DNA of 64,000 nucleotides from a virus, in the IMG/VR virus record IMGVR_UViG_3300025652_000041, positions 27,904 through 91,903 of that record. One strand, given 5' to 3'. Positions 1 through 64,000 of the stretch are shown piece after piece. Position 1 is the first letter of the stretch. Every line of letters starts with the position of its first letter. The notes beneath the pieces were generated by a model. That model was not told where the DNA came from, did not search any database, and saw nothing but the letters and a program-made list of their open reading frames with translations. The translations under genes were made by a program, and so were the position numbers.

Positions 1-438
1 TTCTCTCCTGCTAGAATGCACCATATTAAACCTGAACTAGAAGAAGTATTATCCCCCGCATTAGAAAAGATGGATGTTCTTCGTACCAAAATAACACATC
101 ATCTAAGTTTCATGAAAAGTATGGAATTGATATGTGATAGTCTGGGTATCAAATTAATACAGGGTTCTTTCCACAAAAGGTGTTGGTCGAATATTTTATT
201 GTCAACACATCCAAGATTCAAAAAAACCGATTCTCCTTGGACTGAATGGATAGAGTATACCCACAAATCACTTAGTAGTTTGAAAGATACCAGTAGACTT
301 GGACTTGGTAGGTATATCGACTTTTATACTTTTGCCGAGAATGACTTCAAAATACTAGAGTACGGTCATCCCAACGAACCCGCTCATGAAGCGTGGTCAC
401 AATACCTATATGATATATTTGTAAAAGAGTTCTCATGA
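1..438 (+). CDS. C-terminal part of an SGNH-hydrolase-like protein (truncated by window edge)
   Basis: The reading frame is open back to base 1, so the true start lies outside the window; the first internal ATG is at 16. About 145 residues are visible. Near the end is a Gly-His-Pro-Asn-x-x-x-x-His stretch followed by an aromatic-rich helix. This looks like the C-terminal Asp/His block of the SGNH (GDSL) hydrolase fold seen in other phage sugar-modification clusters. The N-terminal GDS block is not visible, so catalytic competence cannot be judged. The stop overlaps the next gene (a glycosyltransferase) by four bases, so the two are probably co-translated. Family assignment is tentative. Confidence 0.5.
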   Translation, partial: FSPARMHHIKPELEEVLSPALEKMDVLRTKITHHLSFMKSMELICDSLGIKLIQGSFHKRCWSNILLSTHPRFKKTDSPWTEWIEYTHKSLSSLKDTSRLGLGRYIDFYTFAENDFKILEYGHPNEPAHEAWSQYLYDIFVKEFS

Positions 439-1115
439 AAAATATTATACTACAACACTGGTCGGGTGAGTTGAATTCACTGACTCTACTATCATCTATG
501 AGTATCTCTAAGTATGCTGAGATGGTAAACGCGGACTATGAACTTGTAAGAGGTGACCAATTCACTTCTATGGATGTGAGACCCGAACTACAGAAACTTG
601 TTATGTTGGACAAACGATGGGATGACTATGACAATGTTGTTATGGTTGATGCCGATATGTTTGTTCGTAAGGGTTGTAATGAAAACATATTTGAGTGTGA
701 AGGCATAGGTAGACATACTCAAATCCAAACCAATCTGCGTTCGGGTATTGCAAGAACACTCGGTTTCGTATGGGGTAATGAAGGTGCACCTTACTGGGGT
801 GGATCTATATACAAACTGACCAAGGAACAACGTAAGAAGTTCCGTAGTGTATTGACTGACGATATCGTGTTACGGTATAAACAGAACTGGGTTGATGAAG
901 GTGTCATGCACACTCTCGCACTTAAACTGGGAATGTCCCATACACAGAAGGGTAACTATCTGGACGGTCAGATGTGGAATTATTCTTCGTTTGAACCTGA
1001 TGTGGAACGTGCAAACTTTATACATATAAGAACAAAGATAAAACCTAGTGGCCCCAAAGACACTAAGATGAATAACTACCAAAGACTGGTAGACAGAGGG
1101 TTGATAGCAACCTAA
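435..1115 (+). CDS. Glycosyltransferase, GT-A fold (GT8-like)
   Basis: A 226-residue protein starting at ATG 435, overlapping the upstream stop by four bases. Around residues 68-76 is Val-Asp-Ala-Asp-Met-Phe after a hydrophobic strand. This is the D-x-D metal and nucleotide-sugar site of GT-A glycosyltransferases. A later Gly-Gly-Ser segment and a conserved His near the C-terminus fit GT8-like enzymes. It would transfer a sugar from a nucleotide donor in the host cytoplasm; the acceptor is unknown (host surface glycan, virion protein or modified DNA). Similar enzymes with the same hydrophobic-DxD arrangement occur at 40000, 46688 and 49684, suggesting a paralogous set. It closes the operon that runs in from the left edge. 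Confidence 0.75.
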   Translation: MKNIILQHWSGELNSLTLLSSMSISKYAEMVNADYELVRGDQFTSMDVRPELQKLVMLDKRWDDYDNVVMVDADMFVRKGCNENIFECEGIGRHTQIQTNLRSGIARTLGFVWGNEGAPYWGGSIYKLTKEQRKKFRSVLTDDIVLRYKQNWVDEGVMHTLALKLGMSHTQKGNYLDGQMWNYSSFEPDVERANFIHIRTKIKPSGPKDTKMNNYQRLVDRGLIAT

Positions 1116-1186
1116 AGAATCCCACCTACCTTGGGATCGTGACCTGAACATGTCCCTAAACTGTTCTCTTTCAAAGATATTAATTG

Positions 1187-1194
1187 TATAAATA
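1187..1194 (+). promoter_or_regulatory. T4-type late promoter box TATAAATA
   Basis: A perfect match to the T4 late consensus TATAAATA, 35 bases before the first ATG of the exported-protein operon at 1229. In T4 this box is read by the gp55 sigma with gp33 and the sliding clamp. A gp33-like gene is present in this window at 58499. Confidence 0.75.
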
Positions 1195-1228
1195 GAATCG
1201 TACATAATAACTATTTTTGGATTTATTC

Positions 1229-1804
1229 ATGAAACTACTTTATACCCTACTTATTGGTGTGATTTTAACTTCTTCGGCATATGCTCAAGAAAGTGTTATC
1301 GAAGACATTATAAAGACAGACTCTACAACTAATAGTACTGTTACCACAAAATCTGATTCGACAACTACTTTGAAGTCGCCTCCCCCTTCTGCTATTTCCC
1401 CCACGATTAATACGTCAAACTCTGACCTATGTACATTCGGTGTTGCGGGTGCAGTACAAACACAAATTCTTGGTATCTCTGCGGGTACACAGTTCACTGA
1501 TTATAATTGTGAGAAACTAAAGAATGCTAAGACTTTATACGATATGGGTATGAAAGTTGCAGCAGTATCAGTGATGTGTCAAGATAGACGCATATTTGAT
1601 GCAATGATGAACGCAGGAACACCATGTCCGTATGACGGTATGATCGGCGAAGAAGCTAAACTTGCATGGGAAGCAGAACTTGCCGCAGGTGGTTCACCCG
1701 AAGTGAAAAGTGATAAAGATAAAGAAAAGGAGATGACCACAAATGAGAAGACTCTTGCCGCTAGTGGTGGTATTGGCGCTCTGCTCCTCTTACTCTTACT
1801 CTGA
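1229..1804 (+). CDS. Exported protein with C-terminal hydrophobic tail, conserved in marine T4-like phages
   Basis: A protein of 191 residues. It starts with an evident Sec signal peptide (Lys-Leu-Leu followed by a hydrophobic core, cleavage probably after Ala-Tyr-Ala). A Ser/Thr-rich linker follows, then a domain with several cysteines (residues about 65-135), and the protein ends in a Gly-Gly plus seven-leucine tail that could insert in a membrane. An ATG at 1229 is chosen because the signal peptide begins there. I recall a similar protein from cyanomyoviruses without known function. It lies first behind a late promoter box and overlaps the next gene by 62 bases. Probably periplasmic and late. 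Confidence 0.75.
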   Translation: MKLLYTLLIGVILTSSAYAQESVIEDIIKTDSTTNSTVTTKSDSTTTLKSPPPSAISPTINTSNSDLCTFGVAGAVQTQILGISAGTQFTDYNCEKLKNAKTLYDMGMKVAAVSVMCQDRRIFDAMMNAGTPCPYDGMIGEEAKLAWEAELAAGGSPEVKSDKDKEKEMTTNEKTLAASGGIGALLLLLLL

Positions 1805-2603
1805 GGTCATATCCGGTACAACTAGGAACGCAACCGACTTTGGTTATAATTGGGTGATGCGAAATATCTTGCCACAACAGGCAGGACTTGAAGTATCCAG
1901 TGTGTTGTACAGATATACTGCTATAAAGAATACCGAAGATGATATGGTCGTCTATGTCCAGAACGAAGATGCTGGCGGTGACGGTTACATCTTTCGAGAA
2001 GTGGATGATTGGTCTGGACGAAGATCGAACACTATTAATAAGATAGTTCCGGTAGACAATATACTGATAGACCGTTGGGGAGATGGTTCTATCGAATGGA
2101 CTGGAGAAGGTACTGTAGAAGACGCACGGGTGGTTTACAACTATAGGTACGACCCATGTTTCGATCCACAGACTAGTCCTGACTGTCCTGGCTATGTTGT
2201 ACCAATACCCGATATTCCTGAACCGGACTTGACTGCAATATACGAACAAGAACAAAGATTTATCAAGGAGGAAGCTGAGAAAAAGGCAGAACTTGATGAA
2301 GAGGAACAAAAGGAAAAGGATAGAAGGAGGGTTTCGATACAAAAGAATAGGGAACGTTTAGAAATCGCAATGGGTGCAGTTAACTCAGTGTTAATGAGTG
2401 CTGATGCACAACTAAAGCATGATCAGTTACTTGCGCTTGGTTTAATACCACCAGCATATATGAGAGATATATCTGGGGGAACATATGACGAAACAATTAC
2501 ATTAAAAGATGGTAAGTTACCAACTAATCCTAAAGGAAAAAGAGTTGGACTTGCTCAACAATTATTACATACAAAAATGATAAATAGTCAGTATAACAAC
2601 TAA
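1743..2603 (+). CDS. Exported protein of unknown function
   Basis: A protein of 286 residues. The start is ATG 1743, inside the 3' end of the preceding gene in another frame. The first 20 residues form a signal peptide with a Leu/Val core. A beta-rich domain with paired cysteines near residues 140-150 follows, then a Glu/Lys-rich segment (about 165-205) that should form a coiled coil, and a C-terminal helical part. The pattern suggests a periplasmic or surface protein made late in infection. Homologues are, as I recall, conserved in marine T4-like phages with no assigned role. The long overlap argues for translational coupling with the upstream gene. Confidence 0.7.
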   Translation: MRRLLPLVVVLALCSSYSYSEVISGTTRNATDFGYNWVMRNILPQQAGLEVSSVLYRYTAIKNTEDDMVVYVQNEDAGGDGYIFREVDDWSGRRSNTINKIVPVDNILIDRWGDGSIEWTGEGTVEDARVVYNYRYDPCFDPQTSPDCPGYVVPIPDIPEPDLTAIYEQEQRFIKEEAEKKAELDEEEQKEKDRRRVSIQKNRERLEIAMGAVNSVLMSADAQLKHDQLLALGLIPPAYMRDISGGTYDETITLKDGKLPTNPKGKRVGLAQQLLHTKMINSQYNN

Positions 2604-2619
2604 TCTATAGGGGATAGTT

Positions 2620-3120
2620 ATGTTTAAACAAATTTTATTTGCCACGGTCGCATTAACTTCGACTGGCGTTATGGCATTTACAGAAGTGCCAATTACTGGT
2701 AACGTGGAGTCTAAGTGTGTTATCACTACCGACACGCCCGGAGTCTTTGGTAACCCTGTTAGCAATATTCTTAGTACTAAGTCGATAGATGGTGGGGTAG
2801 AACCTATCGTTCGATTCGATATCATTGAAGCTGGATCTTACAAGGCGGTTCTTTCGTATCCTATCGAGTTTACCACTTCACCGTATTTGAACGATGTTGT
2901 GAATTGGACAGGATTGGTTGATATTGCTGAAGTATCAGATACGTTGATGAATGACTTCGACAACACCAAAGTACTGTACAACAATGTTACAGAATATGAT
3001 TTGACTGTTGCTGGTAGTATATGGTTCAGATCAGAATCTCAAGCAGACTATGGTTATGGGAAATCATTTCCTGGCGGTGTCTACCGTGCCGCAGTCAGTG
3101 CTGAGTGTATAGCGCAATAA
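2620..3120 (+). CDS. Csu/SCPU-pilin-like secreted protein
   Basis: A protein of 166 residues with a signal peptide (cleavage likely after Val-Met-Ala), preceded by an SD-like AGGGGA. The mature part starts with a short strand, a cysteine near residue 33, and ends in a Gly-Gly-x-Tyr-x-Ala-x-Val-x-Ala-x-Cys strand. Beta-sandwich pilins of the Csu/spore-coat-U type have this two-cysteine layout and C-terminal strand. The next gene resembles a PapD-like chaperone, which fits a pilin/chaperone pair. No usher gene is visible. The fold call comes from pattern reading only; it may be any secreted beta-sandwich. Confidence 0.55.
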   Translation: MFKQILFATVALTSTGVMAFTEVPITGNVESKCVITTDTPGVFGNPVSNILSTKSIDGGVEPIVRFDIIEAGSYKAVLSYPIEFTTSPYLNDVVNWTGLVDIAEVSDTLMNDFDNTKVLYNNVTEYDLTVAGSIWFRSESQADYGYGKSFPGGVYRAAVSAECIAQ

Positions 3121-3124
3121 TATC

Positions 3125-3499
3125 ATGCGTTATATTATGATGTTATTAGTCCTTATCGGTGGGTATGCGAATGCCCACCAATGGACACCCACGTACCCAA
3201 AACTGAAGTTATCTCATGTCTCTGGTATTATGAAAGTTGATATGGAACTCTTCAACAGCAGGCAGGATGTTGGTTGGTATGAAATATCCGTGTTCGATAA
3301 AGATTGGAATCCTGTAAAGTTTGCGGTAGGTGGTGAACGAATACTAAATGTTCCCTATCTAAAGAAACAAAAAGTGGAAGTGTATGTTAGATTTGGTGAT
3401 ACTAAACTCGTCAAATACATATGCAGTAAATCTAAGATAATAGCGGAAGATGAAAGAGTAACGGTGGTGTCATCGAGGATATGTTCGAAACTTAAATAG
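3125..3499 (+). CDS. Periplasmic PapD-chaperone-like protein
   Basis: A 124-residue protein with a signal peptide (cleavage after Ala-Asn-Ala). The mature region has alternating strands: a leader segment Tyr-Pro-Lys-Leu, a strand with Leu-Phe-Asn-Ser-Arg, and Tyr-Glu-Ile-Ser-Val-Phe-Asp-Lys-Asp-Trp. This resembles the N-terminal immunoglobulin-like domain of fimbrial chaperones (the strand where D/E-rich and basic residues clamp a pilin terminus). Two cysteines near the C-terminus may form a disulfide. It follows the pilin-like gene by four bases, so the two products probably act together in the periplasm. It is half the length of classic two-domain chaperones. Confidence 0.5.
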   Translation: MRYIMMLLVLIGGYANAHQWTPTYPKLKLSHVSGIMKVDMELFNSRQDVGWYEISVFDKDWNPVKFAVGGERILNVPYLKKQKVEVYVRFGDTKLVKYICSKSKIIAEDERVTVVSSRICSKLK

Positions 3500-3945
3500 T
3501 GAGTGATGTAGTGAGATATTTTATAGTGATTTTAACAATATTATGTGTGGGACAGGTTCATGGAGATTCTAGTGCTTTGAATCTATCATTACCACAATCC
3601 CCATCTAATTATGCTTCAGATCAAATTAGGGCTGGTGATATAGATTGTCGGAATGCAATTGGTTCTGCTACTAACGTAGAGTTCGGTGTTGTCGGTATAA
3701 TCAATCAAGATGATCCATTCAATACGATGGGCATTGACAGTAACCTATACAATAATGGTAGTGGTAAAATGAAAGATGTTGGTGTATATGCCAAGATCAC
3801 CATACCTATAGGTGCACCAAAAGAAAGAATCAACTGTAATACATTATACCAATTAGAACTTACTAAGAAAAGATTAGAAGTCCAGAAGTTACAAGCAGAG
3901 TTGGCGAATCTAAGAAAACTGAAATTCGAGGGTGATGAGAAATAA
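3499..3945 (+). CDS. Exported protein with C-terminal coiled coil
   Basis: A 148-residue protein starting at a GTG overlapping the previous stop; a second GTG at 3511 is an alternative. Residues about 5-22 form a hydrophobic signal sequence. The mature part carries two cysteines about 65 residues apart and ends in a Leu/Glu/Lys-rich helix. I recall conserved homologues in cyanomyoviruses. No function is known. It sits in the exported-protein operon between the chaperone-like gene and a membrane-anchored coiled coil. Confidence 0.65.
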   Translation: MSDVVRYFIVILTILCVGQVHGDSSALNLSLPQSPSNYASDQIRAGDIDCRNAIGSATNVEFGVVGIINQDDPFNTMGIDSNLYNNGSGKMKDVGVYAKITIPIGAPKERINCNTLYQLELTKKRLEVQKLQAELANLRKLKFEGDEK

Positions 3946-4457
3946 TGTCAGAAGAAGAAGACAAAACAGAAATCGAATTTGGAGGAATGACCTTCAAAGG
4001 TGGTAGGATGTTCGCATTGATCACCGCTCTCTCTACACTTGGTGGTGCAGCCTGGGGTGGTTTTGAATTCTACAATGACTATCGTAATATGAAAGAGATT
4101 GTGGAGAACATTGACGTAGACGCTATCTCAGCACGTAACGATATTATCGAGACCAAACTAGACGAAGCAATAGAATATACCCGTGACATTAAGTCTGGTC
4201 TACGTGACGACATCATCTCTATCGAGAAACAAGCAGACCGTGTAGAGGACAATCTAAGAATTACCGAAACTGAAGTACGTGACATGATCGATAAAGCAAA
4301 TGATCGATTCGAAGACAAACGCAACCAACTACAAGAAAACTACGATACCCAACTCAACCGTCTACGTGACAAGAACGACCGAGAGTTAAAAGAACTCGAA
4401 GAACGTCTCACAGACCTAGTTCAAAAGGCATTGGATAACCCCCTGTCCGATAACTAA
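3945..4457 (+). CDS. Membrane-anchored coiled-coil protein
   Basis: A protein of 170 residues. After an acidic N-terminus, residues about 24-45 form one transmembrane helix (Ala-Leu-Ile-Thr-Ala-Leu then Gly-Gly-Ala-Ala-Trp-Gly-Gly-Phe). The rest is a long, highly charged Glu/Lys/Arg helix that should form an extended coiled coil. The first base overlaps the upstream stop. It may bridge the membrane to the other exported proteins of this operon, or act in lysis, but neither is shown. The hairpin after its stop probably ends the operon. Confidence 0.65.
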   Translation: MSEEEDKTEIEFGGMTFKGGRMFALITALSTLGGAAWGGFEFYNDYRNMKEIVENIDVDAISARNDIIETKLDEAIEYTRDIKSGLRDDIISIEKQADRVEDNLRITETEVRDMIDKANDRFEDKRNQLQENYDTQLNRLRDKNDRELKELEERLTDLVQKALDNPLSDN

Positions 4458-4499
4458 GTACACACCAATTCGCATATAAAGAGAATTTGTGTATACTTA
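4456..4499 (+). terminator. Operon-end hairpin
   Basis: An imperfect inverted repeat begins at the stop codon of the preceding gene: AAGT-ACACA-AATTC pairs with GAATT-TGTGT-ACTT around a loop of about 11 bases. There is no clean T-run after it, so it may be an RNA-stabilising hairpin rather than a classic terminator. Confidence 0.45.
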
Positions 4500-4507
4500 A
4501 TCCCCCC

Positions 4508-4536
4508 TTGACATCCTCCCCTTACTGTGGTATACT
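4508..4536 (+). promoter_or_regulatory. Sigma-70-type promoter overlapped by an inverted repeat
   Basis: TTGACA (4508-4513), a 17-base spacer and TATACT (4531-4536). A perfect 7-base inverted repeat, CCTCCCC (4515-4521) and GGGGAGG (4552-4558), overlaps the spacer and the start region. It could be an operator or an RNA structure. No gene starts before 4692, so the transcript has a leader of about 150 bases. Confidence 0.65.
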
Positions 4537-4631
4537 AAGCCTTATCCAGTCGGGGAGGGTGATTATACCTTTCCGTTATATCAAACCCCATAAAAGTGTT
4601 AAAAAAGTCTAAAAGAATCAGCTGATAAGTG

Positions 4632-4660
4632 TTGACTTCTTGTTATGATTATGAGATAAT
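4632..4660 (+). promoter_or_regulatory. Early-type promoter, TTGACT-N17-GATAAT family
   Basis: TTGACT, 17 bases, GATAAT, with the conserved spacer end (TTATGATTATGA) and conserved leader ATTGAGTTGAGAGG before ATG 4692. First of a set of near-identical promoters in this window. Confidence 0.85.
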
Positions 4661-4691
4661 GGTTACCTAATTGAGTTGAGAGGTGTTTGTT

Positions 4692-4862
4692 ATGACTTTA
4701 TCTTTTGAATGTGTTACCCAAAACTTTCCATCAACAATTGGTATGGCGGTAGGTTCTACCGTTATCGTGCGGGACGTTCCCGCTTCATCTAACCCTAACG
4801 GGGTTGCCACTATTGAGGTCAAACGCCTCACTAATGAGTACTGCGATGTACAGGAGTTATAA
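4692..4862 (+). CDS. Small early protein, unknown
   Basis: A 56-residue reading frame that begins at the ATG placed exactly where all other early cassettes of this family start, after GAGAGGTGTTTGTT. It contains a hydrophobic stretch around residues 16-29. No family is recognised. The promoter, spacing and ribosome site are the main evidence. A C(UUCG)G hairpin follows the stop. Confidence 0.55.
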   Translation: MTLSFECVTQNFPSTIGMAVGSTVIVRDVPASSNPNGVATIEVKRLTNEYCDVQEL

Positions 4863-4879
4863 AGACTTCGGTTCTTATA
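4858..4879 (+). terminator. Hairpin with C(UUCG)G tetraloop
   Basis: TATAAAGAC and GTTCTTATA form a stem (one mismatch, one wobble) capped by TTCG closed by C-G, an exceptionally stable RNA tetraloop. It starts at the stop codon of the preceding gene and precedes the next early promoter. It lacks a strong T-run, so it may end or stabilise the transcript. Confidence 0.5.
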
Positions 4880-4901
4880 CCAAAATGTTCTAAAGAAGGT
4901 G

Positions 4902-4930
4902 TTGACTTCTTGTTATGATTATGAGATAAT
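4902..4930 (+). promoter_or_regulatory. Early-type promoter, TTGACT-N17-GATAAT family
   Basis: Same -35, spacer and -10 as the promoter at 4632-4660, identical over more than 25 bases, with leader ATTGAGTTGAGAG before ATG 4959. Part of the upstream repeat (CCAAAATGTTCTAAA, about 4881) is present. Confidence 0.85.
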
Positions 4931-4958
4931 ACCTTTGTTGATTGAGTTGAGAGATATT

Positions 4959-5096
4959 ATGAATAGAGAAGAACAGATTACTTACCACTGGAATGACTTG
5001 ATGGTTCATTGTGAAACTAAAGAACGTTTCAATGAAGAAGAGTTCGAAAGAATCTACAATGAGATTATTGCAAAAATTAATGAGATGGAGAATTAA
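4959..5096 (+). CDS. Small early protein, paralogue of 36496-36642
   Basis: A protein of 45 residues. The start is set at ATG 4959, just after the early leader; the frame is open upstream but that part is promoter. It is acidic and helical. A Trp-Asn-Asp-Leu near residue 11 and a C-terminal Glu-x-Glu-[FY]-x-[RK]-Ile pattern followed by Ile-x-x-x-Ile-Asn-Glu are shared with the 48-residue product at 36496, which sits behind the same promoter type. Function unknown; a small inhibitor or adaptor acting on host machinery would be typical for such genes. Confidence 0.65.
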   Translation: MNREEQITYHWNDLMVHCETKERFNEEEFERIYNEIIAKINEMEN

Positions 5097-5097
5097 A

Positions 5098-5400
5098 ATG
5101 ACCGCATTCGTTAAAGAAAACTTCAGCTGGGACGGTATGTACCTTATGTATCAAGGTGAGTTCGAAGGTTCACGCACTATGGAACAGATAGCACCGAACT
5201 GTCACCCATCTTGGTATGGTAAACCAGAACGTAGGTTCATTGCGCGATTCAAGTATGGTTCGAAACCATTTAAGTCTTGGATTAACTTCCTATGTAAGAA
5301 AGTCTCGATCGAAGAGTATATCGAGATGAGTCAAAAAACTAGTCCGATGGAGACGATGGAATACTTCGGTTTCAAACCACGTAAGAAGAGGACTGTATAA
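5098..5400 (+). CDS. Unknown early protein
   Basis: A protein of 100 residues from ATG 5098, directly after the previous stop. Aromatic-rich N-terminal half, basic C-terminus (Lys-Pro-Arg-Lys-Lys-Arg). No family recognised. It ends with TAATG shared with the next start, so it belongs to the cassette begun at 4902. Confidence 0.6.
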   Translation: MTAFVKENFSWDGMYLMYQGEFEGSRTMEQIAPNCHPSWYGKPERRFIARFKYGSKPFKSWINFLCKKVSIEEYIEMSQKTSPMETMEYFGFKPRKKRTV

Positions 5401-5615
5401 TGTACGGTAAAGTTGGCGAGACTATTCAATGGGAAACTCATAATGCCATAATTACAGGTGAGATAGTGTTTGTTCATGAGAATCTAGTCGATAACGATAT
5501 TGATTACTATAGTATTGCGACTGGCCCTGAACCTATGGACAGACACTTTCTTGATAGTAAAATGATGAAAACCCTTAATGTTAAAAATTTATCTAACGGA
5601 GAACAATATGTCTAA
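5400..5615 (+). CDS. Unknown small early protein
   Basis: A protein of 71 residues whose ATG overlaps the previous stop by one base. Alternating hydrophobic residues suggest a small beta-barrel (Gly-Lys-Val-Gly-Glu-Thr-Ile-x-Trp and Ile-Thr-Gly-Glu-Ile-Val). The 3' end overlaps the next gene and carries its ribosome site (ACGGAG). No function assigned. Confidence 0.6.
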   Translation: MYGKVGETIQWETHNAIITGEIVFVHENLVDNDIDYYSIATGPEPMDRHFLDSKMMKTLNVKNLSNGEQYV

Positions 5616-5832
5616 AATAATGATTGAAATGGAAGAGGAACAGGTTGACGCGATAATGATCGGTGAATTGAAATGGCACCTCGAAACCTTCGGGAAAGAT
5701 CTGGAACGCAGAGAAAAGGGTGAGGGTTTGTCTATATTTGATAATGACCCTAAGGCTGATGTTGTTTACCTGAATGAATATATCGAGGCCTTCGGTTTAG
5801 TGTTGGATTACTATGGTGGTAATCTAAAATGA
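5608..5832 (+). CDS. Small acidic protein of the LVLD-[YW]-YGG family
   Basis: A 74-residue protein from ATG 5608 with a strong SD (CGGAGA) 7 bases upstream. It starts with a short strand, continues as an acidic helix and ends Tyr-x-x-Ala-Phe-x-Leu-Val-Leu-Asp-Tyr-Tyr-Gly-Gly. The product at 10482 has the same C-terminal signature and the same start, so these are paralogues. Similar small proteins recur, as I recall, in T4-like phages. Function unknown. Confidence 0.65.
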   Translation: MSKIMIEMEEEQVDAIMIGELKWHLETFGKDLERREKGEGLSIFDNDPKADVVYLNEYIEAFGLVLDYYGGNLK

Positions 5833-5984
5833 GTAAGTCACTCGTATTGGGGATAATTGAGGAAGAGTTAACTCGACTTCATAAGGAAGCAAAAGAAAGT
5901 ACAGAAACTTCTATTCTCATAATGACTGCCCACTCTATTGGACTGATGCAGAGAGTGAAACAACGTATCGAAGAGGAAGTATAG
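5829..5984 (+). CDS. Small helical protein, unknown
   Basis: A protein of 51 residues whose ATG overlaps the preceding stop (ATGA). Almost entirely helical, with Glu/Lys-rich faces (Glu-Glu-Glu-Leu-x-Arg-Leu-His-Lys-Glu-Ala). Support comes from the coupled start and tight packing; no family recognised. Confidence 0.5.
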   Translation: MSKSLVLGIIEEELTRLHKEAKESTETSILIMTAHSIGLMQRVKQRIEEEV

Positions 5985-5985
5985 A

Positions 5986-6042
5986 ATGACACATGGTGAA
6001 TGGCATTTGTTGCAAGTGTTGATTAATTGGAGGAGTGAGTGA
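5986..6042 (+). pseudogene. 18-codon remnant related to the C-terminus of the 12014 gene
   Basis: ATG 5986 to TGA 6042 encodes only 18 residues: a Tyr-Gly-Glu-Phe-like start (His-Gly-Glu-Trp), then Leu-Leu-Gln-Val-Leu-Ile-Asn, ending Ser-Glu. The product at 12014-12232 ends Gly-Glu-Phe-Glu-Leu-Leu-Gln-Val-Leu-Met-Asn ... Ser-Glu. The DNA also matches (TTACAAGTGTTGAT). It looks like a decayed copy that retained a coupled start and supplies the ribosome site for the next gene. Confidence 0.45.
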
Positions 6043-6491
6043 TGAAAATCCACATTGATCGATTCACCAGCAACAACCCAGAACTCACATTTGATGATGT
6101 GGTACAGAACATTCGTATGGGTGTTACTGATAAAGGAACCGTGAATGTTCATTTCGAGACCCGTGACAAATACATAGAGGTGGAAGCCAACGGTACAGTT
6201 GGTGGCCCAGACTATAAGGGCCAGACGATTCATCTTTCTCCTCATCTATGGATTATTGGGGATGGTGGCCTAGGACGACAGTTGGACGGGACGGATGATG
6301 AGTTTTACGATCATCCAAACTTTTGGAGCGCAACACTAATAGTTGACACGGAGGACAATAAATATTATACCAGTAGTGTGATTGCATTGAAGCACGAATA
6401 TTTTGTGAGTTATGTCCTCGACAGTGAAGTGATGAACCATGATTGCCTTGGTGAAGTTGAAATTATTGAATGGGTGGAGGAGAGTGAGTGA
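6042..6491 (+). CDS. Unknown protein
   Basis: A protein of 149 residues; ATG 6042 is preferred over GTG 6039, with AGGAG upstream. Beta-rich with many Asp/Gly turns and a Trp-containing centre. No motif recognised. It is followed directly by a clear intrinsic terminator and closes the cassette that began at 4902. Confidence 0.6.
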   Translation: MKIHIDRFTSNNPELTFDDVVQNIRMGVTDKGTVNVHFETRDKYIEVEANGTVGGPDYKGQTIHLSPHLWIIGDGGLGRQLDGTDDEFYDHPNFWSATLIVDTEDNKYYTSSVIALKHEYFVSYVLDSEVMNHDCLGEVEIIEWVEESE

Positions 6492-6495
6492 TGAG

Positions 6496-6523
6496 AAAAA
6501 GAGGTTATAAAGACCTCTTTTTT
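6496..6523 (+). terminator. Rho-independent terminator
   Basis: AAAAAGAGGT pairs with ACCTCTTTTT around a 7-base loop, and the 3' arm merges into a T-run. It lies 4 bases after the preceding stop. The A-run on the left may make it work on both strands. Confidence 0.8.
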
Positions 6524-6548
6524 ATAACAAAATAATCTAAGAAAACAG

Positions 6549-6577
6549 TTTACTTTTGCTCAATTCTATTATATAAT
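6549..6577 (+). promoter_or_regulatory. Sigma-70-type promoter, diverged family member
   Basis: TTTACT, 17 bases, TATAAT, with leader AAATTGAGATGAGGAGTAG. Upstream is the shared AT-rich element TATAACAAAATAATCTAAG (about 6522-6540). Confidence 0.75.
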
Positions 6578-6609
6578 TATTACATAAATTGAGATGAGGA
6601 GTAGAGATT

Positions 6610-6966
6610 ATGACTGAATCAAAATATGAAACCAAAACCACCGTGTTTGATCGTGAACATGCCGAGTATACCATGGTGAGTTTTGTTGATAAAGAAACTG
6701 GTGAGATCAGTCATTACGAACTCAACATCAAAGAAAAAGGCTCAACGGGTTTACTAAGCACTACTTGGAGGATGGTGGTTGACCATGGCAGTGACATTGT
6801 GGATATTATTCTCAACACTGAGAAGAAACTACAACTGATCAAACTGTTAGATGAGTTCACTCAAGAAATGGAAGGGCACAGTTACTACAGTAGCAATCCT
6901 GGCATCAGCACCGACGATTATGAAGATGTTGCTGATCGCATTCTGGAAAAATTCTTTTTGAAGTAG
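6610..6966 (+). CDS. Unknown early protein
   Basis: A 118-residue protein with a strong ribosome site (GAGGAGTAG). The N-terminal half alternates as beta strands (Thr-rich, then Tyr-Thr-Met-Val-Ser-Phe-Val-Asp-Lys-Glu-Thr-Gly-Glu), the C-terminal half is helical and acidic. No family recognised. First gene behind the promoter at 6549. Confidence 0.6.
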   Translation: MTESKYETKTTVFDREHAEYTMVSFVDKETGEISHYELNIKEKGSTGLLSTTWRMVVDHGSDIVDIILNTEKKLQLIKLLDEFTQEMEGHSYYSSNPGISTDDYEDVADRILEKFFLK

Positions 6967-6978
6967 GAGTAGAGAAAA

Positions 6979-7128
6979 ATGAGAGAGTTAATTATTAGCA
7001 ATATTGTCAATTCTTCCAAATGGATATTATGTATTAATAACGGCCTGGAAGATGAGCTGCCTAGATTAGAGATTCAGTCAGATCAAATGTTGCTTGAACT
7101 TTACAATTTTTATGTTGTTGGATTATGA
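6979..7128 (+). CDS. Small unknown protein
   Basis: A 49-residue frame from ATG 6979 with the SD GGAGTAGAGA 6-12 bases upstream, the same leader as the preceding gene. Hydrophobic and acidic residues alternate; no family recognised. Confidence 0.5.
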   Translation: MRELIISNIVNSSKWILCINNGLEDELPRLEIQSDQMLLELYNFYVVGL

Positions 7129-7149
7129 AAAACGCAAGGACAGTGAGTG

Positions 7150-7329
7150 ATGAATCATCTTGAATACAAACGAACTTTGACTGCTGAACAAGCGATTGAC
7201 GAAGAGTTAGTCAATTGCCACCTTGGCACACTAGAGTCGTTTGAATCACCTTGGGAAGCATTACACGCTCTTATGGTATGGCACCATAACGTTGGCGAAT
7301 ATTTTGCAGAGAAGGAGAACGATCAATGA
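7150..7329 (+). CDS. Small unknown protein
   Basis: A 59-residue helical protein; ATG 7150 chosen over GTG 7147. It contains an Ala-Leu-x-Ala-Leu-Met-Val-Trp-His-His patch. The stop overlaps the next start (ATGA), so the two are coupled. Confidence 0.55.
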   Translation: MNHLEYKRTLTAEQAIDEELVNCHLGTLESFESPWEALHALMVWHHNVGEYFAEKENDQ

Positions 7330-7562
7330 GTGAACGACTATTAACCTCTCTCTGGAGAGAAGAACTGACTGACTGGGGTGACCATAAGACTCCGAACCAT
7401 ACCTACATTACCCGAGGTTCTCAGTTGATAGGGTATGTCAAACGTGGTACGACCGAGGTAATCGAGTTCAGTACACCCCTGAAGACTTGGGCAGTGACTC
7501 GCAGGAAGTTCCGCAAGTTATCCAAAAAAGAGATAAGAACCTACCTTGATATAACAAAATGA
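7326..7562 (+). CDS. Small basic protein, unknown
   Basis: A 78-residue protein with two parts: a beta-rich N-terminal half with Trp and Thr, and a basic C-terminus (Arg-Arg-Lys-Phe-Arg-Lys-Leu-Ser-Lys-Lys) that could bind nucleic acid. ATG overlaps the upstream stop. Its 3' end runs into the upstream repeat of the next promoter. Confidence 0.55.
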   Translation: MSERLLTSLWREELTDWGDHKTPNHTYITRGSQLIGYVKRGTTEVIEFSTPLKTWAVTRRKFRKLSKKEIRTYLDITK

Positions 7563-7584
7563 TCTAAAAATAAGTGAAATAAGT
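7551..7584 (+). repeat. Conserved AT-rich element upstream of early promoters
   Basis: ATAACAAAATGATCTAAAAATAAGTGAAAT lies directly before the promoter at 7586. Nearly the same sequence precedes the promoters at 36889 and 55702, and shortened versions precede those at 4902, 6549 and 55119. The position just upstream of the -35 and the A-tracts suggest an UP-element or a regulator site. Confidence 0.7.
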
Positions 7585-7585
7585 C

Positions 7586-7614
7586 TTGCATACTTGTTAT
7601 GATTATGAGATAAT
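7586..7614 (+). promoter_or_regulatory. Early-type promoter, TTGCAT variant
   Basis: TTGCAT, 17 bases, GATAAT, with conserved TTATGATTATGA in the spacer end and leader CTATTGAGTTGAGAGG before ATG 7645. Confidence 0.85.
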
Positions 7615-7644
7615 AGTACCCTATTGAGTTGAGAGGTGTTTGTT

Positions 7645-7884
7645 ATGTTTCCAGTTAAGTTGAATGATTTTCGTGATTATGTCCATATGTTCTACGGTAA
7701 GGACGGCATCTACGACCTTGGTTGTAGTATCCCTGATATCCAGTCTGCGATTATGGAATATATGACTACTCTAGCAATGCACGCCCACCAAGAGAATTAT
7801 ATAACTTGGGGTGACGGTGACAGTCTTGACCGTGAACGTGTTCGTGCGATTTTAGAGTCTAATGGTTTCGAGGAGATTAAATAA
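7645..7884 (+). CDS. Unknown early protein
   Basis: A 79-residue protein starting at the ATG after the early leader. Acidic and helical with several Met and Tyr residues; the C-terminus has an Asp-Arg-Glu-Arg-Val-Arg-x-Ile helix. No family recognised. The stop overlaps the next gene's ATG. Confidence 0.6.
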   Translation: MFPVKLNDFRDYVHMFYGKDGIYDLGCSIPDIQSAIMEYMTTLAMHAHQENYITWGDGDSLDRERVRAILESNGFEEIK

Positions 7885-8297
7885 TGTATGTTTTTATCGA
7901 AGGTCGTCATAAGAATAAAGCGGTTGTTGAAAAATATGTCGATAACCTATGTCGTGCATTGCAGATCAATCGTCTTCAACGCTTATTGACCATTCGATTC
8001 AAAGGAACACTAGACGGTGGTGCACAAGGTCTGTGTCACGGTGAACATGACTATGCTGAAGTTGAGATCGGTACCAACGGTCAGACCTTCATGCGTCAGA
8101 TGCAGGCACTTGCTCACGAGATGGTTCATGCGAAACAATTCTTGCGTGGAGAATTATCCTCGACCGGTGTTTGGAAGTGGAAAGGTCGTAAGGCAGAGAA
8201 TTACGAATACCTTAACCAACCTTGGGAAAAGGAAGCCTACAAGTGGGAACGTGATCTGTTCTTGGACTTCTTCCCATTCGATATGGAAGTGAAATGA
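7884..8297 (+). CDS. Zinc metallopeptidase-like protein (HExxH)
   Basis: A protein of 137 residues. The central helix has His-Glu-Met-Val-His (about residues 75-79), the zinc-binding HExxH of zincin metallopeptidases. About 25-35 residues later is Trp-Glu-Lys-Glu-Ala-Tyr-Lys-Trp-Glu, which could supply the third ligand glutamate as in gluzincin/SprT-like folds. It has no signal peptide, so it acts in the cytoplasm. Similar short metallopeptidase-like genes occur in the early regions of T4-like phages; targets are unknown. A second, different metallopeptidase lies at 16190. Confidence 0.7.
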   Translation: MYVFIEGRHKNKAVVEKYVDNLCRALQINRLQRLLTIRFKGTLDGGAQGLCHGEHDYAEVEIGTNGQTFMRQMQALAHEMVHAKQFLRGELSSTGVWKWKGRKAENYEYLNQPWEKEAYKWERDLFLDFFPFDMEVK

Positions 8298-8491
8298 TAC
8301 GTTTTGTTTTTCTTTCAATCAGTTTCTTGATACTAGTTCACACAGTAAGTTTACGGCTTGAATTTGGTGATGCGGGATTTTGGTCTTTGGCGACTATTCC
8401 CGCATTGGGATATATTCTCCTATTTTTATCTGACATATGGAAATATATACATAGTTATGAAACAACAAAAAGGAGACGTGACACAAAATGA
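8294..8491 (+). CDS. Small membrane protein
   Basis: A 65-residue protein with two transmembrane helices (about residues 4-20 and 31-50) and a basic C-terminal tail. ATG overlaps the metallopeptidase stop; the stop overlaps the lipoprotein start. Possibly part of an envelope-targeting pair with that lipoprotein. Confidence 0.6.
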   Translation: MIRFVFLSISFLILVHTVSLRLEFGDAGFWSLATIPALGYILLFLSDIWKYIHSYETTKRRRDTK

Positions 8492-8853
8492 AAGCACTAC
8501 TATTGATCGGTGCCCTTGCGGTAACCGGATGTTCAACCATATCTAACACTAGTTTTTATGATGATAATGAAAGTAAGGCAGTAGTTGATGTCTGGGTATC
8601 AGTTCAGAATTTAGATTGTTCATCTGAACTAGCGCCACTACAGGTCGATGACATTGTACAATCCAAACAATGGTTAAAGACTTATTCAACTGGGAAGGGA
8701 TCTAAAGATGTCCTTGAGATGGTCAGTATCTTCGAGAAGAGTCTCGATGGACTATCTGGAAGAGTATTTGGAGAGACCTACTGCAACTTAAAAAGGAAGA
8801 CATTAATAAACCAGTCCGAGAAAATGACTAAAGCAATGATGAGGAGATTTTAA
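8488..8853 (+). CDS. Lipoprotein
   Basis: A 121-residue protein. The N-terminus is a short signal sequence ending in the lipobox Leu-Ala-Val-Thr-Gly-Cys, so Cys15 should be lipidated and the protein anchored in the host envelope. The mature part is helical with two more cysteines. It is coupled to the small membrane protein upstream. It has no i-spanin partner here (the spanin pair is at 50396), so it may serve superinfection exclusion or envelope modification; this is only an inference. Confidence 0.7.
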   Translation: MKALLLIGALAVTGCSTISNTSFYDDNESKAVVDVWVSVQNLDCSSELAPLQVDDIVQSKQWLKTYSTGKGSKDVLEMVSIFEKSLDGLSGRVFGETYCNLKRKTLINQSEKMTKAMMRRF

Positions 8854-9032
8854 TGGAAAGTTATAATCAAAGAATTAAAGACATCCAATTGTTAGACGAA
8901 CTGTCTACCGATGAGAAACGTGAACTATTAGAAGATCTCAGATTAGAGATTGAGATGGATGATGCTGTAAGTGATATGGAAACCAAAGCTACCCTATTGA
9001 AGACAGTTAATCTGTTGATGAAAGTTATTTAA
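8853..9032 (+). CDS. Small helical acidic protein
   Basis: A 59-residue protein whose ATG overlaps the lipoprotein stop. Strongly helical and acidic, with Glu-Leu-Leu-Glu-Asp-Leu-Arg-Leu-Glu-Ile. No family recognised. The TAACTTTTTTTGAAAAAAAG after its stop may act as a weak transcription end. Confidence 0.5.
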   Translation: MESYNQRIKDIQLLDELSTDEKRELLEDLRLEIEMDDAVSDMETKATLLKTVNLLMKVI

Positions 9033-9051
9033 CTTTTTTTGAAAAAAAGTA

Positions 9052-9080
9052 TTGCCAACTTGTTCTGAATATGAGATAAT
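9052..9080 (+). promoter_or_regulatory. Early-type promoter, TTGCCA variant
   Basis: TTGCCA, 17 bases, GATAAT with the family's ATATGA spacer end, then GTTGAATTGAGTTAAC leader ahead of ATG 9126. The leader diverges from the family after GAGTT. Confidence 0.8.
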
Positions 9081-9125
9081 GTCCTTGTTGAATTGAGTTA
9101 ACATTTTAAATAGAGAGTATATATT

Positions 9126-10091
9126 ATGAGTATGAATGACATTTTACAAATCGAGACTACTGCTTCTGTTGGTTCTTCGCCATGGGGTATCGGTGAGATT
9201 GTTTCTGGTGACCTGACTCCACGTCAAATGATGGAGAAGGCAGGTTGTAACTGGTCGGTAGAAAAGGTTCCTACCTATGCCGACTATAAAGGTGACAAGA
9301 TCCCTACTGGTATGGAAGCTCTTGTTCGTTCTTCGGACAATAAAGTTCTCACCCAAGTTGGTGGTAACTGGGAACCTTGTCAGAACGAGACTGCGTTTGA
9401 GTTCTTCAACGAATACTGCCTCGAAGGTGGTATGCAGATGGACACTGCCGGTTCTCTGAAAGGCGGCAAGATGGTCTGGGCACTTGCCAAGGTCAATGAG
9501 TCCTTCGATGTGTTGAAGGGTGATCGAGTTGATTCCTATCTTCTTTTCTCCAACCCACACGAGTACGGTAAGTCAATCGACATCCGTTTCACTCCGATCC
9601 GTGTATCGTGCATGAACACTCTTGCGTATGCTCTGAAGGGTCGTGCGATCAATGGTGCGAAGATGAATCACCGCCGTGCGTTTGATGCGAATCACGTTAA
9701 GACTACTCTTGGTCTTGCTCATGAGAAGTTCGAACAGTACAAAGAACTGTCTCAATTCCTTGCGGGTAAGCAGTTCAAGATGGAGAACTTGATTCAGTAC
9801 TACAATGAAGTATTCCCTCGTACTTACCAAGGTAAGAACCCACCACAGGTCAAAACGTATGCTGACTTAACCACTAATGGTCAGAAGGCATTCGATGTGT
9901 TGGAGACTCAGCCCGGTGCAGAGTTTGGTGTGGGTTCTTGGTGGCAAGCACTGAACAGTGTAACCTACTTGACTGACCACCAGATGGGTCGTGAAGCAGA
10001 TTCACGTATGACATCTGCATGGTTCGGTTCTAACCAAAACCGTAAACAACTTGCGGTATCAAAAGCAATTGAATTTGCGGAGGCTCTATAA
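9126..10091 (+). CDS. DUF932 (phage/plasmid-like TIGR03299) protein
   Basis: A protein of 321 residues matching, from memory, the DUF932 family found in many phages and plasmids. Diagnostic parts are the early Gly-x-x-Ile-x-x-Gly-x-x-x-x-Pro, the Tyr-Lys-Gly-Asp-Lys segment, a Val-Gly-x-x-Trp-Glu-Pro-x-Gln stretch and the central Ile-Arg-Phe-Thr-Pro-x-Arg-Val-x-Cys-x-Asn-Thr-Leu. The family's biochemical role is not established; some members lie near recombination genes. Codon use is unusually biased toward GGT/CGT/CTT here, consistent with strong expression. It has its own promoter at 9052. Confidence 0.8.
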   Translation: MSMNDILQIETTASVGSSPWGIGEIVSGDLTPRQMMEKAGCNWSVEKVPTYADYKGDKIPTGMEALVRSSDNKVLTQVGGNWEPCQNETAFEFFNEYCLEGGMQMDTAGSLKGGKMVWALAKVNESFDVLKGDRVDSYLLFSNPHEYGKSIDIRFTPIRVSCMNTLAYALKGRAINGAKMNHRRAFDANHVKTTLGLAHEKFEQYKELSQFLAGKQFKMENLIQYYNEVFPRTYQGKNPPQVKTYADLTTNGQKAFDVLETQPGAEFGVGSWWQALNSVTYLTDHQMGREADSRMTSAWFGSNQNRKQLAVSKAIEFAEAL

Positions 10092-10492
10092 TGTGTGGAA
10101 GTTACTCGGGAGAACATGAAATGAAACTTATTCGTAATGCGCTACAAACGCCTGATGGCACAATCATCGAGTCAATGCATCGTCATGACTACGTGACTTA
10201 TACAGATGCCAATGGTAAAGAATACATGGTCGATGGTGGTCTTGCTTATGTAAGACGGTCTATTCACGATGATCAGATTGACCTGAGTGAGTATGATGAT
10301 GCGCCTCATGAACGACAACGTGAGGTACTTACGTGGGGAACATACGGTATCAATGGCGACCAACCATTGCAGTATAAGACTATCGCAGAAATGGAAACAG
10401 GACACCTCGAAGCAGTTATTGAGATGGGTGGGGTATGTCCTATCAGACGTGCTTGTATGCAAAAAGAATTGGAGTTACGAAATGAAAATTGA
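10091..10492 (+). CDS. Conserved phage protein, unknown
   Basis: A 133-residue protein whose ATG overlaps the previous stop. It contains Asp-Ala-Asn-Gly-Lys-Glu-Tyr and later Trp-Gly-Thr-x-Gly-x-x-Gly-x-Gln-Pro-Leu-x-Tyr, which I recall from a widespread T4-like phage family. The second Met (10121) is an alternative start. Function unknown. Confidence 0.65.
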   Translation: MCGSYSGEHEMKLIRNALQTPDGTIIESMHRHDYVTYTDANGKEYMVDGGLAYVRRSIHDDQIDLSEYDDAPHERQREVLTWGTYGINGDQPLQYKTIAEMETGHLEAVIEMGGVCPIRRACMQKELELRNEN

Positions 10493-10634
10493 AGTAGAGT
10501 TAGACCACGAAAAAACTGATGAGATTGTTATTGCGGATTTGCAACAACATATTGACAACTTAGAAGAAGACGGTGCGGACAATGAAGAATATCTTTCGGC
10601 GTTTCGTTTAGTGTTGGATTGGTACGGAGGATAA
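10482..10634 (+). CDS. Small acidic protein of the LVLD-[YW]-YGG family
   Basis: A 50-residue protein overlapping the previous gene by 11 bases, with SD TTGGAGTT. The C-terminal Ala-Phe-Arg-Leu-Val-Leu-Asp-Trp-Tyr-Gly-Gly matches the product at 5608. A paralogue in a second early cassette. Confidence 0.65.
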   Translation: MKIEVELDHEKTDEIVIADLQQHIDNLEEDGADNEEYLSAFRLVLDWYGG

Positions 10635-10637
10635 GTG

Positions 10638-10907
10638 ATGAAACGTAAAGATCCTATATTTGATTTGGAACAACAGATAATGGAAGCTTGGGGTGTTGTT
10701 GACGATGTTGATATGATCACCACACATTTCGTAGATAGTCCGGATTGGGCTGGGCATCACTTCAGTCCCGAAGCGACTGATGCGATGATGAATAAATATT
10801 TCGCAGTCAAAGAACTGTATGCGTTAAAGTTTGAAAGATTGTTTCATACGTTTGAGGCAGTGTGTAAAGAATATCATAAACGTGGAAAGATCGATGCCGA
10901 CTTATAG
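10638..10907 (+). CDS. Conserved T4-like phage protein, unknown
   Basis: An 89-residue protein from ATG 10638 after GGAGGATAAGTG. The opening Lys-Arg-Lys-Asp-Pro-Ile-Phe-Asp-Leu-Glu-Gln followed by Trp-Gly-Val-Val-Asp-Asp is a signature I recall from several T4-like phages. Helical; the C-terminal helix carries Phe-Glu-Ala-Val-Cys. No function known. Confidence 0.65.
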   Translation: MKRKDPIFDLEQQIMEAWGVVDDVDMITTHFVDSPDWAGHHFSPEATDAMMNKYFAVKELYALKFERLFHTFEAVCKEYHKRGKIDADL

Positions 10908-11088
10908 TTACAAGTGTTCGAAGTGTGATGTCGTCACAGATGTCCGTATGAGTATGAGTGAAACTGAACGAGAGATGGAACTTCCGTGCACGGCCTGTGA
11001 CGAAGATACTCAACAAATTAAAGTGATTACTCAGAGTGGTGGATTCCAACTCAAGGGTAATGGATGGTTTAATAAAGGTGGATATTAA
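10894..11088 (+). CDS. FmdB-like zinc-ribbon protein
   Basis: A 64-residue protein, start ATG 10894 (overlapping the previous gene). It begins Met-Pro-Thr-Tyr-Ser-Tyr-Lys-Cys-Ser-Lys-Cys, and about 30 residues later has Cys-Thr-Ala-Cys. This two-CxxC layout after M-P-x-Y-x-Y is the FmdB/CxxC zinc ribbon. The Gly-Asn-Gly-Trp-Phe C-terminus is also typical. Such proteins are thought to be small nucleic-acid or protein adaptors. A cysteine-free relative is at 38519. Confidence 0.8.
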   Translation: MPTYSYKCSKCDVVTDVRMSMSETEREMELPCTACDEDTQQIKVITQSGGFQLKGNGWFNKGGY

Positions 11089-11090
11089 TT

Positions 11091-11369
11091 ATGACAATGC
11101 CAAATGAAAGACGTAATGCTGTTAACCGTACTCGTATATTCTTACTTGACTTAATGGATCCTAAGAAGACACCACGTGTACCAAAATCCATAAGAAAAGA
11201 AGCGGCAAGTTGTTTGAGACATTATCCAGGCGAATACTATATGCTATTAGCTTCGGAACAGGCACCAAGAGTATTTGGTGAATGGAATAGTGGATGGCCA
11301 GACCTAGACCTAGAGAGTGACCCCGTTATGGCGGTAATAGACAAAGTTTTTGAAGAACACGGTAAGTAA
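11091..11369 (+). CDS. BPSL0761-family-like protein
   Basis: A 92-residue protein starting at ATG 11091 or 11097. The pattern Pro-Asn-Glu-Arg-Arg-x-Ala-Val-x-x-Thr-Arg-x-Phe-Leu-Leu-Asp-Leu, then Thr-Pro-Arg-Val-Pro and Leu-Arg-His-Tyr-Pro, is that of the BPSL0761 family of bacteria and phages. The role is unknown. Confidence 0.7.
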   Translation: MTMPNERRNAVNRTRIFLLDLMDPKKTPRVPKSIRKEAASCLRHYPGEYYMLLASEQAPRVFGEWNSGWPDLDLESDPVMAVIDKVFEEHGK

Positions 11370-11373
11370 AACG

Positions 11374-11694
11374 ATGAGTGATTATATACCACACAATTGG
11401 GTTGTTTTAAAAATAACTTATAGTGAAGAAACATTATATAAGGTACTCGGTGGATGGTCAGGTGGGTATCTTGATGGTGACGCTTGGCGTATGAACAGTG
11501 GTATCAACTTAGCATTTGAACACAAAGAATATATAGACTTCTATGGTCATTCGGGTAGTTGTTATCACTGTCATAGAGGAAGTTACCGCTTGACAATGGC
11601 CACCTCTGGAGTGTATAATCAAATTAAAGAACACTTTGGTGATAGAGTAGAGTTGATGCCTGAAGACACAAATTGGATGGAGATTGAGTGGTGA
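11374..11694 (+). CDS. Conserved phage protein, unknown
   Basis: A 106-residue protein; ATG 11374 chosen because homologues I recall begin Met-Ser-Asp-Tyr-Ile-Pro. The sequence Tyr-Lys-Val-Leu-Gly-Gly-Trp-Ser-Gly-Gly-Tyr-Leu-x-Gly-Asp-x-Trp-Arg-x-Asn-Ser-Gly is the conserved core. Cysteine and histidine (Cys-Tyr-His-Cys-His) form a possible metal site. Function unknown. Confidence 0.65.
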   Translation: MSDYIPHNWVVLKITYSEETLYKVLGGWSGGYLDGDAWRMNSGINLAFEHKEYIDFYGHSGSCYHCHRGSYRLTMATSGVYNQIKEHFGDRVELMPEDTNWMEIEW

Positions 11695-12017
11695 AGATTT
11701 TTACAGTGATTGCGAATCGTTGGGGTGATGCTGAAAAACATACCTATTTTGTTGGCGTGTATGATGATGTTGTTCGTGCGTATCGTGCGGCAATCGCTGA
11801 AGAGTACTGGCGTGGTGGTAAGTATGAATGTGTCGTACACGAAAGCGAACTCAATGCCAAGAACTTCAGTGACATTCACGGCGAAAGTATAGAAGAATGG
11901 TGTGAGAAACGGTATTTCCCCGAAGGTCATTATGAGTTAGACATTATGACTCGTGTCAATCAACATTATGATTTGTATAACATTACAGCGGATGAGAATC
12001 CATTGGTGAAGAAATGA
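11688..12017 (+). CDS. Unknown protein
   Basis: A 109-residue protein with a GTG start (11688 or 11691) overlapping the upstream stop. Beta-alpha pattern at the N-terminus, many aromatic residues, ends Asn-Pro-Leu-Val-Lys-Lys. No family recognised; support is from coupling at both ends. Confidence 0.55.
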   Translation: MVKIFTVIANRWGDAEKHTYFVGVYDDVVRAYRAAIAEEYWRGGKYECVVHESELNAKNFSDIHGESIEEWCEKRYFPEGHYELDIMTRVNQHYDLYNITADENPLVKK

Positions 12018-12232
12018 GTATTCAAGTAAATAAAAGACGAGTAGTATCTAGTGAACTGAAACCGTATTGCCATCACAGTGGTGTTAACGATTACATGGAA
12101 GTCACTCAGTGGACAAATGAAGAAGGGTTTGTCATTGTCATTGAGCGCGATCAAAGACCTGAAACGTTCAGTCTTACATATGGTGAGTTTGAGTTGTTAC
12201 AAGTGTTGATGAATTACAAGGCGAGTGAGTAA
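12014..12232 (+). CDS. Unknown small protein
   Basis: A 72-residue protein, beta-rich (Glu-Gly-Phe-Val-Ile-Val-Ile-Glu-Arg-Asp) with a C-terminal helix Gly-Glu-Phe-Glu-Leu-Leu-Gln-Val-Leu-Met-Asn. That helix recurs in the 18-codon remnant at 5986. Starts and stops overlap neighbours (ATGA, TAATG). Confidence 0.55.
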   Translation: MSIQVNKRRVVSSELKPYCHHSGVNDYMEVTQWTNEEGFVIVIERDQRPETFSLTYGEFELLQVLMNYKASE

Positions 12233-12561
12233 TGAATTTAACAGATAAAGAAATACTAGACTTTGTAAGAGAGAATCTAACACTAGGTAAAGATGAGAAC
12301 GGTCACTACATACTAAAAAAAGTCAGCTGCAATGTTGTAGGAGATGTTTTTGGCGATGTTTTTGGCGATGTCTACGGCGATGTCTACGGCAATGTTGTAG
12401 GCGATGTTGAAGGTGATGTTGAAGGTGATGTTGAAGGTGATGTTGTAGGCACTGTTGAAGGCACTGTTAAAGGCACTGTTTTAGGCAATGTTAAAGGCAC
12501 TGTTTTGGGCAATGTTAAAGGCAAGGTTAAAGGCAAGGTTTATGGTGGGGGACGTAAATAA
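12232..12561 (+). CDS. GDV tetrapeptide-repeat protein
   Basis: A protein of 109 residues. Residues 1-33 are an ordinary helical head. From about residue 35 the chain is an almost perfect four-residue repeat Gly-[Asp/Asn/Thr/Lys]-Val-x, about 18 units. The DNA repeats with a 12-base period (GGCGATGTTxxx). The second repeat position changes along the chain from Asp through Thr/Asn to Lys, so the repeat is acidic at its start and basic at its end. Such regular G-x-V-x patterns could form a left-handed beta-solenoid. The unit number could expand or contract by slippage. Function unknown; it is expressed with the early genes, so a fibre role is doubtful. Confidence 0.75.
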   Translation: MNLTDKEILDFVRENLTLGKDENGHYILKKVSCNVVGDVFGDVFGDVYGDVYGNVVGDVEGDVEGDVEGDVVGTVEGTVKGTVLGNVKGTVLGNVKGKVKGKVYGGGRK

Positions 12562-12728
12562 TGTTTAAATCTTTACATGTTGAATCATTTGGTGTACCGG
12601 AACATGATAAGTTCATTGATGAATTCAAAAAGGAACTACATCTTCGGATCAATGACGATATCGAACAATCACTTCATGACGAGTTGGTCAAACTTGGCTG
12701 GACTCCTCCTAAGAAAGAGAATGAGTAG
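12561..12728 (+). CDS. Small unknown protein
   Basis: A 55-residue protein whose ATG follows the previous stop by sharing one base (TAATG). Helical, ends Lys-Leu-Gly-Trp-Thr-Pro-Pro. The stop TAG shares a base with the next GTG. Real because of the coupled packing; no family recognised. Confidence 0.5.
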   Translation: MFKSLHVESFGVPEHDKFIDEFKKELHLRINDDIEQSLHDELVKLGWTPPKKENE

Positions 12729-12952
12729 TGAGATATAGGATAGTTGAGAAAAAGAATTGTTATAACGAATCCATCTTCTATGTTCAAGAGAAGGGTTTGT
12801 TGTGGGGGTGGAACTATGTTATGGATCTCCATGACATGATACTCACTTTTCGAACCAAAGAGTTTGCTTTGAAATCTATCAAAGAATGGTATGGTTACAA
12901 ATACAATAAGATCGTCAACATCACAGAGGTGTCGAATGAAAGACCGGATTAA
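12728..12952 (+). CDS. Unknown small protein
   Basis: A 74-residue protein with a GTG start. Basic, with Tyr/Trp-rich beta segments (Leu-Leu-Trp-Gly-Trp-Asn-Tyr). The C-terminus overlaps the start of the next gene by 17 bases. No family recognised. Confidence 0.5.
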   Translation: MRYRIVEKKNCYNESIFYVQEKGLLWGWNYVMDLHDMILTFRTKEFALKSIKEWYGYKYNKIVNITEVSNERPD

Positions 12953-13121
12953 AGAACTTGCTGTAGAGTCAAGAGATAGTTCGGGATATGAAAACTGGGA
13001 AAGGTTCGCCGAGTTGATTATTCAGGAATGTGTAGAGGTGGCATCAAGAGCAGATGATGCTAAATATGAGTATGCCGCATGGTATTTGATTGAAAAACAT
13101 TTCGAAATTAGGAGTGAATAA
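12936..13121 (+). CDS. KDRIKELA-family protein, first of tandem pair
   Basis: A 61-residue protein opening Met-Lys-Asp-Arg-Ile-Lys-Glu-Leu-Ala, then Phe-Ala-Glu-Leu-Ile-Ile-Gln-Glu-Cys-x-Glu-Val-Ala and a C-terminal Leu-Ile-Glu-Lys-His-Phe. This small helical family is common in tailed phages, always of unknown role. The adjacent gene at 13124 is a recent copy: their first 30 bases are identical and long blocks are shared afterwards. Confidence 0.7.
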   Translation: MKDRIKELAVESRDSSGYENWERFAELIIQECVEVASRADDAKYEYAAWYLIEKHFEIRSE

Positions 13122-13123
13122 CT

Positions 13124-13315
13124 ATGAAAGACCGGATTAAAGAACTTGCTATAGAGTCAAGAGGTAGTTCGGGATACGGCAAACCTTTCCCATGGCGAAG
13201 CTTCGCTGAGTTGATTATTCAAGAATGTGCAGAGGTGGCATCAGGAGCAGATGATGTTAACGAGGATTATTCCGGATGGTATTTGATTGAGAAACATTTC
13301 GAAGTGGAAGAGTAA
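13124..13315 (+). CDS. KDRIKELA-family protein, second of tandem pair
   Basis: A 63-residue paralogue of the preceding gene, separated by two bases. It has a four-residue insertion after Ser-Gly-Tyr and otherwise the same Phe-Ala-Glu-Leu-Ile-Ile-Gln-Glu-Cys core and Leu-Ile-Glu-Lys-His-Phe end. The duplication is recent at the DNA level. Confidence 0.7.
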   Translation: MKDRIKELAIESRGSSGYGKPFPWRSFAELIIQECAEVASGADDVNEDYSGWYLIEKHFEVEE

Positions 13316-13690
13316 ATGATAACGTATAGCACAAACTGGATGGGCCCTGTATCTACTCGTTGGTACGAAGAACGAGATATACCTTTCGAGTTGAGAATGA
13401 CTTCTGGCAAATTCATCCAGCCACCGCGTGAATACAAACACTATCTTGAATCTTATTCGTGCGGTCGTATCGACATTCGTGGTTTAGACGAAGAAGAAAA
13501 CTACAATGGGTGGGGCGAGTATAGTGTTGCTCCTATGCGTACCGAAGACTGGAATGCGTTCAGTGATTGGTTGGATGAGTTGGAAACTTACGAGATGACT
13601 ACATACGAAGAACTGATCGATCAATTCGAGCATTACAACGGGAAATCGATAAGATGGGCAACTGGATTATTAAAAGGCGAAGATGAGTAA
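13316..13690 (+). CDS. Unknown protein
   Basis: A 124-residue protein directly after the previous stop, overlapping the first ATP-grasp gene by eight bases. Rich in Trp, Tyr and acidic residues; a central Asp-Trp-x-x-Phe-Ser-Asp-Trp-Leu-Asp-Glu-Leu helix. No family recognised. Confidence 0.55.
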   Translation: MITYSTNWMGPVSTRWYEERDIPFELRMTSGKFIQPPREYKHYLESYSCGRIDIRGLDEEENYNGWGEYSVAPMRTEDWNAFSDWLDELETYEMTTYEELIDQFEHYNGKSIRWATGLLKGEDE

Positions 13691-14825
13691 GATACTATGT
13701 ATAGACTTTGGTCTGTGTAACTTCCATAATGTAATATCTTTAGTTGAAGATGGTCATGAGGTTGTTATTGTCTCGGGGTTCTTTGATCTACCTGTAGAAT
13801 ATTACAGGAGTTTGGGGGTGGAAGTTCTATCCATCAATAAAGATAGCGTTCTTGATAAATGGGTGGAGTCGAATAAACCTGATATTGTAATATCAACTAA
13901 TCCGAGTCTTTCTTGCGAAAGATTCTCTGAGAATGCAGAATTTCTTGGTTTGACTAAAAGAGTCAATAAATTAGAAATTTATAAAATGAAGACTCGAAAT
14001 AATGTCAGGGGTCTTGGTATAAAGGTACCTAAGATATTAACTGGAAAGGATATAATAGCACCTTGTGTCGTCAAACCTAACATTTGTGGAATTGTGAATG
14101 ACACTGCCAGAATATGTCTTACTCAGAAACAACTGGATCGAATTGGATATGAAGATTGTTATGTCGAAGAATACATTGAAGGTGCTGTAGAGACCAATGT
14201 TGCATATATGATTGCAAAGGGTAAATGGTCTATCTTACATACCCAAGAGATACTCGGAGAAGATGTCGCCAAGGTAGCAGGAAACTTTACTCATTGGACA
14301 CGAACTTCAAGTTTCAAACATCTCTCTCCAGAGAACAATGAGATAGTCTTAAAGTGGGCAAAAAGATATCTCGACTGGGCTTCAAAGGAATGTACGGAAT
14401 CTTCGTATGTGGGTCAACTTACCGGACTGTTAAAGGATGGTGTTTGGTACTTCTGTGAGAATAATGTGCGACCAGAACAAACTAATAGTCTACCGATTTT
14501 CATATCGGGAAATGACTTCCTCGAAGCGATGCGAGGCAAACCGGAAATATTAGGAGACGCCTTTCCTAATGACGCACAGAAGATGATTGTTATGCCTGTA
14601 GAGGAGTATTCTCCATATCCATTCCATCTACATGAAAAACATAATGTATCAATTCCTTGTGGTCTTGATCTGGTCGATGGTGTATATCGAATATCTGATA
14701 CTTTCAAGCATAGGTCACGTGATAGAAGAATTGGTATAGTTATATGCGACCGTATTATACCTCAAGAGTTTGTGGATGATATTGTTTCGGATGGCAATTT
14801 CACAATCACTACTCGACTGGTCTAA
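13683..14825 (+). CDS. PurD-like ATP-grasp enzyme, copy 1
   Basis: A protein of 380 residues. The N-terminal pre-ATP-grasp domain starts Lys-Ile-Leu-Cys-Ile-Asp-Phe-Gly followed by Gly-His. A Cys-Val-Val-Lys-Pro strand near residue 130 provides the ATP-binding lysine. Tyr-Val-Glu-Glu-Tyr-Ile-Glu-Gly (about 160-167) is the adenine/hinge region. Cys-Glu-Asn-Asn-Val-Arg-Pro-Glu-Gln (about 260-268) holds the Mg-ligand Glu and Asn of the grasp fold, and its layout is closest to glycinamide ribonucleotide synthetase (PurD). It would join a carboxylate to an amine via an acyl phosphate. It lacks full PurD length (about 430) and motifs, so its substrate is unknown. It overlaps its paralogue by one base. 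Confidence 0.7.
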   Translation: MSKILCIDFGLCNFHNVISLVEDGHEVVIVSGFFDLPVEYYRSLGVEVLSINKDSVLDKWVESNKPDIVISTNPSLSCERFSENAEFLGLTKRVNKLEIYKMKTRNNVRGLGIKVPKILTGKDIIAPCVVKPNICGIVNDTARICLTQKQLDRIGYEDCYVEEYIEGAVETNVAYMIAKGKWSILHTQEILGEDVAKVAGNFTHWTRTSSFKHLSPENNEIVLKWAKRYLDWASKECTESSYVGQLTGLLKDGVWYFCENNVRPEQTNSLPIFISGNDFLEAMRGKPEILGDAFPNDAQKMIVMPVEEYSPYPFHLHEKHNVSIPCGLDLVDGVYRISDTFKHRSRDRRIGIVICDRIIPQEFVDDIVSDGNFTITTRLV

Positions 14826-15964
14826 TGAAGATACTGTGTATCGACTATGGGTTGTGTAACTTTCACAATCTCATTTCTCTTGTCGAAGATGGTCATAAAG
14901 TTTATGTCCTAACATCCGAAAAATACGAACTGTGCCCCACGACTTTATATAAAGAGTTGGGTATTCATATATTGGACATTGACCGGAAAAGTGTTTTAGA
15001 TAATTTCATAGAATCCGAGTCTATAGATTTGATGATATCGACAGATCCTACTATCGACATGATCAATTCATATCAACACAAATTAAAGTATATCGGACTG
15101 ACTCCACGATCCTCTAGGTTAGAAACCCATAAATGGATGACCAGATGTGAAGTTAAGAAGTTAGGAATAAAAGTCCCTGAGATACTTCCTCGACCTATTG
15201 CTCCCTGTGTCATAAAACCAATAGTCACCAAAAAGGGATTTGACCGAGTCAACATATGTCTGACCGAAGAAGATTTTGGAATCTTCGATGATAATACATT
15301 CTATGTTGAAGAGTATCTTACTGATACTATAGAGACTAATGTCGATTATATAATGTCTCACGGTAAATGGTCTATACTACATACCCAACAAAAGATCGGA
15401 GAAGACCTCGGAAAGATGTCGAATCGATTAATACACTGGACTTGTACTTCCAGTTTCGGGAAACTATCCAAAGATGATAATGATCTGGTATTGGATAACG
15501 CAAAGAAGTATCTGGACTGGGCATCCATACAATGTAATAGATCCTCGTACATTGGACAACTGACCGGTTTCATTAAAGATGGGGAGTGGTACTTCTGTGA
15601 GAATAATGTCAGACCTTCACAGACCAATAGTGTACCCTATTTCGTATCGGGAGATGAATGGTTGATGGCCATGTATGGTCACCCTGAGATAATAGGTGAA
15701 TCCTTTCCGGTAGATGTTAATAAGATGATCGTGATGCCAATGGAACCAGACTCACCATACCCGTTCGATCTACACCTAAAACATAATGTTGCGATACCCT
15801 GCGGACTCGATATAATCGATGATGAGTATCGTGTATCTTTGATGATGAGAGGAAAATCTACTGACAATAGGATTGGGTTGTTGATATGTGATGATAATAT
15901 CCCCCAAGGATTTGTCGATGATTTCCGCACCGATGGTAATTTTTCCATTACTACATTCATATAA
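14825..15964 (+). CDS. PurD-like ATP-grasp enzyme, copy 2
   Basis: A 379-residue paralogue of the preceding gene, about half identical by eye. It keeps the same blocks: Lys-Ile-Leu-Cys-Ile-Asp-Tyr-Gly at the N-terminus, Trp-Ser-Ile-Leu-His-Thr-Gln, Gly-Gln-Leu-Thr-Gly, and Cys-Glu-Asn-Asn-Val-Arg-Pro-Ser-Gln as the Mg site. Both copies retain the catalytic residues, so neither looks like a decaying duplicate. A heteromeric or sequential ligase pair is possible. The run TAATGA (shared stop and start) couples translation to copy 1. Confidence 0.7.
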   Translation: MKILCIDYGLCNFHNLISLVEDGHKVYVLTSEKYELCPTTLYKELGIHILDIDRKSVLDNFIESESIDLMISTDPTIDMINSYQHKLKYIGLTPRSSRLETHKWMTRCEVKKLGIKVPEILPRPIAPCVIKPIVTKKGFDRVNICLTEEDFGIFDDNTFYVEEYLTDTIETNVDYIMSHGKWSILHTQQKIGEDLGKMSNRLIHWTCTSSFGKLSKDDNDLVLDNAKKYLDWASIQCNRSSYIGQLTGFIKDGEWYFCENNVRPSQTNSVPYFVSGDEWLMAMYGHPEIIGESFPVDVNKMIVMPMEPDSPYPFDLHLKHNVAIPCGLDIIDDEYRVSLMMRGKSTDNRIGLLICDDNIPQGFVDDFRTDGNFSITTFI

Positions 15965-16002
15965 TGAATGGTGACTATTCGTGAAATGGATGACGATAGT
16001 TG

Positions 16003-16031
16003 TTGACTTCTTGTTTTGGTTATGAGATAAT
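16003..16031 (+). promoter_or_regulatory. Early-type promoter, TTGACT-N17-GATAAT family
   Basis: TTGACT, 17 bases, GATAAT; leader AAATTGAGTTGAGAGGG before ATG 16064. The bases before it (ATTCGTGAAATGGATGACGATAGTTG) match those before the promoter at 36434 (ATTCATGAAATAAATGATAATAGTTG). Confidence 0.85.
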
Positions 16032-16063
16032 GGCTGTACAAATTGAGTTGAGAGGGTTTTATT

Positions 16064-16186
16064 ATGCAGATTACATACAAAGGTTATTGCGCTCTGGGTG
16101 GCGCATCTAATCCAAGACTTTACTCACGAGCTGTGTATTTGGGTAAACACTATATGCACACCGCTTATTATATGATGGGACGTTAA
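16064..16186 (+). CDS. Small early protein, unknown
   Basis: A 40-residue frame beginning at the ATG after the early leader. Tyr-rich with a Gly-Ala-Ser-Asn-Pro-Arg-Leu-Tyr segment. The promoter and ribosome-site context is the main support. Confidence 0.5.
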   Translation: MQITYKGYCALGGASNPRLYSRAVYLGKHYMHTAYYMMGR

Positions 16187-16189
16187 ACC

Positions 16190-16810
16190 ATGAGAATTGC
16201 TGACTCTACTCTTTATGAGATGTATCTTGAAAAACATAAGAGAGCACAGAACAAAGGTGCACGTGTTCCTTACCACACGTTCTCTTACAAAACTAGAGAT
16301 TCTGAACGTCAAAAGACTTACAATGCAGAACACTTGTTTCAAAGACAAATCGAGAATCCCACGTTCGAGACTCTAGAAGAAGTTCAGGAATTCTCACGTA
16401 AAATCTACAAGTCTAAGACTTGGATCACGTTATGGAACAAGTCAGTTGAAGAAGACGTGGGTCGTATCTTCAATTCACAACCAGAAGTAGTACAGATGAA
16501 CTCCCGTACTAAGAAATTATCGGGTTTCACTGATGGTTCTAGTGTAACCCTATGTCCTATCACGGGTTTCAACAAGTACGTTCTACTGCACGAACTTGCT
16601 CACACTCTGGGTCATATGCACCACGGCCGTTCGTTCCGTCAATGTCTCCTGAGTCTGGTCGGTACCTTTATGGGTGCTGATGAGAAGAAGATTCTGAAGA
16701 ACGAATTTAAAAGAAAAGGTCTTGCATTTGGAGACGCTAAAAAACCAATGACTTTCGAGAATTGGGTATCACGTAAACAACGTATGGAAAATATGAGGAA
16801 AAAACTATAA
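16190..16810 (+). CDS. Zinc metallopeptidase-like protein (TIGR04338/SprT-like)
   Basis: A protein of 206 residues. Near residue 135 is His-Glu-Leu-Ala-His followed by Thr-Leu-Gly-His-Met-His-His-Gly-Arg-Ser-Phe. HExxH plus a downstream His/Gly-x-x-Phe block is the pattern of SprT-like and TIGR04338-type metalloproteins, in which the third zinc ligand follows HExxH by several residues. No signal peptide is present. A basic C-terminal tail may bind nucleic acid, as in SprT/Spartan proteins that clear DNA-protein crosslinks; this role is inferred. It is the second gene behind the promoter at 16003. Confidence 0.7.
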   Translation: MRIADSTLYEMYLEKHKRAQNKGARVPYHTFSYKTRDSERQKTYNAEHLFQRQIENPTFETLEEVQEFSRKIYKSKTWITLWNKSVEEDVGRIFNSQPEVVQMNSRTKKLSGFTDGSSVTLCPITGFNKYVLLHELAHTLGHMHHGRSFRQCLLSLVGTFMGADEKKILKNEFKRKGLAFGDAKKPMTFENWVSRKQRMENMRKKL

Positions 16811-16998
16811 TGTCAATTGATTATATAAAAAACGGTATACCGTTTATTGTTGTAATATTAATAAGTTTCTTAATAGGTTCGATGTTTGGTTCTACTTCCG
16901 TACAGAGTTCTTGGCGACTCGATGCAGCTGCAACCGAATGTGCACAGTTTAATCCGTCCAATGGACACTTTGAATGGTTGACAAATGAAGAAAAATAA
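16810..16998 (+). CDS. Small membrane protein
   Basis: A 62-residue protein with one transmembrane helix (residues 10-28) and a periplasmic-looking tail that has Cys and the motif Asn-x-x-Asn-Gly-x-Phe-Glu-Trp. Short phage membrane proteins with a Cys...G-x-F-x-[WF] ending are common next to DNA-metabolism genes. ATG shares a base with the previous stop. Confidence 0.55.
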   Translation: MSIDYIKNGIPFIVVILISFLIGSMFGSTSVQSSWRLDAAATECAQFNPSNGHFEWLTNEEK

Positions 16999-17245
16999 TG
17001 TAAAATGGTATAACCAAAACAGTATAGACTGGTACGTAAAATGGTGTGCTACCATAATCATTCTAGTCTCTGTTGTTTTTCGTAATGCTGGCTTTGAATA
17101 CCGCATGTTTGATTTGTCTTTCGGTGTAATGGGCACGATACTATGGTTATGGGTAAGTGTGTTATGGAAAGATAGAGCACTCATAATATTGAACGCGGTT
17201 ATGTTTATGTTACTTGCATCCGCACTACTAAAGGAAATTAATTAA
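16985..17245 (+). CDS. Small three-helix membrane protein
   Basis: An 86-residue protein with about three hydrophobic helices (residues 20-36, 44-62, 66-82). It overlaps both neighbours. I recall similar proteins in T4-like phages next to the exonuclease gene; function unknown. Confidence 0.6.
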   Translation: MKKNNVKWYNQNSIDWYVKWCATIIILVSVVFRNAGFEYRMFDLSFGVMGTILWLWVSVLWKDRALIILNAVMFMLLASALLKEIN

Positions 17246-17961
17246 TGTTTGAACATGTACCGGTCGAATTGACTGAAATGAATGCCGTGACCACTGATAC
17301 TGGTCGCAAATACAAAACCCCCGAAGGTGTCAACCTTCCCTCTATCACTACAGTCCTTTCGATTCTGTCACGTGACAGTATTGCCAAGTGGCGTAAACGT
17401 GTAGGTGAGGCAGAGGCGAATCGTGTCTCTTATCGTGCGTCTACTCGTGGTACCTCGGTTCACGAAATCTGTGAGAAGTATGTCAACAATGACCCTGATT
17501 GGGACAAGTACATGGCAATCGACCCCGACAATGGGGAAACGAAGTTGACCAAGCGTACTCCTGACCTCATCCAATCGTTTCTTGATTTGAAACCAATACT
17601 GGACGAACGTCTGACTAAGGTCTTCGCACAAGAAGCCCCACTCTACTCCAACCATCTTGGTGTTGCGGGTCGTGTGGATTGCGTGGGTATCTTTGATGGT
17701 AAACCGTCAATCATCGATTACAAAACTTCGATGAAACCCAAACGTCTCGATTGGATTAAGAACTACTTCATGCAAGAGGCTGCATATGCCATCATGTGGG
17801 AAGAACGTACTGGTCAACCTATCACTCAGTTGGTTACTATAATCTCAGTAGACCAACATGAACCTCAAGTGTTTATTGAACATCGTGACAACTGGGTTCG
17901 TCCATTAATCGACACTATTGCACAATATAATGAGGAAAATTCTACTTCCCTTTTTGTATAA
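17245..17961 (+). CDS. PD-(D/E)XK exonuclease (RecB/Cas4-like)
   Basis: A protein of 238 residues. Ser-Ile-Thr-Thr-Val-Leu near residue 30 and Arg-Gly-Thr-Ser-Val-His-Glu-Ile-Cys-Glu-Lys-Tyr (about 70) are the N-terminal motifs of the PDDEXK_1 family. The catalytic block is Gly-Arg-Val-Asp-Cys-Val-Gly-x-Phe-Asp-Gly-Lys-Pro-x-Ile-Ile-Asp-Tyr-Lys-Thr (about 140-160), where the Asp, Asp and Lys form D...D-x-K. Ala-Ala-Tyr-Ala-Ile-Met is the QxxxY-like helix. It should degrade or trim DNA during replication or recombination. Conserved in marine T4-like phages. The late promoter of the next block overlaps its stop codon. Confidence 0.8.
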   Translation: MFEHVPVELTEMNAVTTDTGRKYKTPEGVNLPSITTVLSILSRDSIAKWRKRVGEAEANRVSYRASTRGTSVHEICEKYVNNDPDWDKYMAIDPDNGETKLTKRTPDLIQSFLDLKPILDERLTKVFAQEAPLYSNHLGVAGRVDCVGIFDGKPSIIDYKTSMKPKRLDWIKNYFMQEAAYAIMWEERTGQPITQLVTIISVDQHEPQVFIEHRDNWVRPLIDTIAQYNEENSTSLFV

Positions 17962-17964
17962 ATA
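17957..17964 (+). promoter_or_regulatory. T4-type late promoter box TATAAATA
   Basis: A perfect TATAAATA overlapping the exonuclease stop codon, 41 bases before ATG 18005. A sigma-70-like TATAAT-containing run follows but has no good -35. It probably drives the internal/structural block from 18005. Confidence 0.75.
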
Positions 17965-18004
17965 GTGTTATAATTTGTTTGTATTCACTTTTTAGGAAAT
18001 AGGT

Positions 18005-19303
18005 ATGATAGGGTTCGGAACCTTTTTATCTGAGGCATCATTAACTTTCGGAGAAATTACTCGTGAGGATAGACCTGACCGAATAGATATTTTTCTGCGC
18101 AAGTACAAAGGTAATGAACCATTCGAATTGGTTGGTGGTGACCAAGTAGTCTTTAAGTACAATGCAGAGATTGAGAAAGCTGTTAAATCAGGAAACTCTA
18201 AACTCGCACAGTCAATTGGACTCGAAACCCTAGATGGAACTAAACTCGCATTCGGTAAGTTATCTAAGACTGCCGAGTTCGGGGGTGGTCGTGGTTCGGG
18301 TGGTGGTGCAGCCAACACTCGTGCAACTGAATCTGCACAATGTGTTTATCTACAAGCAATCTGGGATAACCGGACAACTAAGTTCAGTGCGGACGATATA
18401 CGTAACGCATATCCCAAAACGCACACAGATGCGTCTCTAGATGAAGTACTTCTGGGTGATGAAGGATGGATCTCCTCTTCTATCGATATCGCAAGACTTC
18501 TTCACAAAGCTCTAGGTAAAAAACAATACAGTTTCCATCGAGGATCTGGTTGGGTTGAGATAGTAGAGAAGAAGTTCAAAGAACTGAATCGCGTCCAGAA
18601 AGCATTCGGTAATATCAACAAATGGTCTCCTGCGGACATCTACATGGTCGCAAAGGGTGCAGAGAACAAGTATGATATAGAAGGTGCAGAGTCACTAGAA
18701 TACCTGAACAACGAGTTGATGAAGGCATACACTGCACGTGATATCATCGGTGTGTCTTTGAAGAAATTGACCGGTAAAGGTAGACTTGCCCAAGTTAACT
18801 ATAAGAAACCATTCAAAGGTGCAAAGTTCACCAAGTCATCTTATGGTAAGAGGGATTTCTTCAAGTCCAAAGATGGTTACTTGTTCGGTGACGGTGGTAT
18901 TGAGATGCAGTTCCGAACCTTCCCTACCTTTCAGTGTGAGATTATCGGTAAGGCTGCTAAACACGGTAAGGTGTCTCATGGTGGTATTGATGCGGCTCTC
19001 TATGCCACAAATCGGGATAAGACCGATAATCGTAAAGAACTTGAATCATTTATAAAGAAAGATCGGGATTCATTCCTAGATAAGTTCTATGGGTTCTATG
19101 ATGGTGCAGTAAATAGTCCGGTAGACAAAGAAACCTTTAAAAAGAATCTGGAAGGTGTGACAACCGAATGGTTAGTCTCCAAGTACTATGTAACTTCTAT
19201 TTTCGTAATGATAAAAGGTAGAGAACAACAATTCATGGATTATTTATTCCGTATAGCAAAATCACAAAGTCCGCTATCTGCGGTACACCTAAAGGTACAA
19301 TAA
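18005..19303 (+). CDS. Large tagged protein, probable virion/internal protein
   Basis: A protein of 432 residues. Residues 1-11 read Met-Ile-Gly-Phe-Gly-Thr-Phe-Leu-Ser-Glu-Ala. Position for position this matches the T4 capsid-targeting sequence (aromatic at 4, Phe at 7, hydrophobic at 8, Glu at 10, Ala at 11), with a Leu-x-Glu prohead protease site. A Gly-rich flexible linker (about 98-108) separates an N-terminal domain from a mainly helical and beta C-terminal part. I recall homologues in cyanomyoviruses with no known activity. SD AGGAAATAGGT precedes ATG. It is first behind a late promoter. Most likely packed in the head; no enzymatic motif recognised. Confidence 0.65.
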   Translation: MIGFGTFLSEASLTFGEITREDRPDRIDIFLRKYKGNEPFELVGGDQVVFKYNAEIEKAVKSGNSKLAQSIGLETLDGTKLAFGKLSKTAEFGGGRGSGGGAANTRATESAQCVYLQAIWDNRTTKFSADDIRNAYPKTHTDASLDEVLLGDEGWISSSIDIARLLHKALGKKQYSFHRGSGWVEIVEKKFKELNRVQKAFGNINKWSPADIYMVAKGAENKYDIEGAESLEYLNNELMKAYTARDIIGVSLKKLTGKGRLAQVNYKKPFKGAKFTKSSYGKRDFFKSKDGYLFGDGGIEMQFRTFPTFQCEIIGKAAKHGKVSHGGIDAALYATNRDKTDNRKELESFIKKDRDSFLDKFYGFYDGAVNSPVDKETFKKNLEGVTTEWLVSKYYVTSIFVMIKGREQQFMDYLFRIAKSQSPLSAVHLKVQ

Positions 19304-19304
19304 A

Positions 19305-20024
19305 ATGGCAATATCACGATATATGGAGGGAGACAACAGCATCAATATTGCTCGTGGTCTTGTTCTCGATACAACATACGAACATAAATTTGGTGCGGTA
19401 CTTTCAATGTCAGTCTCTGAGACCGGAACTGTTTGGGATGTCGATGATACCCTATACCCTTGGTCTGCATGGGATACTGCCGGAGTTTTGACTATCCCCG
19501 CAGTGAATGCTTCGGACAATGGTGGAACGGTAACTGTGACTGGTTTAGATGCGAACTACGATGTGATAAGTGAAGATTTCGTAGTATCCAGTTCGGGAAC
19601 AACCACCGGCACCAAAACATTCAAACGTGCGTATCGTGCATTCTTTACTGATGGTACATCTAACATTGGTAATATAACTATTCAACGTGGTGGTACGACT
19701 ATCGCATTGATCAGAGCAGGTCAGGCACAAACACTCATGGCGGTATTTACTGTCCCTGAAGGACACACTGCATATATGTCTAAAGTCAGTATGAGTATCG
19801 AGGCCGGTGGTGATGCGAGTGGTAACGTGTATTCTAGAATTCCTAGCCAAACATCATTTCGTATTAAACATACCTTCGAGATCGGAGATGGTGGTCATTA
19901 CCTATATGACTTCACGGTTCCATTGAAATTCGATGCAAGGACAGATATTGATTTTAGATGTAGTATGCGAACTAACAATTCACGTGCCTCTGCTGCATTT
20001 GATATGATTCTTATCAAGGAATAG
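19305..20024 (+). CDS. Virion structural protein, beta-rich
   Basis: A 239-residue protein composed of Thr/Gly/Val-rich beta strands with no signal peptide. It starts one base after the preceding gene's stop. The repeated Thr-Val-Thr-x-Thr and Gly-Asn-Ile-Thr-Ile segments and polar, low-lysine composition are typical of head-decoration, neck or fibre beta-sandwich proteins. Unlike its neighbours it lacks the N-terminal tag. Exact structural role is unknown. Confidence 0.6.
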   Translation: MAISRYMEGDNSINIARGLVLDTTYEHKFGAVLSMSVSETGTVWDVDDTLYPWSAWDTAGVLTIPAVNASDNGGTVTVTGLDANYDVISEDFVVSSSGTTTGTKTFKRAYRAFFTDGTSNIGNITIQRGGTTIALIRAGQAQTLMAVFTVPEGHTAYMSKVSMSIEAGGDASGNVYSRIPSQTSFRIKHTFEIGDGGHYLYDFTVPLKFDARTDIDFRCSMRTNNSRASAAFDMILIKE

Positions 20025-20026
20025 TA

Positions 20027-21244
20027 ATGAAATTTGTAGATTTTATAACCGAATCCAAGAACACCCATATGACGCATATCGAAGATAAAGTCATCTATGG
20101 TGGTGTTAATGGTACACGTCAAGCAATATTTGCATTACGTGAATTGCGTGATATGCTTGCGGGTAAAGGTACTGCGGGACTGTCCACTAAGTGGGATGGT
20201 GCACCTGCTATCTTCTGCGGTCAAGATCCTACGGATGGTAAGTTCTTTGTGGCGAAGAAAGGTATCTTCAATAAGAACCCCAAGGTATACAAAACCGATG
20301 CAGATGTTGAAGCAGATACTTCTGGTGACCTCGCAGAGAAACTCAAAGATGCATTGAAGTATCTACCTGAACTTGGTATCAAAGGAGTCATCCAAGGGGA
20401 CTTCCTATTTGGTCGAGGTGATCTGGGTAAGAAGAAAATTGATGGTGTGCAGTATACTACATTCCATCCCAATACTATCGTATATGCAATACCATTTGAA
20501 CAGTCGAAGGAAGTACGCGATGCAAAAATCGGTATAGTGTGGCACACTACATATAAGGGTAAAACATTTGAATCGATGACAGCATCCTTCGGTGTAGATG
20601 TTTCTAAACTAAAAAAATCTAAAAACGTATGGTCACAAGATGCAATGTTGCGATCTGTAGATGCGACAATGACCCAACAAGAAACGGAGCAAGTAAATGA
20701 ATATCTTTCAAAAGCTGGTAAACTTTTTAACCAGATCAGTGGAACAACCCTCAGAACCCTTGAAGGAAACCCCGTCCTCGCCGGAACAATCGAAACCTTC
20801 AACAACACCTACGTCCGAAAAGGTCAAACGCCCGGCGACTCGAAAAAGCACGCCCAAGCCCTCATCAAGTACATCCAAGACAAGTACCAAAAAGAAATCG
20901 ACAAACGCAAAACCGAGAAAGGCAAGAGCGCCCAAGTCGAAAAGCGAGACGAAATCTTAAAGTTTTTCTCTCCGAAGAATCTAGAATCTCTAGAAAAGAT
21001 GTTCGATTTGCAGAAAATGATTGTACTTGCGAAACTAAAACTTATAAATAAACTTAATAGTTTAAAGAAAATTGACACATTCGTTCAAACCAAAACGGGT
21101 TACAAAGTGACTGGTGAAGAAGGTTATGTAGCAATTGACAAACTTGGTGGTGACGCAGTGAAACTTGTTGATCGTATGGAATTTTCATACAACAACTTTT
21201 CACCCGATATATTAAAGGGCTGGGACAAACCTAGTCGTAATTAA
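20027..21244 (+). CDS. Tagged nucleic-acid-ligase/nucleotidyltransferase-like protein (DUF6267-like)
   Basis: A protein of 405 residues. It opens Met-Lys-Phe-Val-Asp-Phe-Ile-Thr-Glu-Ser, a capsid-tag-like start with Ile-x-Glu. Leu-Ser-Thr-Lys-Trp-Asp-Gly places Lys55 in the KxDG motif I of covalent nucleotidyltransferases (DNA/RNA ligases, capping enzymes). Gly-Asp-Phe-Leu-Phe (about 130) fits motif III, Glu-Glu-Gly-Tyr-Val (about 365) fits motif IV (E-G-x-V), and Val-Lys-Leu-Val fits motif V. So all core ligase motifs are present, split by a long helical insertion. It may ligate or modify RNA or DNA, possibly after injection with the genome. An 87-codon gene is overprinted within it at 20697-20960. 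Confidence 0.65.
   Translation: MKFVDFITESKNTHMTHIEDKVIYGGVNGTRQAIFALRELRDMLAGKGTAGLSTKWDGAPAIFCGQDPTDGKFFVAKKGIFNKNPKVYKTDADVEADTSGDLAEKLKDALKYLPELGIKGVIQGDFLFGRGDLGKKKIDGVQYTTFHPNTIVYAIPFEQSKEVRDAKIGIVWHTTYKGKTFESMTASFGVDVSKLKKSKNVWSQDAMLRSVDATMTQQETEQVNEYLSKAGKLFNQISGTTLRTLEGNPVLAGTIETFNNTYVRKGQTPGDSKKHAQALIKYIQDKYQKEIDKRKTEKGKSAQVEKRDEILKFFSPKNLESLEKMFDLQKMIVLAKLKLINKLNSLKKIDTFVQTKTGYKVTGEEGYVAIDKLGGDAVKLVDRMEFSYNNFSPDILKGWDKPSRN
20697..20960 (+). CDS. Overprinted Lys/Ser/Pro-rich protein nested in the ligase-like gene
   Basis: An 87-residue frame in the +1 frame of the host gene. ATG 20697 has a GGAG 9 bases upstream. The first 14 residues form an amphipathic helix (Met-Asn-Ile-Phe-Gln-Lys-Leu-Val-Asn-Phe); the rest is a low-complexity basic tail of Lys, Ser, Thr and Pro ending Lys-Ser-Lys-Ser-Glu-Thr-Lys-Ser, like a histone H1 tail. 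Within these bases only, the host gene abandons its usual T- and A-ending codons for C-ending ones (ACC CTC, GTC CTC GCC, AAC AAC ACC TAC GTC), and the normal pattern resumes right after the nested stop. That is the expected mark of a second coding frame. Probably DNA-binding; not confirmed. Confidence 0.6.
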   Translation: MNIFQKLVNFLTRSVEQPSEPLKETPSSPEQSKPSTTPTSEKVKRPATRKSTPKPSSSTSKTSTKKKSTNAKPRKARAPKSKSETKS

Positions 21245-21268
21245 TGGGATAAACCAGAGGAAAACAAA

Positions 21269-21736
21269 GTGGCAAAGAAACCGCTTAGATTCAAAGATTT
21301 TACATCTGTAGATTACACTCAGTCGGGTGATGATCAACTTGCGCACAATGCTAAGAAACGCAAGAAAGATATACCTACCGGAAATACCGGAGAAGAAGTA
21401 GAGAACGAAGCACTAGACATGACCCAACGTCTTGCACGTGGTCGCATGTTTAAAAAGAACAAGGCCAAGATTGCAATGGGTCGCAAACGTGCTCAACGTA
21501 AGATTGCCTCTATGGACACTCTGAAGAAACGTGCACGAAAGGCTGCACGTAATATCCTACTCAAGAAACTTACCAAAGATACACCCAAAGGTGAACTCTC
21601 ATTGTCACGTAGACAGGACATAGAGAAGAGACTCGAAAAGAAGAAACCAGTTATCGATAAGTTATCTCGTAAACTACTACCCCAAGTACGTAAAAAAGAA
21701 ATGGAACGTAAGAAAGGTGGTAAAAGTGCCGATTAA
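21269..21736 (+). CDS. Highly basic conserved phage protein
   Basis: A 155-residue protein with a GTG start after GAGGAAAACAAA. About a third of residues are Lys or Arg, in long helices (Arg-Lys-Arg-Ala-Gln-Arg-Lys, Lys-Lys-Arg-Ala-Arg-Lys-Ala-Ala). The N-terminus has Phe-Lys-Asp-Phe-Thr, a weak echo of the tag in neighbouring genes. I recall homologues in cyanomyoviruses. A DNA-binding internal head protein is plausible. It overlaps the next gene. Confidence 0.6.
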   Translation: MAKKPLRFKDFTSVDYTQSGDDQLAHNAKKRKKDIPTGNTGEEVENEALDMTQRLARGRMFKKNKAKIAMGRKRAQRKIASMDTLKKRARKAARNILLKKLTKDTPKGELSLSRRQDIEKRLEKKKPVIDKLSRKLLPQVRKKEMERKKGGKSAD

Positions 21737-23483
21737 GAATTTCACCCAATACCTGATCGAAGAAGATCGTGAAGTTTATTTTACCTTTGGTAGAATGAAT
21801 CCTCCTACTATTGGTCACGGTAAAGTGATGGATGTACTTGCCAAGAAGTCTGGTAAATCAGACTATAAAGTATATGTCTCACAATCACAGAATCCCAAGA
21901 AAGATCCCCTATCCTACACAGATAAAGTGAAACATGTACGTAAGATGTTTCCTAAACATGCACGTCAAGTAATGTTAGATAAGGATGTCAAGTCCGTATT
22001 TGATATTGCAGTAAAACTATACGATCAAGGTTATACTAAGATCAACATGGTTGTTGGTGCAGACCGTATACGTGAGTTCGATGTATTGTTGAATAAGTAC
22101 AACGGTACAAAGGCACGTCATGGTTTCTACAATTTCAAGAAAATCAACATTGTCTCTGCGGGTGAACGTGATCCTGATGCGACTGGTGTTGAAGGTATGT
22201 CTGCGTCTAAACAACGTGAGAATGCAGCAAAGAATGACTTCGTTACATTTGCACAAGGTGTACCGAAAGGAATGTCCGATAAAGATACACGGAAGTTGTT
22301 CAATGATGTTCGGAAGGGAATGGGTCTCAAGGAAGAGTTTGAATTCAAGAATCACATTGAACTGGAAACTGTTTCTGAAACAAGAGAACAGTATGTTCAA
22401 GGTGAATTGTTTAAAGTAGGTGACACTGTTGTTATCAAAGAAAGCGATGAAATAGGAACTGTATCTGTATTGGGTGCTAACTATGTTATCGTGGAAACAG
22501 ATAACGGTAAGTTGCGCAAATGGTTAGATGCTGTAGAACTACTAGAGAAACAAGACTCAGATATCAAAGATCGTAAAGGTACACAACCTGCACGTTATCA
22601 CTCGGGACTGAAGAAGTCCACCAAAGTTGCACGTGATGCACACTTCAAGAAACACGGTAAGAAAGCAGACGATGATGACTCTGCATACAAACCCGCTCCA
22701 GGCGATGCAACAGCAAAGACCAAACCTTCTAAGTACACCAAACAGTTCAAAGACATGTATGAAGAAGTATCTCAGAAAGAACTCAATGACCTTGAAAAGT
22801 TTGCTGACCGACTACTGAACAAGTTTGATGTGGATATCGAATTTACTCGTCACTTCAAAGACCGTATGAATGACAAACGAAACAAACCTGCTATTAGTGT
22901 TGACGAGTTAGAACGTCTGTTCAAGAAGATGGCTGATAACAAGGGTAAGAAGATTAAGAAACACGGTAACAGTGAAGCGATCCTCAAGGATATGCAGTCT
23001 GACCTGAACCTACCTGTAGTTATCAACTGGAAGAACGGCGAGTTCGAAGTTGTTAACAAAACAATTATGCGTAAGAAAGCATTCAAGTCACCTGATCCCG
23101 AACTGAAGTATGAGTCTGTCGAAGAAGACATGGCTCCTCGTTGGATGAAGGATATGATCGGGTCTAAACTCAGTCCTAAAAAATACCAACATGCACTGGA
23201 TGTTCTTAGTAAGATCATTGACCGTAAGAAGAAAGAAACCGGCGGTAACCTTAGACACGGTGTTGTTTATTATGCTGGCCAGGTTGCAAAACAGTATGAC
23301 GGTGTTGACGCTAGGAATCTCGCTAAAGCATATGAGAAGAGTGTTAAAGAAGCGACTGATCCTGTAGATGCTGCCTCTCAGAAGATTGAACGTGAGAAAG
23401 AGACTGATAAGAAGAAACACGACCGTATTCTAGACCGTGCAAGACTCGCTCGCGCAAGACAAAAGAATAGGCAAACTAAATGA
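21726..23483 (+). CDS. Tagged multidomain protein with HIGH-type nucleotidyltransferase domain
   Basis: A 585-residue protein. GTG 21726 is preferred to GTG 21717 because AGGTGG lies just upstream. The tag is Asn-Phe-Thr-Gln-Tyr-Leu-Ile-Glu-Glu (Leu-x-Glu site). Residues about 18-150 form an alpha/beta nucleotidyltransferase: Phe-Gly-Arg-Met-Asn-Pro-Pro-Thr-Ile-Gly-His ([TH]xGH motif, as in NMN/FMN adenylyltransferases) and Val-Val-Gly-Ala-Asp-Arg. After about residue 225 is a KOW-like barrel, then linkers with the Pro-Ser-Lys-Tyr-Thr motif seen in other phage virion proteins, then helical domains. It should transfer an AMP or CMP to a phosphate-bearing acceptor. The large size and tag suggest packaging in the capsid. 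Confidence 0.65.
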   Translation: MPIKNFTQYLIEEDREVYFTFGRMNPPTIGHGKVMDVLAKKSGKSDYKVYVSQSQNPKKDPLSYTDKVKHVRKMFPKHARQVMLDKDVKSVFDIAVKLYDQGYTKINMVVGADRIREFDVLLNKYNGTKARHGFYNFKKINIVSAGERDPDATGVEGMSASKQRENAAKNDFVTFAQGVPKGMSDKDTRKLFNDVRKGMGLKEEFEFKNHIELETVSETREQYVQGELFKVGDTVVIKESDEIGTVSVLGANYVIVETDNGKLRKWLDAVELLEKQDSDIKDRKGTQPARYHSGLKKSTKVARDAHFKKHGKKADDDDSAYKPAPGDATAKTKPSKYTKQFKDMYEEVSQKELNDLEKFADRLLNKFDVDIEFTRHFKDRMNDKRNKPAISVDELERLFKKMADNKGKKIKKHGNSEAILKDMQSDLNLPVVINWKNGEFEVVNKTIMRKKAFKSPDPELKYESVEEDMAPRWMKDMIGSKLSPKKYQHALDVLSKIIDRKKKETGGNLRHGVVYYAGQVAKQYDGVDARNLAKAYEKSVKEATDPVDAASQKIEREKETDKKKHDRILDRARLARARQKNRQTK

Positions 23484-23752
23484 TTAATTTTAAAAAATAC
23501 CTTGCCGAAGGGCGGTATTCAGTGTATGATACACTTGACGTTAAAGAAGGATCGGATGGCATTGCAGCTAAGTCAAAGAAGTCTGGTATCTCGGTAGATA
23601 CACTGAAGAAAGTATATAACCGTGGTGTTGCTGCATGGAAGACGGGTCACCGTCCTGGCACTACCCCGCAACAATGGGGACACGCAAGAGTCAATGCGTT
23701 CATCGTCAAAAAGAAGAAAGGCAATTTAAACCACGATAAGGATCTTGCATAA
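23480..23752 (+). CDS. Tagged DUF5824-like protein
   Basis: A 90-residue protein opening Met-Ile-Asn-Phe-Lys-Lys-Tyr-Leu-Ala-Glu-Gly, an ideal capsid-tag match (aromatics at 4 and 7, Leu-x-Glu at 8-10). The body has Lys-Ser-Gly-Ile-Ser, Val-Tyr-Asn-Arg-Gly-Val-Ala-Ala-Trp and Thr-Pro-Gln-Gln-Trp-Gly-x-Ala-Arg-Val, the core of the DUF5824 family found in phages. Function unknown. ATG overlaps the previous stop. Confidence 0.7.
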   Translation: MINFKKYLAEGRYSVYDTLDVKEGSDGIAAKSKKSGISVDTLKKVYNRGVAAWKTGHRPGTTPQQWGHARVNAFIVKKKKGNLNHDKDLA

Positions 23753-23753
23753 T

Positions 23754-24071
23754 ATGAAAACATTTCAACAAATCAGAGAGAAACGCGAAGTAGTCACTTT
23801 AGGTGGAACATCTAAAACAAGTGGTGAATACTATATGGGTGATGAGGGTATCAAGAAATTGGTTGACCTATCTAAAAAGAATCCCAATATCGAGTACACT
23901 GTTAAGTCAGATAACTACGGTGACTTCAAAGCACACTGGTTGAAGAACGGTAAGTTCGCAAAACAAACTGTTGCCAATATTAACTTCGATATGGATAAAC
24001 ATAAAGTACGTGGTGTACCGAAAGGTAAGACTGTCAAGGACACTATATTTGTGGTGAGGTACACTAAGTGA
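23754..24071 (+). CDS. Tagged small protein, unknown
   Basis: A 105-residue protein opening Met-Lys-Thr-Phe-Gln-Gln-Ile-Arg-Glu-Lys: Phe at 4, Ile-x-Glu at 7-9. After the predicted cleavage it is a basic alpha/beta domain (Gly-Gly-Thr-Ser-Lys-Thr-Ser-Gly-Glu-Tyr-Tyr). No family recognised. It overlaps the next gene (GTG inside its last codons). Confidence 0.55.
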   Translation: MKTFQQIREKREVVTLGGTSKTSGEYYMGDEGIKKLVDLSKKNPNIEYTVKSDNYGDFKAHWLKNGKFAKQTVANINFDMDKHKVRGVPKGKTVKDTIFVVRYTK

Positions 24072-24970
24072 AGTCGTTTAAAGAATTGAGAGAGAAGACT
24101 CTCACTGCCGCAGAGAAAAAGAAACGGGAAGAGATTGCAAAGGCAATTGAGAAAGATGAACCTGATATGCCAATGGACAAGAAGATGGCAATCGCAACTG
24201 CGCAAGCAAAGAAAGTTGCGGAAGGTGCTGAGAAGTACACCGTCAAGAAAGGTAACATGACCCGTAAGGTCGATGGTGCGACTGCCGACAAGATGAAACG
24301 ACAAGGTTGGAAGTTGATTGCGACCGAAGGACTTGAAGAAGGGAAGATGAAAGACTTCCACGATATGGTAAAGAAAGGTATGACTGCTGCACAGATTGCT
24401 AAGAAGATTGGCATGAAAGAGAAAGATGTTGCCGACTTCATGAAAGGTATGAAAGAGTCGGTTGAACTTGAAGAGAAGATGAAAGATAAACCATACGAAA
24501 AACAAATCGGTATGGGTGATTCTCGTAGCGAAAAAGAAATTCGTGATCAGATTAGTGGTTTGAGCGATGGCACATTAAAGAAATGGGCAAGTAAACCAGC
24601 AGGACGTTTTGGTTCTAAGATTGCTAAATTACAAGATAAAGTGGTCGCTGCCGAGATGAAAAAGCGTGGTCTTAAAGAATCTGTCGAAGAAGCACGTAAA
24701 GACTCGTCTGCCGATTTATACTTCAACACATACTCTGCCGCAGTACAACACGCAAAAGCACAAGCAGAGAAGAAAGGTTTTGAGGTAGTAGAAGACGATT
24801 GGTTCAACCAAGTAACTACGGGTAAAGGTAAACCTGGCCGTGGTAAGACTACACGTCATACACTGAAGTTGACTAAGAATGACAAACCAGTACGTAAAAG
24901 TCTTTCCATTCAGGTATACAACCGTGACACTGATAAGAACCCATACGAACTTAACTTTTACGTGAGTTGA
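24068..24970 (+). CDS. Tagged helical protein, probable internal head protein
   Basis: A 300-residue protein from GTG 24068, opening Met-Lys-Ser-Phe-Lys-Glu-Leu-Arg-Glu-Lys (Leu-x-Glu at 7-9). It continues with a Lys/Glu-rich segment including Asp-Met-Pro-Met-Asp-Lys-Lys-Met-Ala-Ile-Ala-Thr-Ala, which I recall from many T4-like phages. A helix-turn-helix-like stretch Met-Thr-Ala-Ala-Gln-Ile-Ala-Lys-Lys-Ile-Gly (about 110) and a C-terminal beta domain follow. Several further [IL]-x-E sites could be cut by the prohead protease. Probably a core or injected protein. Confidence 0.6.
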   Translation: MKSFKELREKTLTAAEKKKREEIAKAIEKDEPDMPMDKKMAIATAQAKKVAEGAEKYTVKKGNMTRKVDGATADKMKRQGWKLIATEGLEEGKMKDFHDMVKKGMTAAQIAKKIGMKEKDVADFMKGMKESVELEEKMKDKPYEKQIGMGDSRSEKEIRDQISGLSDGTLKKWASKPAGRFGSKIAKLQDKVVAAEMKKRGLKESVEEARKDSSADLYFNTYSAAVQHAKAQAEKKGFEVVEDDWFNQVTTGKGKPGRGKTTRHTLKLTKNDKPVRKSLSIQVYNRDTDKNPYELNFYVS

Positions 24971-24971
24971 T

Positions 24972-25322
24972 ATGAAGAAGTTTAATCATTACAACGAAAT
25001 AGATGAACACTGCGAATGCACTGACCTGTTCGAAGACTTGGTAATAACCGAGTCCGAGTACCAAGGTAAGACGGTCAAACTTAATGACCCCATTCGTACA
25101 TCCGAGAACCCTAACAAGAAGTTCAAAGTATATGTAAAGAACGAGTCTGGTAAGGTTGTTGTGGTGAGGTTCGGTGATCCCAATATGTCAATTAAAAGGG
25201 ACGATCCAAAACGAAGAAAGAGTTTTAGAGCACGACACAATTGTGCAAACCCTGGCCCAAAATGGAAAGCAAGATATTGGTCTTGTTATCAGTGGCGCGG
25301 GGGATCTAAAGTTGACAATTAG
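24972..25322 (+). CDS. DUF5872-like protein with partial tag
   Basis: A 116-residue protein opening Met-Lys-Lys-Phe-Asn-His-Tyr-Asn-Glu-Ile, with Phe at 4 and Glu at 9 but without the [IL]-x-E spacing; Leu-Val-Ile-Thr-Glu near residue 28 is a second candidate site. The C-terminal 85 residues carry Tyr-Val-Lys-Asn, Val-Arg-Phe-Gly-Asp-Pro, Arg-Arg-Lys-Ser-Phe-Arg-Ala-Arg-His-Asn-Cys and Ala-Arg-Tyr-Trp-Ser-Cys, the DUF5872 signature of phage proteins. Basic, possibly nucleic-acid binding. The late box overlaps its end. Confidence 0.65.
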   Translation: MKKFNHYNEIDEHCECTDLFEDLVITESEYQGKTVKLNDPIRTSENPNKKFKVYVKNESGKVVVVRFGDPNMSIKRDDPKRRKSFRARHNCANPGPKWKARYWSCYQWRGGSKVDN

Positions 25323-25330
25323 TATAAATA
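25323..25330 (+). promoter_or_regulatory. T4-type late promoter box TATAAATA
   Basis: A perfect TATAAATA just after the preceding stop, 15 bases before ATG 25345. It leaves a very short leader. Confidence 0.65.
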
Positions 25331-25344
25331 CACCAATAGATCAA

Positions 25345-25641
25345 ATGGAATCCATGATGCCCAATAACGACACATCTAATCACCGATTAGATAGAATTGA
25401 ACTTAAAATCGATAAACTTGCCGAAGCTATGATTAGTCTCGCACGTACCGAGGAAAAGATCCTTTCTATGGAAAGAGAAAATCAAAATCACTTTGAACGT
25501 ATGAATCGATTTTCTCAGAAATTGGATTCTATTGAAACTAAAGTAAACGAAAATGCTCACACCGTGAGTATCATCAACAGACTATCATTTGTCGGTGTCG
25601 CTGCAATAATTGGCGCCATCGTTAAAATGATGTGGTTCTAA
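25345..25641 (+). CDS. Coiled-coil protein with C-terminal membrane helix
   Basis: A 98-residue protein. ATG 25345 is chosen because it follows the late box; the frame is open farther upstream but that part lies in the previous gene. Residues about 12-75 form a heptad-like helix rich in Glu/Lys/Arg; residues about 78-96 form a tail membrane anchor (Val-Gly-Val-Ala-Ala-Ile-Ile-Gly-Ala-Ile-Val). A C-tail anchored coiled coil of this kind could be an accessory lysis or exclusion protein; no evidence decides. Confidence 0.6.
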   Translation: MESMMPNNDTSNHRLDRIELKIDKLAEAMISLARTEEKILSMERENQNHFERMNRFSQKLDSIETKVNENAHTVSIINRLSFVGVAAIIGAIVKMMWF

Positions 25642-25655
25642 AACGGAGACTAAAA

Positions 25656-26381
25656 ATGTCAAATGAACTAAAGGGTACAATGGAGGCATATTTGTCAATG
25701 GTCTCCGAAGCAAAAAAGAAACTTGATCCAGTAAGCGATGCAGAGAACGATAAGAAGTTCAAAGATCGTAAGGACAAGGACATCGATAACGATGGAGATG
25801 TTGATTCTTCGGACGAGTTCCTGCACAAGAAACGTGCCGCAACTGATGACGCGATTGACGGTGGTAAGAAACCTGCCAAGGGCGTGAAGGAAGAGAAGGA
25901 CGAAGAGGAAGAACCTAAGAAGAAAATGCCACCCAAGAAAGATGGTGATGCAGACGAAGGTGAGACCGAAGCAGAAAAAGAAGACGATGATGCCGAAGAA
26001 GTAGAATCGGACGGTGAAGGTGACGCAAAGACACCAATTAAGAAGAAGAAGGCGACTGATACCAACCCTAAGACTTCTGATGCTACCGCAGAGATCTCTA
26101 AGATCGAATCTGTCAACCGAGTAAACACCCGTGAAGCATTCATCGAAATGTGGTCTAAGGTTGAAGAAGCTGTCAATCAGAAGAAAGGTGCAACTCCACC
26201 CGAAGAGATTGATTCAAAAGAATCACCCAAGGGTAAAGAGTTCAAGGCAAAACACAAAGTGGATAAGATTTCCCACGATGAGTTGGAAAAGATCGAAGAA
26301 CCTAAAGAACGTACTGTGAAGAAAGAAATGAAAGAGTACGAAGTCATCCGTCAAATCCTTTCTGGTAAAGCACCGGAATAA
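25656..26381 (+). CDS. Acidic/basic prohead-core-like protein with EF-hand loop
   Basis: A 241-residue protein of extreme charge. It begins Met-Ser-Asn-Glu-Leu-Lys and has Ala-Tyr-Leu-Ser-Met-Val-Ser-Glu-Ala at 11-19, a weaker tag. Near residue 45 is Asp-Ile-Asp-Asn-Asp-Gly-Asp-Val-Asp-Ser-Ser-Asp-Glu-Phe, a calcium-binding EF-hand/dockerin-type loop. Long Glu/Asp and Lys runs then follow. This composition is typical of T4-like scaffold or core components. Its exact T4 counterpart is not identifiable by eye. Confidence 0.6.
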   Translation: MSNELKGTMEAYLSMVSEAKKKLDPVSDAENDKKFKDRKDKDIDNDGDVDSSDEFLHKKRAATDDAIDGGKKPAKGVKEEKDEEEEPKKKMPPKKDGDADEGETEAEKEDDDAEEVESDGEGDAKTPIKKKKATDTNPKTSDATAEISKIESVNRVNTREAFIEMWSKVEEAVNQKKGATPPEEIDSKESPKGKEFKAKHKVDKISHDELEKIEEPKERTVKKEMKEYEVIRQILSGKAPE

Positions 26382-26393
26382 CGGAGAGTAATT

Positions 26394-26702
26394 ATGCAAT
26401 GTCCTAAATGGTGTAAGAATGCAGTCCCAACCTTTCGTGGTTGGGCTGACCCCAAGACAGGTGAGTTGTTTGTATCAAAACGTTTCACCCAAGATCAGAT
26501 TGACGAATACAATAGTGTTTCGTTGGTAACCGAAGAAGTTGTTGTTGAAGAACCACAATTACTTCAGGAAGCGCCCGCGAACAACAAGTCTCTCGAAGAC
26601 ATGACTAAGACTGAACTGCAAGCAATCGCAGAACAATCCGGTGTCGAAGTAAGTAAACGAGCTACTAAGAAGACCTTACTAGAACGATTGATGCTTAAAT
26701 AA
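26394..26702 (+). CDS. Conserved phage protein with C-terminal HeH/SAP-like domain
   Basis: A 102-residue protein. The N-terminus has Met-Gln-Cys-Pro-Lys-Trp-Cys-Lys-Asn-Ala-Val-Pro-Thr, which I recall from T4-like cyanophage proteins. The last 35 residues (Leu-Glu-Asp-Met-Thr-Lys-Thr-Glu-Leu-Gln-Ala-Ile-Ala then a Thr-Lys-Lys-x-Leu-Leu-Glu-Arg-Leu) form a helix-extended-helix DNA-binding module like SAP/Rho-N. Probably a DNA-associated virion protein. Strong SD GGAGAG. Confidence 0.65.
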   Translation: MQCPKWCKNAVPTFRGWADPKTGELFVSKRFTQDQIDEYNSVSLVTEEVVVEEPQLLQEAPANNKSLEDMTKTELQAIAEQSGVEVSKRATKKTLLERLMLK

Positions 26703-26717
26703 TATATAAGGTATATC

Positions 26718-27653
26718 ATGAAATTCTATTTGCTAACCTCTAATTCTTTAGAGAGTCTCATACGCAATAGTGAAATTATACATTCTGAAGATCTGGTAGT
26801 TGTCATCAATACTCGCGATGACAACTACCGTGACTACGCAGAAGAATATTGTATAGAAAACGATCTCGAATATTATATAACCCCTTCTGATGGCACTCCT
26901 GCCACCGGCAAGAATTCTGTGATCAAGTTATTTCTGGAAAGTGACAATGATTATATGGTTCAGATAGACGGTGATGATTTTATTACTCCTCTTGGATATA
27001 GATTGTATAAGTCAGTATCACAACACCCAACTCCTCCCGATATGATAGTTCACTATCGACAACCAAGAATAACTACTGGATTAGATCCGGACTACATTCT
27101 AAAATTGTGTGAAGATTTAACTAAGTTAACCGAAGAAGATATTAAACTGACCGAGTTGACATATCCCTGTGACAAATCGAATCCTCAATATGCAACCCAA
27201 GTTTATGAAACTCTCCTATGGCATTTTATGACAAGGGGACATATGGATGCGCCGACATCACACAAATGGTCTGTTGATAGAGTTGAGTTCAACCATCTCA
27301 TGAACAAATTTTCTGAGGTTAAAGAATATATGACTAGAATGGTTTTCTATTCTAGAAATATCGCTAAAGAAATTCATTTCGATAAAGAACTGATAATTGG
27401 AGAAGACACTCTACAGTTTTTGAAGGTGAAGAAAATGGCTCTTGACGGAAAATATAATGTGGTTCGTAGAAAAGAAAATCGTTACCCCACATATGTGACA
27501 ACTGAAAATGACCAATCGGTAACAAAGATCAGAAAAAATAGTTGGGAATGGATGAGACCACTTATCGATAAGATAAATATTCTCAAAGAAAGAAATGAAT
27601 TACCCCAACCTCATATGTCTTTACCAGAGTTTATAGATGATACTTACGCATAA
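26718..27653 (+). CDS. Glycosyltransferase, family-2-like
   Basis: A 311-residue protein. It opens with a Rossmann strand (Lys-Phe-Tyr-Leu-Leu-Thr-Ser-Asn), has Val-Val-Ile-Asn-Thr-Arg-Asp-Asp around residue 32 and Gln-Ile-Asp-Gly-Asp-Asp-Phe-Ile near 80, the D-x-D-like metal site of GT2-type transferases (usually D-A/G-D-D). A C-terminal helical domain follows. It may add a sugar to the same glycan target as the other transferases. The end overlaps the next gene. Confidence 0.65.
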   Translation: MKFYLLTSNSLESLIRNSEIIHSEDLVVVINTRDDNYRDYAEEYCIENDLEYYITPSDGTPATGKNSVIKLFLESDNDYMVQIDGDDFITPLGYRLYKSVSQHPTPPDMIVHYRQPRITTGLDPDYILKLCEDLTKLTEEDIKLTELTYPCDKSNPQYATQVYETLLWHFMTRGHMDAPTSHKWSVDRVEFNHLMNKFSEVKEYMTRMVFYSRNIAKEIHFDKELIIGEDTLQFLKVKKMALDGKYNVVRRKENRYPTYVTTENDQSVTKIRKNSWEWMRPLIDKINILKERNELPQPHMSLPEFIDDTYA

Positions 27654-27996
27654 AACATTTACAATATACGCAGCGAAGAACTATTACAATCCCACTTGTA
27701 TCGATAGTGAAGAGTTCTTTAATGACATTAAAAGATTCAAGTATATAAAACGACTGTTGAATAAGTACACACTTTCTGGTGAGTTGTCGGAGAGACTGGT
27801 ACTGAATCATTTGATAGTTATATTTAACTGTTGGGGATTCGAATCTGGTATTGAGATGCTTGCACTCAAGATTGATCCTCCACACTGGAATGCACTTAAA
27901 CCATTCCTAATATTCTTGAAAGCAATAGACATCAACCAAGACCTGACAGGTATCAGTCTTGATCCGGTGATTGTTGAAAAACTGAGAATGATATGA
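27637..27996 (+). CDS. Conserved T4-like phage protein (DUF7207-like)
   Basis: A 119-residue helical protein, start ATG 27637 or nearby. Its core Tyr-Ala-Ala-Lys-Asn-Tyr-x-Asn-Pro-x-Cys, Glu-Glu-Phe-x-x-Asp, Arg-Phe-Lys-Tyr-Ile-Lys-Arg-Leu-Leu and Leu-Asn-His-Leu-Ile-Val-Ile-Phe-Asn is, from memory, conserved throughout marine T4-like phages. Role unknown. It overlaps the neighbouring genes on both sides. Confidence 0.7.
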   Translation: MILTHKTFTIYAAKNYYNPTCIDSEEFFNDIKRFKYIKRLLNKYTLSGELSERLVLNHLIVIFNCWGFESGIEMLALKIDPPHWNALKPFLIFLKAIDINQDLTGISLDPVIVEKLRMI

Positions 27997-28439
27997 TATC
28001 CCCCACAGAATCTCGATGCGGAGATTGTACCGTTTGTTGTGAGATCATGGGATATACCGGTGAGTGGAGTTTTGCAGATAAGTACAAAGAAGCTAATAAG
28101 TATGGTGTAGTGTATGGTGAGTGGAGTTCATGCAATAAACTCTGTGAAACTGGATGTTCGATCCAAGAAGACAAACCACGTATTTGTGATGAGTTCTTCT
28201 GCCACTTCATAAAACATGATCTGGAGGATGAATATAGACCCGATAAATTCGGGTTTGTCGCACGTACCAAAAAAGGTGTCGTTGATATATTATCTACGGA
28301 TAAAACATTACCACCAGAAATACAATACGATAACAACAAAAAAATGTTAGATAACCTAATAGATGACGTGTCTTTATTTGAAGGAACACTCTACGAGGTA
28401 CATCTATTTACATCACAGGGGTCGATGAAACTAAGATGA
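27993..28439 (+). CDS. YkgJ-like zinc/iron-chelating CxxCxxCC protein
   Basis: A 148-residue protein. Near the N-terminus is Cys-Gly-Asp-Cys-Thr-Val-Cys-Cys, later Cys-x-x-Leu-Cys-x-x-x-Gly-Cys-Ser-Ile, and Arg-Ile-Cys-Asp-Glu-Phe-Phe-Cys. This is the metal-chelating cysteine layout of the YkgJ (UPF0153) family. Its role is unknown; some members occur beside enzymes that modify sugars or peptides. The stop overlaps the start of the AsnB-like gene by four bases, so they are probably functionally linked. Confidence 0.75.
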   Translation: MISPTESRCGDCTVCCEIMGYTGEWSFADKYKEANKYGVVYGEWSSCNKLCETGCSIQEDKPRICDEFFCHFIKHDLEDEYRPDKFGFVARTKKGVVDILSTDKTLPPEIQYDNNKKMLDNLIDDVSLFEGTLYEVHLFTSQGSMKLR

Positions 28440-29830
28440 AATTTTTTATATGTGAAGATAATAACAAATTTTTTCAACCACCATTTTCCGTAAAGAGTTA
28501 TGGCAAGTGGCATTTCTTCCATGACGATAAAGTGAAACTCTATGAGGGTAATGGTTATATTGTTCTCTATTGTGGGTACTTGATAGAAGGTGATATCGAA
28601 GGAGCTTGTGAACGATGGAGTTTCGATGATGAGAATGGTAATTTCTTTGCAATCAAATTAACCGAGTCGGAATTTGATATATCTGTCGATTACTTCCAGA
28701 ATCATAAAATATTCACTGCATCAAAGTATGGTCAAGAGATTAGTAACTATCTTCCTTATATGACAATCAAAGAAGGTGATGTCTGTAGAAGTGGTCTAGA
28801 ATATGACCAACATGCTCGAGAGTTTTCCGAAAAACAGAATACGACATTCTACGATCATATCAATTCCTACATTCCTCCTTATGATTATGTGGGTGACTGT
28901 AGACGTGCATTAGAAGAAGAACAATGGACTGACCCCGAAGCACTTGCTGAATATATCCATGAATGTATGGAACAACACTCGAATCTAATTAAGTCTCGTT
29001 ATGAAAACCGGTTCATCTCTTTAAGTGAGGGAATGGATTCTGCACTCCAATCCCAATATTTTCGTGATGATCCACAGTACATGTATAGTATAGATTTGTG
29101 TTATGCGGGAGAGGATGGTAAAAAATATAAGGATATAACCGCTAAGAACTTTTCTGATGTCACTAATGAAGTGATGACAGTGGATGGTTTTGGTTGGGCG
29201 ACCCGAAAATTTCTGAAAGACAGTTCTACCAGATGGGCCACCATTCTACCAACAATGAAACAGATTTTTGAATCTGGAGATCCTGATATTGTACTGTATG
29301 GTGTAAACGGTGACGAGATGTTTCTCCGTGATTTGATACCACATATGCACCTGTTGATGGTAAGTATGAAAGGAGAGGACAATCTTAAAGAATCCCTCCA
29401 AAAGAATCTGGATAAAAAGAAAGATCATTATGGTGCCAGTTATACTCTAGGAGATCATAAAACTCCCCAAACATACATCGATGCATGGATGGAAAAATGG
29501 ATTACCGAAGATATAGATTGGGATGCGGCCGAATATAACATGTTGAAACTCTTAACTCCTAAGTTATACACTCGTGCAATAAGTGCCAATAATGATGTGA
29601 TTGCCGCATCACTATATAATGATAGAAGAATATACCACGAAGTTTTCAAGACATCGATGTCATTTCTTTTGGGGAATTCTATGGATTCACCTATCCAAAG
29701 AAAGATATTAGAGAAGTTCAACTACACATTTATCACACCCCATAAAGATGTCTTGTATTGTGATTATCAAGGTATTTTCAACAATATAAAAATGGCGACA
29801 CGTAGAAGAGATTTTGAACAGTTGATCTAG
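28436..29830 (+). CDS. Asparagine-synthetase-like amidotransferase/ligase
   Basis: A protein of 464 residues. The C-terminal half carries the PP-loop Ser-Leu-Ser-Glu-Gly-Met-Asp-Ser-Ala (about 198-206), which binds ATP pyrophosphate in asparagine synthetases, beta-lactam synthetases and lasso-peptide cyclases. Tyr-Gly-Val-Asn-Gly-Asp-Glu-Met-Phe (about 285-293) matches the G-x-x-x-D-E-[LIM]-F motif. The N-terminal half has the Ntn-hydrolase length but lacks the nucleophilic Cys2 (it starts Met-Lys-Phe), so it should not hydrolyse glutamine and may use free ammonia or an internal amine. It probably adenylates a carboxylate to form an amide. It is coupled to the YkgJ-like gene. Confidence 0.7.
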   Translation: MKFFICEDNNKFFQPPFSVKSYGKWHFFHDDKVKLYEGNGYIVLYCGYLIEGDIEGACERWSFDDENGNFFAIKLTESEFDISVDYFQNHKIFTASKYGQEISNYLPYMTIKEGDVCRSGLEYDQHAREFSEKQNTTFYDHINSYIPPYDYVGDCRRALEEEQWTDPEALAEYIHECMEQHSNLIKSRYENRFISLSEGMDSALQSQYFRDDPQYMYSIDLCYAGEDGKKYKDITAKNFSDVTNEVMTVDGFGWATRKFLKDSSTRWATILPTMKQIFESGDPDIVLYGVNGDEMFLRDLIPHMHLLMVSMKGEDNLKESLQKNLDKKKDHYGASYTLGDHKTPQTYIDAWMEKWITEDIDWDAAEYNMLKLLTPKLYTRAISANNDVIAASLYNDRRIYHEVFKTSMSFLLGNSMDSPIQRKILEKFNYTFITPHKDVLYCDYQGIFNNIKMATRRRDFEQLI

Positions 29831-29845
29831 TTAAATAATTTTAGG

Positions 29846-29853
29846 TATAAATA
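29846..29853 (+). promoter_or_regulatory. T4-type late promoter box TATAAATA, five bases before a start codon
   Basis: A perfect TATAAATA followed by GAAAC and ATG 29859. With T4 geometry transcription would start at about the ATG itself, giving a leaderless or nearly leaderless mRNA. No SD is placed between the box and the ATG. Confidence 0.6.
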
Positions 29854-29858
29854 GAAAC

Positions 29859-30452
29859 ATGGGAATATTAAAATCAGCAGCAGACCTCGTATACACGATA
29901 CGTTTCTTGAAACTGTTAGTCACACCGTTTGACAAAACAGATGCATTCAAGGCAGGTATCATAGACGAAGATGGTCAAAAGAACAAAGACTTCAACCTGA
30001 ACTCTATGGATGATCGGGAAGCTTACCGTTCGTATTACACTCCGTTCCACAGACTTGTTTTCAATTTAAAACGTCTGATGGCAAAGGTGCCTGGCGGACA
30101 GTCGGTTGTTGCACGTTATGGTGCGGCACTCGCACTCATCAAAGAACATGGTGAACTCTCTGACAAGAACTTAAACAAGATTCATACTGAGACTGGTATT
30201 GATGTTCTGGACTGTCTCGCCGAAGAAACTAAGTGGTTTATGTTAGAAGGCAATGAACTATCGCCTGGCATATACAAAATGAAGAATGAATCAATCACCA
30301 CTAAGTGTGAAGAAATTGTGAAGAAAGGTGATCAAATTAGAATCTCAAAGACTCATCCAATCGATGAAGTACTCGGTCTACAGATTTACGAAGCAACACA
30401 TTTGAAGTCCAACCAGAATCTATATATTACTACTGCTGAGATAACCAAATGA
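29859..30452 (+). CDS. Conserved T4-like phage protein, unknown
   Basis: A 197-residue protein. I recall the pattern Asp-Leu-Val-Tyr-Thr-Ile-Arg-Phe-Leu-x-Leu-Leu-Val-Thr-Pro-Phe, then Asp-Arg-Glu-Ala-Tyr-Arg-x-x-Tyr-Thr-Pro-Phe-His-Arg-Leu-Val-Phe, from nearly all marine T4-like phages. It is mostly helical. A structural or head-associated role is likely because of the late promoter, but no activity is known. Its end is coupled to the methyltransferase. Confidence 0.7.
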   Translation: MGILKSAADLVYTIRFLKLLVTPFDKTDAFKAGIIDEDGQKNKDFNLNSMDDREAYRSYYTPFHRLVFNLKRLMAKVPGGQSVVARYGAALALIKEHGELSDKNLNKIHTETGIDVLDCLAEETKWFMLEGNELSPGIYKMKNESITTKCEEIVKKGDQIRISKTHPIDEVLGLQIYEATHLKSNQNLYITTAEITK

Positions 30453-31078
30453 CTTTACAAGATAAGTTCGATGAACACTTCCCCAACTTGAAGGTGAGGG
30501 AAGGTCATATGTTATTGACGGATATTACCGTAGAAGCGTTCACCTCTATCTTTGATACTATTGCACCCAAAAAAATACTAGAGATAGGATTTAATGCGGG
30601 ACATTCCGCATTTTGTTTTCTGGAAGTACTCCCCGAAACAGTAGTACATTCTCTTGACTTGGGTAGACACAACTATACTCGACCATGCGCTCAGAAATTA
30701 AAATCCATATTCGGAGAAAGGTTTAAGTTTGGTATAAAAGATTCACACCATCTAATTCCGGATAATATCATAGGTGAAAATTATGATATGGTATATATTG
30801 ATGGGGATCATAGTATAGAAGGTATAATGAACGACTATGGCTTATGCAATAAGTCCGAGATTGAGTGGATCTTAATAGATGATGTTAACCTCTTTCGACA
30901 CATTGAAGCATTAGTAGATCATGTCCATACAAGTTCCCATCATCCGTATCGGATAGCGGCAACATTACAATTTGATAATAACCAACTGATCAAGAATCCC
31001 CAAGCGAAAATAAATGATAGGATGACAACAGCTATGTTACTACAAAGAACAGGAACTACCGATGAAAACGTTCAATAA
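30449..31078 (+). CDS. SAM-dependent methyltransferase (class I)
   Basis: A 209-residue protein. Ile-Leu-Glu-Ile-Gly-Phe-Asn-Ala-Gly-His-Ser-Ala (about 41-52) is the SAM-binding motif I, and Tyr-Asp-Met-Val-Tyr-Ile-Asp-Gly-Asp-His (about 110-119) is the acidic-metal block of Methyltransf_24-like (O-methyltransferase) enzymes. Substrate unknown; in this context a sugar or small metabolite is more likely than DNA because no target-recognition domain is seen. ATG overlaps the previous stop; the end overlaps the next gene. Confidence 0.75.
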   Translation: MTLQDKFDEHFPNLKVREGHMLLTDITVEAFTSIFDTIAPKKILEIGFNAGHSAFCFLEVLPETVVHSLDLGRHNYTRPCAQKLKSIFGERFKFGIKDSHHLIPDNIIGENYDMVYIDGDHSIEGIMNDYGLCNKSEIEWILIDDVNLFRHIEALVDHVHTSSHHPYRIAATLQFDNNQLIKNPQAKINDRMTTAMLLQRTGTTDENVQ

Positions 31079-31232
31079 ATTTAGCGAAGACACAACCACA
31101 TCTTCTGTAGTTGGTACCGGAGACGATTCCGATACTGTCATCGTCCGTAAGAAGTACGACAAGAAACGTAAACGTAAAGATCAAATTGCTATCCTCAAGC
31201 GATTGATGGGAAAGATCAACAAAACTTCTTGA
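31062..31232 (+). CDS. Small tagged basic protein
   Basis: A 56-residue protein overlapping the methyltransferase gene by 17 bases. It opens Met-Lys-Thr-Phe-Asn-Lys-Phe-Ser-Glu-Asp, the same tag pattern as the block at 18005-25322 though with Phe-x-Glu at the cleavage site. A Thr/Ser-rich segment and a basic tail (Lys-Lys-Arg-Lys-Arg-Lys) follow. This is like the T4 internal proteins: tag plus small basic body. The stop codon lies inside the -35 of the next promoter. Confidence 0.6.
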   Translation: MKTFNKFSEDTTTSSVVGTGDDSDTVIVRKKYDKKRKRKDQIAILKRLMGKINKTS

Positions 31233-31257
31233 CACCCCACCCCCACTCTGTTATAAT
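31229..31257 (+). promoter_or_regulatory. Perfect consensus sigma-70 promoter for the nrd operon
   Basis: TTGACA (31229-31234), a 17-base C-rich spacer and TATAAT (31252-31257): every consensus base is matched. It precedes ATG 31284 and the nrdA/nrdB operon. It does not carry the leader of the TTGACT family, so it may be regulated differently. Confidence 0.85.
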
Positions 31258-31283
31258 TACCCCTATACATTAAGGAATATATC

Positions 31284-31649
31284 ATGAAAACGTTTGAACG
31301 TAAAGGGGTCAGTGTCTCTGTCTTTCAGGGAGACGAAGATCTGTCTGACCTACATATCCTACAAGACAATTTGGGACTGGCTGGTCTCGAAAAAAATAAG
31401 ATAATCTACGTATCTTTAGAAGGTACCGATGATAAATACCTTCACCCCGACAGATTTATAGTCAAAAATTACACCGCGTCTTTAATAAACCACTTCATGT
31501 GGGAGGGTTTACTGACGCAGAAAGAACAGGATGAACGATTATATCAGATGATAGATACCTTTATAGATACAGGTAAACAATATATCATTGAGGATTACGA
31601 GTTTGTTGAAGATGAACCATTTTACGATTACAGCGGCGGCAGAGAATAA
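31284..31649 (+). CDS. Unknown protein, first gene of the nrd operon
   Basis: A 121-residue acidic protein with SD AAGGAATAT. It is alpha/beta with a C-terminal Asp/Glu/Tyr tail. The first four residues (Met-Lys-Thr-Phe) match the tag but the rest does not. It ends directly before nrdA; a regulatory or accessory role in deoxynucleotide synthesis is possible but nothing shows it. Confidence 0.6.
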   Translation: MKTFERKGVSVSVFQGDEDLSDLHILQDNLGLAGLEKNKIIYVSLEGTDDKYLHPDRFIVKNYTASLINHFMWEGLLTQKEQDERLYQMIDTFIDTGKQYIIEDYEFVEDEPFYDYSGGRE

Positions 31650-33632
31650 ATGAGAATAGATAAGAAGAAAGACGCTTTATTAGAAGATTATGCGATTGGT
31701 ATGTTGAAGGACTTTTACTTACAAGATGGTGAGAAGAGTCCACAAGAAGGTTTTTTACGTGCAGCGAAGGCTTGGTCAATCTACAAAGAAGAAATGGACG
31801 AAGACCTTGCAGAAAGACTTTATGGTTATGTTAGTAACAAGTGGTTTATGTATGCGTCTCCCGTTTTATCTAACGCACCTGTTGTTGGTAAGAAATCAAA
31901 GGCAATGCCTATCTCTTGTTTCCTTACCTATGTACCTGATACCCTAGAAGGATTGATCGAACACACCGCAGAACTGCGTTGGTTGTCGGTCATGGGGGGT
32001 GGTGTAGGGGGTCATTGGTCGGATGTCCGTACCGTGTCTGACGTTGCGCCTGGCCCTATGCCATTCATACATACCGTAGATGCTGACATGATTGCGTACC
32101 GTCAAGGTAAAACACGCAAAGGATCTTATGCTGCATATATGGATGTTTCGCACCCTGATATCATCGAGTTCCTGAACATGCGTATCCCTACGGGTGATGT
32201 ACAGCGTAAAGCATTGAACCTTCATAATGCAATTAATATCACCGATGAGTTCATGGAAGCAGTTAAGTCGAACAGTCAGTTCGATCTACGTGATCCAAAA
32301 GATAATGGGGTTAAAGAATCGATCAATGCACGTAAGTTATGGGAACGTATCTTAGAGACTCGATTCCGTACAGGTGAACCGTACTTGAACTTTATCGATA
32401 CTGCAAACCGTGATCTACCGCAACCACTGAAAGACTTGGGTCTCAAGATCAATGGTTCGAACTTATGTAATGAGATCCACCTTCCTACAAACGCAGATCG
32501 TACTGCGGTATGTTGTTTGTCGTCTTTGAATCTTGAATACTTTGATGACTGGAAAGATACTAACATTGTGGGTGATATCGTGCGAATGCTCGATAACGTC
32601 CTAGAATACTTTGTAGAGAATGCACCAGACTCGATCAGTCGTGCGAGATACAGTGCACAACGTGAACGATCTATTGGTTTGGGTGCGATGGGTTTCCATT
32701 CACTTCTCCAGAAACATGGAGTTGCATGGGAGTCTGATAAAGCACGTGAAATGAATGATGTTGTATTCTCACACATTAATATACAGGCAGTCGCAGAAAC
32801 ACAGAAACTGGCCCTAGAACGTGGCGAGTATCCTGATGGGTTTGGTTCGGGTAGACGTAACAGTCACTTGATTGCGATTGCACCTAATGCATCATCTGGT
32901 GTTATTTTGAGTACAAGTCCTTCTATCGAACCATTGAAGGCATGTGCATATACACATCGTACTCGTGCGGGTAGTTTCTTGGTTAAGAACAAATACCTTG
33001 ATCGACTACTTACCGAGAAGGGTCAGAACAACGAATCGAACTGGACTTCTATTATCACTAATAAAGGTTCGGTACAACATCTTCCGTTTTTGACCGAAGG
33101 TGAGAAGTCTATATTTAAGACCGCACAAGAGTTAGATCAGAACTGGGTAGTACAACACGCAGCTGATAGACAGAAGTATATCTGTCAGGGTCAGTCGGTG
33201 AACGTATTCTTCCCTGCTGGTGCACCTAAATCATACGTGAATAAGGTACATCTCAAGGCGTGGAAGGAAGGTCTTAAAGGTCTATACTATCTACGCACCG
33301 AGGCAAAGTCTCGTGCAGAGAATGTATCGGAGAAGGTAGAACGTGTTGCATTACAAGAAGATAGTCGCAGTATAGTATACGGTATTCCCAACTGTCCGTT
33401 CTGTGAACTTGCAAAGGAAGAATTGACCTTACGCGGTATTAATTATGACTATATCGATTTGAAAGAAATTGGTAAGTCTGCGGCTGAAGTGACTGGTCGT
33501 AGTGTTAAGACTGTTCCACAGATCTATATCCAAGGCAACTATGTCGGTGGTTACGAAGAACTGATGTTGTTCTTGGGTAATGCGGACTCACCAGCACAAG
33601 AAGATAATGAGTGTAGAGCTTGCGAAGGTTAG
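31650..33632 (+). CDS. nrdA: Ribonucleotide reductase large subunit with inserted glutaredoxin domain
   Basis: A 660-residue class I large subunit that converts ribonucleoside diphosphates to deoxy forms for phage DNA. There is no N-terminal ATP-cone, so dATP feedback is probably absent. The catalytic barrel has Ser-Cys90-Phe, Asn271-Leu-Cys273-Asn-Glu275, a Cys-Cys-Leu-Ser-Ser block and Leu-Tyr-Tyr-Leu-Arg-Thr for radical transfer. After it comes a full glutaredoxin: Cys582-Pro-Phe-Cys585, Thr-Val-Pro-Gln-Ile-Tyr-Ile and Val-Gly-Gly-Tyr. The chain ends Cys655-Arg-Ala-Cys658-Glu-Gly, the shuttle cysteine pair normally at NrdA C-termini. So the phage supplies its own reductant domain between core and shuttle tail. 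It has 5' and 3' neighbours in one operon with nrdB. Confidence 0.93.
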   Translation: MRIDKKKDALLEDYAIGMLKDFYLQDGEKSPQEGFLRAAKAWSIYKEEMDEDLAERLYGYVSNKWFMYASPVLSNAPVVGKKSKAMPISCFLTYVPDTLEGLIEHTAELRWLSVMGGGVGGHWSDVRTVSDVAPGPMPFIHTVDADMIAYRQGKTRKGSYAAYMDVSHPDIIEFLNMRIPTGDVQRKALNLHNAINITDEFMEAVKSNSQFDLRDPKDNGVKESINARKLWERILETRFRTGEPYLNFIDTANRDLPQPLKDLGLKINGSNLCNEIHLPTNADRTAVCCLSSLNLEYFDDWKDTNIVGDIVRMLDNVLEYFVENAPDSISRARYSAQRERSIGLGAMGFHSLLQKHGVAWESDKAREMNDVVFSHINIQAVAETQKLALERGEYPDGFGSGRRNSHLIAIAPNASSGVILSTSPSIEPLKACAYTHRTRAGSFLVKNKYLDRLLTEKGQNNESNWTSIITNKGSVQHLPFLTEGEKSIFKTAQELDQNWVVQHAADRQKYICQGQSVNVFFPAGAPKSYVNKVHLKAWKEGLKGLYYLRTEAKSRAENVSEKVERVALQEDSRSIVYGIPNCPFCELAKEELTLRGINYDYIDLKEIGKSAAEVTGRSVKTVPQIYIQGNYVGGYEELMLFLGNADSPAQEDNECRACEG

Positions 33633-34408
33633 TAGTATTTGGAGATAGTTTTGTAGAAGGTTACAATGCCATGCCTGAAGTGAAAGTGACACGTTTCAAT
33701 ATGTGTCACTTTTTAGAAAGGGAACTTGGTGTAGAAGTTGTCAACTGCGGAAGGAGAGGGGCTGGCAACGCATCTATCGCAAACAAAATATTCAGATATA
33801 TACAGTCCAACGATATGACCAACACATCGATCTTGGTGGTTTGGTCTGGGGTAGATAGGTCTATGGAATTGAATCATGAGTATATAACTACTGATGACAA
33901 GTTCATGGACTTTGATTATCTCGACTATATAGTTGGTGGAACAAGACAGTTCGAGAAAGAAAGACTTGAACTTGAAGAGTATCGAAATATGTCTACACTA
34001 CGATTGCAGTCAGAAATCTCATACCATTCGGTAAGAATGATTTGCCAAGACTATGATGTACCTGTTATAATGACCAATAGTTTCGATAATACTCTGATCG
34101 AAAGGAAACGAATGTATCAGAAAAGAGTCCGAGACATTAATTTTATTCACGGTAAAATAAAAGACTGTTGGATAGAACCAGAACACTCCTCTAATACTTT
34201 ACTTGATATAATTATAGGTGAGTGGTTAGAAGAAATAGATGACAAACCAATGTGGATACCCCAAAGGGTAGAAAGAGCAAAACATATAATTAGGTCAGAC
34301 CCTAGTAAATATCCTAATATTACACTTTGTATTCACCCGTCTGATTCGGGTAATGAACTTATAGCAAAAACATTAACACCATATATACTACCAATATTAC
34401 AGGAATAA
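33620..34408 (+). CDS. SGNH/GDSL-hydrolase-like protein between nrdA and nrdB
   Basis: A 262-residue protein. The only plausible start is TTG 33620, overlapping nrdA by 13 bases, suggesting coupling. Residues 4-11 read Leu-Val-Val-Phe-Gly-Asp-Ser-Phe (block I with the nucleophile Ser). Block II is Gly-Arg-Arg-Gly-Ala-Gly-Asn-Ala-Ser (about 48-56), and block V is His-Pro-Ser-Asp-Ser-Gly-Asn-Glu-Leu (His about 238). It would hydrolyse an ester, for example an acetyl group on a sugar. Its place inside a nucleotide operon is odd. The same family may be represented by the truncated gene at base 1. Confidence 0.7.
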   Translation: MRRLVVFGDSFVEGYNAMPEVKVTRFNMCHFLERELGVEVVNCGRRGAGNASIANKIFRYIQSNDMTNTSILVVWSGVDRSMELNHEYITTDDKFMDFDYLDYIVGGTRQFEKERLELEEYRNMSTLRLQSEISYHSVRMICQDYDVPVIMTNSFDNTLIERKRMYQKRVRDINFIHGKIKDCWIEPEHSSNTLLDIIIGEWLEEIDDKPMWIPQRVERAKHIIRSDPSKYPNITLCIHPSDSGNELIAKTLTPYILPILQE

Positions 34409-34410
34409 AA

Positions 34411-35406
34411 ATGGCACTACTAGATTTTTCGAAGACGTACAAACCCTTCCAATACCCATGGGCTGTAGAACTGACAAAGAAACACGAAGAGATTCACTGG
34501 GTTGAGGACGAGGCAGAACTGTCCGAAGATATTCAAGACTGGAGAACCAAACTCACCGAACAAGAGAAAGAGTTCATCACTCAGGTACTACGATTGTTCA
34601 CTCAGTCGGATGTGCAGGTAGGCGAGAACTATCACGAACTGTTGATCCCTAAGTTTAAGAACAATGAGATCCGTAACATGTTGTCATCCTTTGCAAACCG
34701 CGAAGGTGTACACCAACGTGCGTATGCATTGTTGAATGATACTCTGGGTCTGCCAGACGAAGAACACTCTGCCTTTATGGAATACAAAGAGATGGCAGAC
34801 AAGATTGACTTCATGAAAGAGGGTAACATCAACTCTCACACAGGTCTTGCACTTGTACTTGCACAGTCTGTATTCAATGAAGGTATGAGTCTGTTTGCAT
34901 CATTCGTAATGTTGTTGAACTTCCAACGTTTCGGTAAGATGAAAGGTATGGGTACAATCGTTGAGTGGTCTATTCGTGATGAGACTATGCACGTACAAGG
35001 TAATGCGAAGTTGTTCCGTGAGTTCTGTGAAGAACATCCACGTGTAGTAAACGATGAACTGAAGTCTAAAGTATACGAGATGGCAAAGAATGCTGTTAAG
35101 TTGGAAGATAGATTCATCAAACTTGCATATAAGTCCGGTACCATCGAAGGATTGACTGAAGCAGATGTTAAAGCATATATCCGTCATATCGCAGACAGAC
35201 GTTTGTTGCAACTTGGTATGAAGCCTAACTTCAAGGTCAAGGATAATCCACTCCCTTGGTTAGACTGGGTACTGAACGGTGCATCACATGACAACTTCTT
35301 TGAGAAACGTGTTACCGAATACTCTGTAAATGGTATGGATGGTGATTGGGATTGGGAAGAAGAACCACAGGTCTGTGGTCTAGACGGCGAGGGGTGCGCT
35401 GCATGA
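34411..35406 (+). CDS. nrdB: Ribonucleotide reductase small subunit
   Basis: A 331-residue ferritin-like subunit that makes the radical used by NrdA. Metal ligands are seen as Asp in Gln-Ser-Asp-Val-Gln, Glu98-Gly-Val-His101 in the first helix pair, Phe-Asn-Glu-Gly-Met-Ser, and Arg-Asp-Glu-Thr-Met-His in the second. Tyr105 lies at the spacing of E. coli Tyr122 (Glu-x-x-His-x-x-x-Tyr), so a tyrosyl radical is expected. The C-terminus ends in an acidic stretch with two cysteines (Val-Cys-Gly ... Gly-Cys-Ala-Ala), unlike the standard tail that docks to NrdA. The stop overlaps the zinc-ribbon gene start. Confidence 0.92.
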   Translation: MALLDFSKTYKPFQYPWAVELTKKHEEIHWVEDEAELSEDIQDWRTKLTEQEKEFITQVLRLFTQSDVQVGENYHELLIPKFKNNEIRNMLSSFANREGVHQRAYALLNDTLGLPDEEHSAFMEYKEMADKIDFMKEGNINSHTGLALVLAQSVFNEGMSLFASFVMLLNFQRFGKMKGMGTIVEWSIRDETMHVQGNAKLFREFCEEHPRVVNDELKSKVYEMAKNAVKLEDRFIKLAYKSGTIEGLTEADVKAYIRHIADRRLLQLGMKPNFKVKDNPLPWLDWVLNGASHDNFFEKRVTEYSVNGMDGDWDWEEEPQVCGLDGEGCAA

Positions 35407-35549
35407 AATTAAGATATGAAAACATCTGTCCTATATGTGACATAGAAAGTACTATCATAGTACACTACGTTGACGATAGACCACAACACTGTCCTATGTG
35501 TGGTGAAGATGCGGAATTAGAACAGATTGAAGGAGTTGAAGAAGATTGA
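35403..35549 (+). CDS. Small zinc-ribbon protein
   Basis: A 48-residue protein; ATG 35403 overlaps the nrdB stop. Cys-Pro-Ile-Cys and Cys-Pro-Met-Cys, 21 residues apart, form a classic zinc ribbon with an acidic tail. In the nrd operon it could be an adaptor. The stop TGA overlaps the TTG start of panD. Confidence 0.65.
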   Translation: MKLRYENICPICDIESTIIVHYVDDRPQHCPMCGEDAELEQIEGVEED

Positions 35550-35887
35550 TTTCTACCTTCCTAAAATCCAAATTGCATATGGGAACCGTCACTGACTGTG
35601 AGTTATGGTATGACGGTTCTGTTGCTATTGATGAAGATTTGGTTGTTGCCGCAGGGATGCGGGAGTATGAACAAATTGATATCTATAACGCAACTAACGG
35701 AAAACGTTGGACTACTTACATAATACTTGCACCCAAGGGTTCGGGCACTATTTCCGTGAATGGGCCCGGTGCGCGTAATGCAATGGTGGGTGATCGTGTA
35801 GTTCTTTGTACATATGTATCTGTTGATGCGCACATGTTTACCCCCAATCAGATATATCTGAATACAGACAATACCATCATAAGTTAA
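35546..35887 (+). CDS. panD: Aspartate 1-decarboxylase
   Basis: A 113-residue PanD, which converts L-aspartate to beta-alanine for pantothenate and coenzyme A. TTG 35546 is the start because it gives canonical PanD numbering: Lys9, His11, Tyr22, Gly24-Ser25 (the self-cleavage site that makes the pyruvoyl group), Arg54, Thr57, Tyr58 and Asn72 are all in place, in the contexts Leu-Lys-Ser-Lys-Leu-His, Tyr-Asp-Gly-Ser-Val-Ala-Ile-Asp, Asn-Gly-Lys-Arg-Trp-Thr-Thr-Tyr and Ile-Ser-Val-Asn-Gly. It is slightly shorter than bacterial PanD (about 126). Codon use matches the neighbouring phage genes, so the transfer is not very recent. Phage copies of panD are not something I recall as common. Confidence 0.88.
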   Translation: MISTFLKSKLHMGTVTDCELWYDGSVAIDEDLVVAAGMREYEQIDIYNATNGKRWTTYIILAPKGSGTISVNGPGARNAMVGDRVVLCTYVSVDAHMFTPNQIYLNTDNTIIS

Positions 35888-35888
35888 G

Positions 35889-35937
35889 TGTCTTATATAT
35901 AAGTCATTAGACCCCTTAATGGCAGTTATATAAGACA
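35889..35937 (+). repeat. Perfect inverted repeat directly before the endonuclease start
   Basis: TGTCTTATATA (35889-35899) and TATATAAGACA (35927-35937) are exact reverse complements separated by 27 bases; the right arm ends on the base before ATG 35938. It could form a hairpin covering the ribosome-binding region, end the panD transcript, or mark an insertion boundary or binding site for the endonuclease that follows. Confidence 0.75.
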
Positions 35938-36396
35938 ATGTGGTACATCAAGAATACAGAATACAATCCTACCGAAGACGAACTCAGCGAATACGTTGGG
36001 TTCGTTTATCTTATTACAGAACGTGATACCGGAAAGAAATATGTCGGTAAGAAGTTCTTCTGGTCTACTCGCAGACTACCACCATTAAAAGGTCAGAAAC
36101 GGAAACGCAAGGTTACCAAACAATCTGACTGGATGGACTACTATGGGTCATCCGAAGAACTCAAATTACTGGTAGAAAAGAAAGGTGGTGAAGCATACTA
36201 CCGAGAGATACTACACCTCTGCAAAACCAAAGGTGAGTGTTCCTACCTCGAAGCTAAAGAACAATTCGACCGTGACGTTCTGTTACGGGACGACTACTAC
36301 AATGCGTTTATTGGATGTAAGATTCACGCAAAGCACCTCCCCAAGACACTAGTCCAATCCGGACATCAAATAGAACCTTGGCACAATCGACCATAG
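35938..36396 (+). CDS. GIY-YIG-like endonuclease
   Basis: A 152-residue protein. Gly-Phe-Val-Tyr-Leu-Ile (residues 23-28) and Tyr-Val-Gly-Lys-Lys (about 38-42) correspond to the GIY...YIG strands of the nuclease fold, followed by a basic loop and a Ser-Asp-Trp-Met-Asp-Tyr-Tyr-Gly-Ser segment. The later His/Lys-rich C-terminus could bind DNA. Such proteins in T4-like phages are homing (Seg-like) or host-DNA-degrading nucleases. No SD is visible between the inverted repeat and the ATG. Confidence 0.7.
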   Translation: MWYIKNTEYNPTEDELSEYVGFVYLITERDTGKKYVGKKFFWSTRRLPPLKGQKRKRKVTKQSDWMDYYGSSEELKLLVEKKGGEAYYREILHLCKTKGECSYLEAKEQFDRDVLLRDDYYNAFIGCKIHAKHLPKTLVQSGHQIEPWHNRP

Positions 36397-36433
36397 TTAT
36401 ACCCACTATTCATGAAATAAATGATAATAGTTG

Positions 36434-36462
36434 TTGACTTCTTGTTATGATTATGAGATAAT
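36434..36462 (+). promoter_or_regulatory. Early-type promoter, TTGACT-N17-GATAAT family
   Basis: Same core as the promoters at 4632, 4902 and 16003, followed by leader AGATTGAGTTGAGAGAG before ATG 36496. It starts an early cassette sitting between late-type genes. Confidence 0.85.
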
Positions 36463-36495
36463 ACTTGTACAGATTGAGTTGAGAGAGATTATATT

Positions 36496-36642
36496 ATGAA
36501 TGACGAACTTGCCGAACTATCCATCCTTTGGAATGACCTCGCTATGTTGCTTGACGCCCAAGAGTGTTACAACGAGAGGTACTATAATTCAGAGTACAAG
36601 AGAATCATTGGTCGCATAAATGAAATTGGAGGTGTGAAATAA
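36496..36642 (+). CDS. Small early protein, paralogue of 4959-5096
   Basis: A 48-residue acidic helical protein after the early leader. It shares Trp-Asn-Asp-Leu, the Glu-x-x-[FY]-x-[RS]-Glu-x-[FY]-x-Arg-Ile block and Ile-Asn-Glu-Ile with the 45-residue product at 4959. TAATG overlaps the next start. Confidence 0.6.
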   Translation: MNDELAELSILWNDLAMLLDAQECYNERYYNSEYKRIIGRINEIGGVK

Positions 36643-36857
36643 TGAATGTAGATACACTAGAGAAAGTTGTTTATATGTTGATTGCAGCTGCAATTGCGGT
36701 TCTCACGCTTGTTTATGTGGGTGACAATATTCTGGATCAACCAGACGTGCACTTCAGTAATTCTACTGGCGAATGCGTCAAGGTTATAAACTATGGAGAT
36801 GATGAATACTCCTGTGATAATATACCAAAACGTTATAACCATGTATGGGTCTTATAA
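36642..36857 (+). CDS. Small membrane-anchored protein
   Basis: A 71-residue protein with one transmembrane helix (about residues 9-27) and a periplasmic tail with Asp-Gln-Pro-Asp-Val-His-Phe-Ser-Asn-Ser-Thr-Gly-Glu-Cys-Val-Lys-Val and a second Cys. I recall this tail as conserved among T4-like marine phages. The two cysteines may form a disulfide. Role unknown. Confidence 0.65.
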   Translation: MNVDTLEKVVYMLIAAAIAVLTLVYVGDNILDQPDVHFSNSTGECVKVINYGDDEYSCDNIPKRYNHVWVL

Positions 36858-36886
36858 CAAATTGTTCTAAAAATAAATGAAATAGT
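36854..36886 (+). repeat. Conserved AT-rich element upstream of early promoter (copy 2)
   Basis: ATAACAAATTGTTCTAAAAATAAATGAAATAG, nearly identical to 7551-7584 and 55667-55699, directly before a TTGCAT promoter. Confidence 0.7.
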
Positions 36887-36888
36887 TG

Positions 36889-36917
36889 TTGCATTATTGT
36901 TTTAGTTATGAGATAAT
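36889..36917 (+). promoter_or_regulatory. Early-type promoter, TTGCAT variant
   Basis: TTGCAT, 17 bases, GATAAT, with the AGTTATGA spacer end. The leader differs (GTTGGTTGGGGAGTG) and is longer, ending AAAGAGACTATATT before ATG 36973. Confidence 0.8.
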
Positions 36918-36972
36918 GTCTTTGTTGGTTGGGGAGTGTCCCCGTTGTTTTTACTTTGAAAGAGACTATATT

Positions 36973-37530
36973 ATGAAAAATGAAATGATTGCTTTGTTCG
37001 CGAAACACGACCTTGTTCTTACTATTGACGAAGAACGTTTAGTTGCCAAGTGCGACCGTCCTGCTCCCCGTGCCCGTCTTGGGTTCAAGAATGAGTACCA
37101 CGTTCGTTACCGTACTATTGAACGTATGTACGAAGCGCAACAAGAGTTCATTGATAATCGTCTTGCCACTATCGAATACCGTGCCAAAGCGAAAGAAGAA
37201 CGCAAAGTCAAGGCAGTAGAACTTGCCGCCAACGTCAAGGTCGGTGACTTGTTCGTTGACTCTTGGGGTTACGAACAGACTCAAGTTGATTGTTACCAAG
37301 TCGTTGCGAAACCTACAGCGAAAACTGTCATTGTCCGTGAGGTTGCCACCGCAACTGTTGAAGGTAGTGAAGGAATGATGTGTCAAAATGTTCGTGCGGT
37401 TCCCAACTCTTTCGTTGGTGAAGAGATGAAGAAACGAATCGACAACTACGGTGGCTTCAAGACTTCTTCTCATTCTTTTGCTCGTCCTACTACTGCGGAA
37501 GCTACTCACTACAACAGCTGGTACTACTAA
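36973..37530 (+). CDS. Conserved early protein, unknown
   Basis: A 185-residue basic protein. ATG 36973 is used; the open frame extends upstream but is promoter. N-terminal helices with Arg-Ala-Arg-Leu-Gly-Phe, a Lys/Glu/Arg-rich central helix, then a beta domain (Val-Gly-Asp-Leu-Phe-Val-Asp-Ser-Trp-Gly-Tyr-Glu-Gln-Thr) that resembles the small beta barrel of phage and plasmid proteins. Its codon use is strongly biased (CGT, GTT), pointing to high expression. Function unknown. Confidence 0.6.
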   Translation: MKNEMIALFAKHDLVLTIDEERLVAKCDRPAPRARLGFKNEYHVRYRTIERMYEAQQEFIDNRLATIEYRAKAKEERKVKAVELAANVKVGDLFVDSWGYEQTQVDCYQVVAKPTAKTVIVREVATATVEGSEGMMCQNVRAVPNSFVGEEMKKRIDNYGGFKTSSHSFARPTTAEATHYNSWYY

Positions 37531-37542
37531 GGAGATTTTAAA

Positions 37543-37683
37543 ATGAGTGATTACGTTTACTACTTAGAAGAGGATGGCGAGTTTCTTGCCGAAATGATCT
37601 TCGACAGTGAACAGGATGCAATCGATTATGCCGAAGAAAAAGCAATGAAGAACTACAAGATTATTGAGTGGGACTGTGATTAA
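37543..37683 (+). CDS. Small acidic protein
   Basis: A 46-residue protein with a strong SD (AAGGAGA). Asp/Glu-rich, Tyr-rich, ends Trp-Asp-Cys-Asp. Followed by a strong terminator. No family recognised. Confidence 0.55.
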   Translation: MSDYVYYLEEDGEFLAEMIFDSEQDAIDYAEEKAMKNYKIIEWDCD

Positions 37684-37738
37684 ACCAACGTTAAATTGGT
37701 AATGATTCCTGTGAGGGTTTAACCACGTTCGCTCTTTT

Positions 37739-37763
37739 CCCCCGAGAAATCGGGGGTTTTTTT
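37739..37763 (+). terminator. Strong Rho-independent terminator (GAAA tetraloop)
   Basis: CCCCCGA - GAAA - TCGGGGG followed by seven T: a 7-bp perfect stem capped by a GNRA loop. It ends the early cassette of 36434-37683. Confidence 0.92.
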
Positions 37764-37825
37764 ACATATAGATACTAAGTGAAAACACAAAAAACCCTAT
37801 ATAGTTATAGTAAAGGTGAAATATA

Positions 37826-38260
37826 ATGGCCAACAATAGAACCCCCGACATTTTCGAAATCTTCGAAGAGTTTGGGAAACAAACAACTAAAACCAAAAGA
37901 AAGGATGTTCTGTTGAAATATCAGAATGTTGCTGCTTTAACAGATGTCCTCCGAGGCACTTTTGATGATACTCTTCAGTTCATCTTGCCCGCGGGCACTC
38001 CTCCGTATACCCCAAATAGACCTGAGTCAACCCCTTCTAGTCTCCTACGACTACATAAAGAATTCGGTTATTATGTTAAAGGTGGGCCAGGCAAAGATAT
38101 GCAGGCGTTTAGACGCGAACTCAAATTCATGCGACTCTTGGAATCAATACATCCAAAAGATGCAGAGATAGTTTTGTCGATGGTGGCAAAAAAGTCACCA
38201 GTGAAATACTTAACCAAAAAACTAGTACAGGAGACCTTTCCAAAACTGATCCAGAAATAA
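37826..38260 (+). CDS. Conserved T4-like phage protein (DUF6433-like)
   Basis: A 144-residue protein, SD AAGGTG. The pattern Lys-Arg-Lys-Asp-Val-Leu-x-Lys-x-Gln-Asn, then Leu-Arg-Gly-Thr-Phe-Asp-Asp-Thr-Leu-Gln-Phe and Leu-Pro-x-Gly-x-Pro-Pro-Tyr fits a family (DUF6433) found in nearly all marine T4-like phages. Role unknown, always near phoH/lysozyme or uvsW-type genes as far as I recall. Confidence 0.7.
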   Translation: MANNRTPDIFEIFEEFGKQTTKTKRKDVLLKYQNVAALTDVLRGTFDDTLQFILPAGTPPYTPNRPESTPSSLLRLHKEFGYYVKGGPGKDMQAFRRELKFMRLLESIHPKDAEIVLSMVAKKSPVKYLTKKLVQETFPKLIQK

Positions 38261-38290
38261 CCATCCCTTTAACTAACAAACGAGGTGTTG

Positions 38291-38452
38291 ATGTCAGAAA
38301 AACAATTGGAACGCTTGAAGCGAGACCGTCAGGAATTGGATTATTATATCCAACGAATGAAGAAGAAAGGAAGAGATAACTTGGTTTATAAACTAGCAAA
38401 GAAACAAGAGTATCTCAATCAAACTATTGTTGAACAACTAACGACTCAATAA
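38291..38452 (+). CDS. Small basic helical protein
   Basis: A 53-residue protein with Lys/Arg-rich helix (Leu-Glu-Arg-Leu-Lys-Arg-Asp-Arg-Gln) followed by Tyr-Tyr-Ile-Gln-Arg-Met-Lys-Lys-Lys. A small coiled coil. SD CGAGGTG. No family recognised. Confidence 0.55.
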   Translation: MSEKQLERLKRDRQELDYYIQRMKKKGRDNLVYKLAKKQEYLNQTIVEQLTTQ

Positions 38453-38473
38453 GGAAGGTGATCCGTATCTCTT

Positions 38474-38494
38474 CACCCCCCCACTCGGGGGGTG
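38474..38494 (+). terminator. GC-rich hairpin, terminator-like
   Basis: CACCCCCC and GGGGGGTG pair around a short loop. No T-run follows, so it may stabilise the mRNA end or act as a regulator of the next gene rather than terminate. Confidence 0.5.
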
Positions 38495-38518
38495 TCGTAT
38501 GGAAAACAATAATAAATT

Positions 38519-38755
38519 ATGCCAATATATGAATTTAAAGATAATGAGACCGGCGAAGTAATCGAAGTCATGATGAAAATATCAGAGTACGATGACTACC
38601 GAAAAGATAACCCCCATCTAAATAGATGTTTCACTAAAGCGCCCGGTTTAACATCGGGAGTCAAATCCGCATTGACAATGGCTGGTAGCGATTGGCAAGA
38701 ACACCTAGGCAACATTAAGAAAGGTGCGGGTAAAGATAACAACATCAAAACATAG
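38519..38755 (+). CDS. FmdB-like protein without metal cysteines
   Basis: A 78-residue protein opening Met-Pro-Ile-Tyr-Glu-Phe-Lys-Asp, then Val-Met-Met-Lys-Ile-Ser-Glu-Tyr and Asn-Pro-His-Leu, as in T4-like phage FmdB-related proteins. The CxxC pairs of the family are absent (compare 10894), so it cannot bind zinc the same way. Located just before phoH, which I recall as a conserved order. Confidence 0.65.
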   Translation: MPIYEFKDNETGEVIEVMMKISEYDDYRKDNPHLNRCFTKAPGLTSGVKSALTMAGSDWQEHLGNIKKGAGKDNNIKT

Positions 38756-38763
38756 AGAACTTA

Positions 38764-39447
38764 ATGCAAAAACCACAAACGTTAAAGATCGATCATCTTT
38801 TGACAGTCGATCCAATGACTACTGGCCAAGAACAAGTGTTCTCTGCCTACAAGTCTGGTTCGCACTTGGTACTGAATGGATCTGCGGGGACGGGTAAAAC
38901 TTTCAGTGCACTGTATCTTGGACTAGAGACTGTACTTGATAAAGGTAACCAGTTTTCATCTGTAGTTATCTGTAGGTCTATCGTACCTACCCGAGAGATT
39001 GGATTCTTGCCAGGAACTCTAGAAGAGAAGATGGATGCATATACCGCACCCTACAAATCAATATGCGCGGAACTATTCGATGATCCGGAAGCATACCGAA
39101 AACTTTCGGAGAACAAGACGGTTGATTTTATCTCAACGTCACATATTCGTGGAACTACAATCAACGATGCAGTTATCATAGTGGATGAGATGCAGAACTT
39201 GACATTCCATGAATTAGATAGTATCATTACTAGAGTTGGTCAGAATTGTCGGATCATATTCTGTGGTGATTATTATCAATCAGACTTCGTAAAAGAAGGT
39301 GATAGGAAAGGTATCGTGAAGTTTATCGAGATACTTGAGTTGATGAAGAACTTCACTGTAGTAGAATTTACATGGGCAGATATAGTACGTTCGGACTTCG
39401 TGCGAGACTATATAATGACTAAAGAACTAATAGAGGAAAAGAAATGA
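38764..39447 (+). CDS. phoH: PhoH-like P-loop ATPase
   Basis: A 227-residue ATPase. Walker A is Gly-Ser-Ala-Gly-Thr-Gly-Lys-Thr (about 39-46), Walker B Val-Ile-Ile-Val-Asp-Glu-Met-Gln-Asn (about 138-146), and Phe-Cys-Gly-Asp-Tyr is the following sensor strand. The family is widespread in marine phages; its role in RNA or phosphate metabolism is debated. No pho-box was looked for in detail. The stop overlaps the lysozyme start by four bases. Confidence 0.9.
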   Translation: MQKPQTLKIDHLLTVDPMTTGQEQVFSAYKSGSHLVLNGSAGTGKTFSALYLGLETVLDKGNQFSSVVICRSIVPTREIGFLPGTLEEKMDAYTAPYKSICAELFDDPEAYRKLSENKTVDFISTSHIRGTTINDAVIIVDEMQNLTFHELDSIITRVGQNCRIIFCGDYYQSDFVKEGDRKGIVKFIEILELMKNFTVVEFTWADIVRSDFVRDYIMTKELIEEKK

Positions 39448-39890
39448 ACAGACAAGAAGTATTCGAAACATTAAAAGTGGACGAAGGAGTCGAGTATGAA
39501 ATCTATAACGACCATCTTGGGTACGCAACATTTGGTGTCGGGCATCTCGTACTTGAAACTGACCCCGAACACGGACAACCGGTCGGAACCCCAATCAGTG
39601 AAGACAGAGTTGCCGAGTGTTTTGACAACGACCTCAATACAGCAATCAGCGAGTGTCATGCTTTATACGGACAGGGCGACTTTGATTCGTTACCAGACGG
39701 AGTACAAGGTGTACTTGTCAATATGATGTTCAACATGGGACGTACTCGTTTGAGTAAGTTCAAGAACTTCAATGGTGCAATTGCAGAAGGTGATTGGAAA
39801 CGTGCAGGTGTAGAGGGACGTGATAGTCTCTGGCATCGACAGGTTACAAACCGTGCAGAAAGACTAATGGTAACCTTAGAGAACGTATAA
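39444..39890 (+). CDS. Endolysin, T4-type lysozyme (GH24)
   Basis: A 148-residue muramidase that cuts peptidoglycan at the end of infection. The catalytic residues Glu14, Asp23 and Thr29 have exactly the spacing of T4 lysozyme Glu11/Asp20/Thr26, in the context Asp-Glu-Gly and Thr-Phe-Gly-Val-Gly-His. C-terminal Asn-Met-Gly and Arg-Leu-x-x-Phe-x-Asn helices complete the fold. There is no signal peptide or SAR helix, so a holin is needed to release it. Candidate membrane proteins are listed at 43712 and 25345. It is coupled to phoH. Confidence 0.92.
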   Translation: MNRQEVFETLKVDEGVEYEIYNDHLGYATFGVGHLVLETDPEHGQPVGTPISEDRVAECFDNDLNTAISECHALYGQGDFDSLPDGVQGVLVNMMFNMGRTRLSKFKNFNGAIAEGDWKRAGVEGRDSLWHRQVTNRAERLMVTLENV

Positions 39891-39899
39891 GTAATTAGT

Positions 39900-40046
39900 A
39901 TGGCCAAGTACAGTCGTCACGATAGTAGAAACAAGAAACGTAATAAACATAAACAGATGACCTTGAATGGGAACTCTGATACACGAAAAGTGAGAGATAA
40001 TGAGAAACGCGATTTTTCAATACATGATCGTCAACGACAAGGTTGA
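39900..40046 (+). CDS. Small basic conserved phage protein
   Basis: A 48-residue protein starting Met-Ala-Lys-Tyr-Ser-Arg-His-Asp-x-Arg-Asn-Lys-Lys-Arg-Asn-Lys-His-Lys. I recall this Lys/Arg-rich opening from many marine T4-like phages. It overlaps the start of the next gene by 47 bases. Function unknown. Confidence 0.55.
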   Translation: MAKYSRHDSRNKKRNKHKQMTLNGNSDTRKVRDNEKRDFSIHDRQRQG

Positions 40047-40824
40047 TGAACGTGGTGATATCGAAGGTAGAAAGAGAAGTCAAGTGTATCGAGAGTGTGC
40101 GGATATATCTCGCAATTCATTCTTACAGTACGCAGATCACGTAGATGCGGATTATCACTATTCCGATGAAGCGGTGTATTGTAAGGACGATCATTCAACC
40201 GGAATATTGTTTGAATGTTTACGCGTAATCTATGACCCGATGTTCGACCAGTACGACAAGGTACTCTTTGCTGATACTGATATTGTAGTAAACACCGATG
40301 AAAACATCTTCGACATATGTGAAGACGGAGATGTTTTCGGTGTACTTGAGAGTGATATCGTCACCGCTGATGGTGGTGGATATAACTCTTGGGATTATAA
40401 ACAAAGTACCTATCTCGACTTTGTAAACAAGTTCCAGATGCACGGCATTCCGGTCGTGCCTTCTATGCCACCTAGCAGACCATCCAAAATAACCATACTG
40501 AATACCGGTGTGGTTGTATGGACACGCGAGGCACGTCTACGTGCACGTGAGTTGTTTATGCCTTGGAAAGAATGGTTCTACGCTAAACCCGAATTCCATA
40601 TGTCTGTAATGAATGATCAACCATACATCTCTGGTCAGTTGATGCAACATGAATTTGATCTGGTCACCATAGACCAGACATGGAATGATTCCCCCCACTA
40701 CGCCACAGAAGAAGAGTTCTTTGAGAAGGCGAAGTTCTGTCACTATACTGGCGGAGGATGGAAGATCCTCATGCTAGACCACTATCACTCAAACAAATTC
40801 CGACTATCACCAAAACAAATGTAA
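40000..40824 (+). CDS. Glycosyltransferase, GT-A fold (GT8-like)
   Basis: A 274-residue protein. Leu-Phe-Ala-Asp-Thr-Asp-Ile-Val (about residues 89-96) is the D-x-D site after a hydrophobic strand. Ile-Leu-Asn-Thr-Gly-Val-Val-Val-Trp (about 165) and a C-terminal His-Tyr-Thr-Gly-Gly-Gly-Trp-Lys are the acceptor-side and nucleotide-binding motifs of GT8-like enzymes. Acceptor unknown. It lies downstream of lysozyme, separated from the main cluster by an early cassette. Confidence 0.75.
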   Translation: MRNAIFQYMIVNDKVDERGDIEGRKRSQVYRECADISRNSFLQYADHVDADYHYSDEAVYCKDDHSTGILFECLRVIYDPMFDQYDKVLFADTDIVVNTDENIFDICEDGDVFGVLESDIVTADGGGYNSWDYKQSTYLDFVNKFQMHGIPVVPSMPPSRPSKITILNTGVVVWTREARLRARELFMPWKEWFYAKPEFHMSVMNDQPYISGQLMQHEFDLVTIDQTWNDSPHYATEEEFFEKAKFCHYTGGGWKILMLDHYHSNKFRLSPKQM

Positions 40825-40831
40825 ATAAGTG

Positions 40832-40860
40832 TTGACATCTTGTTTTAACTATGAGATAAT
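40832..40860 (+). promoter_or_regulatory. Early-type promoter, TTGACA-N17-GATAAT
   Basis: TTGACA, 17 bases, GATAAT; leader CTAATTGAGAGAGAGAGG before ATG 40893. Starts 8 bases after the glycosyltransferase stop. Confidence 0.85.
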
Positions 40861-40892
40861 GGGTACCTAATTGAGAGAGAGAGGTGTTTATT

Positions 40893-41081
40893 ATGAATTA
40901 TGTAGAAACTGGTGCCATTGTTACAAAGATGATCGAACTTATTCGTAAGGATAACGATAATCCAAATTATGCAATCGGTTACCTAGAAGCTATGATGAGA
41001 ACTCTATCTATGAAATATCCCAAAGTTCTCGAAGAATTTATCGAAACTATTGACTATTTAGAAAATAAGGAAGTAAAGTGA
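40893..41081 (+). CDS. Conserved small early protein
   Basis: A 62-residue helical protein starting at the ATG after the early leader. Asn-Tyr-Ala-Ile-Gly-Tyr-Leu-Glu-Ala-Met and Met-Lys-Tyr-Pro are features I recall from small T4-like phage proteins. The stop TGA overlaps the next GTG start. Confidence 0.6.
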   Translation: MNYVETGAIVTKMIELIRKDNDNPNYAIGYLEAMMRTLSMKYPKVLEEFIETIDYLENKEVK

Positions 41082-41659
41082 ATAAAGAAAATGTAATATT
41101 AACAGACATCGATGGTGTAGTTCTTAACTGGTTCTACGCATTCGATATCTGGATGAACGAACACGGTCACAAGTTAGCTGACCCAACAAACCTAGTCTAT
41201 GATGTCAGTGAAGCCTATGGTGTTGACAAGGAGACTGGTAAGATGTTAGTCCGTGTGTTTAACGAGAGTGCCCATGTCGGGTTCCTTCCACCACTACGTG
41301 ACGCAATGCATTACATGAAGAAGTTGCACGAAGAACATGGTTATGTGTTCCATGCGATTACTAGTCTGAGTGACAATCCTAATGCGCAGAAGTTGCGTAT
41401 CCTAAACCTTCAGAAGTTGTTCGGTGAGACTTTGTTTGAGAAGTTCATTATCCTTGGTTGTGGTGATGACAAAGACGAAGCCTTAGAACCTTACCGTGAC
41501 ACCGAATGCCTGTGGGTAGAAGATAAGACTGAGAATGCCGAACTAGGTGTTGAACTTGGTCTGGAGAGTGTGTTGATGGAACATGGTTTCAACATGAACC
41601 ACCCAACTATCCCTTGCATGAAGAACTGGAAAGAGATCTACGAAAAACTGGTTGGTTAA
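41078..41659 (+). CDS. HAD-superfamily phosphatase (5'-nucleotidase-like)
   Basis: A 193-residue protein with GTG start. Leu-Thr-Asp-Ile-Asp-Gly-Val-Val-Leu-Asn-Trp (about 7-17) is HAD motif I with two catalytic aspartates, Ile-Thr-Ser-Leu-Ser (about 96) fits motif II, and Trp-Val-Glu-Asp-Lys (about 148) motif IV. Conserved in cyanomyoviruses, where it is likened to 5'(3')-deoxyribonucleotidases. It could dephosphorylate nucleotides or sugar phosphates. Confidence 0.75.
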   Translation: MNKENVILTDIDGVVLNWFYAFDIWMNEHGHKLADPTNLVYDVSEAYGVDKETGKMLVRVFNESAHVGFLPPLRDAMHYMKKLHEEHGYVFHAITSLSDNPNAQKLRILNLQKLFGETLFEKFIILGCGDDKDEALEPYRDTECLWVEDKTENAELGVELGLESVLMEHGFNMNHPTIPCMKNWKEIYEKLVG

Positions 41660-41665
41660 AATGTG

Positions 41666-41693
41666 ACTAAATATCCTCATACAATCTATGAGG
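41666..41693 (+). promoter_or_regulatory. RBS-sequestering hairpin with internal late-promoter-like box
   Basis: CCTCATA (41675-41681) and TATGAGG (41687-41693) form a perfect 7-bp hairpin. The 3' arm contains GAGG, the Shine-Dalgarno of the carbamoyltransferase (ATG 41701, 7 bases on). ACTAAATA (41666-41673), six of eight bases of the late consensus, lies just before; a transcript started there would begin in the left arm and could not form the hairpin. This is the arrangement of T4 lysozyme gene e. Read-through early mRNA would be silent, late mRNA translated. Confidence 0.65.
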
Positions 41694-41700
41694 TATATTT

Positions 41701-43197
41701 ATGCGTTACGTTGGTTTCAGTGAGTATTATCACGATGCAGCACTATCAATTATAAACAAGGACGGTACTGTGGAGTTCGCTTCACAGGCCGAACGTTTTT
41801 CTAAGAAGAAGAACGACCCTATCATTCCCGAAAGTCTCTGGGAATATGTTAACGACAACGATCATGTATCATTCTATGAAGACTATGCACTTCGAGAAAA
41901 ATACCGAGATACTTATCGAGGTTTAAAAGGCAAAACACTCCAAAGAGATGTTTCTTCACACGAAGAAATACCAATCGGTGAAAGTCTTGTCTATGACAAC
42001 TTCCACGAACATCACATATCACATTGCGCAACCGCATTCTACACCCGCCCTTGGAAAGACAAAGAAGATACTGTTATGGTGTCTATCGATGGTGCAGGCG
42101 AATATCAAACTGCGGTCATCTACGACCACAACTTCAACCTAATCAAAGAATGGCATTACCCCAAGTCTATAGGACTAGTCTACACTAGTGCAACAAAAAC
42201 GTTGGGTTTACGTCCACTTGAGGACGAGTATGTTGTTATGGGATTGTCATCATATGGTACCGCACCTCCAGAGATGGTACAATGGTTGATTGATTGGTGG
42301 GAAGATACTCCTGATGTTGCGACCGGAGTAGGTAAAGAGGTTTTACTAGATCATCCGGATAGTCCGGAGTATGTAGGATTTAAGAGGATGCGAAATAAAC
42401 TAATCGACTTCGCTAAACAGTACGGAGATAAAGATTTCGCAGCCGGTATTCAGAGGTTTTCAGAGTATGGTATTATGCAGATCATGCATATTGCAAAACA
42501 ACACGGAAACAAGTTAGTGTACTCTGGTGGTTGTGCACAGAATGTTGTTACCAATTCAATGATACACGAACTATTTGATGGTCAAATGCATATTGCAGTT
42601 GCACCTACAGATGCAGGATCTAGTCTTGGTACTGCCGCAATGACATGGGCAAAGGAAACAGGAAAGGATCGATTGATTTGGTCGCCCTATTCTGGTTACA
42701 ACATAGATAGAGAGGTAAACGTACAGGAAGTAGTCGATCACCTCTTAGAACACCGTGTGTGCGGTCTGGCGAACGGTAAAGCGGAGTTTGGCCCACGTGC
42801 ACTAGGTAACAGGTCTTTGATCGCAGATGTGAGGTATGACGTAAAGGATACGGTGAATGGTATCAAACGTAGACAGAAGTACCGACCATTCGCACCCGCA
42901 ATCCTAGAGGAACACGCACACGAGTACTTCGAAGGGCCTATGAATGAGTACATGCAATACACCTCTATAGCAAAACATCCTTATACGTCAGTCACTCATG
43001 TAGATGGTACTGCTCGTGTTCAGATAGTAAAGAAAGATTGTCCGTCTATATTCCGTAAGATTATCGAAGAATATTACGCAAGGACGGGCGTTCCGATGTT
43101 ACTAAATACCTCATTGAACATCCGCGGCCGTCCGATGGTCAACGATGAACATGACGCAGAATTGTGGGAACAAAAGTACGGAGTGAAGGTTTTTTAA
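41701..43197 (+). CDS. O-carbamoyltransferase (NodU/CmcH/TobZ family)
   Basis: A 498-residue enzyme that transfers carbamoyl from carbamoyl phosphate, through a carbamoyl-adenylate, to a hydroxyl. The N-terminal Kae1-like part has Tyr-His-Asp-Ala-Ala at 10-14 and His-Glu-His-His-Ile-Ser-His (about 102-108), the metal-binding histidines. Val-Ser-Ile-Asp-Gly-Ala-Gly-Glu and Gly-Leu-Ser-Ser-Tyr-Gly bind ATP. The C-terminal part has Glu-Phe-Gly-Pro-Arg-Ala-Leu-Gly-Asn-Arg-Ser and Asn-Thr-Ser-Leu-Asn-Ile-Arg-Gly. All family blocks are present. Acceptor may be a glycan, or a hydroxymethylated base as reported for some phages. It leads the glycan-modification cluster. Confidence 0.9.
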   Translation: MRYVGFSEYYHDAALSIINKDGTVEFASQAERFSKKKNDPIIPESLWEYVNDNDHVSFYEDYALREKYRDTYRGLKGKTLQRDVSSHEEIPIGESLVYDNFHEHHISHCATAFYTRPWKDKEDTVMVSIDGAGEYQTAVIYDHNFNLIKEWHYPKSIGLVYTSATKTLGLRPLEDEYVVMGLSSYGTAPPEMVQWLIDWWEDTPDVATGVGKEVLLDHPDSPEYVGFKRMRNKLIDFAKQYGDKDFAAGIQRFSEYGIMQIMHIAKQHGNKLVYSGGCAQNVVTNSMIHELFDGQMHIAVAPTDAGSSLGTAAMTWAKETGKDRLIWSPYSGYNIDREVNVQEVVDHLLEHRVCGLANGKAEFGPRALGNRSLIADVRYDVKDTVNGIKRRQKYRPFAPAILEEHAHEYFEGPMNEYMQYTSIAKHPYTSVTHVDGTARVQIVKKDCPSIFRKIIEEYYARTGVPMLLNTSLNIRGRPMVNDEHDAELWEQKYGVKVF

Positions 43198-43697
43198 TGC
43201 AGTACATACGCAAATATAAAATTGATGATTGGGAAAGTGTTCAGGACAAGATATTACTTGCTATCGAAATGATAAAAGATAACAACGTATGTGAATATGC
43301 TAACATGTCTCATTCTGATTACAAGGTTGATGCAAAACCTTTGTATTGGGAAGTATTCGAGAATGCTGTTCGGCCAAGTCTAGAGGAATATATGTCTAGT
43401 TGGAAGTGTACCGACATACGCATAGGTAATATGTGGTTTGCAGAATATAGTGAACATGGTGCAGACTTCAACTGGCACACCCATGAAGGTGCGAATATGT
43501 CCGGTGTCCTTCAAGTAGTATTAGAAGATCCGGAAAACGGAACACAATTATTAGGAACACCAATAGATTTGGAAGAAGGGGATCTTGTAGTATTCCCTTC
43601 GATGTTACCCCACAGAAGTCCTATGATAACCGACAGTAAGAAACTTGTTATCGGTTTTAATTGGGACATACATGGTAGTGAATTACACGAACATTAA
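43197..43697 (+). CDS. 2-oxoglutarate/Fe(II) oxygenase-like protein
   Basis: A 166-residue protein; ATG 43197 shares a base with the previous stop. His-Thr-His-Glu-Gly-Ala-Asn-Met-Ser-Gly (about 97-106) gives the H-x-H/D iron ligands, Leu-Glu-Glu-Gly-Asp-Leu-Val-Val-Phe-Pro-Ser (about 132-142) the typical strand, and Leu-Pro-His-Arg-Ser the distal His with a downstream Lys in place of the 2OG-binding Arg. It may hydroxylate an intermediate that the carbamoyltransferase then uses, since their genes overlap. Confidence 0.7.
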   Translation: MQYIRKYKIDDWESVQDKILLAIEMIKDNNVCEYANMSHSDYKVDAKPLYWEVFENAVRPSLEEYMSSWKCTDIRIGNMWFAEYSEHGADFNWHTHEGANMSGVLQVVLEDPENGTQLLGTPIDLEEGDLVVFPSMLPHRSPMITDSKKLVIGFNWDIHGSELHEH

Positions 43698-43711
43698 ACT
43701 AGGAGAATAAA

Positions 43712-44065
43712 ATGTCAGAAGAAAAAAAGAAGGTACAACTTACCGCAGACAGTGATGGGTTTTTAGCGGGAGCTGATGCGGACGGTGATGGTCACATTAC
43801 CGAACAAGAACTACAGATGCACTTAGAGTTCAAACGAAAGGAACTCGAAGACGCAGATGCTATGCGAGATGCGCAAAGAAACATGGCCTGGTTTGCACTT
43901 GGCGGAATGTTACTTTATCCCTTCGCTGTAGTACTGGCATCTTTGATAGGATTAGACCAAGCAGCAAATACGTTAGGTTCTATGGCACCGACATACTTTG
44001 TATCTGTTGCCGCAATTGTCGCAGCGTTCTATGCGAAGGAAGCTGTCGGTAACAAGAATAAGTAA
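43712..44065 (+). CDS. EF-hand membrane protein (holin candidate)
   Basis: A 117-residue protein. Residues about 18-30 are Asp-Ala-Asp-Gly-Asp-Gly-His-Ile-Thr-Glu-Gln-Glu, a complete EF-hand calcium loop. A charged helix follows, then two transmembrane helices (about 55-75 and 88-108) and a short cytoplasmic tail. The same arrangement is conserved in marine T4-like phages, as I recall. Size and two membrane helices would suit a class II holin for the GH24 endolysin, and calcium could gate it; this is inference only. Confidence 0.65.
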   Translation: MSEEKKKVQLTADSDGFLAGADADGDGHITEQELQMHLEFKRKELEDADAMRDAQRNMAWFALGGMLLYPFAVVLASLIGLDQAANTLGSMAPTYFVSVAAIVAAFYAKEAVGNKNK

Positions 44066-44955
44066 TGGAACTTATTACTTGGCGAGGTACGCCAGGAGTT
44101 GGTGATTTCATGTGGGCACTTAATTGTGCCCATAACTTTTCTTACAAAGAAAACAAGAAAGTTACTTTAGAGTTTCATTGGGAACATGAAGAAGACCATC
44201 TACACCACTTCGAAGATCCAGAAACAATCATAGAGAGACTAGAGTACATCCATAACTTCTATCATAGAAAGGATGATGTGACGGTCATACACGTGTATAA
44301 TGAACGGACACGTTACAGTGATTGGAGATATAACGATGATGTTACCAGAGAGGACGATGGTAGTCTCAGAGTCATGGCCATAAGCCGACCCAAAAAGAAT
44401 AGGTTTTGGTTTGAGAGTGGAAAGTATTCGGATGAGGTAGGCGGAGATATTCCCAACAGTGATTGGATATTCCGGAAGGATGCATTCCGAAAAATTGACA
44501 ATAATAAGATTGTTATATGGAGACCGCTGTTTAATGCAGAAACTCCAAAAACATGGAAAAGACAGTTGACAAATGACAAATGGGATGTTATAATAAATCA
44601 GTTGGTTGCGGCGGGATTACATATAACAGAATTGACCTATAGAACTCCTGTTTCCGAAGCACTCTATCATATCTCTACATGTCGTCAAGTCATATGTTAT
44701 GATGGTATGTGGCATTACATTGCTCGTAACTTATATAGACCTACGATAGTTATAAGTAATGAGGGTATAACGCGTTATCATACGCCTCATTGTGTACGAA
44801 CTACACACGATGAAAATGAAGAAATGAATATATTTTGGTGGGTGAATAATATCCCTGAGATGTTAGGTAACACCAAGAGAAAAGCAATAGAACATGAAAC
44901 TAAAGCGAGAGGATTTTTCAGTGAAAGAAATAAACATAGACAGAGCAGTAATTGA
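44065..44955 (+). CDS. GT9-like glycosyltransferase/heptosyltransferase-fold protein
   Basis: A 296-residue protein. It opens Trp-Arg-Gly-Thr-Pro-Gly-Val-Gly-Asp-Phe-Met-Trp-Ala (like the G-x-G-D of GT-B enzymes), and the C-terminal half has Ile-Val-Ile-Trp-Arg-Pro, Leu-Tyr-His-Ile-Ser-Thr-Cys, Gly-Met-Trp-His-Tyr-Ile-Ala and Arg-Pro-Thr-Ile-Val-Ile-Ser. These resemble the donor-binding half of ADP-heptose:LPS heptosyltransferases (where D-[ST]-G-x-x-H is usual, here Asp-Gly-Met-Trp-His). It would act on an LPS-like or phage-specific glycan. Confidence 0.55.
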   Translation: MELITWRGTPGVGDFMWALNCAHNFSYKENKKVTLEFHWEHEEDHLHHFEDPETIIERLEYIHNFYHRKDDVTVIHVYNERTRYSDWRYNDDVTREDDGSLRVMAISRPKKNRFWFESGKYSDEVGGDIPNSDWIFRKDAFRKIDNNKIVIWRPLFNAETPKTWKRQLTNDKWDVIINQLVAAGLHITELTYRTPVSEALYHISTCRQVICYDGMWHYIARNLYRPTIVISNEGITRYHTPHCVRTTHDENEEMNIFWWVNNIPEMLGNTKRKAIEHETKARGFFSERNKHRQSSN

Positions 44956-45901
44956 AGTACAGGGCGGCTGTAATTTTGATTGCACAATGTGTCCTCAAGA
45001 TAAACGTACCGGAGGTAGACACAAAGGTTTCTTAACCAAGATGTCACTGATCGAGTTCGAAGATAATGTTCAAGACTGTGCACGACATGGACTGAACGTT
45101 GTCAACCTAGATGGTTCGGGTGAAGCAACCATGAATCGTAACCTACCAGAATATATAAAAATCGTTAAGAGGTATGATGCAAAAGCAGTCATCTTCTCTA
45201 ATGGTTTTCGTATGCATGGTCAATTCATGAAGGACTGTGTGGACGCAGGATTGGACTTCTTCCGATTCTCTTTCGTTGGTTCTACACCAGAGAAGTATCA
45301 AGAGTGGATGAATAACACTCGGGGTAGCACTTATGAGTTGATAAAGAAACATGTAAAAGAAATGATGGATTATGTAAAGGAGTCTGGGTCGGATTGTGTT
45401 GTGGAGACATACCACCTGATTACAGACAATGATAATATTGAACAAGAACTAGAACAGTACAAGGCCTTAGTAGAAGAACTTGGTTGTAAGACCGAGATCT
45501 GGAAAATGCACAACTGGTCTGGTGCATATGATATAGGTGAAACAAATGCTAGAACTGGTAATGTCAAAACTTGTGGTCGTCCTTTTTCTCCTGACGTTGT
45601 TATCCGTGCTGGTGGGGTGGATGGTCATCGGGGTGCAGTTCATCCGTGCTGTCAAGTACTTGGTCGGGATGAAGAAGCAGTTCTCGGACATACATCCGTC
45701 AATACGATAGAAGAAATTATTCGAGGTGAAGAGTACTCTGCATTACGCGAGTCTCATAGAACTGGAGAATACACGGATTATTGTAGAGATTGTGATTTTC
45801 TACTTGACACTCCGGAGACATTGGTGTATACTAATAACTCAAGATCAGAAATGAAAATGATTGGAACTTCTTTCGATCTTAATGATTATAGGAACGTTTA
45901 G
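44921..45901 (+). CDS. Radical SAM enzyme with SPASM-type C-terminus
   Basis: A 326-residue enzyme. GTG 44921 is preferred (SD GAGAGG 7 bases before); ATG 44894 extends it by 9 residues. Gly-Cys17-Asn-Phe-Asp-Cys21-Thr-Met-Cys24 binds the 4Fe-4S cluster that cleaves SAM. Gly-Ser-Gly-Glu near residue 66 is the SAM-binding strand. The C-terminal third has Cys-Gly-Arg, Cys-Cys, and Tyr-Cys-Arg-Asp-Cys-Asp, cysteine spacing of SPASM domains holding extra clusters. These enzymes modify peptides or sugars (dehydrogenation, epimerisation, thioether). With the surrounding transferases a sugar substrate is likely. Confidence 0.8.
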   Translation: MKEINIDRAVIEVQGGCNFDCTMCPQDKRTGGRHKGFLTKMSLIEFEDNVQDCARHGLNVVNLDGSGEATMNRNLPEYIKIVKRYDAKAVIFSNGFRMHGQFMKDCVDAGLDFFRFSFVGSTPEKYQEWMNNTRGSTYELIKKHVKEMMDYVKESGSDCVVETYHLITDNDNIEQELEQYKALVEELGCKTEIWKMHNWSGAYDIGETNARTGNVKTCGRPFSPDVVIRAGGVDGHRGAVHPCCQVLGRDEEAVLGHTSVNTIEEIIRGEEYSALRESHRTGEYTDYCRDCDFLLDTPETLVYTNNSRSEMKMIGTSFDLNDYRNV

Positions 45902-45902
45902 T

Positions 45903-46499
45903 TTGAATGACTCTAAACCACCAGTGTGGATGATCGTGATGAGTGGGAATCCCATTTCCGATTACTATAGAAAACTTGCATTACCTTCTTGGTTGAAAGC
46001 TGGGTTCGATGTTAATTTTTTCGAAGGTGTTACACCCGAGACTTACAAAGATCATTTTGATTTGCTCTTTGGGAACAAACATAGTAAAAGCACTCCGGAT
46101 GGTGTAATGTTCACTGTCTCTGAAAAGTGTGTGTGGTACGGTCATTACTATCTTTGGAAAAAATGTATTGATACTGACACTCCTATGATAGTGTGTGAAC
46201 ATGATATTGAATTGGTTATGGATATTCAACCTTCAATATACACTACACCTATGGCGTGTTTGGCTCACGATCCTCCGGACATACGCAAAGAGAAACGTAC
46301 ATCTCTTGCGGGTGGTGCATATTATATAACACCAGATGTTGCAAAGGTGTTAATAAGAATAAACGAGGATCGTATTAGAATCAACTCTGATGGTTGGGTC
46401 TGGGAAGTGTGTAAGGCGCATGGATACTTTCATTATGACAAGTGTTCACATATAAAAGATTATTCTGTCGGATTTACGACCAAACATAACAAGAGTTAA
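45903..46499 (+). CDS. GT25-like glycosyltransferase
   Basis: A 198-residue protein starting at TTG 45903 (AGGA 9 bases upstream); an upstream TTG and an internal ATG (45930) are alternatives. A Rossmann-like opening (Trp-Met-Ile-Val-Met-Ser), then Trp-Tyr-Gly-His-Tyr-Tyr-Leu-Trp and Met-Ile-Val-Cys-Glu-His-Asp-Ile-Glu-Leu fit family 25 (LPS glycosyltransferase, E-x-D site). Gly-Gly-Ala-Tyr-Tyr-Ile is the following conserved strand. Paralogues at 48045 and 49034 share the E-[HS]-D element. Confidence 0.65.
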   Translation: MNDSKPPVWMIVMSGNPISDYYRKLALPSWLKAGFDVNFFEGVTPETYKDHFDLLFGNKHSKSTPDGVMFTVSEKCVWYGHYYLWKKCIDTDTPMIVCEHDIELVMDIQPSIYTTPMACLAHDPPDIRKEKRTSLAGGAYYITPDVAKVLIRINEDRIRINSDGWVWEVCKAHGYFHYDKCSHIKDYSVGFTTKHNKS

Positions 46500-46502
46500 A
46501 CA

Positions 46503-46691
46503 ATGTATAACATAACATTCAAACACTATCGTACTGGCGTTGAACTCACCTTGACTGGGTACCCAATGGATGACTATAATAAACGCAAAGATTCTGAGAT
46601 GTTCATATTCTATGATACTCTCAATGAACGAATCGAAGCCATTATAAGGTCATCCATTGTGTCCATGTTGGCATATGAGGATGAGTTGTGA
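46503..46691 (+). CDS. Small unknown protein
   Basis: A 62-residue protein beginning with beta strands (Tyr-Asn-Ile-Thr-Phe-Lys-His-Tyr) then a helix. Packed between two transferases with overlapping stop. No family recognised. Confidence 0.5.
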   Translation: MYNITFKHYRTGVELTLTGYPMDDYNKRKDSEMFIFYDTLNERIEAIIRSSIVSMLAYEDEL

Positions 46692-47482
46692 AAAGACTGA
46701 TATATCAGGTTTGTCTGGGAAAACAGATAGATTCTAAGTTGTATGCGAAATGTATCGAAAGTGTTTCTAATTATTGCCAAAAGCATGATATTGTACATTA
46801 TACGCAACAAATTCCCAAGTTAAAAATTAAACCCGATCCGTTCACAAGTAACCGTAGTACCGAGAGTTGGCAGAAACACGGTGGGTTCTTACCTATCTAT
46901 GAGAAAGAGAATGCGTTTGATCTGTTAGACGAATACGATCAGATTGCAATCATCGATGCGGACATTTATATCCGTGAAGACGCTGAGAATATCTTTGACC
47001 ATATGTTAGACGAATATGCGTTTGGTTGTGTGTTTGAACGTGAGATGCCTATCACCGCTAAGTATGCAGAGAAAATCAGAAACTACTCTCGTATGCAGTA
47101 CGAACAATTACAGAACTATAATCGTACACAATTTAACCCTAATCATCTGGGTTATGAGTTTGCCAACATGGGTATGATTGTGTTAAACTGTAAGAACTTC
47201 AAACCGTACTTGCAAGGACAGACCGCAAAAGAGTTTCTGACTCGGATGGAGTTCAAAGACTTTGTTGATGGTATAGGCCCTTGGAAGTGGTCAACAGACC
47301 AAACTTTGTTGAATTATTTTCTGAAGAAGTATGATGTACCAACTCAATCCTTACACTGGAAGTGGAATGGACTATATGGTGCAAACACTAAGATCGAAGA
47401 GTGTTCCTTCATACATTTCTTCTTGAAAGACTTGTTACCAAATCAAGGAGAGAACGTAGAGGAGTTAATGAAGAAGATATGA
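46688..47482 (+). CDS. Glycosyltransferase, GT-A fold (GT8-like)
   Basis: A 264-residue protein with GTG start. Ile-Ala-Ile-Ile-Asp-Ala-Asp-Ile-Tyr-Ile (about 88-97) is the DxD site. Asn-Met-Gly-Met-Ile-Val-Leu-Asn-Cys (about 158) and His-Trp-Lys-Trp-Asn-Gly-Leu-Tyr-Gly (about 225) match the later GT8 blocks. The Glu-Asn-Ile-Phe after the DxD is shared with the enzyme at 40000, so these are paralogues. The stop overlaps the methyltransferase start. Confidence 0.75.
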   Translation: MKRLIYQVCLGKQIDSKLYAKCIESVSNYCQKHDIVHYTQQIPKLKIKPDPFTSNRSTESWQKHGGFLPIYEKENAFDLLDEYDQIAIIDADIYIREDAENIFDHMLDEYAFGCVFEREMPITAKYAEKIRNYSRMQYEQLQNYNRTQFNPNHLGYEFANMGMIVLNCKNFKPYLQGQTAKEFLTRMEFKDFVDGIGPWKWSTDQTLLNYFLKKYDVPTQSLHWKWNGLYGANTKIEECSFIHFFLKDLLPNQGENVEELMKKI

Positions 47483-48048
47483 AGTTGTATGATTATGAAA
47501 ATTACAAAGAGTATCGAGAACTACAGATAGAAGCGAACAAACAAAAGTTACATGCTGTCTGGTGTAGTGAAAGTACTGTTGAAAAGGTGTGCGAGATGTA
47601 CCCCAACAGTAAGAATATATTGTGTCACGGTGCACGTAATGGTAGAGAAGTTGAATGGTTTATTAAGTATTTCCCTGATGCGACTGTGACAGGAACCGAC
47701 ATATCTCCGACAGCGAATGAATTTTCTAATATGTTTGAGTGGGATTTTCATGACAGAAAGGAAGAGTGGGTTGGTAAGTTTGATCTATTGTACTCTAACT
47801 CATTCGATCATTCTTACTATCCAGAAAAGTGTTTGAAGACATGGACAGATCAACTGACCGAGGAAGGTATTCTTTGTGTGGAGTTGATGGTTGGGGACAA
47901 CAATGTTTCATCTCGCATGGATCCCCTACAGATAAGTAAAGGTGAGTTTCTGGGGATTATAGATGACTTAGGATTCGAAGAGGTTGTTGCCTTCAACGTG
48001 ACAGCTAAACATGGTTACAGTAGAGTAGTGGTGTGTAAAAGAAAATGA
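47479..48048 (+). CDS. SAM-dependent methyltransferase (class I)
   Basis: A 189-residue protein from ATG 47479. Asn-Ile-Leu-Cys-His-Gly-Ala-Arg-Asn-Gly-Arg-Glu (about 46-57) is the SAM site (motif I with a His-Gly-Ala variant), Gly-Thr-Asp-Ile-Ser is motif II, and Phe-Asp-Leu-Leu-Tyr-Ser-Asn-Ser-Phe-Asp-His is motif IV. Probably methylates a sugar or metabolite in the cluster. Confidence 0.75.
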   Translation: MKLYDYENYKEYRELQIEANKQKLHAVWCSESTVEKVCEMYPNSKNILCHGARNGREVEWFIKYFPDATVTGTDISPTANEFSNMFEWDFHDRKEEWVGKFDLLYSNSFDHSYYPEKCLKTWTDQLTEEGILCVELMVGDNNVSSRMDPLQISKGEFLGIIDDLGFEEVVAFNVTAKHGYSRVVVCKRK

Positions 48049-48758
48049 CTAAAGCATATGTGATAAGAATTGATGGACAAGAGAAGTTAGTTGAGAGGTT
48101 GTCCGAGAGTATCGTCAAGACCGAAAGTGATATCGATCTGAACATCTTCGAGGGAACTGTACCGAAGACCATACAGTCTCACCTAGAACGAGAGTTCACG
48201 TCTTTCGATACTTCTAACTATAGATGGAACTGGCCCAAAGATCCTTCGGAAAACCACATGGATTTGCGGACTGGTATAATGAAGACTGCGTATCTCGCAT
48301 CGAATCAAGAGAAAAAAGAGGCATGTTCGATCAGTCATATGCGTCTATGGGATCTATGTCTGACTATCAACGAACCTATAATTATATTTGAATCGGATGC
48401 CCTCATGACTCGAAAGTTTGATGTCAGTGACGTGGAAGGATATAAACTGGTTGGGTTGAATGATCCTAGAGGTGCGACAAGACGAGCAGGATTGTTTCAC
48501 CAGATCGTTGCTTCTACACCAGATGTCCAACCCGCACCACGTATTAATGATCTAGGTGAGATGTCTCCCCAAGGTATTGCAGGTAACAGTGCATACTATA
48601 TAGAACCAGATGGCGCATCTATGTTACTTGAGAAGGTCAAGGAATATGGAATGTGGCCCAACGATGCGTATATGTGTCGTGAATTATTTCCTTGGATACG
48701 AGTGGTGTATCCATATTATACTAAGGTGCAGGGAACTGCATCTACAACAACAAGGTGA
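48045..48758 (+). CDS. GT25-like glycosyltransferase
   Basis: A 237-residue protein. Tyr-Val-Ile-Arg-Ile at the N-terminus, Cys-Ser-Ile-Ser-His-Met-Arg-Leu-Trp (about 92-100) and Ile-Ile-Ile-Phe-Glu-Ser-Asp-Ala (about 109-116) are the three diagnostic blocks of GT25 LPS glycosyltransferases. Gly-Asn-Ser-Ala-Tyr-Tyr-Ile follows. Its cluster position suggests ordered building of one oligosaccharide. Confidence 0.8.
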   Translation: MTKAYVIRIDGQEKLVERLSESIVKTESDIDLNIFEGTVPKTIQSHLEREFTSFDTSNYRWNWPKDPSENHMDLRTGIMKTAYLASNQEKKEACSISHMRLWDLCLTINEPIIIFESDALMTRKFDVSDVEGYKLVGLNDPRGATRRAGLFHQIVASTPDVQPAPRINDLGEMSPQGIAGNSAYYIEPDGASMLLEKVKEYGMWPNDAYMCRELFPWIRVVYPYYTKVQGTASTTTR

Positions 48759-48763
48759 TTTGA

Positions 48764-49033
48764 ATGAAAGTTTTACACGATAATGTTTTATTGACAGAAG
48801 ATGATGCAAAAGAAACAACTACTGCCGGTGGACTGATTCTTTCCGCAGATATTACGACAGGTAATAAACCTGCTCGTGTTGTTGCGATGGGACTAGAAGT
48901 TGCAAATAAGAAAGAGATTGCAGCAGGTGATAAGGTATATTGTAATTGGTCAGAAGCAATGCCAGTAGAGATTGATGGTAAGAAGATGGCGATTATTAAG
49001 TACGAATTTATCCGGTTGAAAGTGGACGGATAA
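48764..49033 (+). CDS. GroES/gp31-like co-chaperonin
   Basis: An 89-residue protein. Leu-His-Asp-Asn-Val-Leu-Leu at the N-terminus, Thr-Ala-Gly-Gly-Leu-Ile-Leu-Ser-Ala-Asp (the mobile loop: Gly-Gly-Leu/Ile-Leu/Val hydrophobics that dock into GroEL), and Ala-Arg-Val-Val-Ala-Met-Gly are GroES features. T4 gp31 replaces GroES so that the major capsid protein can fold in GroEL; this protein is shorter (gp31 has 111 residues) but complete in the Cpn10 core. Its place between glycosyltransferases is unexpected. Confidence 0.85.
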   Translation: MKVLHDNVLLTEDDAKETTTAGGLILSADITTGNKPARVVAMGLEVANKKEIAAGDKVYCNWSEAMPVEIDGKKMAIIKYEFIRLKVDG

Positions 49034-49687
49034 ATGAAGTCTCTCGTTATTACGATTGGAGACAATCACCTATCCCAACAAGCTGCGGATAGGTGTATTG
49101 CAAGTGCCAAACGATACGGTATCAAAGTTGAGAAGTGGTATGCAGTAACACCTAGACATCCAGACTTCGAGTCTATGGTCAAGGATGCGGGTCTTCAAGT
49201 TCATATGTTTCAGGGCGGTTATTCCAAGACCGAGAATGCACTTGCGTGTTTCCTTTCACATATGTCACTATGGAAGTATTCAGTCGAGACCAAACAAGAT
49301 GTGATGATATTAGAACACGATGCAATATTCACTGGTCGTGTTCCGGTATTGTTTGGATTCCATAAGTGTGTCACAATTGGACAACCTAGTTACGGTAAGT
49401 TTAAGACACCGATGACACTAGGTACGTCTCCGTTAGTACAGGCAGATTATTTTAAGGGTGCACACTCTTATATTGTCAGACCTTCTGGTGCAGAAGAGTT
49501 TCTAGAAAAGGTCTCTGACTATTCTCGACCCACAGACATCTATCTTAATATAATGAACTTCCCTTGGTTAGAAGAGTATTACCCATGGCCTGTAGTGGTC
49601 GATGATTCTTTCAGTACTATTCAGAATCAACAGGGTTGTTTAGCAAAACACAACTATGGAAAAGGGATACACTTGGTAGAAGCATGA
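49034..49687 (+). CDS. GT25-like glycosyltransferase
   Basis: A 217-residue protein starting directly after the GroES-like stop. Ala-Cys-Phe-Leu-Ser-His-Met-Ser-Leu-Trp (about 72-81) and Val-Met-Ile-Leu-Glu-His-Asp-Ala (about 91-98) are GT25 motifs shared with the gene at 48045. Gly-Ala-His-Ser-Tyr-Ile is the later block. End overlaps the next gene. Confidence 0.8.
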   Translation: MKSLVITIGDNHLSQQAADRCIASAKRYGIKVEKWYAVTPRHPDFESMVKDAGLQVHMFQGGYSKTENALACFLSHMSLWKYSVETKQDVMILEHDAIFTGRVPVLFGFHKCVTIGQPSYGKFKTPMTLGTSPLVQADYFKGAHSYIVRPSGAEEFLEKVSDYSRPTDIYLNIMNFPWLEEYYPWPVVVDDSFSTIQNQQGCLAKHNYGKGIHLVEA

Positions 49688-50406
49688 TTAACTTAATTAC
49701 TGTATGTACAGATCAATATCCTATGGAGTATGCCCGCAAGTTGATCACTCGATTCAAAGAGTTGAGTGGTTACAAAGTGGAGGCATGGTGCATCACCGAC
49801 CGACCAGATGAGATTTCGGATATCGCAAATACCATCGAACCAGCTTTTGGTGCAGGTAAAGGTTGGTGGAATAAGATGAAAGCATACGATTCATTCTATG
49901 ATGGATATGCTGTCTATCTTGATATCGACACTGTTTTAATCAAGAACTTTGATGATGAGATACGAGAGGCAATCCTTGCACTAGAGAGTGAAGTTGTTAA
50001 GGTCGCATGTGTATCCGATGCCATTGGTTGGAAAAATAACAAGTTTAGTTCTTCGATGATGGTTCTGAAGAGTGGTAAGATGCAAGAAGTGTATGACATC
50101 TTCTCACTAGAAAGTTTGAGATCGTTTGAATATGAATATGATGGGGGTGACCAAGTATGGACGGGTCGTCTACTCGAAGAGTGGAAACCAGGCGGTTACT
50201 CTGAGATCTACTATATGGACGAAGAGTTCAATCAAAACCTCAAACTCAATCTGAAATTCCATCTAGGAAGTAAGGTATTGGGTAATTGGATATTCCCTAA
50301 ATATATCCCAAGTGGGTGCAAGATTGTAGATTGTGGTGGTAAACCAAAACCACACGAACTAGAATACTTACCGTATATAAAAGAGGCGTGGCACGATGTT
50401 CAGTAA
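49684..50406 (+). CDS. Glycosyltransferase, GT-A fold
   Basis: A 240-residue protein, ATG 49684 overlapping the previous stop. Ala-Val-Tyr-Leu-Asp-Ile-Asp-Thr-Val-Leu-Ile (about 75-85) is the DxD site. Phe-Ser-Ser-Ser-Met-Met-Val-Leu (about 122) and Gly-Gly-Asp-Gln-Val-Trp are the acceptor-side blocks. Similar enzymes act on LPS or capsular sugars. It overlaps the i-spanin start by 11 bases. Confidence 0.75.
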   Translation: MINLITVCTDQYPMEYARKLITRFKELSGYKVEAWCITDRPDEISDIANTIEPAFGAGKGWWNKMKAYDSFYDGYAVYLDIDTVLIKNFDDEIREAILALESEVVKVACVSDAIGWKNNKFSSSMMVLKSGKMQEVYDIFSLESLRSFEYEYDGGDQVWTGRLLEEWKPGGYSEIYYMDEEFNQNLKLNLKFHLGSKVLGNWIFPKYIPSGCKIVDCGGKPKPHELEYLPYIKEAWHDVQ

Positions 50407-50791
50407 AATATTATTAGGAGTGGTACTTTGTATGGGTATCACGTTTGCAGGATTCTATCAGTTCATACACAAACCTTTGTTGGGTCAAGTTGTACAACAA
50501 CAGGTACTTCTTGCGGCACAAGAGTTACGTGAACAAGAACAAGTAAAGACGATAGAAGCGTTACAGAATAACCTACAGAAGACTTCCGAAGCATTGAATG
50601 CGATGTCCTCTCGTAATGCAGAGATTGAGGCAGAGTCTAAACGATACCTTGCAATCTTTGCACGACATAACCTATCACGACTTGCAGCTGCAAAACCGAC
50701 TCTGATAGAAACAAGAATCAACCGAGGAACTAAAGATGTATTCGACAGTATCGAAAACGACACTGCTGTTATTGATAACACTGATAAGTAG
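50396..50791 (+). CDS. i-spanin (Rz-like)
   Basis: A 131-residue protein. Residues about 4-22 form an N-terminal signal anchor; a long Glu/Gln/Leu-rich coiled coil follows and a C-terminal Arg-Ile-Asn-Arg-Gly-Thr-Lys-Asp-Val-Phe end. This is the layout of an inner-membrane spanin subunit, which joins the outer-membrane subunit to fuse the membranes at lysis. The next gene, overlapping by 56 bases in another frame, is the matching o-spanin, as in lambda Rz/Rz1. Confidence 0.8.
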   Translation: MFSKILLGVVLCMGITFAGFYQFIHKPLLGQVVQQQVLLAAQELREQEQVKTIEALQNNLQKTSEALNAMSSRNAEIEAESKRYLAIFARHNLSRLAAAKPTLIETRINRGTKDVFDSIENDTAVIDNTDK

Positions 50792-51152
50792 TGGTTGTAC
50801 AACACTAGGTAACTGGGGTAAAGTACCAGAACCTATACCAGTAGAGATTAAGACGGTAGAGATAAAGGTTCCTATTATCCATCCCCCAATGCCTAGACAG
50901 ATTGACCTCAAAGATCCTCGGTGGTATGTGGTCAGTGACAAGAACATTGACACTTTTCTAGAAGATATTACGAAACGACACGAAGGTCAGTTGGTCTTTA
51001 TTGCAATGTCGGTAGGTGATTATGAGTTGATGTCGTATAACATGCAGGAACTAAAACGATATATAAATCAACTAAAAGAAGTTGTGATATACTATCGCAC
51101 TATGAATACAGATGAACCAGAGGTTGTAGAGAATGAGAAAACAGATAATTGA
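50736..51152 (+). CDS. o-spanin (Rz1-like lipoprotein)
   Basis: A 138-residue protein with signal sequence and lipobox Leu-Ile-Ser-Ser-Gly-Cys (Cys about 21). A Pro-rich stretch (Pro-Glu-Pro-Ile-Pro-Val, then Ile-His-Pro-Pro-Met-Pro) follows, typical of Rz1, then a folded helical part that makes it longer than lambda Rz1 (60 residues). It should sit on the inner face of the outer membrane. The start lies within the i-spanin gene. Confidence 0.8.
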   Translation: MYSTVSKTTLLLLITLISSGCTTLGNWGKVPEPIPVEIKTVEIKVPIIHPPMPRQIDLKDPRWYVVSDKNIDTFLEDITKRHEGQLVFIAMSVGDYELMSYNMQELKRYINQLKEVVIYYRTMNTDEPEVVENEKTDN

Positions 51153-51330
51153 GTCGTTGACATCCCATGCGGTGGGTAAGATTAACAAACATAAAATGAA
51201 CGTGGAAGTTTACTTGGCCAATCCTACCGGTATTGGTGAACATCCTGATGTGATGGGAGCGATAGAACACGAGTTGAAGATCATTGCGGACTACCATGAA
51301 CAGTTAGAGATTTTGGAGAGGTACTTTTAA
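51133..51330 (+). CDS. Small conserved protein, unknown
   Basis: A 65-residue protein overlapping the o-spanin by 20 bases. Val-Glu-Val-Tyr-Leu-x-Asn-Pro-x-Gly-Ile-Gly-Glu-His-Pro-Asp followed by a Glu/His helix is a pattern I recall from cyanophages, often next to the nuclease gene. TAATG couples it to that gene. Confidence 0.65.
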   Translation: MRKQIIESLTSHAVGKINKHKMNVEVYLANPTGIGEHPDVMGAIEHELKIIADYHEQLEILERYF

Positions 51331-51758
51331 TGTATGAATATTCTTGCAAAATTGTTAGAGTTGTTGATGGGGATACTGTGGATATTGATATCGATCTCGG
51401 TTTCGGTATTATTTATGCTAATCAGCGTATTCGTCTGTACGGTATTGATACTCCCGAATCTCGTACTCGTGATGCTGTCGAGAAGAAGTTTGGTAAACTC
51501 GCCGCCAGATTCCTTGCGGAATCACTGGGAGAAACATGTGTCCTCCGTACAAGACTCGACAGTAAAGGAAAGTACGGCCGAATCCTCGGAGAGTTCCTCG
51601 TCTATGACGCAAAAACCGACCGACAAATGACTGTTAATGAGATTATGATTCGAGACCATCTTGCGGTTGCGTACCACGGACAATCCAAGGATGATATCGA
51701 AGATGAACATTTGCGTAATCGTAAAATATTAATTGAACAATATGGATTCGAAGCATGA
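51330..51758 (+). CDS. Staphylococcal-nuclease-like thermonuclease
   Basis: A 142-residue SNase-fold nuclease. Val-Val-Asp-Gly-Asp-Thr-Val-Asp (about 11-18), Arg-Ile-Arg-Leu-Tyr-Gly-Ile-Asp-Thr-Pro-Glu (about 36-46) and Gly-Arg-Ile-Leu-Gly-Glu (about 87-92) hold the Ca ligands, the two catalytic arginines and the catalytic glutamate. No signal peptide, so it stays in the cytoplasm and may help degrade host DNA or RNA. Conserved in marine T4-like phages. Confidence 0.85.
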   Translation: MYEYSCKIVRVVDGDTVDIDIDLGFGIIYANQRIRLYGIDTPESRTRDAVEKKFGKLAARFLAESLGETCVLRTRLDSKGKYGRILGEFLVYDAKTDRQMTVNEIMIRDHLAVAYHGQSKDDIEDEHLRNRKILIEQYGFEA

Positions 51759-52384
51759 GATGGAATGTCTTAGGTAATGGCGATAATGCCTTTCAGTATG
51801 AGAGAGGTACGCCGGGTAAACTTCTTATTTGTAATATGCCCCCATTCGAGATTCCTAACAATGAAGTCTTTGCTACATGTATGGTTGACTATAAGATGAT
51901 GGTTGCACTTGCTAATAAACATATCAAGTTGGATATGTACGATTGGATACTGGGTACCCGTCCACGTCACTGGATGGAAATGCAACCACAATTCTATCTG
52001 AAGTATGCGCAGAAGATCAAGGCAATGCACACACATATCCCGTCTTATGCGAAACTACAAGGACAGAACGAAGCACAGGCTGCGACAAATTACTCGTGTG
52101 GTCATATGGCAGTAGACTACGCATGTCGTGTACAGAAGGCGACTGAAGTCCACATCTACGGATTCGACTCGATGTTCGATACAAGTCTCCGTAGTTATAC
52201 CGACTTGTTATTAGAATCAGATCGAAGTTCTCAGAACACACATCGTCTCGCAAATAACTGGAGACCTATTTGGACAAAGATGTTCGAAGAGTTTGACAAT
52301 ACACAGTTTTTCCTGTATCATAGTCATAGTAAACTGAAATTCCCTGTAGGGGATAATGTCAAAATAGTTGTGGAGAAAAAATAA
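51755..52384 (+). CDS. Glycosyltransferase-like protein (GT29/GT42 or MptE/DUF115-like)
   Basis: A 209-residue protein. Gly-Asn-Gly-Asp-Asn at the N-terminus resembles the G-N-[GS]-[PS] of sialyltransferases and the DUF115/MptE fold. The second half has Cys-Gly-His-Met-Ala-Val-Asp-Tyr-Ala and Val-His-Ile-Tyr-Gly-Phe-Asp-Ser (typical G-x-x-A...G-x-D). Substrate unknown. It overlaps the nuclease gene and closes the sugar cluster. Confidence 0.6.
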   Translation: MRWNVLGNGDNAFQYERGTPGKLLICNMPPFEIPNNEVFATCMVDYKMMVALANKHIKLDMYDWILGTRPRHWMEMQPQFYLKYAQKIKAMHTHIPSYAKLQGQNEAQAATNYSCGHMAVDYACRVQKATEVHIYGFDSMFDTSLRSYTDLLLESDRSSQNTHRLANNWRPIWTKMFEEFDNTQFFLYHSHSKLKFPVGDNVKIVVEKK

Positions 52385-52533
52385 TGCCTAGTATAGATGA
52401 TGTGATAGAAATCAGTAAAAAGTTCGGTGAGTTTATAAAGTACACTTGTGTTGATTTTAAAGCTGTTTGGGAGTTCCGACCCAACGTACTTATTTGGTGT
52501 GGTATTGCATTCTTGATTGCCTGTTTTGTATAA
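52384..52533 (+). CDS. Small membrane-tail protein
   Basis: A 49-residue protein with one C-terminal transmembrane helix (about 32-48). Starts in the previous stop (ATAATG). Its stop codon lies inside the late promoter box of the next gene. Confidence 0.55.
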   Translation: MPSIDDVIEISKKFGEFIKYTCVDFKAVWEFRPNVLIWCGIAFLIACFV

Positions 52534-52536
52534 ATA
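52529..52536 (+). promoter_or_regulatory. T4-type late promoter box TATAAATA
   Basis: A perfect TATAAATA 35 bases before ATG 52571, overlapping the stop of the preceding gene. Confidence 0.75.
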
Positions 52537-52570
52537 CACTTATAAAATAACATTCGGGAACATAATTTAA

Positions 52571-53443
52571 ATGCAATCTTTTAACACATTCTTAAAAGAA
52601 GAGACCTTCCTCTCAGAAGAATCGGAAGCGTTACTTGAAAAACTCATTACCTTTGGTGGTAAAGCATACCCTAAGTTTGGTAACATTGTTATCATGGCCG
52701 GTGGTGCGGGTTCTGGTAAAGGATTCATTCTGAGTAATCTGGTAGGTATCGAAGGAAAGACTTTCGATGTGGATGAGTTGAAGAAACTTGCAGCTAAGAC
52801 ACCTGCGATCCAGAAACGAGTCAAGGACGAACTCGGTGTGGACATTTTTAAATTGTCACAGAACCTAAAAGACCCCAAGAACGTAGAGAAACTTCATGAA
52901 ATCATTGGTATCTATCTAAAGACTGATAAGTCCAAAGAGAGGTTATTCTATCGTTCTGTATTGACCGCACCTGTTGATCGTAAACCAAACATTATCTTCG
53001 ACATGACCTTCAAGGAATTGTCTAAGTTGGAGAAGGTTGCGAATGATGCGTCTAAGTTAGGTTACGATAAAAAGAACATCCATATCGTATGGGTTGTGAA
53101 TGATATCGAAGTTGCGAAGGCACAGAATGCGAAACGTGCACGTGTTGTACCTACCGAGATTCTTGTCAATACTCACCGTGGTGCAGCTAACACTATGGGT
53201 GATATCATCAACATGGGTAACAAACTCAAGAAGTATATGGATGGGGATATCGTATTCGCATTCAACAAAGTTGGTGTAGATGCGAATCTGGAGAAGTCTG
53301 GTAAGGGTGGTTCATACGTCAAAGACGCAAACTACTTCTATGTCAAGAGAGCAGGTAAACCACCTACTCCCGTTGACCAATTAGATAAAGATATTCGTTC
53401 TAAGATTGCAGGTTATGTACCTAAGAACGTAGACTGGAACTAA
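52571..53443 (+). CDS. Tagged P-loop kinase (zeta-toxin-like)
   Basis: A 290-residue protein. It opens Met-Gln-Ser-Phe-Asn-Thr-Phe-Leu-Lys-Glu-Glu, an ideal capsid-tag match with a Leu-x-Glu cleavage site. Residues about 42-51 are Ala-Gly-Gly-Ala-Gly-Ser-Gly-Lys-Gly, a Walker A; Asn-Ile-Ile-Phe-Asp-Met-Thr (about 138) is the Walker-B-like strand, and Ala-Lys-Arg-Ala-Arg-Val-Val-Pro the lid arginines. It is most like zeta-toxin/polynucleotide-kinase type kinases. It stands alone behind a late box, away from the other tagged genes. It probably phosphorylates a nucleotide or nucleic-acid end, possibly after injection. Confidence 0.7.
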   Translation: MQSFNTFLKEETFLSEESEALLEKLITFGGKAYPKFGNIVIMAGGAGSGKGFILSNLVGIEGKTFDVDELKKLAAKTPAIQKRVKDELGVDIFKLSQNLKDPKNVEKLHEIIGIYLKTDKSKERLFYRSVLTAPVDRKPNIIFDMTFKELSKLEKVANDASKLGYDKKNIHIVWVVNDIEVAKAQNAKRARVVPTEILVNTHRGAANTMGDIINMGNKLKKYMDGDIVFAFNKVGVDANLEKSGKGGSYVKDANYFYVKRAGKPPTPVDQLDKDIRSKIAGYVPKNVDWN

Positions 53444-54315
53444 CCTTTGTGACACCGGATCATGTCATTGAGTATCGAATATTCAATGGCACGATCCTCT
53501 TCTGACATTTCTCTGAACTTACTGTCCCAAATAGAACGGTTCACAAACACCTGATTCAACCATTCACTATTCTCTTCTATCGCGCCTTCGATATACTTTG
53601 CTTTGTCTGGGTCTTGATAATTGATATCTATTATATCAAAAGATTCATCACAGTACGGTGCGAATACTGATTTCACATGATGATAAGTGAAAGCAGTATC
53701 TTCGGTCTCTTTGGGAACACCTGCAAGTATAACACAATCATATGATGTATCTGGTGGTGGTGATAGTCCAATAGTTTCTTGGCCACCTTTGTATTGTTTA
53801 TCTGCCGGTATCAAATCGATTTCATATCTTTTATATAAAGAGTGCATCAATTTTCTATGTCTGAGTTCGGTTGGTACTACAGTATGCATTTCTATGTTAT
53901 ATTTGTATTCCATCTTAACAATGGGAATAAACTGTGTCCACACGTTGGGATCTACCATAGTATCTTCGAGAGACTTCACTGAAGGAGTCTTATGTATCTG
54001 GCGATCACTACCACGTTGGAATGTCCAACTAGTCTGTGCCGAATTGTAATGACCGACAAACAGTATCTTACGGTAACCCTTTAGTGCGATATAGTTTAAT
54101 ATCATAGGGACATAGTTAAACACGTCATTGACAGTATTTGCATCCGCGTCATGCCATCTCAGGTTCAAATCGTTTTTTCTAACTTCGCCCCCTATCAGAA
54201 AGTTGAGTCTACCCCACACATCCTTTTTCATGTCACGGTGAATATATCTACTCATAGATGTACTGTTCACTCTAGGTGAATTGATAACGAGCTCGTTTGC
54301 TGTCCTATAATACAT
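53440..54315 (-). CDS. Unknown protein, minus strand
   Basis: A 291-residue protein, converging on the kinase gene with a four-base overlap of stops. Start ATG 54315. Alpha/beta pattern with Lys-Ile-Leu-Phe-Val-Gly-His-Tyr near residue 84, Tyr-Asp-Cys-Val-Ile-Leu-Ala-Gly near 193, and an acidic end. It could be a nucleotide-binding or glycan enzyme but no motif is decisive. It has no close family I recognise. One of only two minus-strand genes before 59.8 kb. Confidence 0.55.
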   Translation of the reverse strand: MYYRTANELVINSPRVNSTSMSRYIHRDMKKDVWGRLNFLIGGEVRKNDLNLRWHDADANTVNDVFNYVPMILNYIALKGYRKILFVGHYNSAQTSWTFQRGSDRQIHKTPSVKSLEDTMVDPNVWTQFIPIVKMEYKYNIEMHTVVPTELRHRKLMHSLYKRYEIDLIPADKQYKGGQETIGLSPPPDTSYDCVILAGVPKETEDTAFTYHHVKSVFAPYCDESFDIIDINYQDPDKAKYIEGAIEENSEWLNQVFVNRSIWDSKFREMSEEDRAIEYSILNDMIRCHKG

Positions 54316-54318
54316 GGG

Positions 54319-54582
54319 TTACCCTTTATAAATGTTTTGTATATGGTCTTCGAATTGTTCTATTTTCTCAAGACGATTAGGCCACAGAATATAATCTTTC
54401 TGGGGATTCTGTTTCAAGTTGTTTAGTAGAGGTTGTACCGCATTGAACAGATTGTCTAAACGTTTTTCGAGTTCGCTAACAGTTGTAGAATTCTCATTGG
54501 CGGCTGTCTGCGCCTCTTGAACCGCATCCAGTTCATCCTCGTCAACTATAGTGAAACCGAAATCAAAAATGTCGTCACTCAT
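54319..54582 (-). CDS. Conserved marine T4-like phage protein, unknown
   Basis: An 87-residue protein. ATG 54582 has an SD AAAGG seven bases upstream; an upstream ATG at 54603 is possible. It opens Met-Ser-Asp-Asp-Ile-Phe-Asp-Phe-Gly-Phe-Thr and has Pro-Leu-Leu-Asn-Asn-Leu-Lys and Asp-Tyr-Ile-Leu-Trp-Pro-Asn-Arg, which I recall as a conserved cyanophage protein. Helical and acidic. Role unknown. It precedes the larger minus-strand gene by three bases. Confidence 0.65.
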   Translation of the reverse strand: MSDDIFDFGFTIVDEDELDAVQEAQTAANENSTTVSELEKRLDNLFNAVQPLLNNLKQNPQKDYILWPNRLEKIEQFEDHIQNIYKG

Positions 54583-54610
54583 ATTTATACCTTTATTTTT
54601 CATTTTCTTT

Positions 54611-54618
54611 TATTTATA
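54611..54618 (-). promoter_or_regulatory. T4-type late promoter box (minus strand)
   Basis: TATAAATA on the minus strand, with predicted start near 54604, so the SD and ATG 54582 follow in the leader. A second TATAAATA overlaps ATG 54582 and is less likely to serve this gene. Confidence 0.65.
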
Positions 54619-54620
54619 TG

Positions 54621-54649
54621 TTGCCTTACCTACAGAAATACTATATAAT
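54621..54649 (+). promoter_or_regulatory. Sigma-70-type promoter, divergent from a late promoter
   Basis: TTGCCT, 17 bases, TATAAT; leader TAACTGAGGAAAG before ATG 54676. The late minus-strand box begins only three bases upstream of its -35. Confidence 0.75.
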
Positions 54650-54675
54650 TATCTAAGATAACTGAGGAAAGTATT

Positions 54676-54864
54676 ATGTCTGCAATGGGTACATTAGTAT
54701 TAGAAATTCAAGAGTTTGTAGATCCACTCGTCTATATGGGTGCAACAAACGAAACTATCATGGAACAGTTCGAAGCTCTCTTTAAGAACCATCCACACTA
54801 CAACTACATGAAAGAAACAATTCAGAGTCAGATCGGTGTTAGACAATTCTTGAGAGAGGGTTAG
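54676..54864 (+). CDS. Small conserved protein
   Basis: A 62-residue acidic helical protein with SD GAGGAAAG. Ile-Gln-Glu-Phe-Val-Asp and Gly-Ala-Thr-Asn-Glu-Thr-Ile are common to small T4-like phage proteins. First gene of an early cassette. Role unknown. Confidence 0.6.
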   Translation: MSAMGTLVLEIQEFVDPLVYMGATNETIMEQFEALFKNHPHYNYMKETIQSQIGVRQFLREG

Positions 54865-54869
54865 GAGGT

Positions 54870-55049
54870 ATGAGTAAGTGGTGGAGAATATGGGCGAAGA
54901 GTCTAGGTGAAAAGGTCGGAGAAACTGATACCCAAGCTAATACTGTTGCTGGCATTAGGACTGTGTGGTGGTGTACTCATATGGCGACTTGTATCGTTAT
55001 CATCCTCAATGCTATAGCGAATCACGGGTGGGGTCTCATTGGACTTTGA
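54870..55049 (+). CDS. Small membrane protein
   Basis: A 59-residue protein with SD TTAGGAGG. It opens Met-Ser-Lys-Trp-Trp-Arg-Ile-Trp-Ala-Lys-Ser-Leu-Gly-Glu-Lys and has one transmembrane helix (Met-Ala-Thr-Cys-Ile-Val-Ile-Ile-Leu). I recall homologues in several T4-like phages. Possibly a superinfection-exclusion peptide, unproven. Confidence 0.65.
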   Translation: MSKWWRIWAKSLGEKVGETDTQANTVAGIRTVWWCTHMATCIVIILNAIANHGWGLIGL

Positions 55050-55091
55050 CGTTGAAACTATTATCGTTCCATATTCGAAAAGGTTATAAGC

Positions 55092-55113
55092 ATATAACAA
55101 AATGTTCTGAAAA
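55092..55113 (+). repeat. Partial copy of the early upstream element
   Basis: ATATAACAAAATGTTCTGAAAA, matching the first half of the elements at 7551, 36854 and 55667, before a diverged promoter. Confidence 0.6.
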
Positions 55114-55118
55114 AGGGG

Positions 55119-55147
55119 TTGTGCGATACATAGAATGGTGGTATAAT
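55119..55147 (+). promoter_or_regulatory. Early-type promoter, TTGTGC-N17-TATAAT
   Basis: A diverged -35 and perfect -10 with the family leader AGTACCCTATTGAGATGAGAGAG before ATG 55180. Confidence 0.75.
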
Positions 55148-55179
55148 AGTACCCTATTGAGATGAGAGAGAAAACGATT

Positions 55180-55362
55180 ATGATTAAAGTTGGTGAGAAA
55201 GTCTACTGTAACTGGGGTGCGATGCATCCGACCGAAGAACGTACTGTCTTAAAGATTGACGGTGATCGTATGTGGTGTGACGAAGGTTTCACTATGTTAC
55301 TTGCCGACTTACGTGACATGAACGAGAACTACAGAAGTCCTATCGGGGTTTATCGGTTATGA
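55180..55362 (+). CDS. Unknown small early protein
   Basis: A 60-residue protein. ATG 55180 is placed after the early leader. Beta-rich small barrel pattern (Val-Gly-Glu-Lys-Val-Tyr-Cys-Asn-Trp-Gly) resembling SH3-like folds. Stop overlaps the next ATG. Confidence 0.55.
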   Translation: MIKVGEKVYCNWGAMHPTEERTVLKIDGDRMWCDEGFTMLLADLRDMNENYRSPIGVYRL

Positions 55363-55436
55363 GAGAAGTGAGTAGATTTTTATTTCAGTTGACAATCATA
55401 GTGATAGTGAGTGTCCTCTCCCTTCAATATCTATAG
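55359..55436 (+). CDS. 25-residue membrane peptide
   Basis: ATG 55359 (in ATGA) to TAG 55436 encodes 25 residues of which about 18 form one membrane helix. Coupled start is the only support; low confidence. Confidence 0.35.
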   Translation: MREVSRFLFQLTIIVIVSVLSLQYL

Positions 55437-55446
55437 AGGATATGTT

Positions 55447-55656
55447 ATGAGTAAAACAATTAAAAAGTTTATAGCAAGAGCGGATCATGGCGGTTGTTAC
55501 TTTGAAGTTGAAGCAGAGACATTTGATGAAGCAAGAGAACTACTCAAACATGATGGATTCAGCGGTTACTTGTACGAAGAAACATATCAACTGATTAGCA
55601 CAACACCGCACATAGTTGGAGAAGTAGAGAGATCGTTCGCACAATATAATTATTAG
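55447..55656 (+). CDS. Unknown small protein
   Basis: A 69-residue protein with SD AGAGGA. Beta-alpha-beta pattern with Phe-Asp-Glu-Ala-Arg-Glu-Leu-Leu, like small phage adaptor proteins. No family recognised. Confidence 0.55.
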   Translation: MSKTIKKFIARADHGGCYFEVEAETFDEARELLKHDGFSGYLYEETYQLISTTPHIVGEVERSFAQYNY

Positions 55657-55666
55657 GTATATGCTT

Positions 55667-55699
55667 AGAACAAAATGATCTAAAAATAAGTGAAATAGT
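55667..55699 (+). repeat. Conserved AT-rich element upstream of early promoter (copy 3)
   Basis: AGAACAAAATGATCTAAAAATAAGTGAAATAG, near-identical to 7551-7584 over 30 bases. Confidence 0.7.
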
Positions 55700-55701
55700 T
55701 G

Positions 55702-55730
55702 TTGCATTATTGTTTTGGTTATGAGATAAT
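55702..55730 (+). promoter_or_regulatory. Early-type promoter, TTGCAT variant
   Basis: TTGCAT, 17 bases, GATAAT; leader AGTACCCTATTGAGATGAGAGAG before ATG 55760, the same leader as at 55147. Confidence 0.85.
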
Positions 55731-55759
55731 AGTACCCTATTGAGATGAGAGAGAAAGTT

Positions 55760-55903
55760 ATGATTAAATATGTATTGAGAAACGTTGTTAATGACCAGTT
55801 AATAAACTGTAAGATGTTCGACACTATGGTCGATGCCCTTAACTACAGACATACTTATCTTGAACGTGATGTTGCTTGGGTCGATCAGGTGGAGGTGAAG
55901 TAA
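55760..55903 (+). CDS. Small early protein, unknown
   Basis: A 47-residue protein after the early leader, mixed beta/alpha (Lys-Tyr-Val-Leu-Arg-Asn-Val-Val). Its TAATG overlaps the next start. No family recognised. Confidence 0.5.
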   Translation: MIKYVLRNVVNDQLINCKMFDTMVDALNYRHTYLERDVAWVDQVEVK

Positions 55904-56070
55904 TGGTGCTCTTAAAAGTTTTCTTAACTATTGTACTGATTATTATCTTTTGTGTTATCGCTATAGGTGGTTCTCTGGCTGCGATGTATGAAAGAGACGA
56001 AATTCGAAAAGGTATGCGTGAAGGTAAAAACGACTACTATGGTAATAAAATTGAAGAGGAAGATGAATAA
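55903..56070 (+). CDS. Small membrane protein
   Basis: A 55-residue protein: one N-terminal transmembrane helix (residues 3-24) and a charged cytoplasmic tail. ATG shares a base with the upstream stop; the stop shares a base with the next ATG. Confidence 0.55.
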   Translation: MVLLKVFLTIVLIIIFCVIAIGGSLAAMYERDEIRKGMREGKNDYYGNKIEEEDE

Positions 56071-56429
56071 TGTTTAATAATTATACTTGTAATGTTGTGT
56101 ACGGTTCTACTGGTGAACGTTCTATGTTCATGGGAATGGACTTAACTTGTGACTTCAAAGTCTCTCATGCACTTGGTGAACGCCCTGTCGTTGACAAAGA
56201 GATCCAACTCGGTCGTGAAAAATATAAAGTTGGTGAACTTTTGAATTCCGCAATTGGTTTGAAGTATGACTTGATCCTCCGCATGATGATGCGTGACGGA
56301 ACTATCGATTACGACACGGTTGTTCGTGTTGGTTATGTTGGTCGTCTCCGTGAAGTCTACGTTGTGAAAGACGAAGAAGCATACCGCATCTTTGGTAAGA
56401 CTTACTATGGGTTGTATAACAATGATTAG
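56070..56429 (+). CDS. Unknown protein
   Basis: A 119-residue protein with paired Cys residues near the N-terminus, a helical centre (Gly-Leu-Lys-Tyr-Asp-Leu-Ile-Leu) and beta-rich end. Strong codon bias resembling other early genes. No family recognised. The stop overlaps the next ATG. Confidence 0.55.
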   Translation: MFNNYTCNVVYGSTGERSMFMGMDLTCDFKVSHALGERPVVDKEIQLGREKYKVGELLNSAIGLKYDLILRMMMRDGTIDYDTVVRVGYVGRLREVYVVKDEEAYRIFGKTYYGLYNND

Positions 56430-56526
56430 TGGTGAGTTTCTTTTTTCTGATATTATTTCTCTTGCCATATTCTGTTTACTTATGGTAGTATGGTGGGAGA
56501 TAAAGGGGATGGGGGATGACGAATAA
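56422..56526 (+). CDS. 34-residue membrane peptide
   Basis: ATG 56422 to TAA 56526: one hydrophobic helix (Ile-Ile-Ser-Leu-Ala-Ile-Phe-Cys-Leu-Leu-Met) and a short charged tail. It overlaps both neighbours; supported by packing only. Confidence 0.4.
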   Translation: MISGEFLFSDIISLAIFCLLMVVWWEIKGMGDDE

Positions 56527-56689
56527 AAAGAAACATGGATTGGGTAAGACCTCCAATCCTGTCGCTAAGTTCGCTAAACGTTTCAACAAGTCTGCGGTTA
56601 TGGTTGACCGAAAGAAAGAAGAGAGACGTACTGGCGGACGTTGGAACCTTGATGATGGTTTTTATGATTCCGATGGAGGAAAAGAATAG
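56516..56689 (+). CDS. Small basic protein
   Basis: A 57-residue basic protein with SD GGGG upstream. Lys-Lys-Lys-His then Asn-Pro-Val-Ala-Lys-Phe-Ala-Lys-Arg-Phe-Asn-Lys and a Gly-Gly-Arg-Trp tail. Similar Lys-rich small proteins with N-P-V-A-K are common in T4-like phages. Role unknown. Confidence 0.55.
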   Translation: MTNKKKHGLGKTSNPVAKFAKRFNKSAVMVDRKKEERRTGGRWNLDDGFYDSDGGKE

Positions 56690-57235
56690 ATGAATGTATT
56701 TCGATTAGATGATGATCCCGTGAAAGCTGCGCAGTTGATGTGTGACAAACATGTAGTCAAGATGGTTATCGAGTATGGTCAACTACTGTCTACCGCACAC
56801 CGAGTCATAGACGGTACCATGTACCTCGGTAAGACTAAGAATGGTCGTAACATCAAACGATGGAGACTCGATGGTACAGCGCAAGAGGAGGTCTTATACA
56901 AGGCATCTCACGTGAATCATCCATCAAACATCTGGTGTCGTGAGAATGACAAGAACTATCGTTGGTTATACAAACACTTTGTGGCCTGCGCAAAAGAATA
57001 TCAACATCGTTATGGACGTGTACACGCGACCTTCGATAAACTCAATGGGTTTGTGTGGTTCGCACCTCGCAAAATCAAACAGACCGCTCACGAGTCCGTG
57101 ATGCCACAGTGTATGCCTGACGAATGTAAGCGGGATAGTGTGGTTGAAGGATACCGTACCTACTACGTACAGGAGAAAAAGTACTTTGCCAAATGGACAA
57201 AACGCGAGACACCAACTTGGTTTGTATCTCCTTAG
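56690..57235 (+). CDS. Conserved phage protein, possible DNA-glycosylase-like fold
   Basis: A 181-residue protein beginning Met-Asn-Val-Phe-Arg-Leu-Asp-Asp-Asp-Pro-x-Lys-Ala-Ala, then Cys-Asp-Lys-His-Val-Val-Lys-Met-x-Ile-Glu. A family conserved widely in T4-like phages, with His, Lys and Glu in the first helices (about 20-30) like the catalytic region of pyrimidine-dimer glycosylases. That comparison is weak; function is not established. Trp-rich C-terminus. Confidence 0.6.
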   Translation: MNVFRLDDDPVKAAQLMCDKHVVKMVIEYGQLLSTAHRVIDGTMYLGKTKNGRNIKRWRLDGTAQEEVLYKASHVNHPSNIWCRENDKNYRWLYKHFVACAKEYQHRYGRVHATFDKLNGFVWFAPRKIKQTAHESVMPQCMPDECKRDSVVEGYRTYYVQEKKYFAKWTKRETPTWFVSP

Positions 57236-57239
57236 AGTG

Positions 57240-57350
57240 ATGTTAATATTTTGGTTGGCGTTTAGTGTAGACAATGAGGATGACCTATATGGAGTGATGT
57301 CGAGTATTCGTAGATTGAATGAATGTAAAAAAGTGGTAAATTTAACTTGA
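57240..57350 (+). CDS. Short unknown peptide
   Basis: ATG 57240 to TGA 57350: 36 residues with an N-terminal hydrophobic stretch. The stop lies within the -35 of the next promoter. Low confidence. Confidence 0.35.
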   Translation: MLIFWLAFSVDNEDDLYGVMSSIRRLNECKKVVNLT

Positions 57351-57375
57351 CAGTGATAAGGAAATGATATATAAT
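57347..57375 (+). promoter_or_regulatory. Consensus sigma-70 promoter TTGACA-N17-TATAAT
   Basis: Both hexamers match perfectly with a 17-base spacer. It lies inside coding-like sequence: the ATG of the frame at 57374 overlaps the -10. The transcript start near 57382 would serve ATG 57502. Confidence 0.8.
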
Positions 57376-57544
57376 GTCTAAACAAATGAGATATCTTAAA
57401 CTCAGATCTGCGCAACAAAGATTAGAGAGTCAAAGAAGATCACGAAGAATGCTAATTATGCATGAACAAGAAATTAATAAAATTGAAGGAGAAGACCCGT
57501 TATGTCCTACACAGAAAAGCAGTTCAAAGAAGACGTTGAAGTAA
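57374..57544 (+). CDS. Small basic frame overlapping a promoter
   Basis: A 56-residue Arg/Gln/Lys-rich helical frame. The ATG overlaps the -10 hexamer of the promoter at 57347, so the gene could be translated only from read-through mRNA. Overlaps the next gene by 43 bases. May not be real. Confidence 0.35.
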   Translation: MSKQMRYLKLRSAQQRLESQRRSRRMLIMHEQEINKIEGEDPLCPTQKSSSKKTLK

Positions 57545-57822
57545 CTAAACGTATTCTGAAAGACACTTATGTCAATAACATCATTTACGTCCAAGAACGT
57601 ATTAAAGATGGTGCTGATGAAAGTGAGTTAAAAAACATCGAAGATCTTATCATTGCAAACGAACGATTAATCGTTTACTTTGATGAAGGTGATGATTGGG
57701 TAAAACAACTACATGAAGAGGCCTCAGGGTCAGGAGATGATAATGGAACAAGCAGTGAACGAACTAACACCGGAGATGATGAAGAAGCAGTCGCTCGAAT
57801 TGAAGAAGCAAGGAATAGTTGA
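57502..57822 (+). CDS. Unknown acidic protein
   Basis: A 106-residue acidic helical protein with SD GGAGAAG. A low-complexity Ser/Gly/Asp/Glu stretch (about 73-95) lies exactly where the next gene starts in another frame. Ends with the Glu-Glu-Ala-Arg-Asn helix. No family recognised. Confidence 0.55.
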   Translation: MSYTEKQFKEDVEVTKRILKDTYVNNIIYVQERIKDGADESELKNIEDLIIANERLIVYFDEGDDWVKQLHEEASGSGDDNGTSSERTNTGDDEEAVARIEEARNS

Positions 57823-58051
57823 TGCTTTGAAACAGGGTCTTGTCCACCTACAATTCAAGAAGGTGAACGGTGATCTTCGTAATATGATTGGTACTTTAAG
57901 TCCCGAACATATTCCAGAAGACAAAGTACCCGAAGAAGGTAAAGAGCGTAAGAGTAACGAAGAACTTGTTGTTCTGTTCGATGCCGAAGTCAATGACTGG
58001 AGATCTTTCCGTACCGAAAACCTTGTAGAATATCGGTGTGACGCATGGTAG
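57743..58051 (+). CDS. SH3-fold phage protein (DUF2693-like)
   Basis: A 102-residue protein; ATG 57743 with GGAG 6 bases upstream. Gln-Gly-Leu-Val-His-Leu-Gln-Phe-Lys-Lys-Val-Asn-Gly-Asp-Leu-Arg-Asn-Met-Ile-Gly-Thr-Leu, then Leu-Val-Val-Leu-Phe-Asp and Trp-Arg-Ser-Phe-Arg at the end is the pattern of a small phage SH3-like domain I recall as DUF2693. Possibly binds nucleic acid. Overlaps both neighbours. Confidence 0.65.
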   Translation: MEQAVNELTPEMMKKQSLELKKQGIVDALKQGLVHLQFKKVNGDLRNMIGTLSPEHIPEDKVPEEGKERKSNEELVVLFDAEVNDWRSFRTENLVEYRCDAW

Positions 58052-58608
58052 TAAAACGCAAACGTAAACCAATGTCCGAAGAGCAACGTGCAGCTGCGAG
58101 TGAAAGACTCGCAAAAGCACGGGAAGCTCGAGGTCACGATGGTTCCAAATCTGTCCATCCTTTATTGTTGGATATGGATGAGGATAGTCCGATACATTGG
58201 AGAAAGGTTCGCGAGTGGGTCAAAGAGATAGGTGTGGAACTTCGATCCAAGAAGGCACAACGACTGTCGAAGGATTCTAAGGAAAGACATGAGTATCAGA
58301 CACTAGAGGTATATCTCGGAAACCTGAAAAGGTATCTTGACTCTAGTATCTGGTTAGATGCACGTTATGGAAGACATCGAGAAGGTAAGATGGGTACTGT
58401 CGTTCATGCTATTGCATACTTTCCTAGTGGTCGTCCCAAGAGAGTTGTGGGATGGTTTTATAAAGATATCGGTGAATACACCGAGGAGATGAAAGAGAAT
58501 GACGATAGAATTTACGGTACCGAATCTGAGTACCGAAGAGACGAACACAAGCGAAAACTTCATGAACAAGAAGAGGTTCTCGAAGATGGTGGAGAGGACG
58601 GTACGTAG
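58045..58608 (+). CDS. Conserved phage protein upstream of gp33
   Basis: A 187-residue basic protein. The opening (Lys-Arg-Lys-Arg-Lys-Pro-Met-Ser-Glu-Glu-Gln-Arg-Ala-Ala-Ala) is one I recall from marine T4-like phages next to genes 33 and 32. A helix with Arg/Lys and a central Tyr/Trp region follow; the tail is acidic. It overlaps the gp33-like gene extensively. Function unknown. Confidence 0.65.
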   Translation: MVVKRKRKPMSEEQRAAASERLAKAREARGHDGSKSVHPLLLDMDEDSPIHWRKVREWVKEIGVELRSKKAQRLSKDSKERHEYQTLEVYLGNLKRYLDSSIWLDARYGRHREGKMGTVVHAIAYFPSGRPKRVVGWFYKDIGEYTEEMKENDDRIYGTESEYRRDEHKRKLHEQEEVLEDGGEDGT

Positions 58609-58771
58609 TTCCGGACTTAACTATATGGACTCGATTGTTCATATGTGCGAGAAGAATAACATGGAAGTTGAAGATGTTAAGAAGTACTTGACGCCTTCAA
58701 TTATAGATTGTCTTGAAACCGAGGCGATGAATTTGAACTTCCTAGAGAAAACTAATTCTCTGGATGTTTAA
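58499..58771 (+). CDS. 33: Late transcription co-activator gp33-like
   Basis: A 90-residue protein, starting ATG 58499 or more conservatively ATG 58562 (Met-Asn-Lys-Lys-Arg-Phe). The core Lys-Lys-Arg-Phe-x-x-Met-Val-Glu, Tyr-Met-Asp-Ser-Ile-Val-His-Met-Cys-Glu-Lys-Asn and Glu-Val-Glu-Asp-Val-Lys-Lys is characteristic of gp33 in marine T4-like phages. In T4 gp33 links RNA polymerase to the sliding clamp for late transcription from TATAAATA boxes, which are abundant here. Placed just before gene 32, as in T4-like phages. The 5' part is overprinted by the upstream gene. Confidence 0.75.
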   Translation: MTIEFTVPNLSTEETNTSENFMNKKRFSKMVERTVRSSGLNYMDSIVHMCEKNNMEVEDVKKYLTPSIIDCLETEAMNLNFLEKTNSLDV

Positions 58772-58778
58772 ATAACAC

Positions 58779-58807
58779 TTGACTTATGTGTATAAATAGG
58801 TTAGAAT
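58779..58807 (+). promoter_or_regulatory. Nested dual promoter for gene 32
   Basis: A sigma-70 promoter TTGACT (58779-58784), 17 bases, TAGAAT (58802-58807). A perfect late box TATAAATA (58791-58798) is contained entirely in the spacer. Gene 32 can thus be read early or middle and again late. Confidence 0.75.
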
Positions 58808-58896
58808 ACTATGGTACAATCAAGAAACAATTGAAAATACGCTGTGTAAAAAAACTGTAAATAAACTGAAAACGCTGAACATACTGGAGAAAACAT

Positions 58897-59817
58897 ATGT
58901 CTTTTGCAAACCTAAAAAGTCGTTCTACCGACATTTCTAAATTAGTATCTGCCGCTCAAGAAGCATCTGGTACTAACACCAAAACCAATAAGTACGATGA
59001 CGAACGTAAGTGGAAACCAACCGTTGATGATAACGGCAATGGTTACGCAGTAGTCCGTTTCCTTCCTGCAATGGAAGGTCAAGATATGCCTTGGGTACGA
59101 TATTGGGATCACGGATTCAAAGGCCCTCAAGGTCAATGGTACATCGAGAAATCGTTGACTACCATCGGTCAGAAGGATCCTGTATCCGAACTGAATTCAC
59201 GTCTGTGGAACTCGGGTATCGAAGATGACAAAGAAACTGCACGTAAACAGAAGCGCCGTCTTCACTACGTGTCCAATATCCTTGTGGTAAACGATCCTGC
59301 AAACCCATCGAACAATGGTAAAGTATTTTACTATGAGTTTGGTAAGAAGATCTTTGACAAAATCATGGATCTGATGCAACCACAATTCCCTGGCGAAACT
59401 CCTATCAACCCATTTGATTTTTGGAATGGTGCTGACTTCGAACTGAAGATTCGTAATGTTGCGGGTTACCGTAACTATGATAAGTCGGAGTTCAAGTCCA
59501 CTTCTGCATTGTATGAGTCGGACGAGACTAAACTCGAAGCCACTTATAATCAACAGTATGACTTGGGTGAGTTCGTAGATCCTGCTAACTTTAAAACCTA
59601 TCAGGAATTAGAGTCACGTCTGGAATTGGTATTGGGTACTGCGGTAGGTGCTAACACCACTATCCGTAATGAAGCATTAACTCAGACTGCGGAATCGAAC
59701 GTTGGACGTTCTGCACCACAACCTGAGATCGTTTCTGCTCCTGCACCAAAGGTAGGTGCTGTCGCGGAGGAAGATGACACACTATCTTACTTTGCGCAGA
59801 TGGCACAGGAAGACTAA
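58897..59817 (+). CDS. 32: Single-stranded DNA-binding protein gp32
   Basis: A 306-residue protein with SD TGGAG. The N-terminal basic cooperativity region (Ser-Phe-Ala-Asn-Leu-Lys-Ser-Arg) is followed by the OB-fold core: Tyr-Ala-Val-Val-Arg-Phe-Leu-Pro-Ala, Pro-Trp-Val-Arg-Tyr-Trp-Asp-His-Gly-Phe, and Gly-Lys-Val-Phe-Tyr-Tyr-Glu-Phe-Gly-Lys. The acidic C-terminal tail (about 280-306, Glu-Glu-Asp-Asp) would bind replication partners. The T4 zinc ligands (three Cys) are missing here, replaced by Asp-Pro-Val-Ser-Glu-Leu, as in cyanophage gp32, so it is not a zinc protein. Length is close to T4 gp32 (301). Confidence 0.93.
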   Translation: MSFANLKSRSTDISKLVSAAQEASGTNTKTNKYDDERKWKPTVDDNGNGYAVVRFLPAMEGQDMPWVRYWDHGFKGPQGQWYIEKSLTTIGQKDPVSELNSRLWNSGIEDDKETARKQKRRLHYVSNILVVNDPANPSNNGKVFYYEFGKKIFDKIMDLMQPQFPGETPINPFDFWNGADFELKIRNVAGYRNYDKSEFKSTSALYESDETKLEATYNQQYDLGEFVDPANFKTYQELESRLELVLGTAVGANTTIRNEALTQTAESNVGRSAPQPEIVSAPAPKVGAVAEEDDTLSYFAQMAQED

Positions 59818-59823
59818 AGATTA

Positions 59824-59847
59824 GGGGGACGAAAGTCCCCCTTTTTT
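59824..59847 (+). terminator. Strong Rho-independent terminator after gene 32 (GAAA loop)
   Basis: GGGGGAC - GAAA - GTCCCCC followed by TTTTTT. It separates gene 32 from the converging tail operon; the T-run serves the plus strand only. Confidence 0.92.
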
Positions 59848-61942
59848 ATGATAAAGCATAAGTCCTATCGTTCTGATCAACTGTCGGTTGATTCTGTGAC
59901 ATAATCGCAGCAGTACTTGAGTTGTTATTATTAGTAACTGAATTAGAACTCGGTGCATTTACTAATACTGCATTAGCACCTTGTTCTGATTTTAACTTAG
60001 TGTTCTCACTTTGTGCCTGGGTAAGACCATTGTCTCTAGGTGATCTCATTGATCTCGAAGAAGATCTTTCGACATTAATTTCTGGTGATAACTTGGTGAC
60101 CTCAACCTTTGGTTCTGGTTTAGATACACTTTCAAGTTTATCAATTTGTGCTTGAGTCTTGTCTATATTCAATGCAGCAGATGCGGTACCTGTTTTCTCA
60201 AAACGTGCTTCTGCTCTTTCGAGTTTCCTTTCTAAATAAGCAAGACGTTCCGCATCTCTGGATTGCACCACAACTTCTACTTCTTCTTTGACTTGTGGTT
60301 TATCGACAACTTGCAAGACTTCTTCTTCCTTATCGGCAACGGTAGGTGTATCAGGTAGAACAGGCACTTCTGAATATGGTTGAGTACTTGGAGTAGTTTG
60401 TTGTTTGGTTGTTCCACCATCGTCACCATCAAATCCGAAGAAATTTCCTACGGATTCTAATGCACCAGATGCCATATTCTTGATATCATCCATACTAGGA
60501 ATCAACCCCATGACAAACTCCTTGATATCAGTAATCATTTGATTGATAGGTTCCATCAAGTAACCAATCGGATCTTCGCTCTCCATGAAACCATTCCAGA
60601 ACTCTTTGATACCTTCGATCATGGAAGTGACTTTGTCTGGTATAGCACGTATCATCGACTCCATATTCATCATAACTTCACTGAACATCTCTGAGAACGA
60701 GAAACTGTCCAAGAAAGTAGAGAAGTTTTCGAAACCCAACATACCTGATATCCAAGAGATACCGTCTTTTAGGAGATCTACTAAACTCAATACTGCACCA
60801 TTGATCGCACCGGTCATGAATGCGTATACGCCACCGATGATATCACCTGACTTGAATTTACTCAGAGATGCTTTAATACCTTCGTACAAACCAATAGCGA
60901 TTGTGAGTGGCCAACCAAAGAATCTACCTAGTGCACCAAACACTTTGAAGATATTAGGCGCAATTCCTCGCATGTACGCGACGACATCCTTCATTGGTTT
61001 TACTATCTTACTAAAGGAATCTTTGATACCTCCTGCGAATTTACCCACACTAGCAAATGATTGACCTGCTGATCTGAATGCTCCAATAACTGTCTGGAAT
61101 CCAGTTGTGATAGATGTACCGACACTCTTGACGAACTTTACAGAATCGGTAAAGATTTTACCCATACCTCTGAATGTCTTTTCGAACATATTCAGAGAAC
61201 GGAAAGTACCGGTTACAGATTGTGATAGTCCCTTGACACCATTCATACCTGCTTTGAATGCATTAGATATATTACTGAAGGCGTTAGTGATAGGTTTTAC
61301 AAAATTCTTAAAACCATCAACATATAACTTCACCCCTATCTTAATATCAGTGACAAGTGATTTGATGCCAGTACCCAAGTCTTTAAAGACCTTGACCACA
61401 CTAGAAGCAAAGTCGGTAACCGGTTTGAAAACATCCTTCAATTTCTTCACGATATTACCACTTGCAAGTTTAACAAGATCGGAAATTTTTTTTCCTAATG
61501 GAGCGAAGAAGTTTGTAATAGGACGTAATAGAAACTTGACACCCGACAGAATAGTCTTGAAGGTTCCTGATATAACATTCTTTATAAGTTTTGCGGTGTC
61601 TGTAATAGCCTTCATCCATCCTATCGCAAGACCTTTAGCAAAACCAAGAACCATGGTAGGAATACCGATGAGTAAATCTAAGATACCGCCAGTCTTCTTA
61701 TCGAGATCTGGACGTTCGGGCCCGGTTCCTCCACCTGTAGGAGATGTTCTACCAGAATCTCGACGGGCCTCTTCTCTGTCACCAGCCTGACCTCTGAACT
61801 CGCCCAGAAGATCCTTCATAGTTTTCTTTAGGTCATCAACACCTTCACTTGTTGTTGCAGTGTTCTTGATGACCTGATCAGATTGTTTCGCATTCTCTTC
61901 TCTTAGAAGTTGAATCGAGGTTTGTAGTAAAGCATCTGCCAT
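59846..61942 (-). CDS. Tail tape-measure-like protein
   Basis: A 698-residue protein on the minus strand. The N-terminal 100 residues are helical and charged. Residues about 90-520 contain repeated short hydrophobic segments separated by Lys/Asp helices (Gly-Phe-x-x-x, Phe-x-x-Val, Ala-x-Gly-Met), predicted to be long helices with membrane-like stretches. C-terminal Pro/Ser/Gln-rich part. Tape measures combine such hydrophobic helices with this position: right after the tail-assembly chaperone genes. T4 gp29 is 590 residues; identity to gp29 is not established by eye. Confidence 0.7.
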   Translation of the reverse strand: MADALLQTSIQLLREENAKQSDQVIKNTATTSEGVDDLKKTMKDLLGEFRGQAGDREEARRDSGRTSPTGGGTGPERPDLDKKTGGILDLLIGIPTMVLGFAKGLAIGWMKAITDTAKLIKNVISGTFKTILSGVKFLLRPITNFFAPLGKKISDLVKLASGNIVKKLKDVFKPVTDFASSVVKVFKDLGTGIKSLVTDIKIGVKLYVDGFKNFVKPITNAFSNISNAFKAGMNGVKGLSQSVTGTFRSLNMFEKTFRGMGKIFTDSVKFVKSVGTSITTGFQTVIGAFRSAGQSFASVGKFAGGIKDSFSKIVKPMKDVVAYMRGIAPNIFKVFGALGRFFGWPLTIAIGLYEGIKASLSKFKSGDIIGGVYAFMTGAINGAVLSLVDLLKDGISWISGMLGFENFSTFLDSFSFSEMFSEVMMNMESMIRAIPDKVTSMIEGIKEFWNGFMESEDPIGYLMEPINQMITDIKEFVMGLIPSMDDIKNMASGALESVGNFFGFDGDDGGTTKQQTTPSTQPYSEVPVLPDTPTVADKEEEVLQVVDKPQVKEEVEVVVQSRDAERLAYLERKLERAEARFEKTGTASAALNIDKTQAQIDKLESVSKPEPKVEVTKLSPEINVERSSSRSMRSPRDNGLTQAQSENTKLKSEQGANAVLVNAPSSNSVTNNNNSSTAAIMSQNQPTVDQNDRTYALS

Positions 61943-61943
61943 T

Positions 61944-62135
61944 TTAGTTTCTCATCTGTTCTTGTTTAATACGATCGTTTTCTTCTTTAACATATTCAAC
62001 TAACATAGCAACGTAGATCTCCCTCTCCCACGGCAACATCATTTCAATTTCAGTCAAACTATAACTATGATGTTGTATCAGTGAAAAATTAGTTTTATAA
62101 TAATTCACTAGACTATCATGAGAAAGGTTTAGGAT
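61944..62135 (-). CDS. 51: gp51-like tail-assembly frame, likely expressed by -1 frameshift from gp26
   Basis: The frame is open from about 62183 to 61944, but lacks an ATG with ribosome site near its upstream end (the first start codon is a TTG inside gp26). After the slippery heptamer it begins Ile-Leu-Asn-Leu-Ser-His. The body carries Tyr-Ser-Leu-Thr-Glu-Ile-Glu-Met-Met-Leu-Pro-Trp-Glu-Arg-Glu-Ile-Tyr-Val, the gp51-like signature of marine T4-like phages. In T4 gp51 assists baseplate hub assembly. As a fusion extension of gp26 it would be the counterpart of lambda GT. Confidence 0.7.
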   Translation of the reverse strand: MLNLSHDSLVNYYKTNFSLIQHHSYSLTEIEMMLPWEREIYVAMLVEYVKEENDRIKQEQMRN

Positions 62136-62156
62136 AAAAAATCCTGCATACCTTTC
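62122..62156 (-). promoter_or_regulatory. Programmed -1 frameshift site with surrounding stem
   Basis: Minus-strand T TTT TTA at 62141-62135 lies in the gp26 reading frame as GAT TTT TTA, two codons before the TAA stop, forming X XXY YYZ. On the same mRNA GAAAGGT (62156-62150) pairs with ACCTTTC (62128-62122) and AGGAT (62145-62141) pairs with ATCCT (62135-62131), giving a two-part stem enclosing the site. After slipping, translation continues Ile-Leu-Asn-Leu in the gp51 frame. A classical stimulator would lie 5-9 bases downstream, so the effect of this stem is uncertain. Confidence 0.75.
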
Positions 62157-62833
62157 AAAGTCACACTGTTCTGTTCCCCACAACCTTCACACGCAAATGT
62201 CTCGGTGTGTATCATTGCGGGCATTGCTTCAAGAAATTCACCTAACTTCCTGAATTGTCCTTGGGTCATAGACTCGATGAAATCCATTAGTTCTTCCTTC
62301 GATGTGTCACTGGAAGAGACTCTTTCTTCTTCGGTCAAGATTGCATTGATACATGTGGCAACCAAGTTAAAACCTACTGTAAGTTCATCTCCGGTCAAAT
62401 CACTTGACTGGATATCAACATACGATGGATATTTCATTTCAACACTAACACTGTCTGTCAATTCTATGACGTTACTGAGTTCACTAGTAGACACATCAAT
62501 TGAACCAATATCGATAGATCTTTCGTTCTTATGATCACAACTAGAACATTTCAACAACACTGTCGCGGATTCGCCCACAGACTTCGATCGTATCTGAGTA
62601 AACAGATATTCAATATCGAATGTTGTCAATGCATTAACATCGATTTCATTTTGAATACAAGCGTCTAATGTGTTGACAATTGCATTCAGTGCTTCTTTTT
62701 GATCGCCAGTTTCAAATGCGATCATCAATACCTTTTCTTCTTTGACCAAGTAAGGTCTATAAGAAACAACTTCTTTAGTAGAAGGAATCTTACATGAATA
62801 CTGCGGTGATGTATTTAACTTAGGTAATGCCAT
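62129..62833 (-). CDS. 26: Baseplate hub/tail-assembly protein gp26-like
   Basis: A 234-residue protein, SD GGAGA. Opens Met-Ala-Leu-Pro-Lys-Leu-Asn-Thr-Ser-Pro; Tyr-Arg-Pro-Tyr-Leu-Val-Lys-Glu-Glu-Lys (about 25-34) is the T4 base-plate (gp26, PF12322-type) motif, then Leu-Thr-Thr-Phe-Asp-Ile-Glu-Tyr-Leu-Phe. Two CxxC pairs (Cys-Ser-Ser-Cys and Cys-Glu-Gly-Cys) suggest a bound zinc. The reading frame ends in the frameshift site, so a fraction of ribosomes should make a gp26-gp51 fusion. It lies between a tube-like protein and the tape measure. Confidence 0.8.
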   Translation of the reverse strand: MALPKLNTSPQYSCKIPSTKEVVSYRPYLVKEEKVLMIAFETGDQKEALNAIVNTLDACIQNEIDVNALTTFDIEYLFTQIRSKSVGESATVLLKCSSCDHKNERSIDIGSIDVSTSELSNVIELTDSVSVEMKYPSYVDIQSSDLTGDELTVGFNLVATCINAILTEEERVSSSDTSKEELMDFIESMTQGQFRKLGEFLEAMPAMIHTETFACEGCGEQNSVTLKGMQDFLS

Positions 62834-62862
62834 TATATTCTCCAGTGTTTTTAATAATTTAT

Positions 62863-63591
62863 TTAACCAAATAATTTTGAGAAGATTCCACCGATCGCTC
62901 CACGAGCGATGTTCTCTCCGTCTTTTGTGTAGTCTCCGACTTCACTTTCCCAATCAGTAAATGATAGTTGTACACTCAATTCCAATACACCTTCTTCACC
63001 ATTACCTAATTGTTGATCAGTCAACGATGTTGGATAACACTCCAACAAAGTACATTGATATGTTTTCTTCATTTGAAAAGAAGCACCTGCATCAAGTTCT
63101 CCTTGTGCGAGATCTATAGGCCCTACTTTCGGTAATCTGTTTTTCAGGAAGGATGGGATCTTATCCGTAAACCCTAACTGTTTCTTGATTATAGAAAGTC
63201 TCAGACCTCTTTCCATAGTAGTTATTGTTACAGGATATGTATAATCATCGAAGTACCCTACTGTACGATTCAATTGATTATGCGCTTCGTTCTGCCAGTT
63301 CTCGAAGTACTGACGAACCAGATGATTGTTTGCAACCAAAAACGTCATTGTCATATCTGTGGTAGCATATCCATTTGCGAACTTTCGGTTGGTCGTACCA
63401 ATCGCATGATCTATAGACATTATCTGTCTACCCGGCAACGTTGCAACAGTACAAAATAGATTCAACTCTCGTGCGTCCATTTTGAAACTTTCTATTTGGG
63501 GTAGGGTGACCATGAACTGATTACCCTTGGCAAGTCCACCTGAACCACCTATTTGACCCTTTAGGTCTTCGATTGAAAATCCTGAACTCAT
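62863..63591 (-). CDS. Tail-tube (gp19-fold) protein
   Basis: A 242-residue protein. Gly-Asn-Gln-Phe-Met-Val-Thr-Leu-Pro (about 22-30), Leu-Phe-Cys-Thr-Val-Ala-Thr-Leu-Pro-Gly-Arg-Gln-Ile (about 45-57), Gly-Tyr-Ala-Thr-Thr-Asp-Met-Thr-Met-Thr-Phe-Leu-Val, and the later Glu-Cys-Tyr-Pro-Thr-Ser-Leu-Thr match the T4 gp19/gp54-type tube fold. It is either a tube protein or a baseplate-tube initiator. It overlaps the next gene by four bases. Confidence 0.75.
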   Translation of the reverse strand: MSSGFSIEDLKGQIGGSGGLAKGNQFMVTLPQIESFKMDARELNLFCTVATLPGRQIMSIDHAIGTTNRKFANGYATTDMTMTFLVANNHLVRQYFENWQNEAHNQLNRTVGYFDDYTYPVTITTMERGLRLSIIKKQLGFTDKIPSFLKNRLPKVGPIDLAQGELDAGASFQMKKTYQCTLLECYPTSLTDQQLGNGEEGVLELSVQLSFTDWESEVGDYTKDGENIARGAIGGIFSKLFG

Positions 63592-64000
63592 CGTATCATC
63601 TGCCTACTATCGTAATGAACCTTATAACTGTTTCGTTTGCGGAACTGTGCGGTTGGCAGAAAGATTGCAATCTCCCATTCTGGTGCAGGTACTTCCGCAA
63701 AACGACTGGTAACCTGAGAATTCAAATAATGTTTAACACATGGTTTGAAGTATCTCAGATTCGAAGATTTCTTTAACATTCTATATGTCAAAGAAAACTT
63801 ATCATCTTCACTCAACTTACTACCTTGGATATCCATGATGTTCGCAAAGAACTGCATCCTCAACTTGGGTGGCAGATAGTGTAGATTCAATCCTAAGAAT
63901 CCACCCTTCGCAGGCCCAAGAACAATCACCAATGGAAATGCATCATAGTATGGTAGTTTGTCTTTATGTTTAGGATCATAGGTAAACATGAACATACCAC
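63588..64000 (-). CDS. Conserved virion protein, N-terminus outside the window
   Basis: The frame is open to base 64000, so the start is missing; 137 residues are visible. Phe-Thr-Tyr-Asp-Pro-Lys-His-Lys-Asp-Lys-Leu-Pro-Tyr-Tyr-Asp-Ala-Phe-Pro-Leu, Gly-Phe-Leu-Gly-Leu-Asn-Leu-His-Tyr-Leu-Pro and Trp-Glu-Ile-Ala-Ile-Phe-Leu-Pro are patterns I recall from an abundant virion protein of marine T4-like phages. It lies upstream of the tube-like gene and overlaps it, so it belongs to the tail operon. Its T4 name is not certain. Confidence 0.6.
   Translation of the reverse strand, partial: GMFMFTYDPKHKDKLPYYDAFPLVIVLGPAKGGFLGLNLHYLPPKLRMQFFANIMDIQGSKLSEDDKFSLTYRMLKKSSNLRYFKPCVKHYLNSQVTSRFAEVPAPEWEIAIFLPTAQFRKRNSYKVHYDSRQMIR

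Follow-up and report, generated by a model that had tools for sequence, protein, structure and literature searches.

Why should a row of unrelated viral proteins begin with much the same short peptide? The question is raised by genes 18005 to 25322 of the window, by which we mean the whole stretch of 64,000 nucleotides analysed here (positions 27,904 to 91,903 of the IMG/VR record IMGVR_UViG_3300025652_000041). An earlier note on this DNA had listed nine products, those of genes 18005, 20027, 21726, 23480, 23754, 24068, and 24972 and of genes 31062 and 52571, as starting with F-x-x-[FYIL]-x(1,2)-E. All nine do match this pattern literally at the N-terminus, and the seven [IL]-x-E triplets given for them are correct. 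The genes and putative late promoters are as follows, with a slash marking the predicted cut after the glutamate of the tag.

17957..17964, + strand: TATAAATA, putative T4-type late promoter, 48 bases upstream of gene 18005
18005..19303, + strand: tagged 432-aa protein (MIGFGTFLSE/A...), phrog_1462, no assigned function
19305..20024, + strand: untagged 239-aa protein inside the unit, phrog_8198
20027..21244, + strand: tagged DUF6267 protein (MKFVDFITE/S...), PF19782 E=1.4e-104, KWDG at residues 55-58
21269..21736, + strand: very basic 155-aa protein, decayed-looking tag (LRFKDFTSVD), assigned by eye to a tagged family (cluster F4)
21726..23483, + strand: tagged cytidylyltransferase-like protein (...NFTQYLIE/E), GTG start at 21717 or 21726
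23480..23752, + strand: tagged 90-aa DUF5824 protein (MINFKKYLAE/G), PF19141 E=3.1e-20
23754..24071, + strand: second-form-tagged protein (MKTFQQIRE/K)
24068..24970, + strand: second-form-tagged 300-aa Lys-rich protein (MKSFKELRE/K)
24972..25322, + strand: 116-aa protein with a degenerate tag (MKKFNHYNE), phrog_7595
25323..25330, + strand: TATAAATA, directly after the tagged unit
52529..52536, + strand: TATAAATA, 42 bases upstream of gene 52571
52571..53443, + strand: tagged P-loop/zeta-toxin-like kinase (MQSFNTFLKE/E), apart from the main unit

The basic protein at 21269 was overlooked in that first list.

Frequency of the tag in the window

The strict form of the tag was defined as M-x(1-5)-[FY]-xx-[FYLM]-[ILMFV]-x-E, and the second form, drafted after the data had been inspected, as M-x(1-3)-F-x-x-[IL]-R-E. 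The strict form was found in 7 of the 116 ORFs of the window, from which genes 24972 and 31062, missed by the simple ORF caller, are absent; 100 composition-preserving shuffles gave a mean of 0.52 and a maximum of 3. Five of the seven matches are genes 18005, 20027, 21726, 23480, and 52571. The remaining matches, which are probably spurious, are a 46-aa ORF at 37543 and a start internal to the ORF at 25632. Genes 23754 and 24068 carry the second form and not the strict one. The strict form lies far above the shuffle expectation. The broad pattern, however, is weak evidence when used alone, since matches fitting only this pattern numbered 5 in the window against 4.89 expected from shuffles, and it was set aside as stand-alone evidence. 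Broad-only matches were also at chance in T4 (11 vs 10.25) and S-CREM2 (7 vs 5.48), and were raised in C48C1 (13 vs 6.97) and S-SZBM1 (13 vs 6.84, above all 100 shuffles).

The tags of 24972 and 31062, two of the nine listed, are weak. For the 56-aa product of gene 31062 the literal match is the sole support. That of 24972 looks like a degenerate copy, the strict form being present in 4 of its 9 relatives in cluster F5, with the window copy lying outside the clustered set and its kinship judged by eye. The tag in this phage is confirmed as real.

Spread and anatomy of the tag in related phages

In 80 related contigs, the window, and part of C48C1, the strict form heads 195 of 1742 ORFs compared with 2.98 expected, a count that takes in homologues and near-identical contigs. 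The second form heads 30 of the 1742 (0.14 expected), and on the minus strand of related loci the strict form was found in 0 of 234 ORFs. The 297 ORFs tagged with either form fell into 40 body clusters, of which 20 have a single member, the largest may mix unrelated low-complexity proteins, and some second-form members are probable chance matches. Strict-form members occur in 23 clusters, at least two of which (F28 and F36) are probably spurious. The strict tag therefore sits on many unrelated bodies. It is kept in 62 of 80 homologues of 20027, 19 of 20 of 18005, and 42 of 80 of 52571, and the composition of the tagged set varies from one related contig to another.

The N-termini of two families were also aligned with no tag regex. 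Among 56 distinct DUF6267 strings, F was found in 53, [FY] in 50, [IL] in 55, and E in 55; among 36 distinct kinase strings, F4 was found in 35, [FY]7 in 29, [LI]8 in 28, and E10 in 34. The residues between these positions vary. Duplicates had been removed from both sets of 80, as had, for DUF6267, loci without an anchor or with too little upstream sequence and, for the kinase, loci whose match starts elsewhere than Met, which biases the counts toward intact starts. According to the available text of PMC9026906, mutagenesis of the T4 capsid-targeting sequence assigned targeting to residues 4 and 7 and processing to residues 8 and 10. The conserved positions here coincide with these functional positions (aromatic, aromatic, [IL], E), so the likeness to the T4 sequence proposed in the earlier note holds at all four.

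Enzyme-like bodies

The HIGH-type nucleotidyltransferase claimed earlier is supported by the cytidylyltransferase domain of 21726 (PF01467, 22.9 bits, cut-off 21; phrog_3041, E=3.6e-70), which gave 0 matches against PDB sequences; the 23480 protein aligns to the C-terminal end of the same phage cytidyltransferase profile (phrog_3041 positions 611-673). The claimed P-loop kinase was likewise recovered in gene 52571 (PF06414, 31.8 bits, cut-off 22.3; phrog_5268, E=2.6e-109). As for the ligase-like fold ascribed to 20027, the KxDG motif is present, and K55, W56, D57, and G58 are invariant in 41 aligned homologues, all at least 70% identical to the window protein. The structure model (pLDDT 71) gave a VIA top row with an RNA-editing ligase (Z 6.8, rmsd 2.9, 101 residues) and further RNA/DNA ligases at Z 4.7-5.7, mixed with unrelated rows; Foldseek returned nothing at E<=0.001, and DUF6267 had no credible match among PDB sequences. 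At most, the model hints at a polynucleotide ligase fold. In 18005, the motifs NKWxPADI and GVSLKK may be nuclease-like; its model (pLDDT 80.7) had no useful match in Foldseek or in VIA (best Z 2.7). NCBIfam matched 0 families among 9 proteins, and PADLOC, run on 10 proteins, matched the S-CREM2 kinase alone.

The reading of the whole as a set of nucleotide-transfer enzymes was too narrow, since the tagged bodies of relatives also include a SAM-lyase-family protein, protein-kinase-like proteins, zeta-toxin-like kinases, and a weak PARP-like match. Many have no Pfam match; when ten tagged bodies from related loci were compared with Pfam, a clear assignment was obtained for the zeta-toxin-like protein alone.

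Late promoters and prohead protease signature

Genes 18005 to 25322 are flanked by exact copies of TATAAATA, one at 17957 and one at 25323, and another lies within the unit at 21043. The site is present 35-66 bases upstream of 18005 homologues in 20 of 20 cases (local background 1.8%) and within 120 bases upstream of 52571 homologues in 66 of 77 (local background 0.6%). In C48C1, it precedes 8 of 28 structural genes and 1 of 21 replication or metabolism genes on hand-picked lists. Judged by promoter sequence, the tagged genes would be expressed late, together with the head genes.

The [IL]xE triplet is enriched in the scaffold proteins of C48C1 (17 vs 7.5), S-CREM2 (15 vs 5.0), S-SZBM1 (14 vs 7.8), and T4 (16 vs 5.8), and not in the portal, sheath, or TerL proteins of the same four phages. 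The T4 capsid protein is cut at FLTE/A; the corresponding tetrapeptides in relatives are FLTE (residue 57), LLTE (residue 56), and ILTE (residue 52). The head proteins of relatives resemble targets of a protease that cleaves at [IL]-x-E, and annotations of a gp21-type prohead protease exist for C48C1 and for three cyanophages. Searches of the record to which the window belongs, which at 91,903 bases may be incomplete, yielded neither a portal nor a protease; the search controls were not matched anywhere either, and these searches are uninformative.

A packaging label as the probable explanation

We consider it probable that the tag works as an exchangeable address label of the T4 capsid-targeting type, and that the tagged proteins are packed, cut, and carried to the next host. 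Since the peptide closely resembles the T4 head-loading label, the tagged proteins probably end up inside the particle and, by analogy with T4, may reach the next cell along with the viral genome. They would be made late in infection alongside the head proteins and dock, through their aromatics at T4 positions 4 and 7, on the scaffold core of the prohead. A gp21-type phage protease would then cleave after the tag glutamate, and the trimmed proteins would remain in the head with the DNA, be delivered into the next host, and act there as soon as infection begins. The earlier reading is supported in part, by T4 likeness, late promoters, and the protease signature and virions of relatives; packing in this phage, trimming, injection, and action before phage transcription are predictions, and a joint nucleotide-transfer function is conjectural.

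The tagged proteins could instead be scaffold-core or head-assembly parts, docked in the prohead by the tag, with no role in the next host. This would suit the tagged products and kin of short length, and those with much Lys and a low-complexity sequence (21269, 24068), and head-assembly aberrations are described for T4 IPIII mutants in the accessible part of PMC9026906. However, enzyme-like bodies occur among them and related contigs differ in which proteins are tagged, which suits cargo better than structural parts, and we regard a purely structural role as unlikely. Such a role may apply partly to T4 IPIII.

Tagged proteins in the virions of relatives

If the tag is a packaging label, tagged proteins should be found in virions. 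In the published lists, which cover relatives, 4 of the 5 strict-tagged proteins of S-CREM2 are in the virion compared with 48 of its 214 other proteins (P=0.012); four tag patterns were tried on this phage, and the three besides the strict one gave P=0.0029 to 0.02. For S-SCSM1 (1 of 4 tagged vs 46 of 278 others) and S-SZBM1 (1 of 3 tagged) taken singly, the association was not significant. Pooling the three phages gave 6 of 12 strict-tagged proteins in the virion against 2.27 expected (P=0.014). Mass-spectrometry rows of S-SZBM1 were assigned by protein length (27 of 30 unique), and the virion status in S-SCSM1 was taken from GenBank product or note text (47 flagged vs 45 in the paper). Three small, convincing tagged proteins, two of S-SZBM1 and one of S-SCSM1, were undetected in virions, as were two S-SCSM1 matches and one S-CREM2 match, each possibly spurious.

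Homologues were searched against these lists with all 219 S-CREM2, all 218 S-SZBM1, and 16 of 282 S-SCSM1 proteins. The tagged cytidylyltransferase of the 21726 family is on all three lists, and untagged DUF6267 relatives are on none of the three. Both homologues of 19305 (S-CREM2 gp176 and S-SCSM1 44538) are on virion lists, and the S-SCSM1 homologue of 18005 is annotated as a virion protein, yet is untagged. In the available portions of the literature, a cytidylyltransferase is reported for the S-SM1 virion (PMC3037559) and, via a citation in PMC10665884, the kinase of S-CRM01 for its virions; the S-CRM01 kinase bears the tag. For S-CREM1, an NMNAT is named in the map legend and none in the 14-protein virion list as summarised in PMC9964418.

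The virion enzymes of relatives could be carry-over from infected cells, with the tag serving otherwise, e.g. in binding, away from the head, a partner in late assembly. The S-CREM2 and S-SCSM1 authors raise carry-over themselves in the accessible text (PMC10665884, PMC9602691), and according to that of PMC3037559 the virions of S-PM2 yielded no cytidylyltransferase; the single-phage results of S-SCSM1 and S-SZBM1 agree with carry-over. However, detection in S-CREM2 tracks the tag and the same tagged family was found again in three separate studies, and we hold carry-over to be quite improbable. It is very unlikely that the pattern is a general mark of late genes or translation starts, or a helix for dimerisation, with no link to packaging: the M-K-x-F start is common among the tags, AT-rich starts are frequent in such phages, and broad-only matches stay near the shuffle expectation for the window, T4, and S-CREM2 and reach about twice expectation in C48C1 and S-SZBM1, but shuffles do not produce the strict form, the constrained positions are the functional ones of T4, and the S-CREM2 virion over-represents tagged proteins.

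Comparison with known packaging signals

A packaging label of this kind is already known from T4, where IPI, IPII, IPIII, and Alt, cut by gp21, likewise carry a short N-terminal aromatic/aromatic/[IL]/E peptide with functional spacing on unrelated bodies; our strict regex recovered ipII and ipIII and left ipI and Alt unmatched. Unlike in T4, there are here several enzyme-like bodies per phage, cyanophage relatives, and a second form with [IL]-R-E, and packaging and cleavage are predicted from sequence. Cyanophage virion NMNAT/cytidylyltransferases (the 21726 family) and kinases have been described in several virions, and the papers, as far as their available text goes, name no packaging signal; in that of PMC10665884 the words 'N-terminal' and 'targeting' do not occur. 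The finders of these enzymes were unable to distinguish cargo from carry-over. The tag was not found reported for cyanophages or other such T4-like phages in the accessible parts of the open-access literature.

More tentatively, and with rather less than even confidence, we propose that T4-superfamily phages beyond the T-evens, including the cyanophage family Kyanoviridae, share a modular injected-effector system. Enzymes would acquire and shed one exchangeable N-terminal label, which takes the forms [FY]-xx-[FY]-[IL]-x-E and F-xx-[IL]-R-E; one and the same family could then be cargo in one phage and intracellular in another, and the injected set would target nucleic acids and host regulation from the first moment of infection. 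If so, a rule some ten residues long would foretell from sequence the particle-borne proteins of many T4-like phages, account for the cytidylyltransferase, kinases, SAM-lyase-family protein, and Cas9-annotated protein of cyanophage virions, and flag candidate early anti-defence or takeover proteins in families without known function.

Two other systems are comparable, as far as the available text of each source goes. DarB of phage P1 is also directed into the head by an N-terminal signal, but the Dar proteins are without a consensus in PMC9024508, whereas here a consensus runs across many families. The propeptides of head proteins in the giant phages phiKZ and SPN3US are similarly removed by a prohead protease after Glu, with a proposed CTS role; unlike the tag, they are mostly far longer and carry the motif A/S-x-E (PMC5694885).

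Frequency of the tag

The strict form of the tag, M-x(1-5)-[FY]-xx-[FYLM]-[ILMFV]-x-E, was counted in the window, C48C1, T4, S-CREM2, and S-SZBM1 with alternative starts allowed, and each count was compared with shuffles (100 for the window). The shared tag described in the earlier note exceeded chance: in the window, 7/116 ORFs carried the strict form, whereas the shuffles averaged 0.52 and never gave more than 3. The same form was present in 7/195 ORFs of C48C1 (shuffle mean 0.89, maximum 4), one match being an internal start within a helicase gene, in 5/214 of S-CREM2 (0.83, 4), and in 3/213 of S-SZBM1 (0.66, 3). The four matches among the 273 ORFs of T4 (1.24, 4) were ipII, ipIII, gp61.1, and a weak one, e.5; ipI and alt were not recovered by the strict regex. 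The 54-aa gp61.1 (NC_000866, 18966-19130) starts with MKTFKEFIKE, which is almost identical to the capsid-targeting sequence, so that an internal head protein may have been overlooked here.

In the related loci (80 IMG/VR loci, the window, and C48C1 50001-100000, a set including homologues and near-identical contigs), 195/1742 ORFs carried the strict form at the longest start versus 2.98 expected, and the minus-strand ORFs of the same loci carried none (0/234). The second form, F-x-x-[IL]-R-E, a regex picked after the data were seen, was found 30 times versus 0.14 expected. The tagged genes and their neighbours in the window are as follows, by start position; all except 52571 belong to the tagged unit (18005-25322).

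18005, phrog_1462 protein
19305, untagged
20027, DUF6267 protein (KWDG, K55-G58)
21269, basic protein, decayed tag
21726, cytidylyltransferase-like
23480, DUF5824 protein
23754 and 24068, second-form tag
24972, degenerate tag
52571, zeta-toxin-like kinase

The tag as a module

When clustered on residue 15 onward, the 297 ORFs tagged in either form fell into 40 body clusters, 23 of which contain strict-form members; the tag is a module. Among DUF6267 homologues collected with no tag regex (56 distinct strings), F was conserved in 53, [FY] in 50, [IL] in 55, and E in 55. Kinase homologues collected in the same way (36 distinct strings) kept F4 in 35, [FY]7 in 29, [LI]8 in 28, and E10 in 34, and in both families the positions between the conserved residues were variable. 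Mutagenesis of the T4 IPIII tag is reported to assign targeting to residues 4 and 7 and processing to residues 8 and 10 (PMC9026906).

The strict tag was found in 62/80 DUF6267, 19/20 phrog_1462-like, and 42/80 kinase homologues. Many of those missing it are near variants or truncated, and in part of the kinase homologues no tag can be recognised. DUF6267 is tagged in Stenotrophomonas phage DLP6 and untagged in S-SZBM1, S-CREM2, S-SCSM1, P-SSM4, ACG-2014h, and S-CAM1. The cytidylyltransferase is tagged in P-SSM4 and S-CRM01 and lacks the strict tag in GAP32, Cr30, DLP6, ACG-2014h, and S-CAM1. In ACG-2014h, a split-off piece annotated like T4-GC_190 begins MKDFKKLRE, and a similar-looking split-off piece likewise follows in S-CAM1. 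The tag is evidently gained and lost across phages.

The T4 capsid-targeting sequence, including its use for foreign cargo, is well known (PMC9026906, PMC3012670); T4 IPI is described as an injected anti-restriction protein, and IPIII as required on one E. coli strain (PMC9391042). Our search of the open-access literature turned up no description of a tag like this for cyanophages. The label here is of the same kind as that already known from T4, and the protein set bearing it is apparently larger and more changeable.

Tagged proteins in the virions of relatives

The S-CREM2 virion is reported to hold 52 proteins among 219 CDS (PMC10665884, Table 3). The strict-tagged gp6, gp14, gp136, and gp154 were detected in it and gp199 was not, that is, 4/5 versus 48/214 others (P=0.012). 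Other tag patterns gave 5/7 (P=0.0091), 4/4 (P=0.0029), and 5/8 (P=0.02), and outside the structural blocks the strict-tagged proteins numbered 3/4 versus 10/132 (P=0.0026). Tagged proteins were present at 1/4 versus 46/278 others in S-SCSM1 and at 1/3 in S-SZBM1 (30 virion proteins among 218); pooled over the three phages, 6/12 were in virions (expected 2.27, P=0.014).

By homology search, homologues of gene 21726 were in 3/3 virion lists, every one tagged, those of gene 19305 in two of three, that of gene 18005, untagged, in one of three, and those of DUF6267, untagged, in 0/3. The putative cytidylyltransferase T4-GC190, whose P-SSM4 cluster member is tagged, is reported from S-SM1 virions and as undetected in those of S-PM2 (PMC3037559). 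The 14 S-CREM1 virion proteins, as summarised in PMC9964418, include no cytidylyltransferase. The S-CRM01 kinase, reported from virions (cited in PMC10665884), is tagged. For the head packaging proposed earlier, the enrichment in S-CREM2 and the pooled relatives counts in favour, and the S-PM2 and S-CREM1 results count against.

The S-CREM2 virion proteins gp12 (annotated Cas9-like) and gp13 carry tag variants outside the strict form, and several other non-structural virion proteins carry none. In gp12 (OR473000), a tag-like FASFMAE lies at residues 19-25, and the true start may lie downstream of the annotated one. There was no Pfam match for gp12 at E<=0.1, and its Cas9 label is tentative.

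Head protease signature

The scaffold was richer in [IL]-x-E than its shuffles in C48C1 (17 versus 7.5), S-CREM2 (15 versus 5.0), S-SZBM1 (14 versus 7.8), and T4 (16 versus 5.8), and no enrichment was seen in the portal, tail sheath, or TerL of these phages. The protease itself was enriched in 4/4 phages (P 0.000-0.040) and the capsid protein in 3/4 (P<0.05), the exception being S-SZBM1. Residues 61-65 of T4 gp23 are SFLTE, its cut site; the counterparts are FLTE in C48C1, LLTE in S-CREM2, and ILTE in S-SZBM1, ending at 57, 56, and 52, respectively.

Identity of the tagged bodies

The nucleotidyltransferase and P-loop kinase bodies named in the earlier note were borne out by Pfam, the product of gene 21726 being cytidylyltransferase-like and that of gene 52571 a zeta-toxin-like P-loop kinase. 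The ligase-like fold that the note gives for the KWDG protein, here DUF6267, is suggestive only. KWDG was invariant among aligned homologues, and the top VIA row for the structure model (pLDDT 71) was an RNA-editing ligase (Z 6.8); further ligases (Z 4.7-5.7) were interspersed with unrelated rows. The first half of phrog_455 matches DUF6267 and the second half the cytidyltransferase. Structure searches with the 18005 protein gave no useful fold match.

In relatives, tagged bodies included a SAM-lyase-family protein (E=2.3e-19) and protein-kinase-like ones under Pfam's cut-off. A 106-aa protein of Caulobacter phage Cr30 (L204 10344-10664) bears MKTFKQFFNE as its tag, gave a PARP-like match that is weak (E=0.0018, below cut-off), and is possibly an Alt-like ADP-ribosyltransferase. 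That the tagged bodies form a joint nucleotide-transfer programme is a guess.

Gene layout and late promoter elements

The parent virus record comprises 91,903 bases. Among the named entries of the phage collection searched, C48C1 (Kyanoviridae, host not given) came closest, with 68% identity across DUF6267. Genes 18005, 20027, 21726, 23480, 23754, 24068, and 24972 lie on one strand, interspersed with the untagged 19305 and the basic 21269. Exact copies of the T4-type late promoter element TATAAATA bracket this unit at 17957 and 25323, with a third within it at 21043; gene 52571, away from the main unit, has its own copy 42 bases upstream.

The window holds nine copies versus a shuffle mean of 4.18, and 5/100 shuffles reach nine; the number alone is unremarkable, and what is striking is where the copies sit. 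The element was found <=120 bases upstream in 20/20 homologues of 18005 (nearby-window background 1.8%) and in 66/77 of 52571 (0.6%; three loci too short were dropped). For DUF6267, a gene inside the unit, it was upstream in 4/78 homologues (3.2%). With hand-picked gene lists, it preceded 8/28 structural versus 1/21 replication or metabolism genes of C48C1. When every strict-tagged ORF in the related loci was counted, the element was only slightly in excess (36/229 versus 99/987 other ORFs).

Adjoining the unit downstream, 25656-26381 encodes an acidic protein with a DxDxDG-like stretch and an internal, tag-like MEAYLSMVSE kept in relatives; it had no homologue among the virion lists searched. 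Elsewhere in the window, a predicted protein at 12232-12561 has short tandem repeats (GDVFGDVYGDVEGDV...), and two neighbouring similar genes at 13683-15964 (380 and 379 aa) form an apparent tandem duplication.
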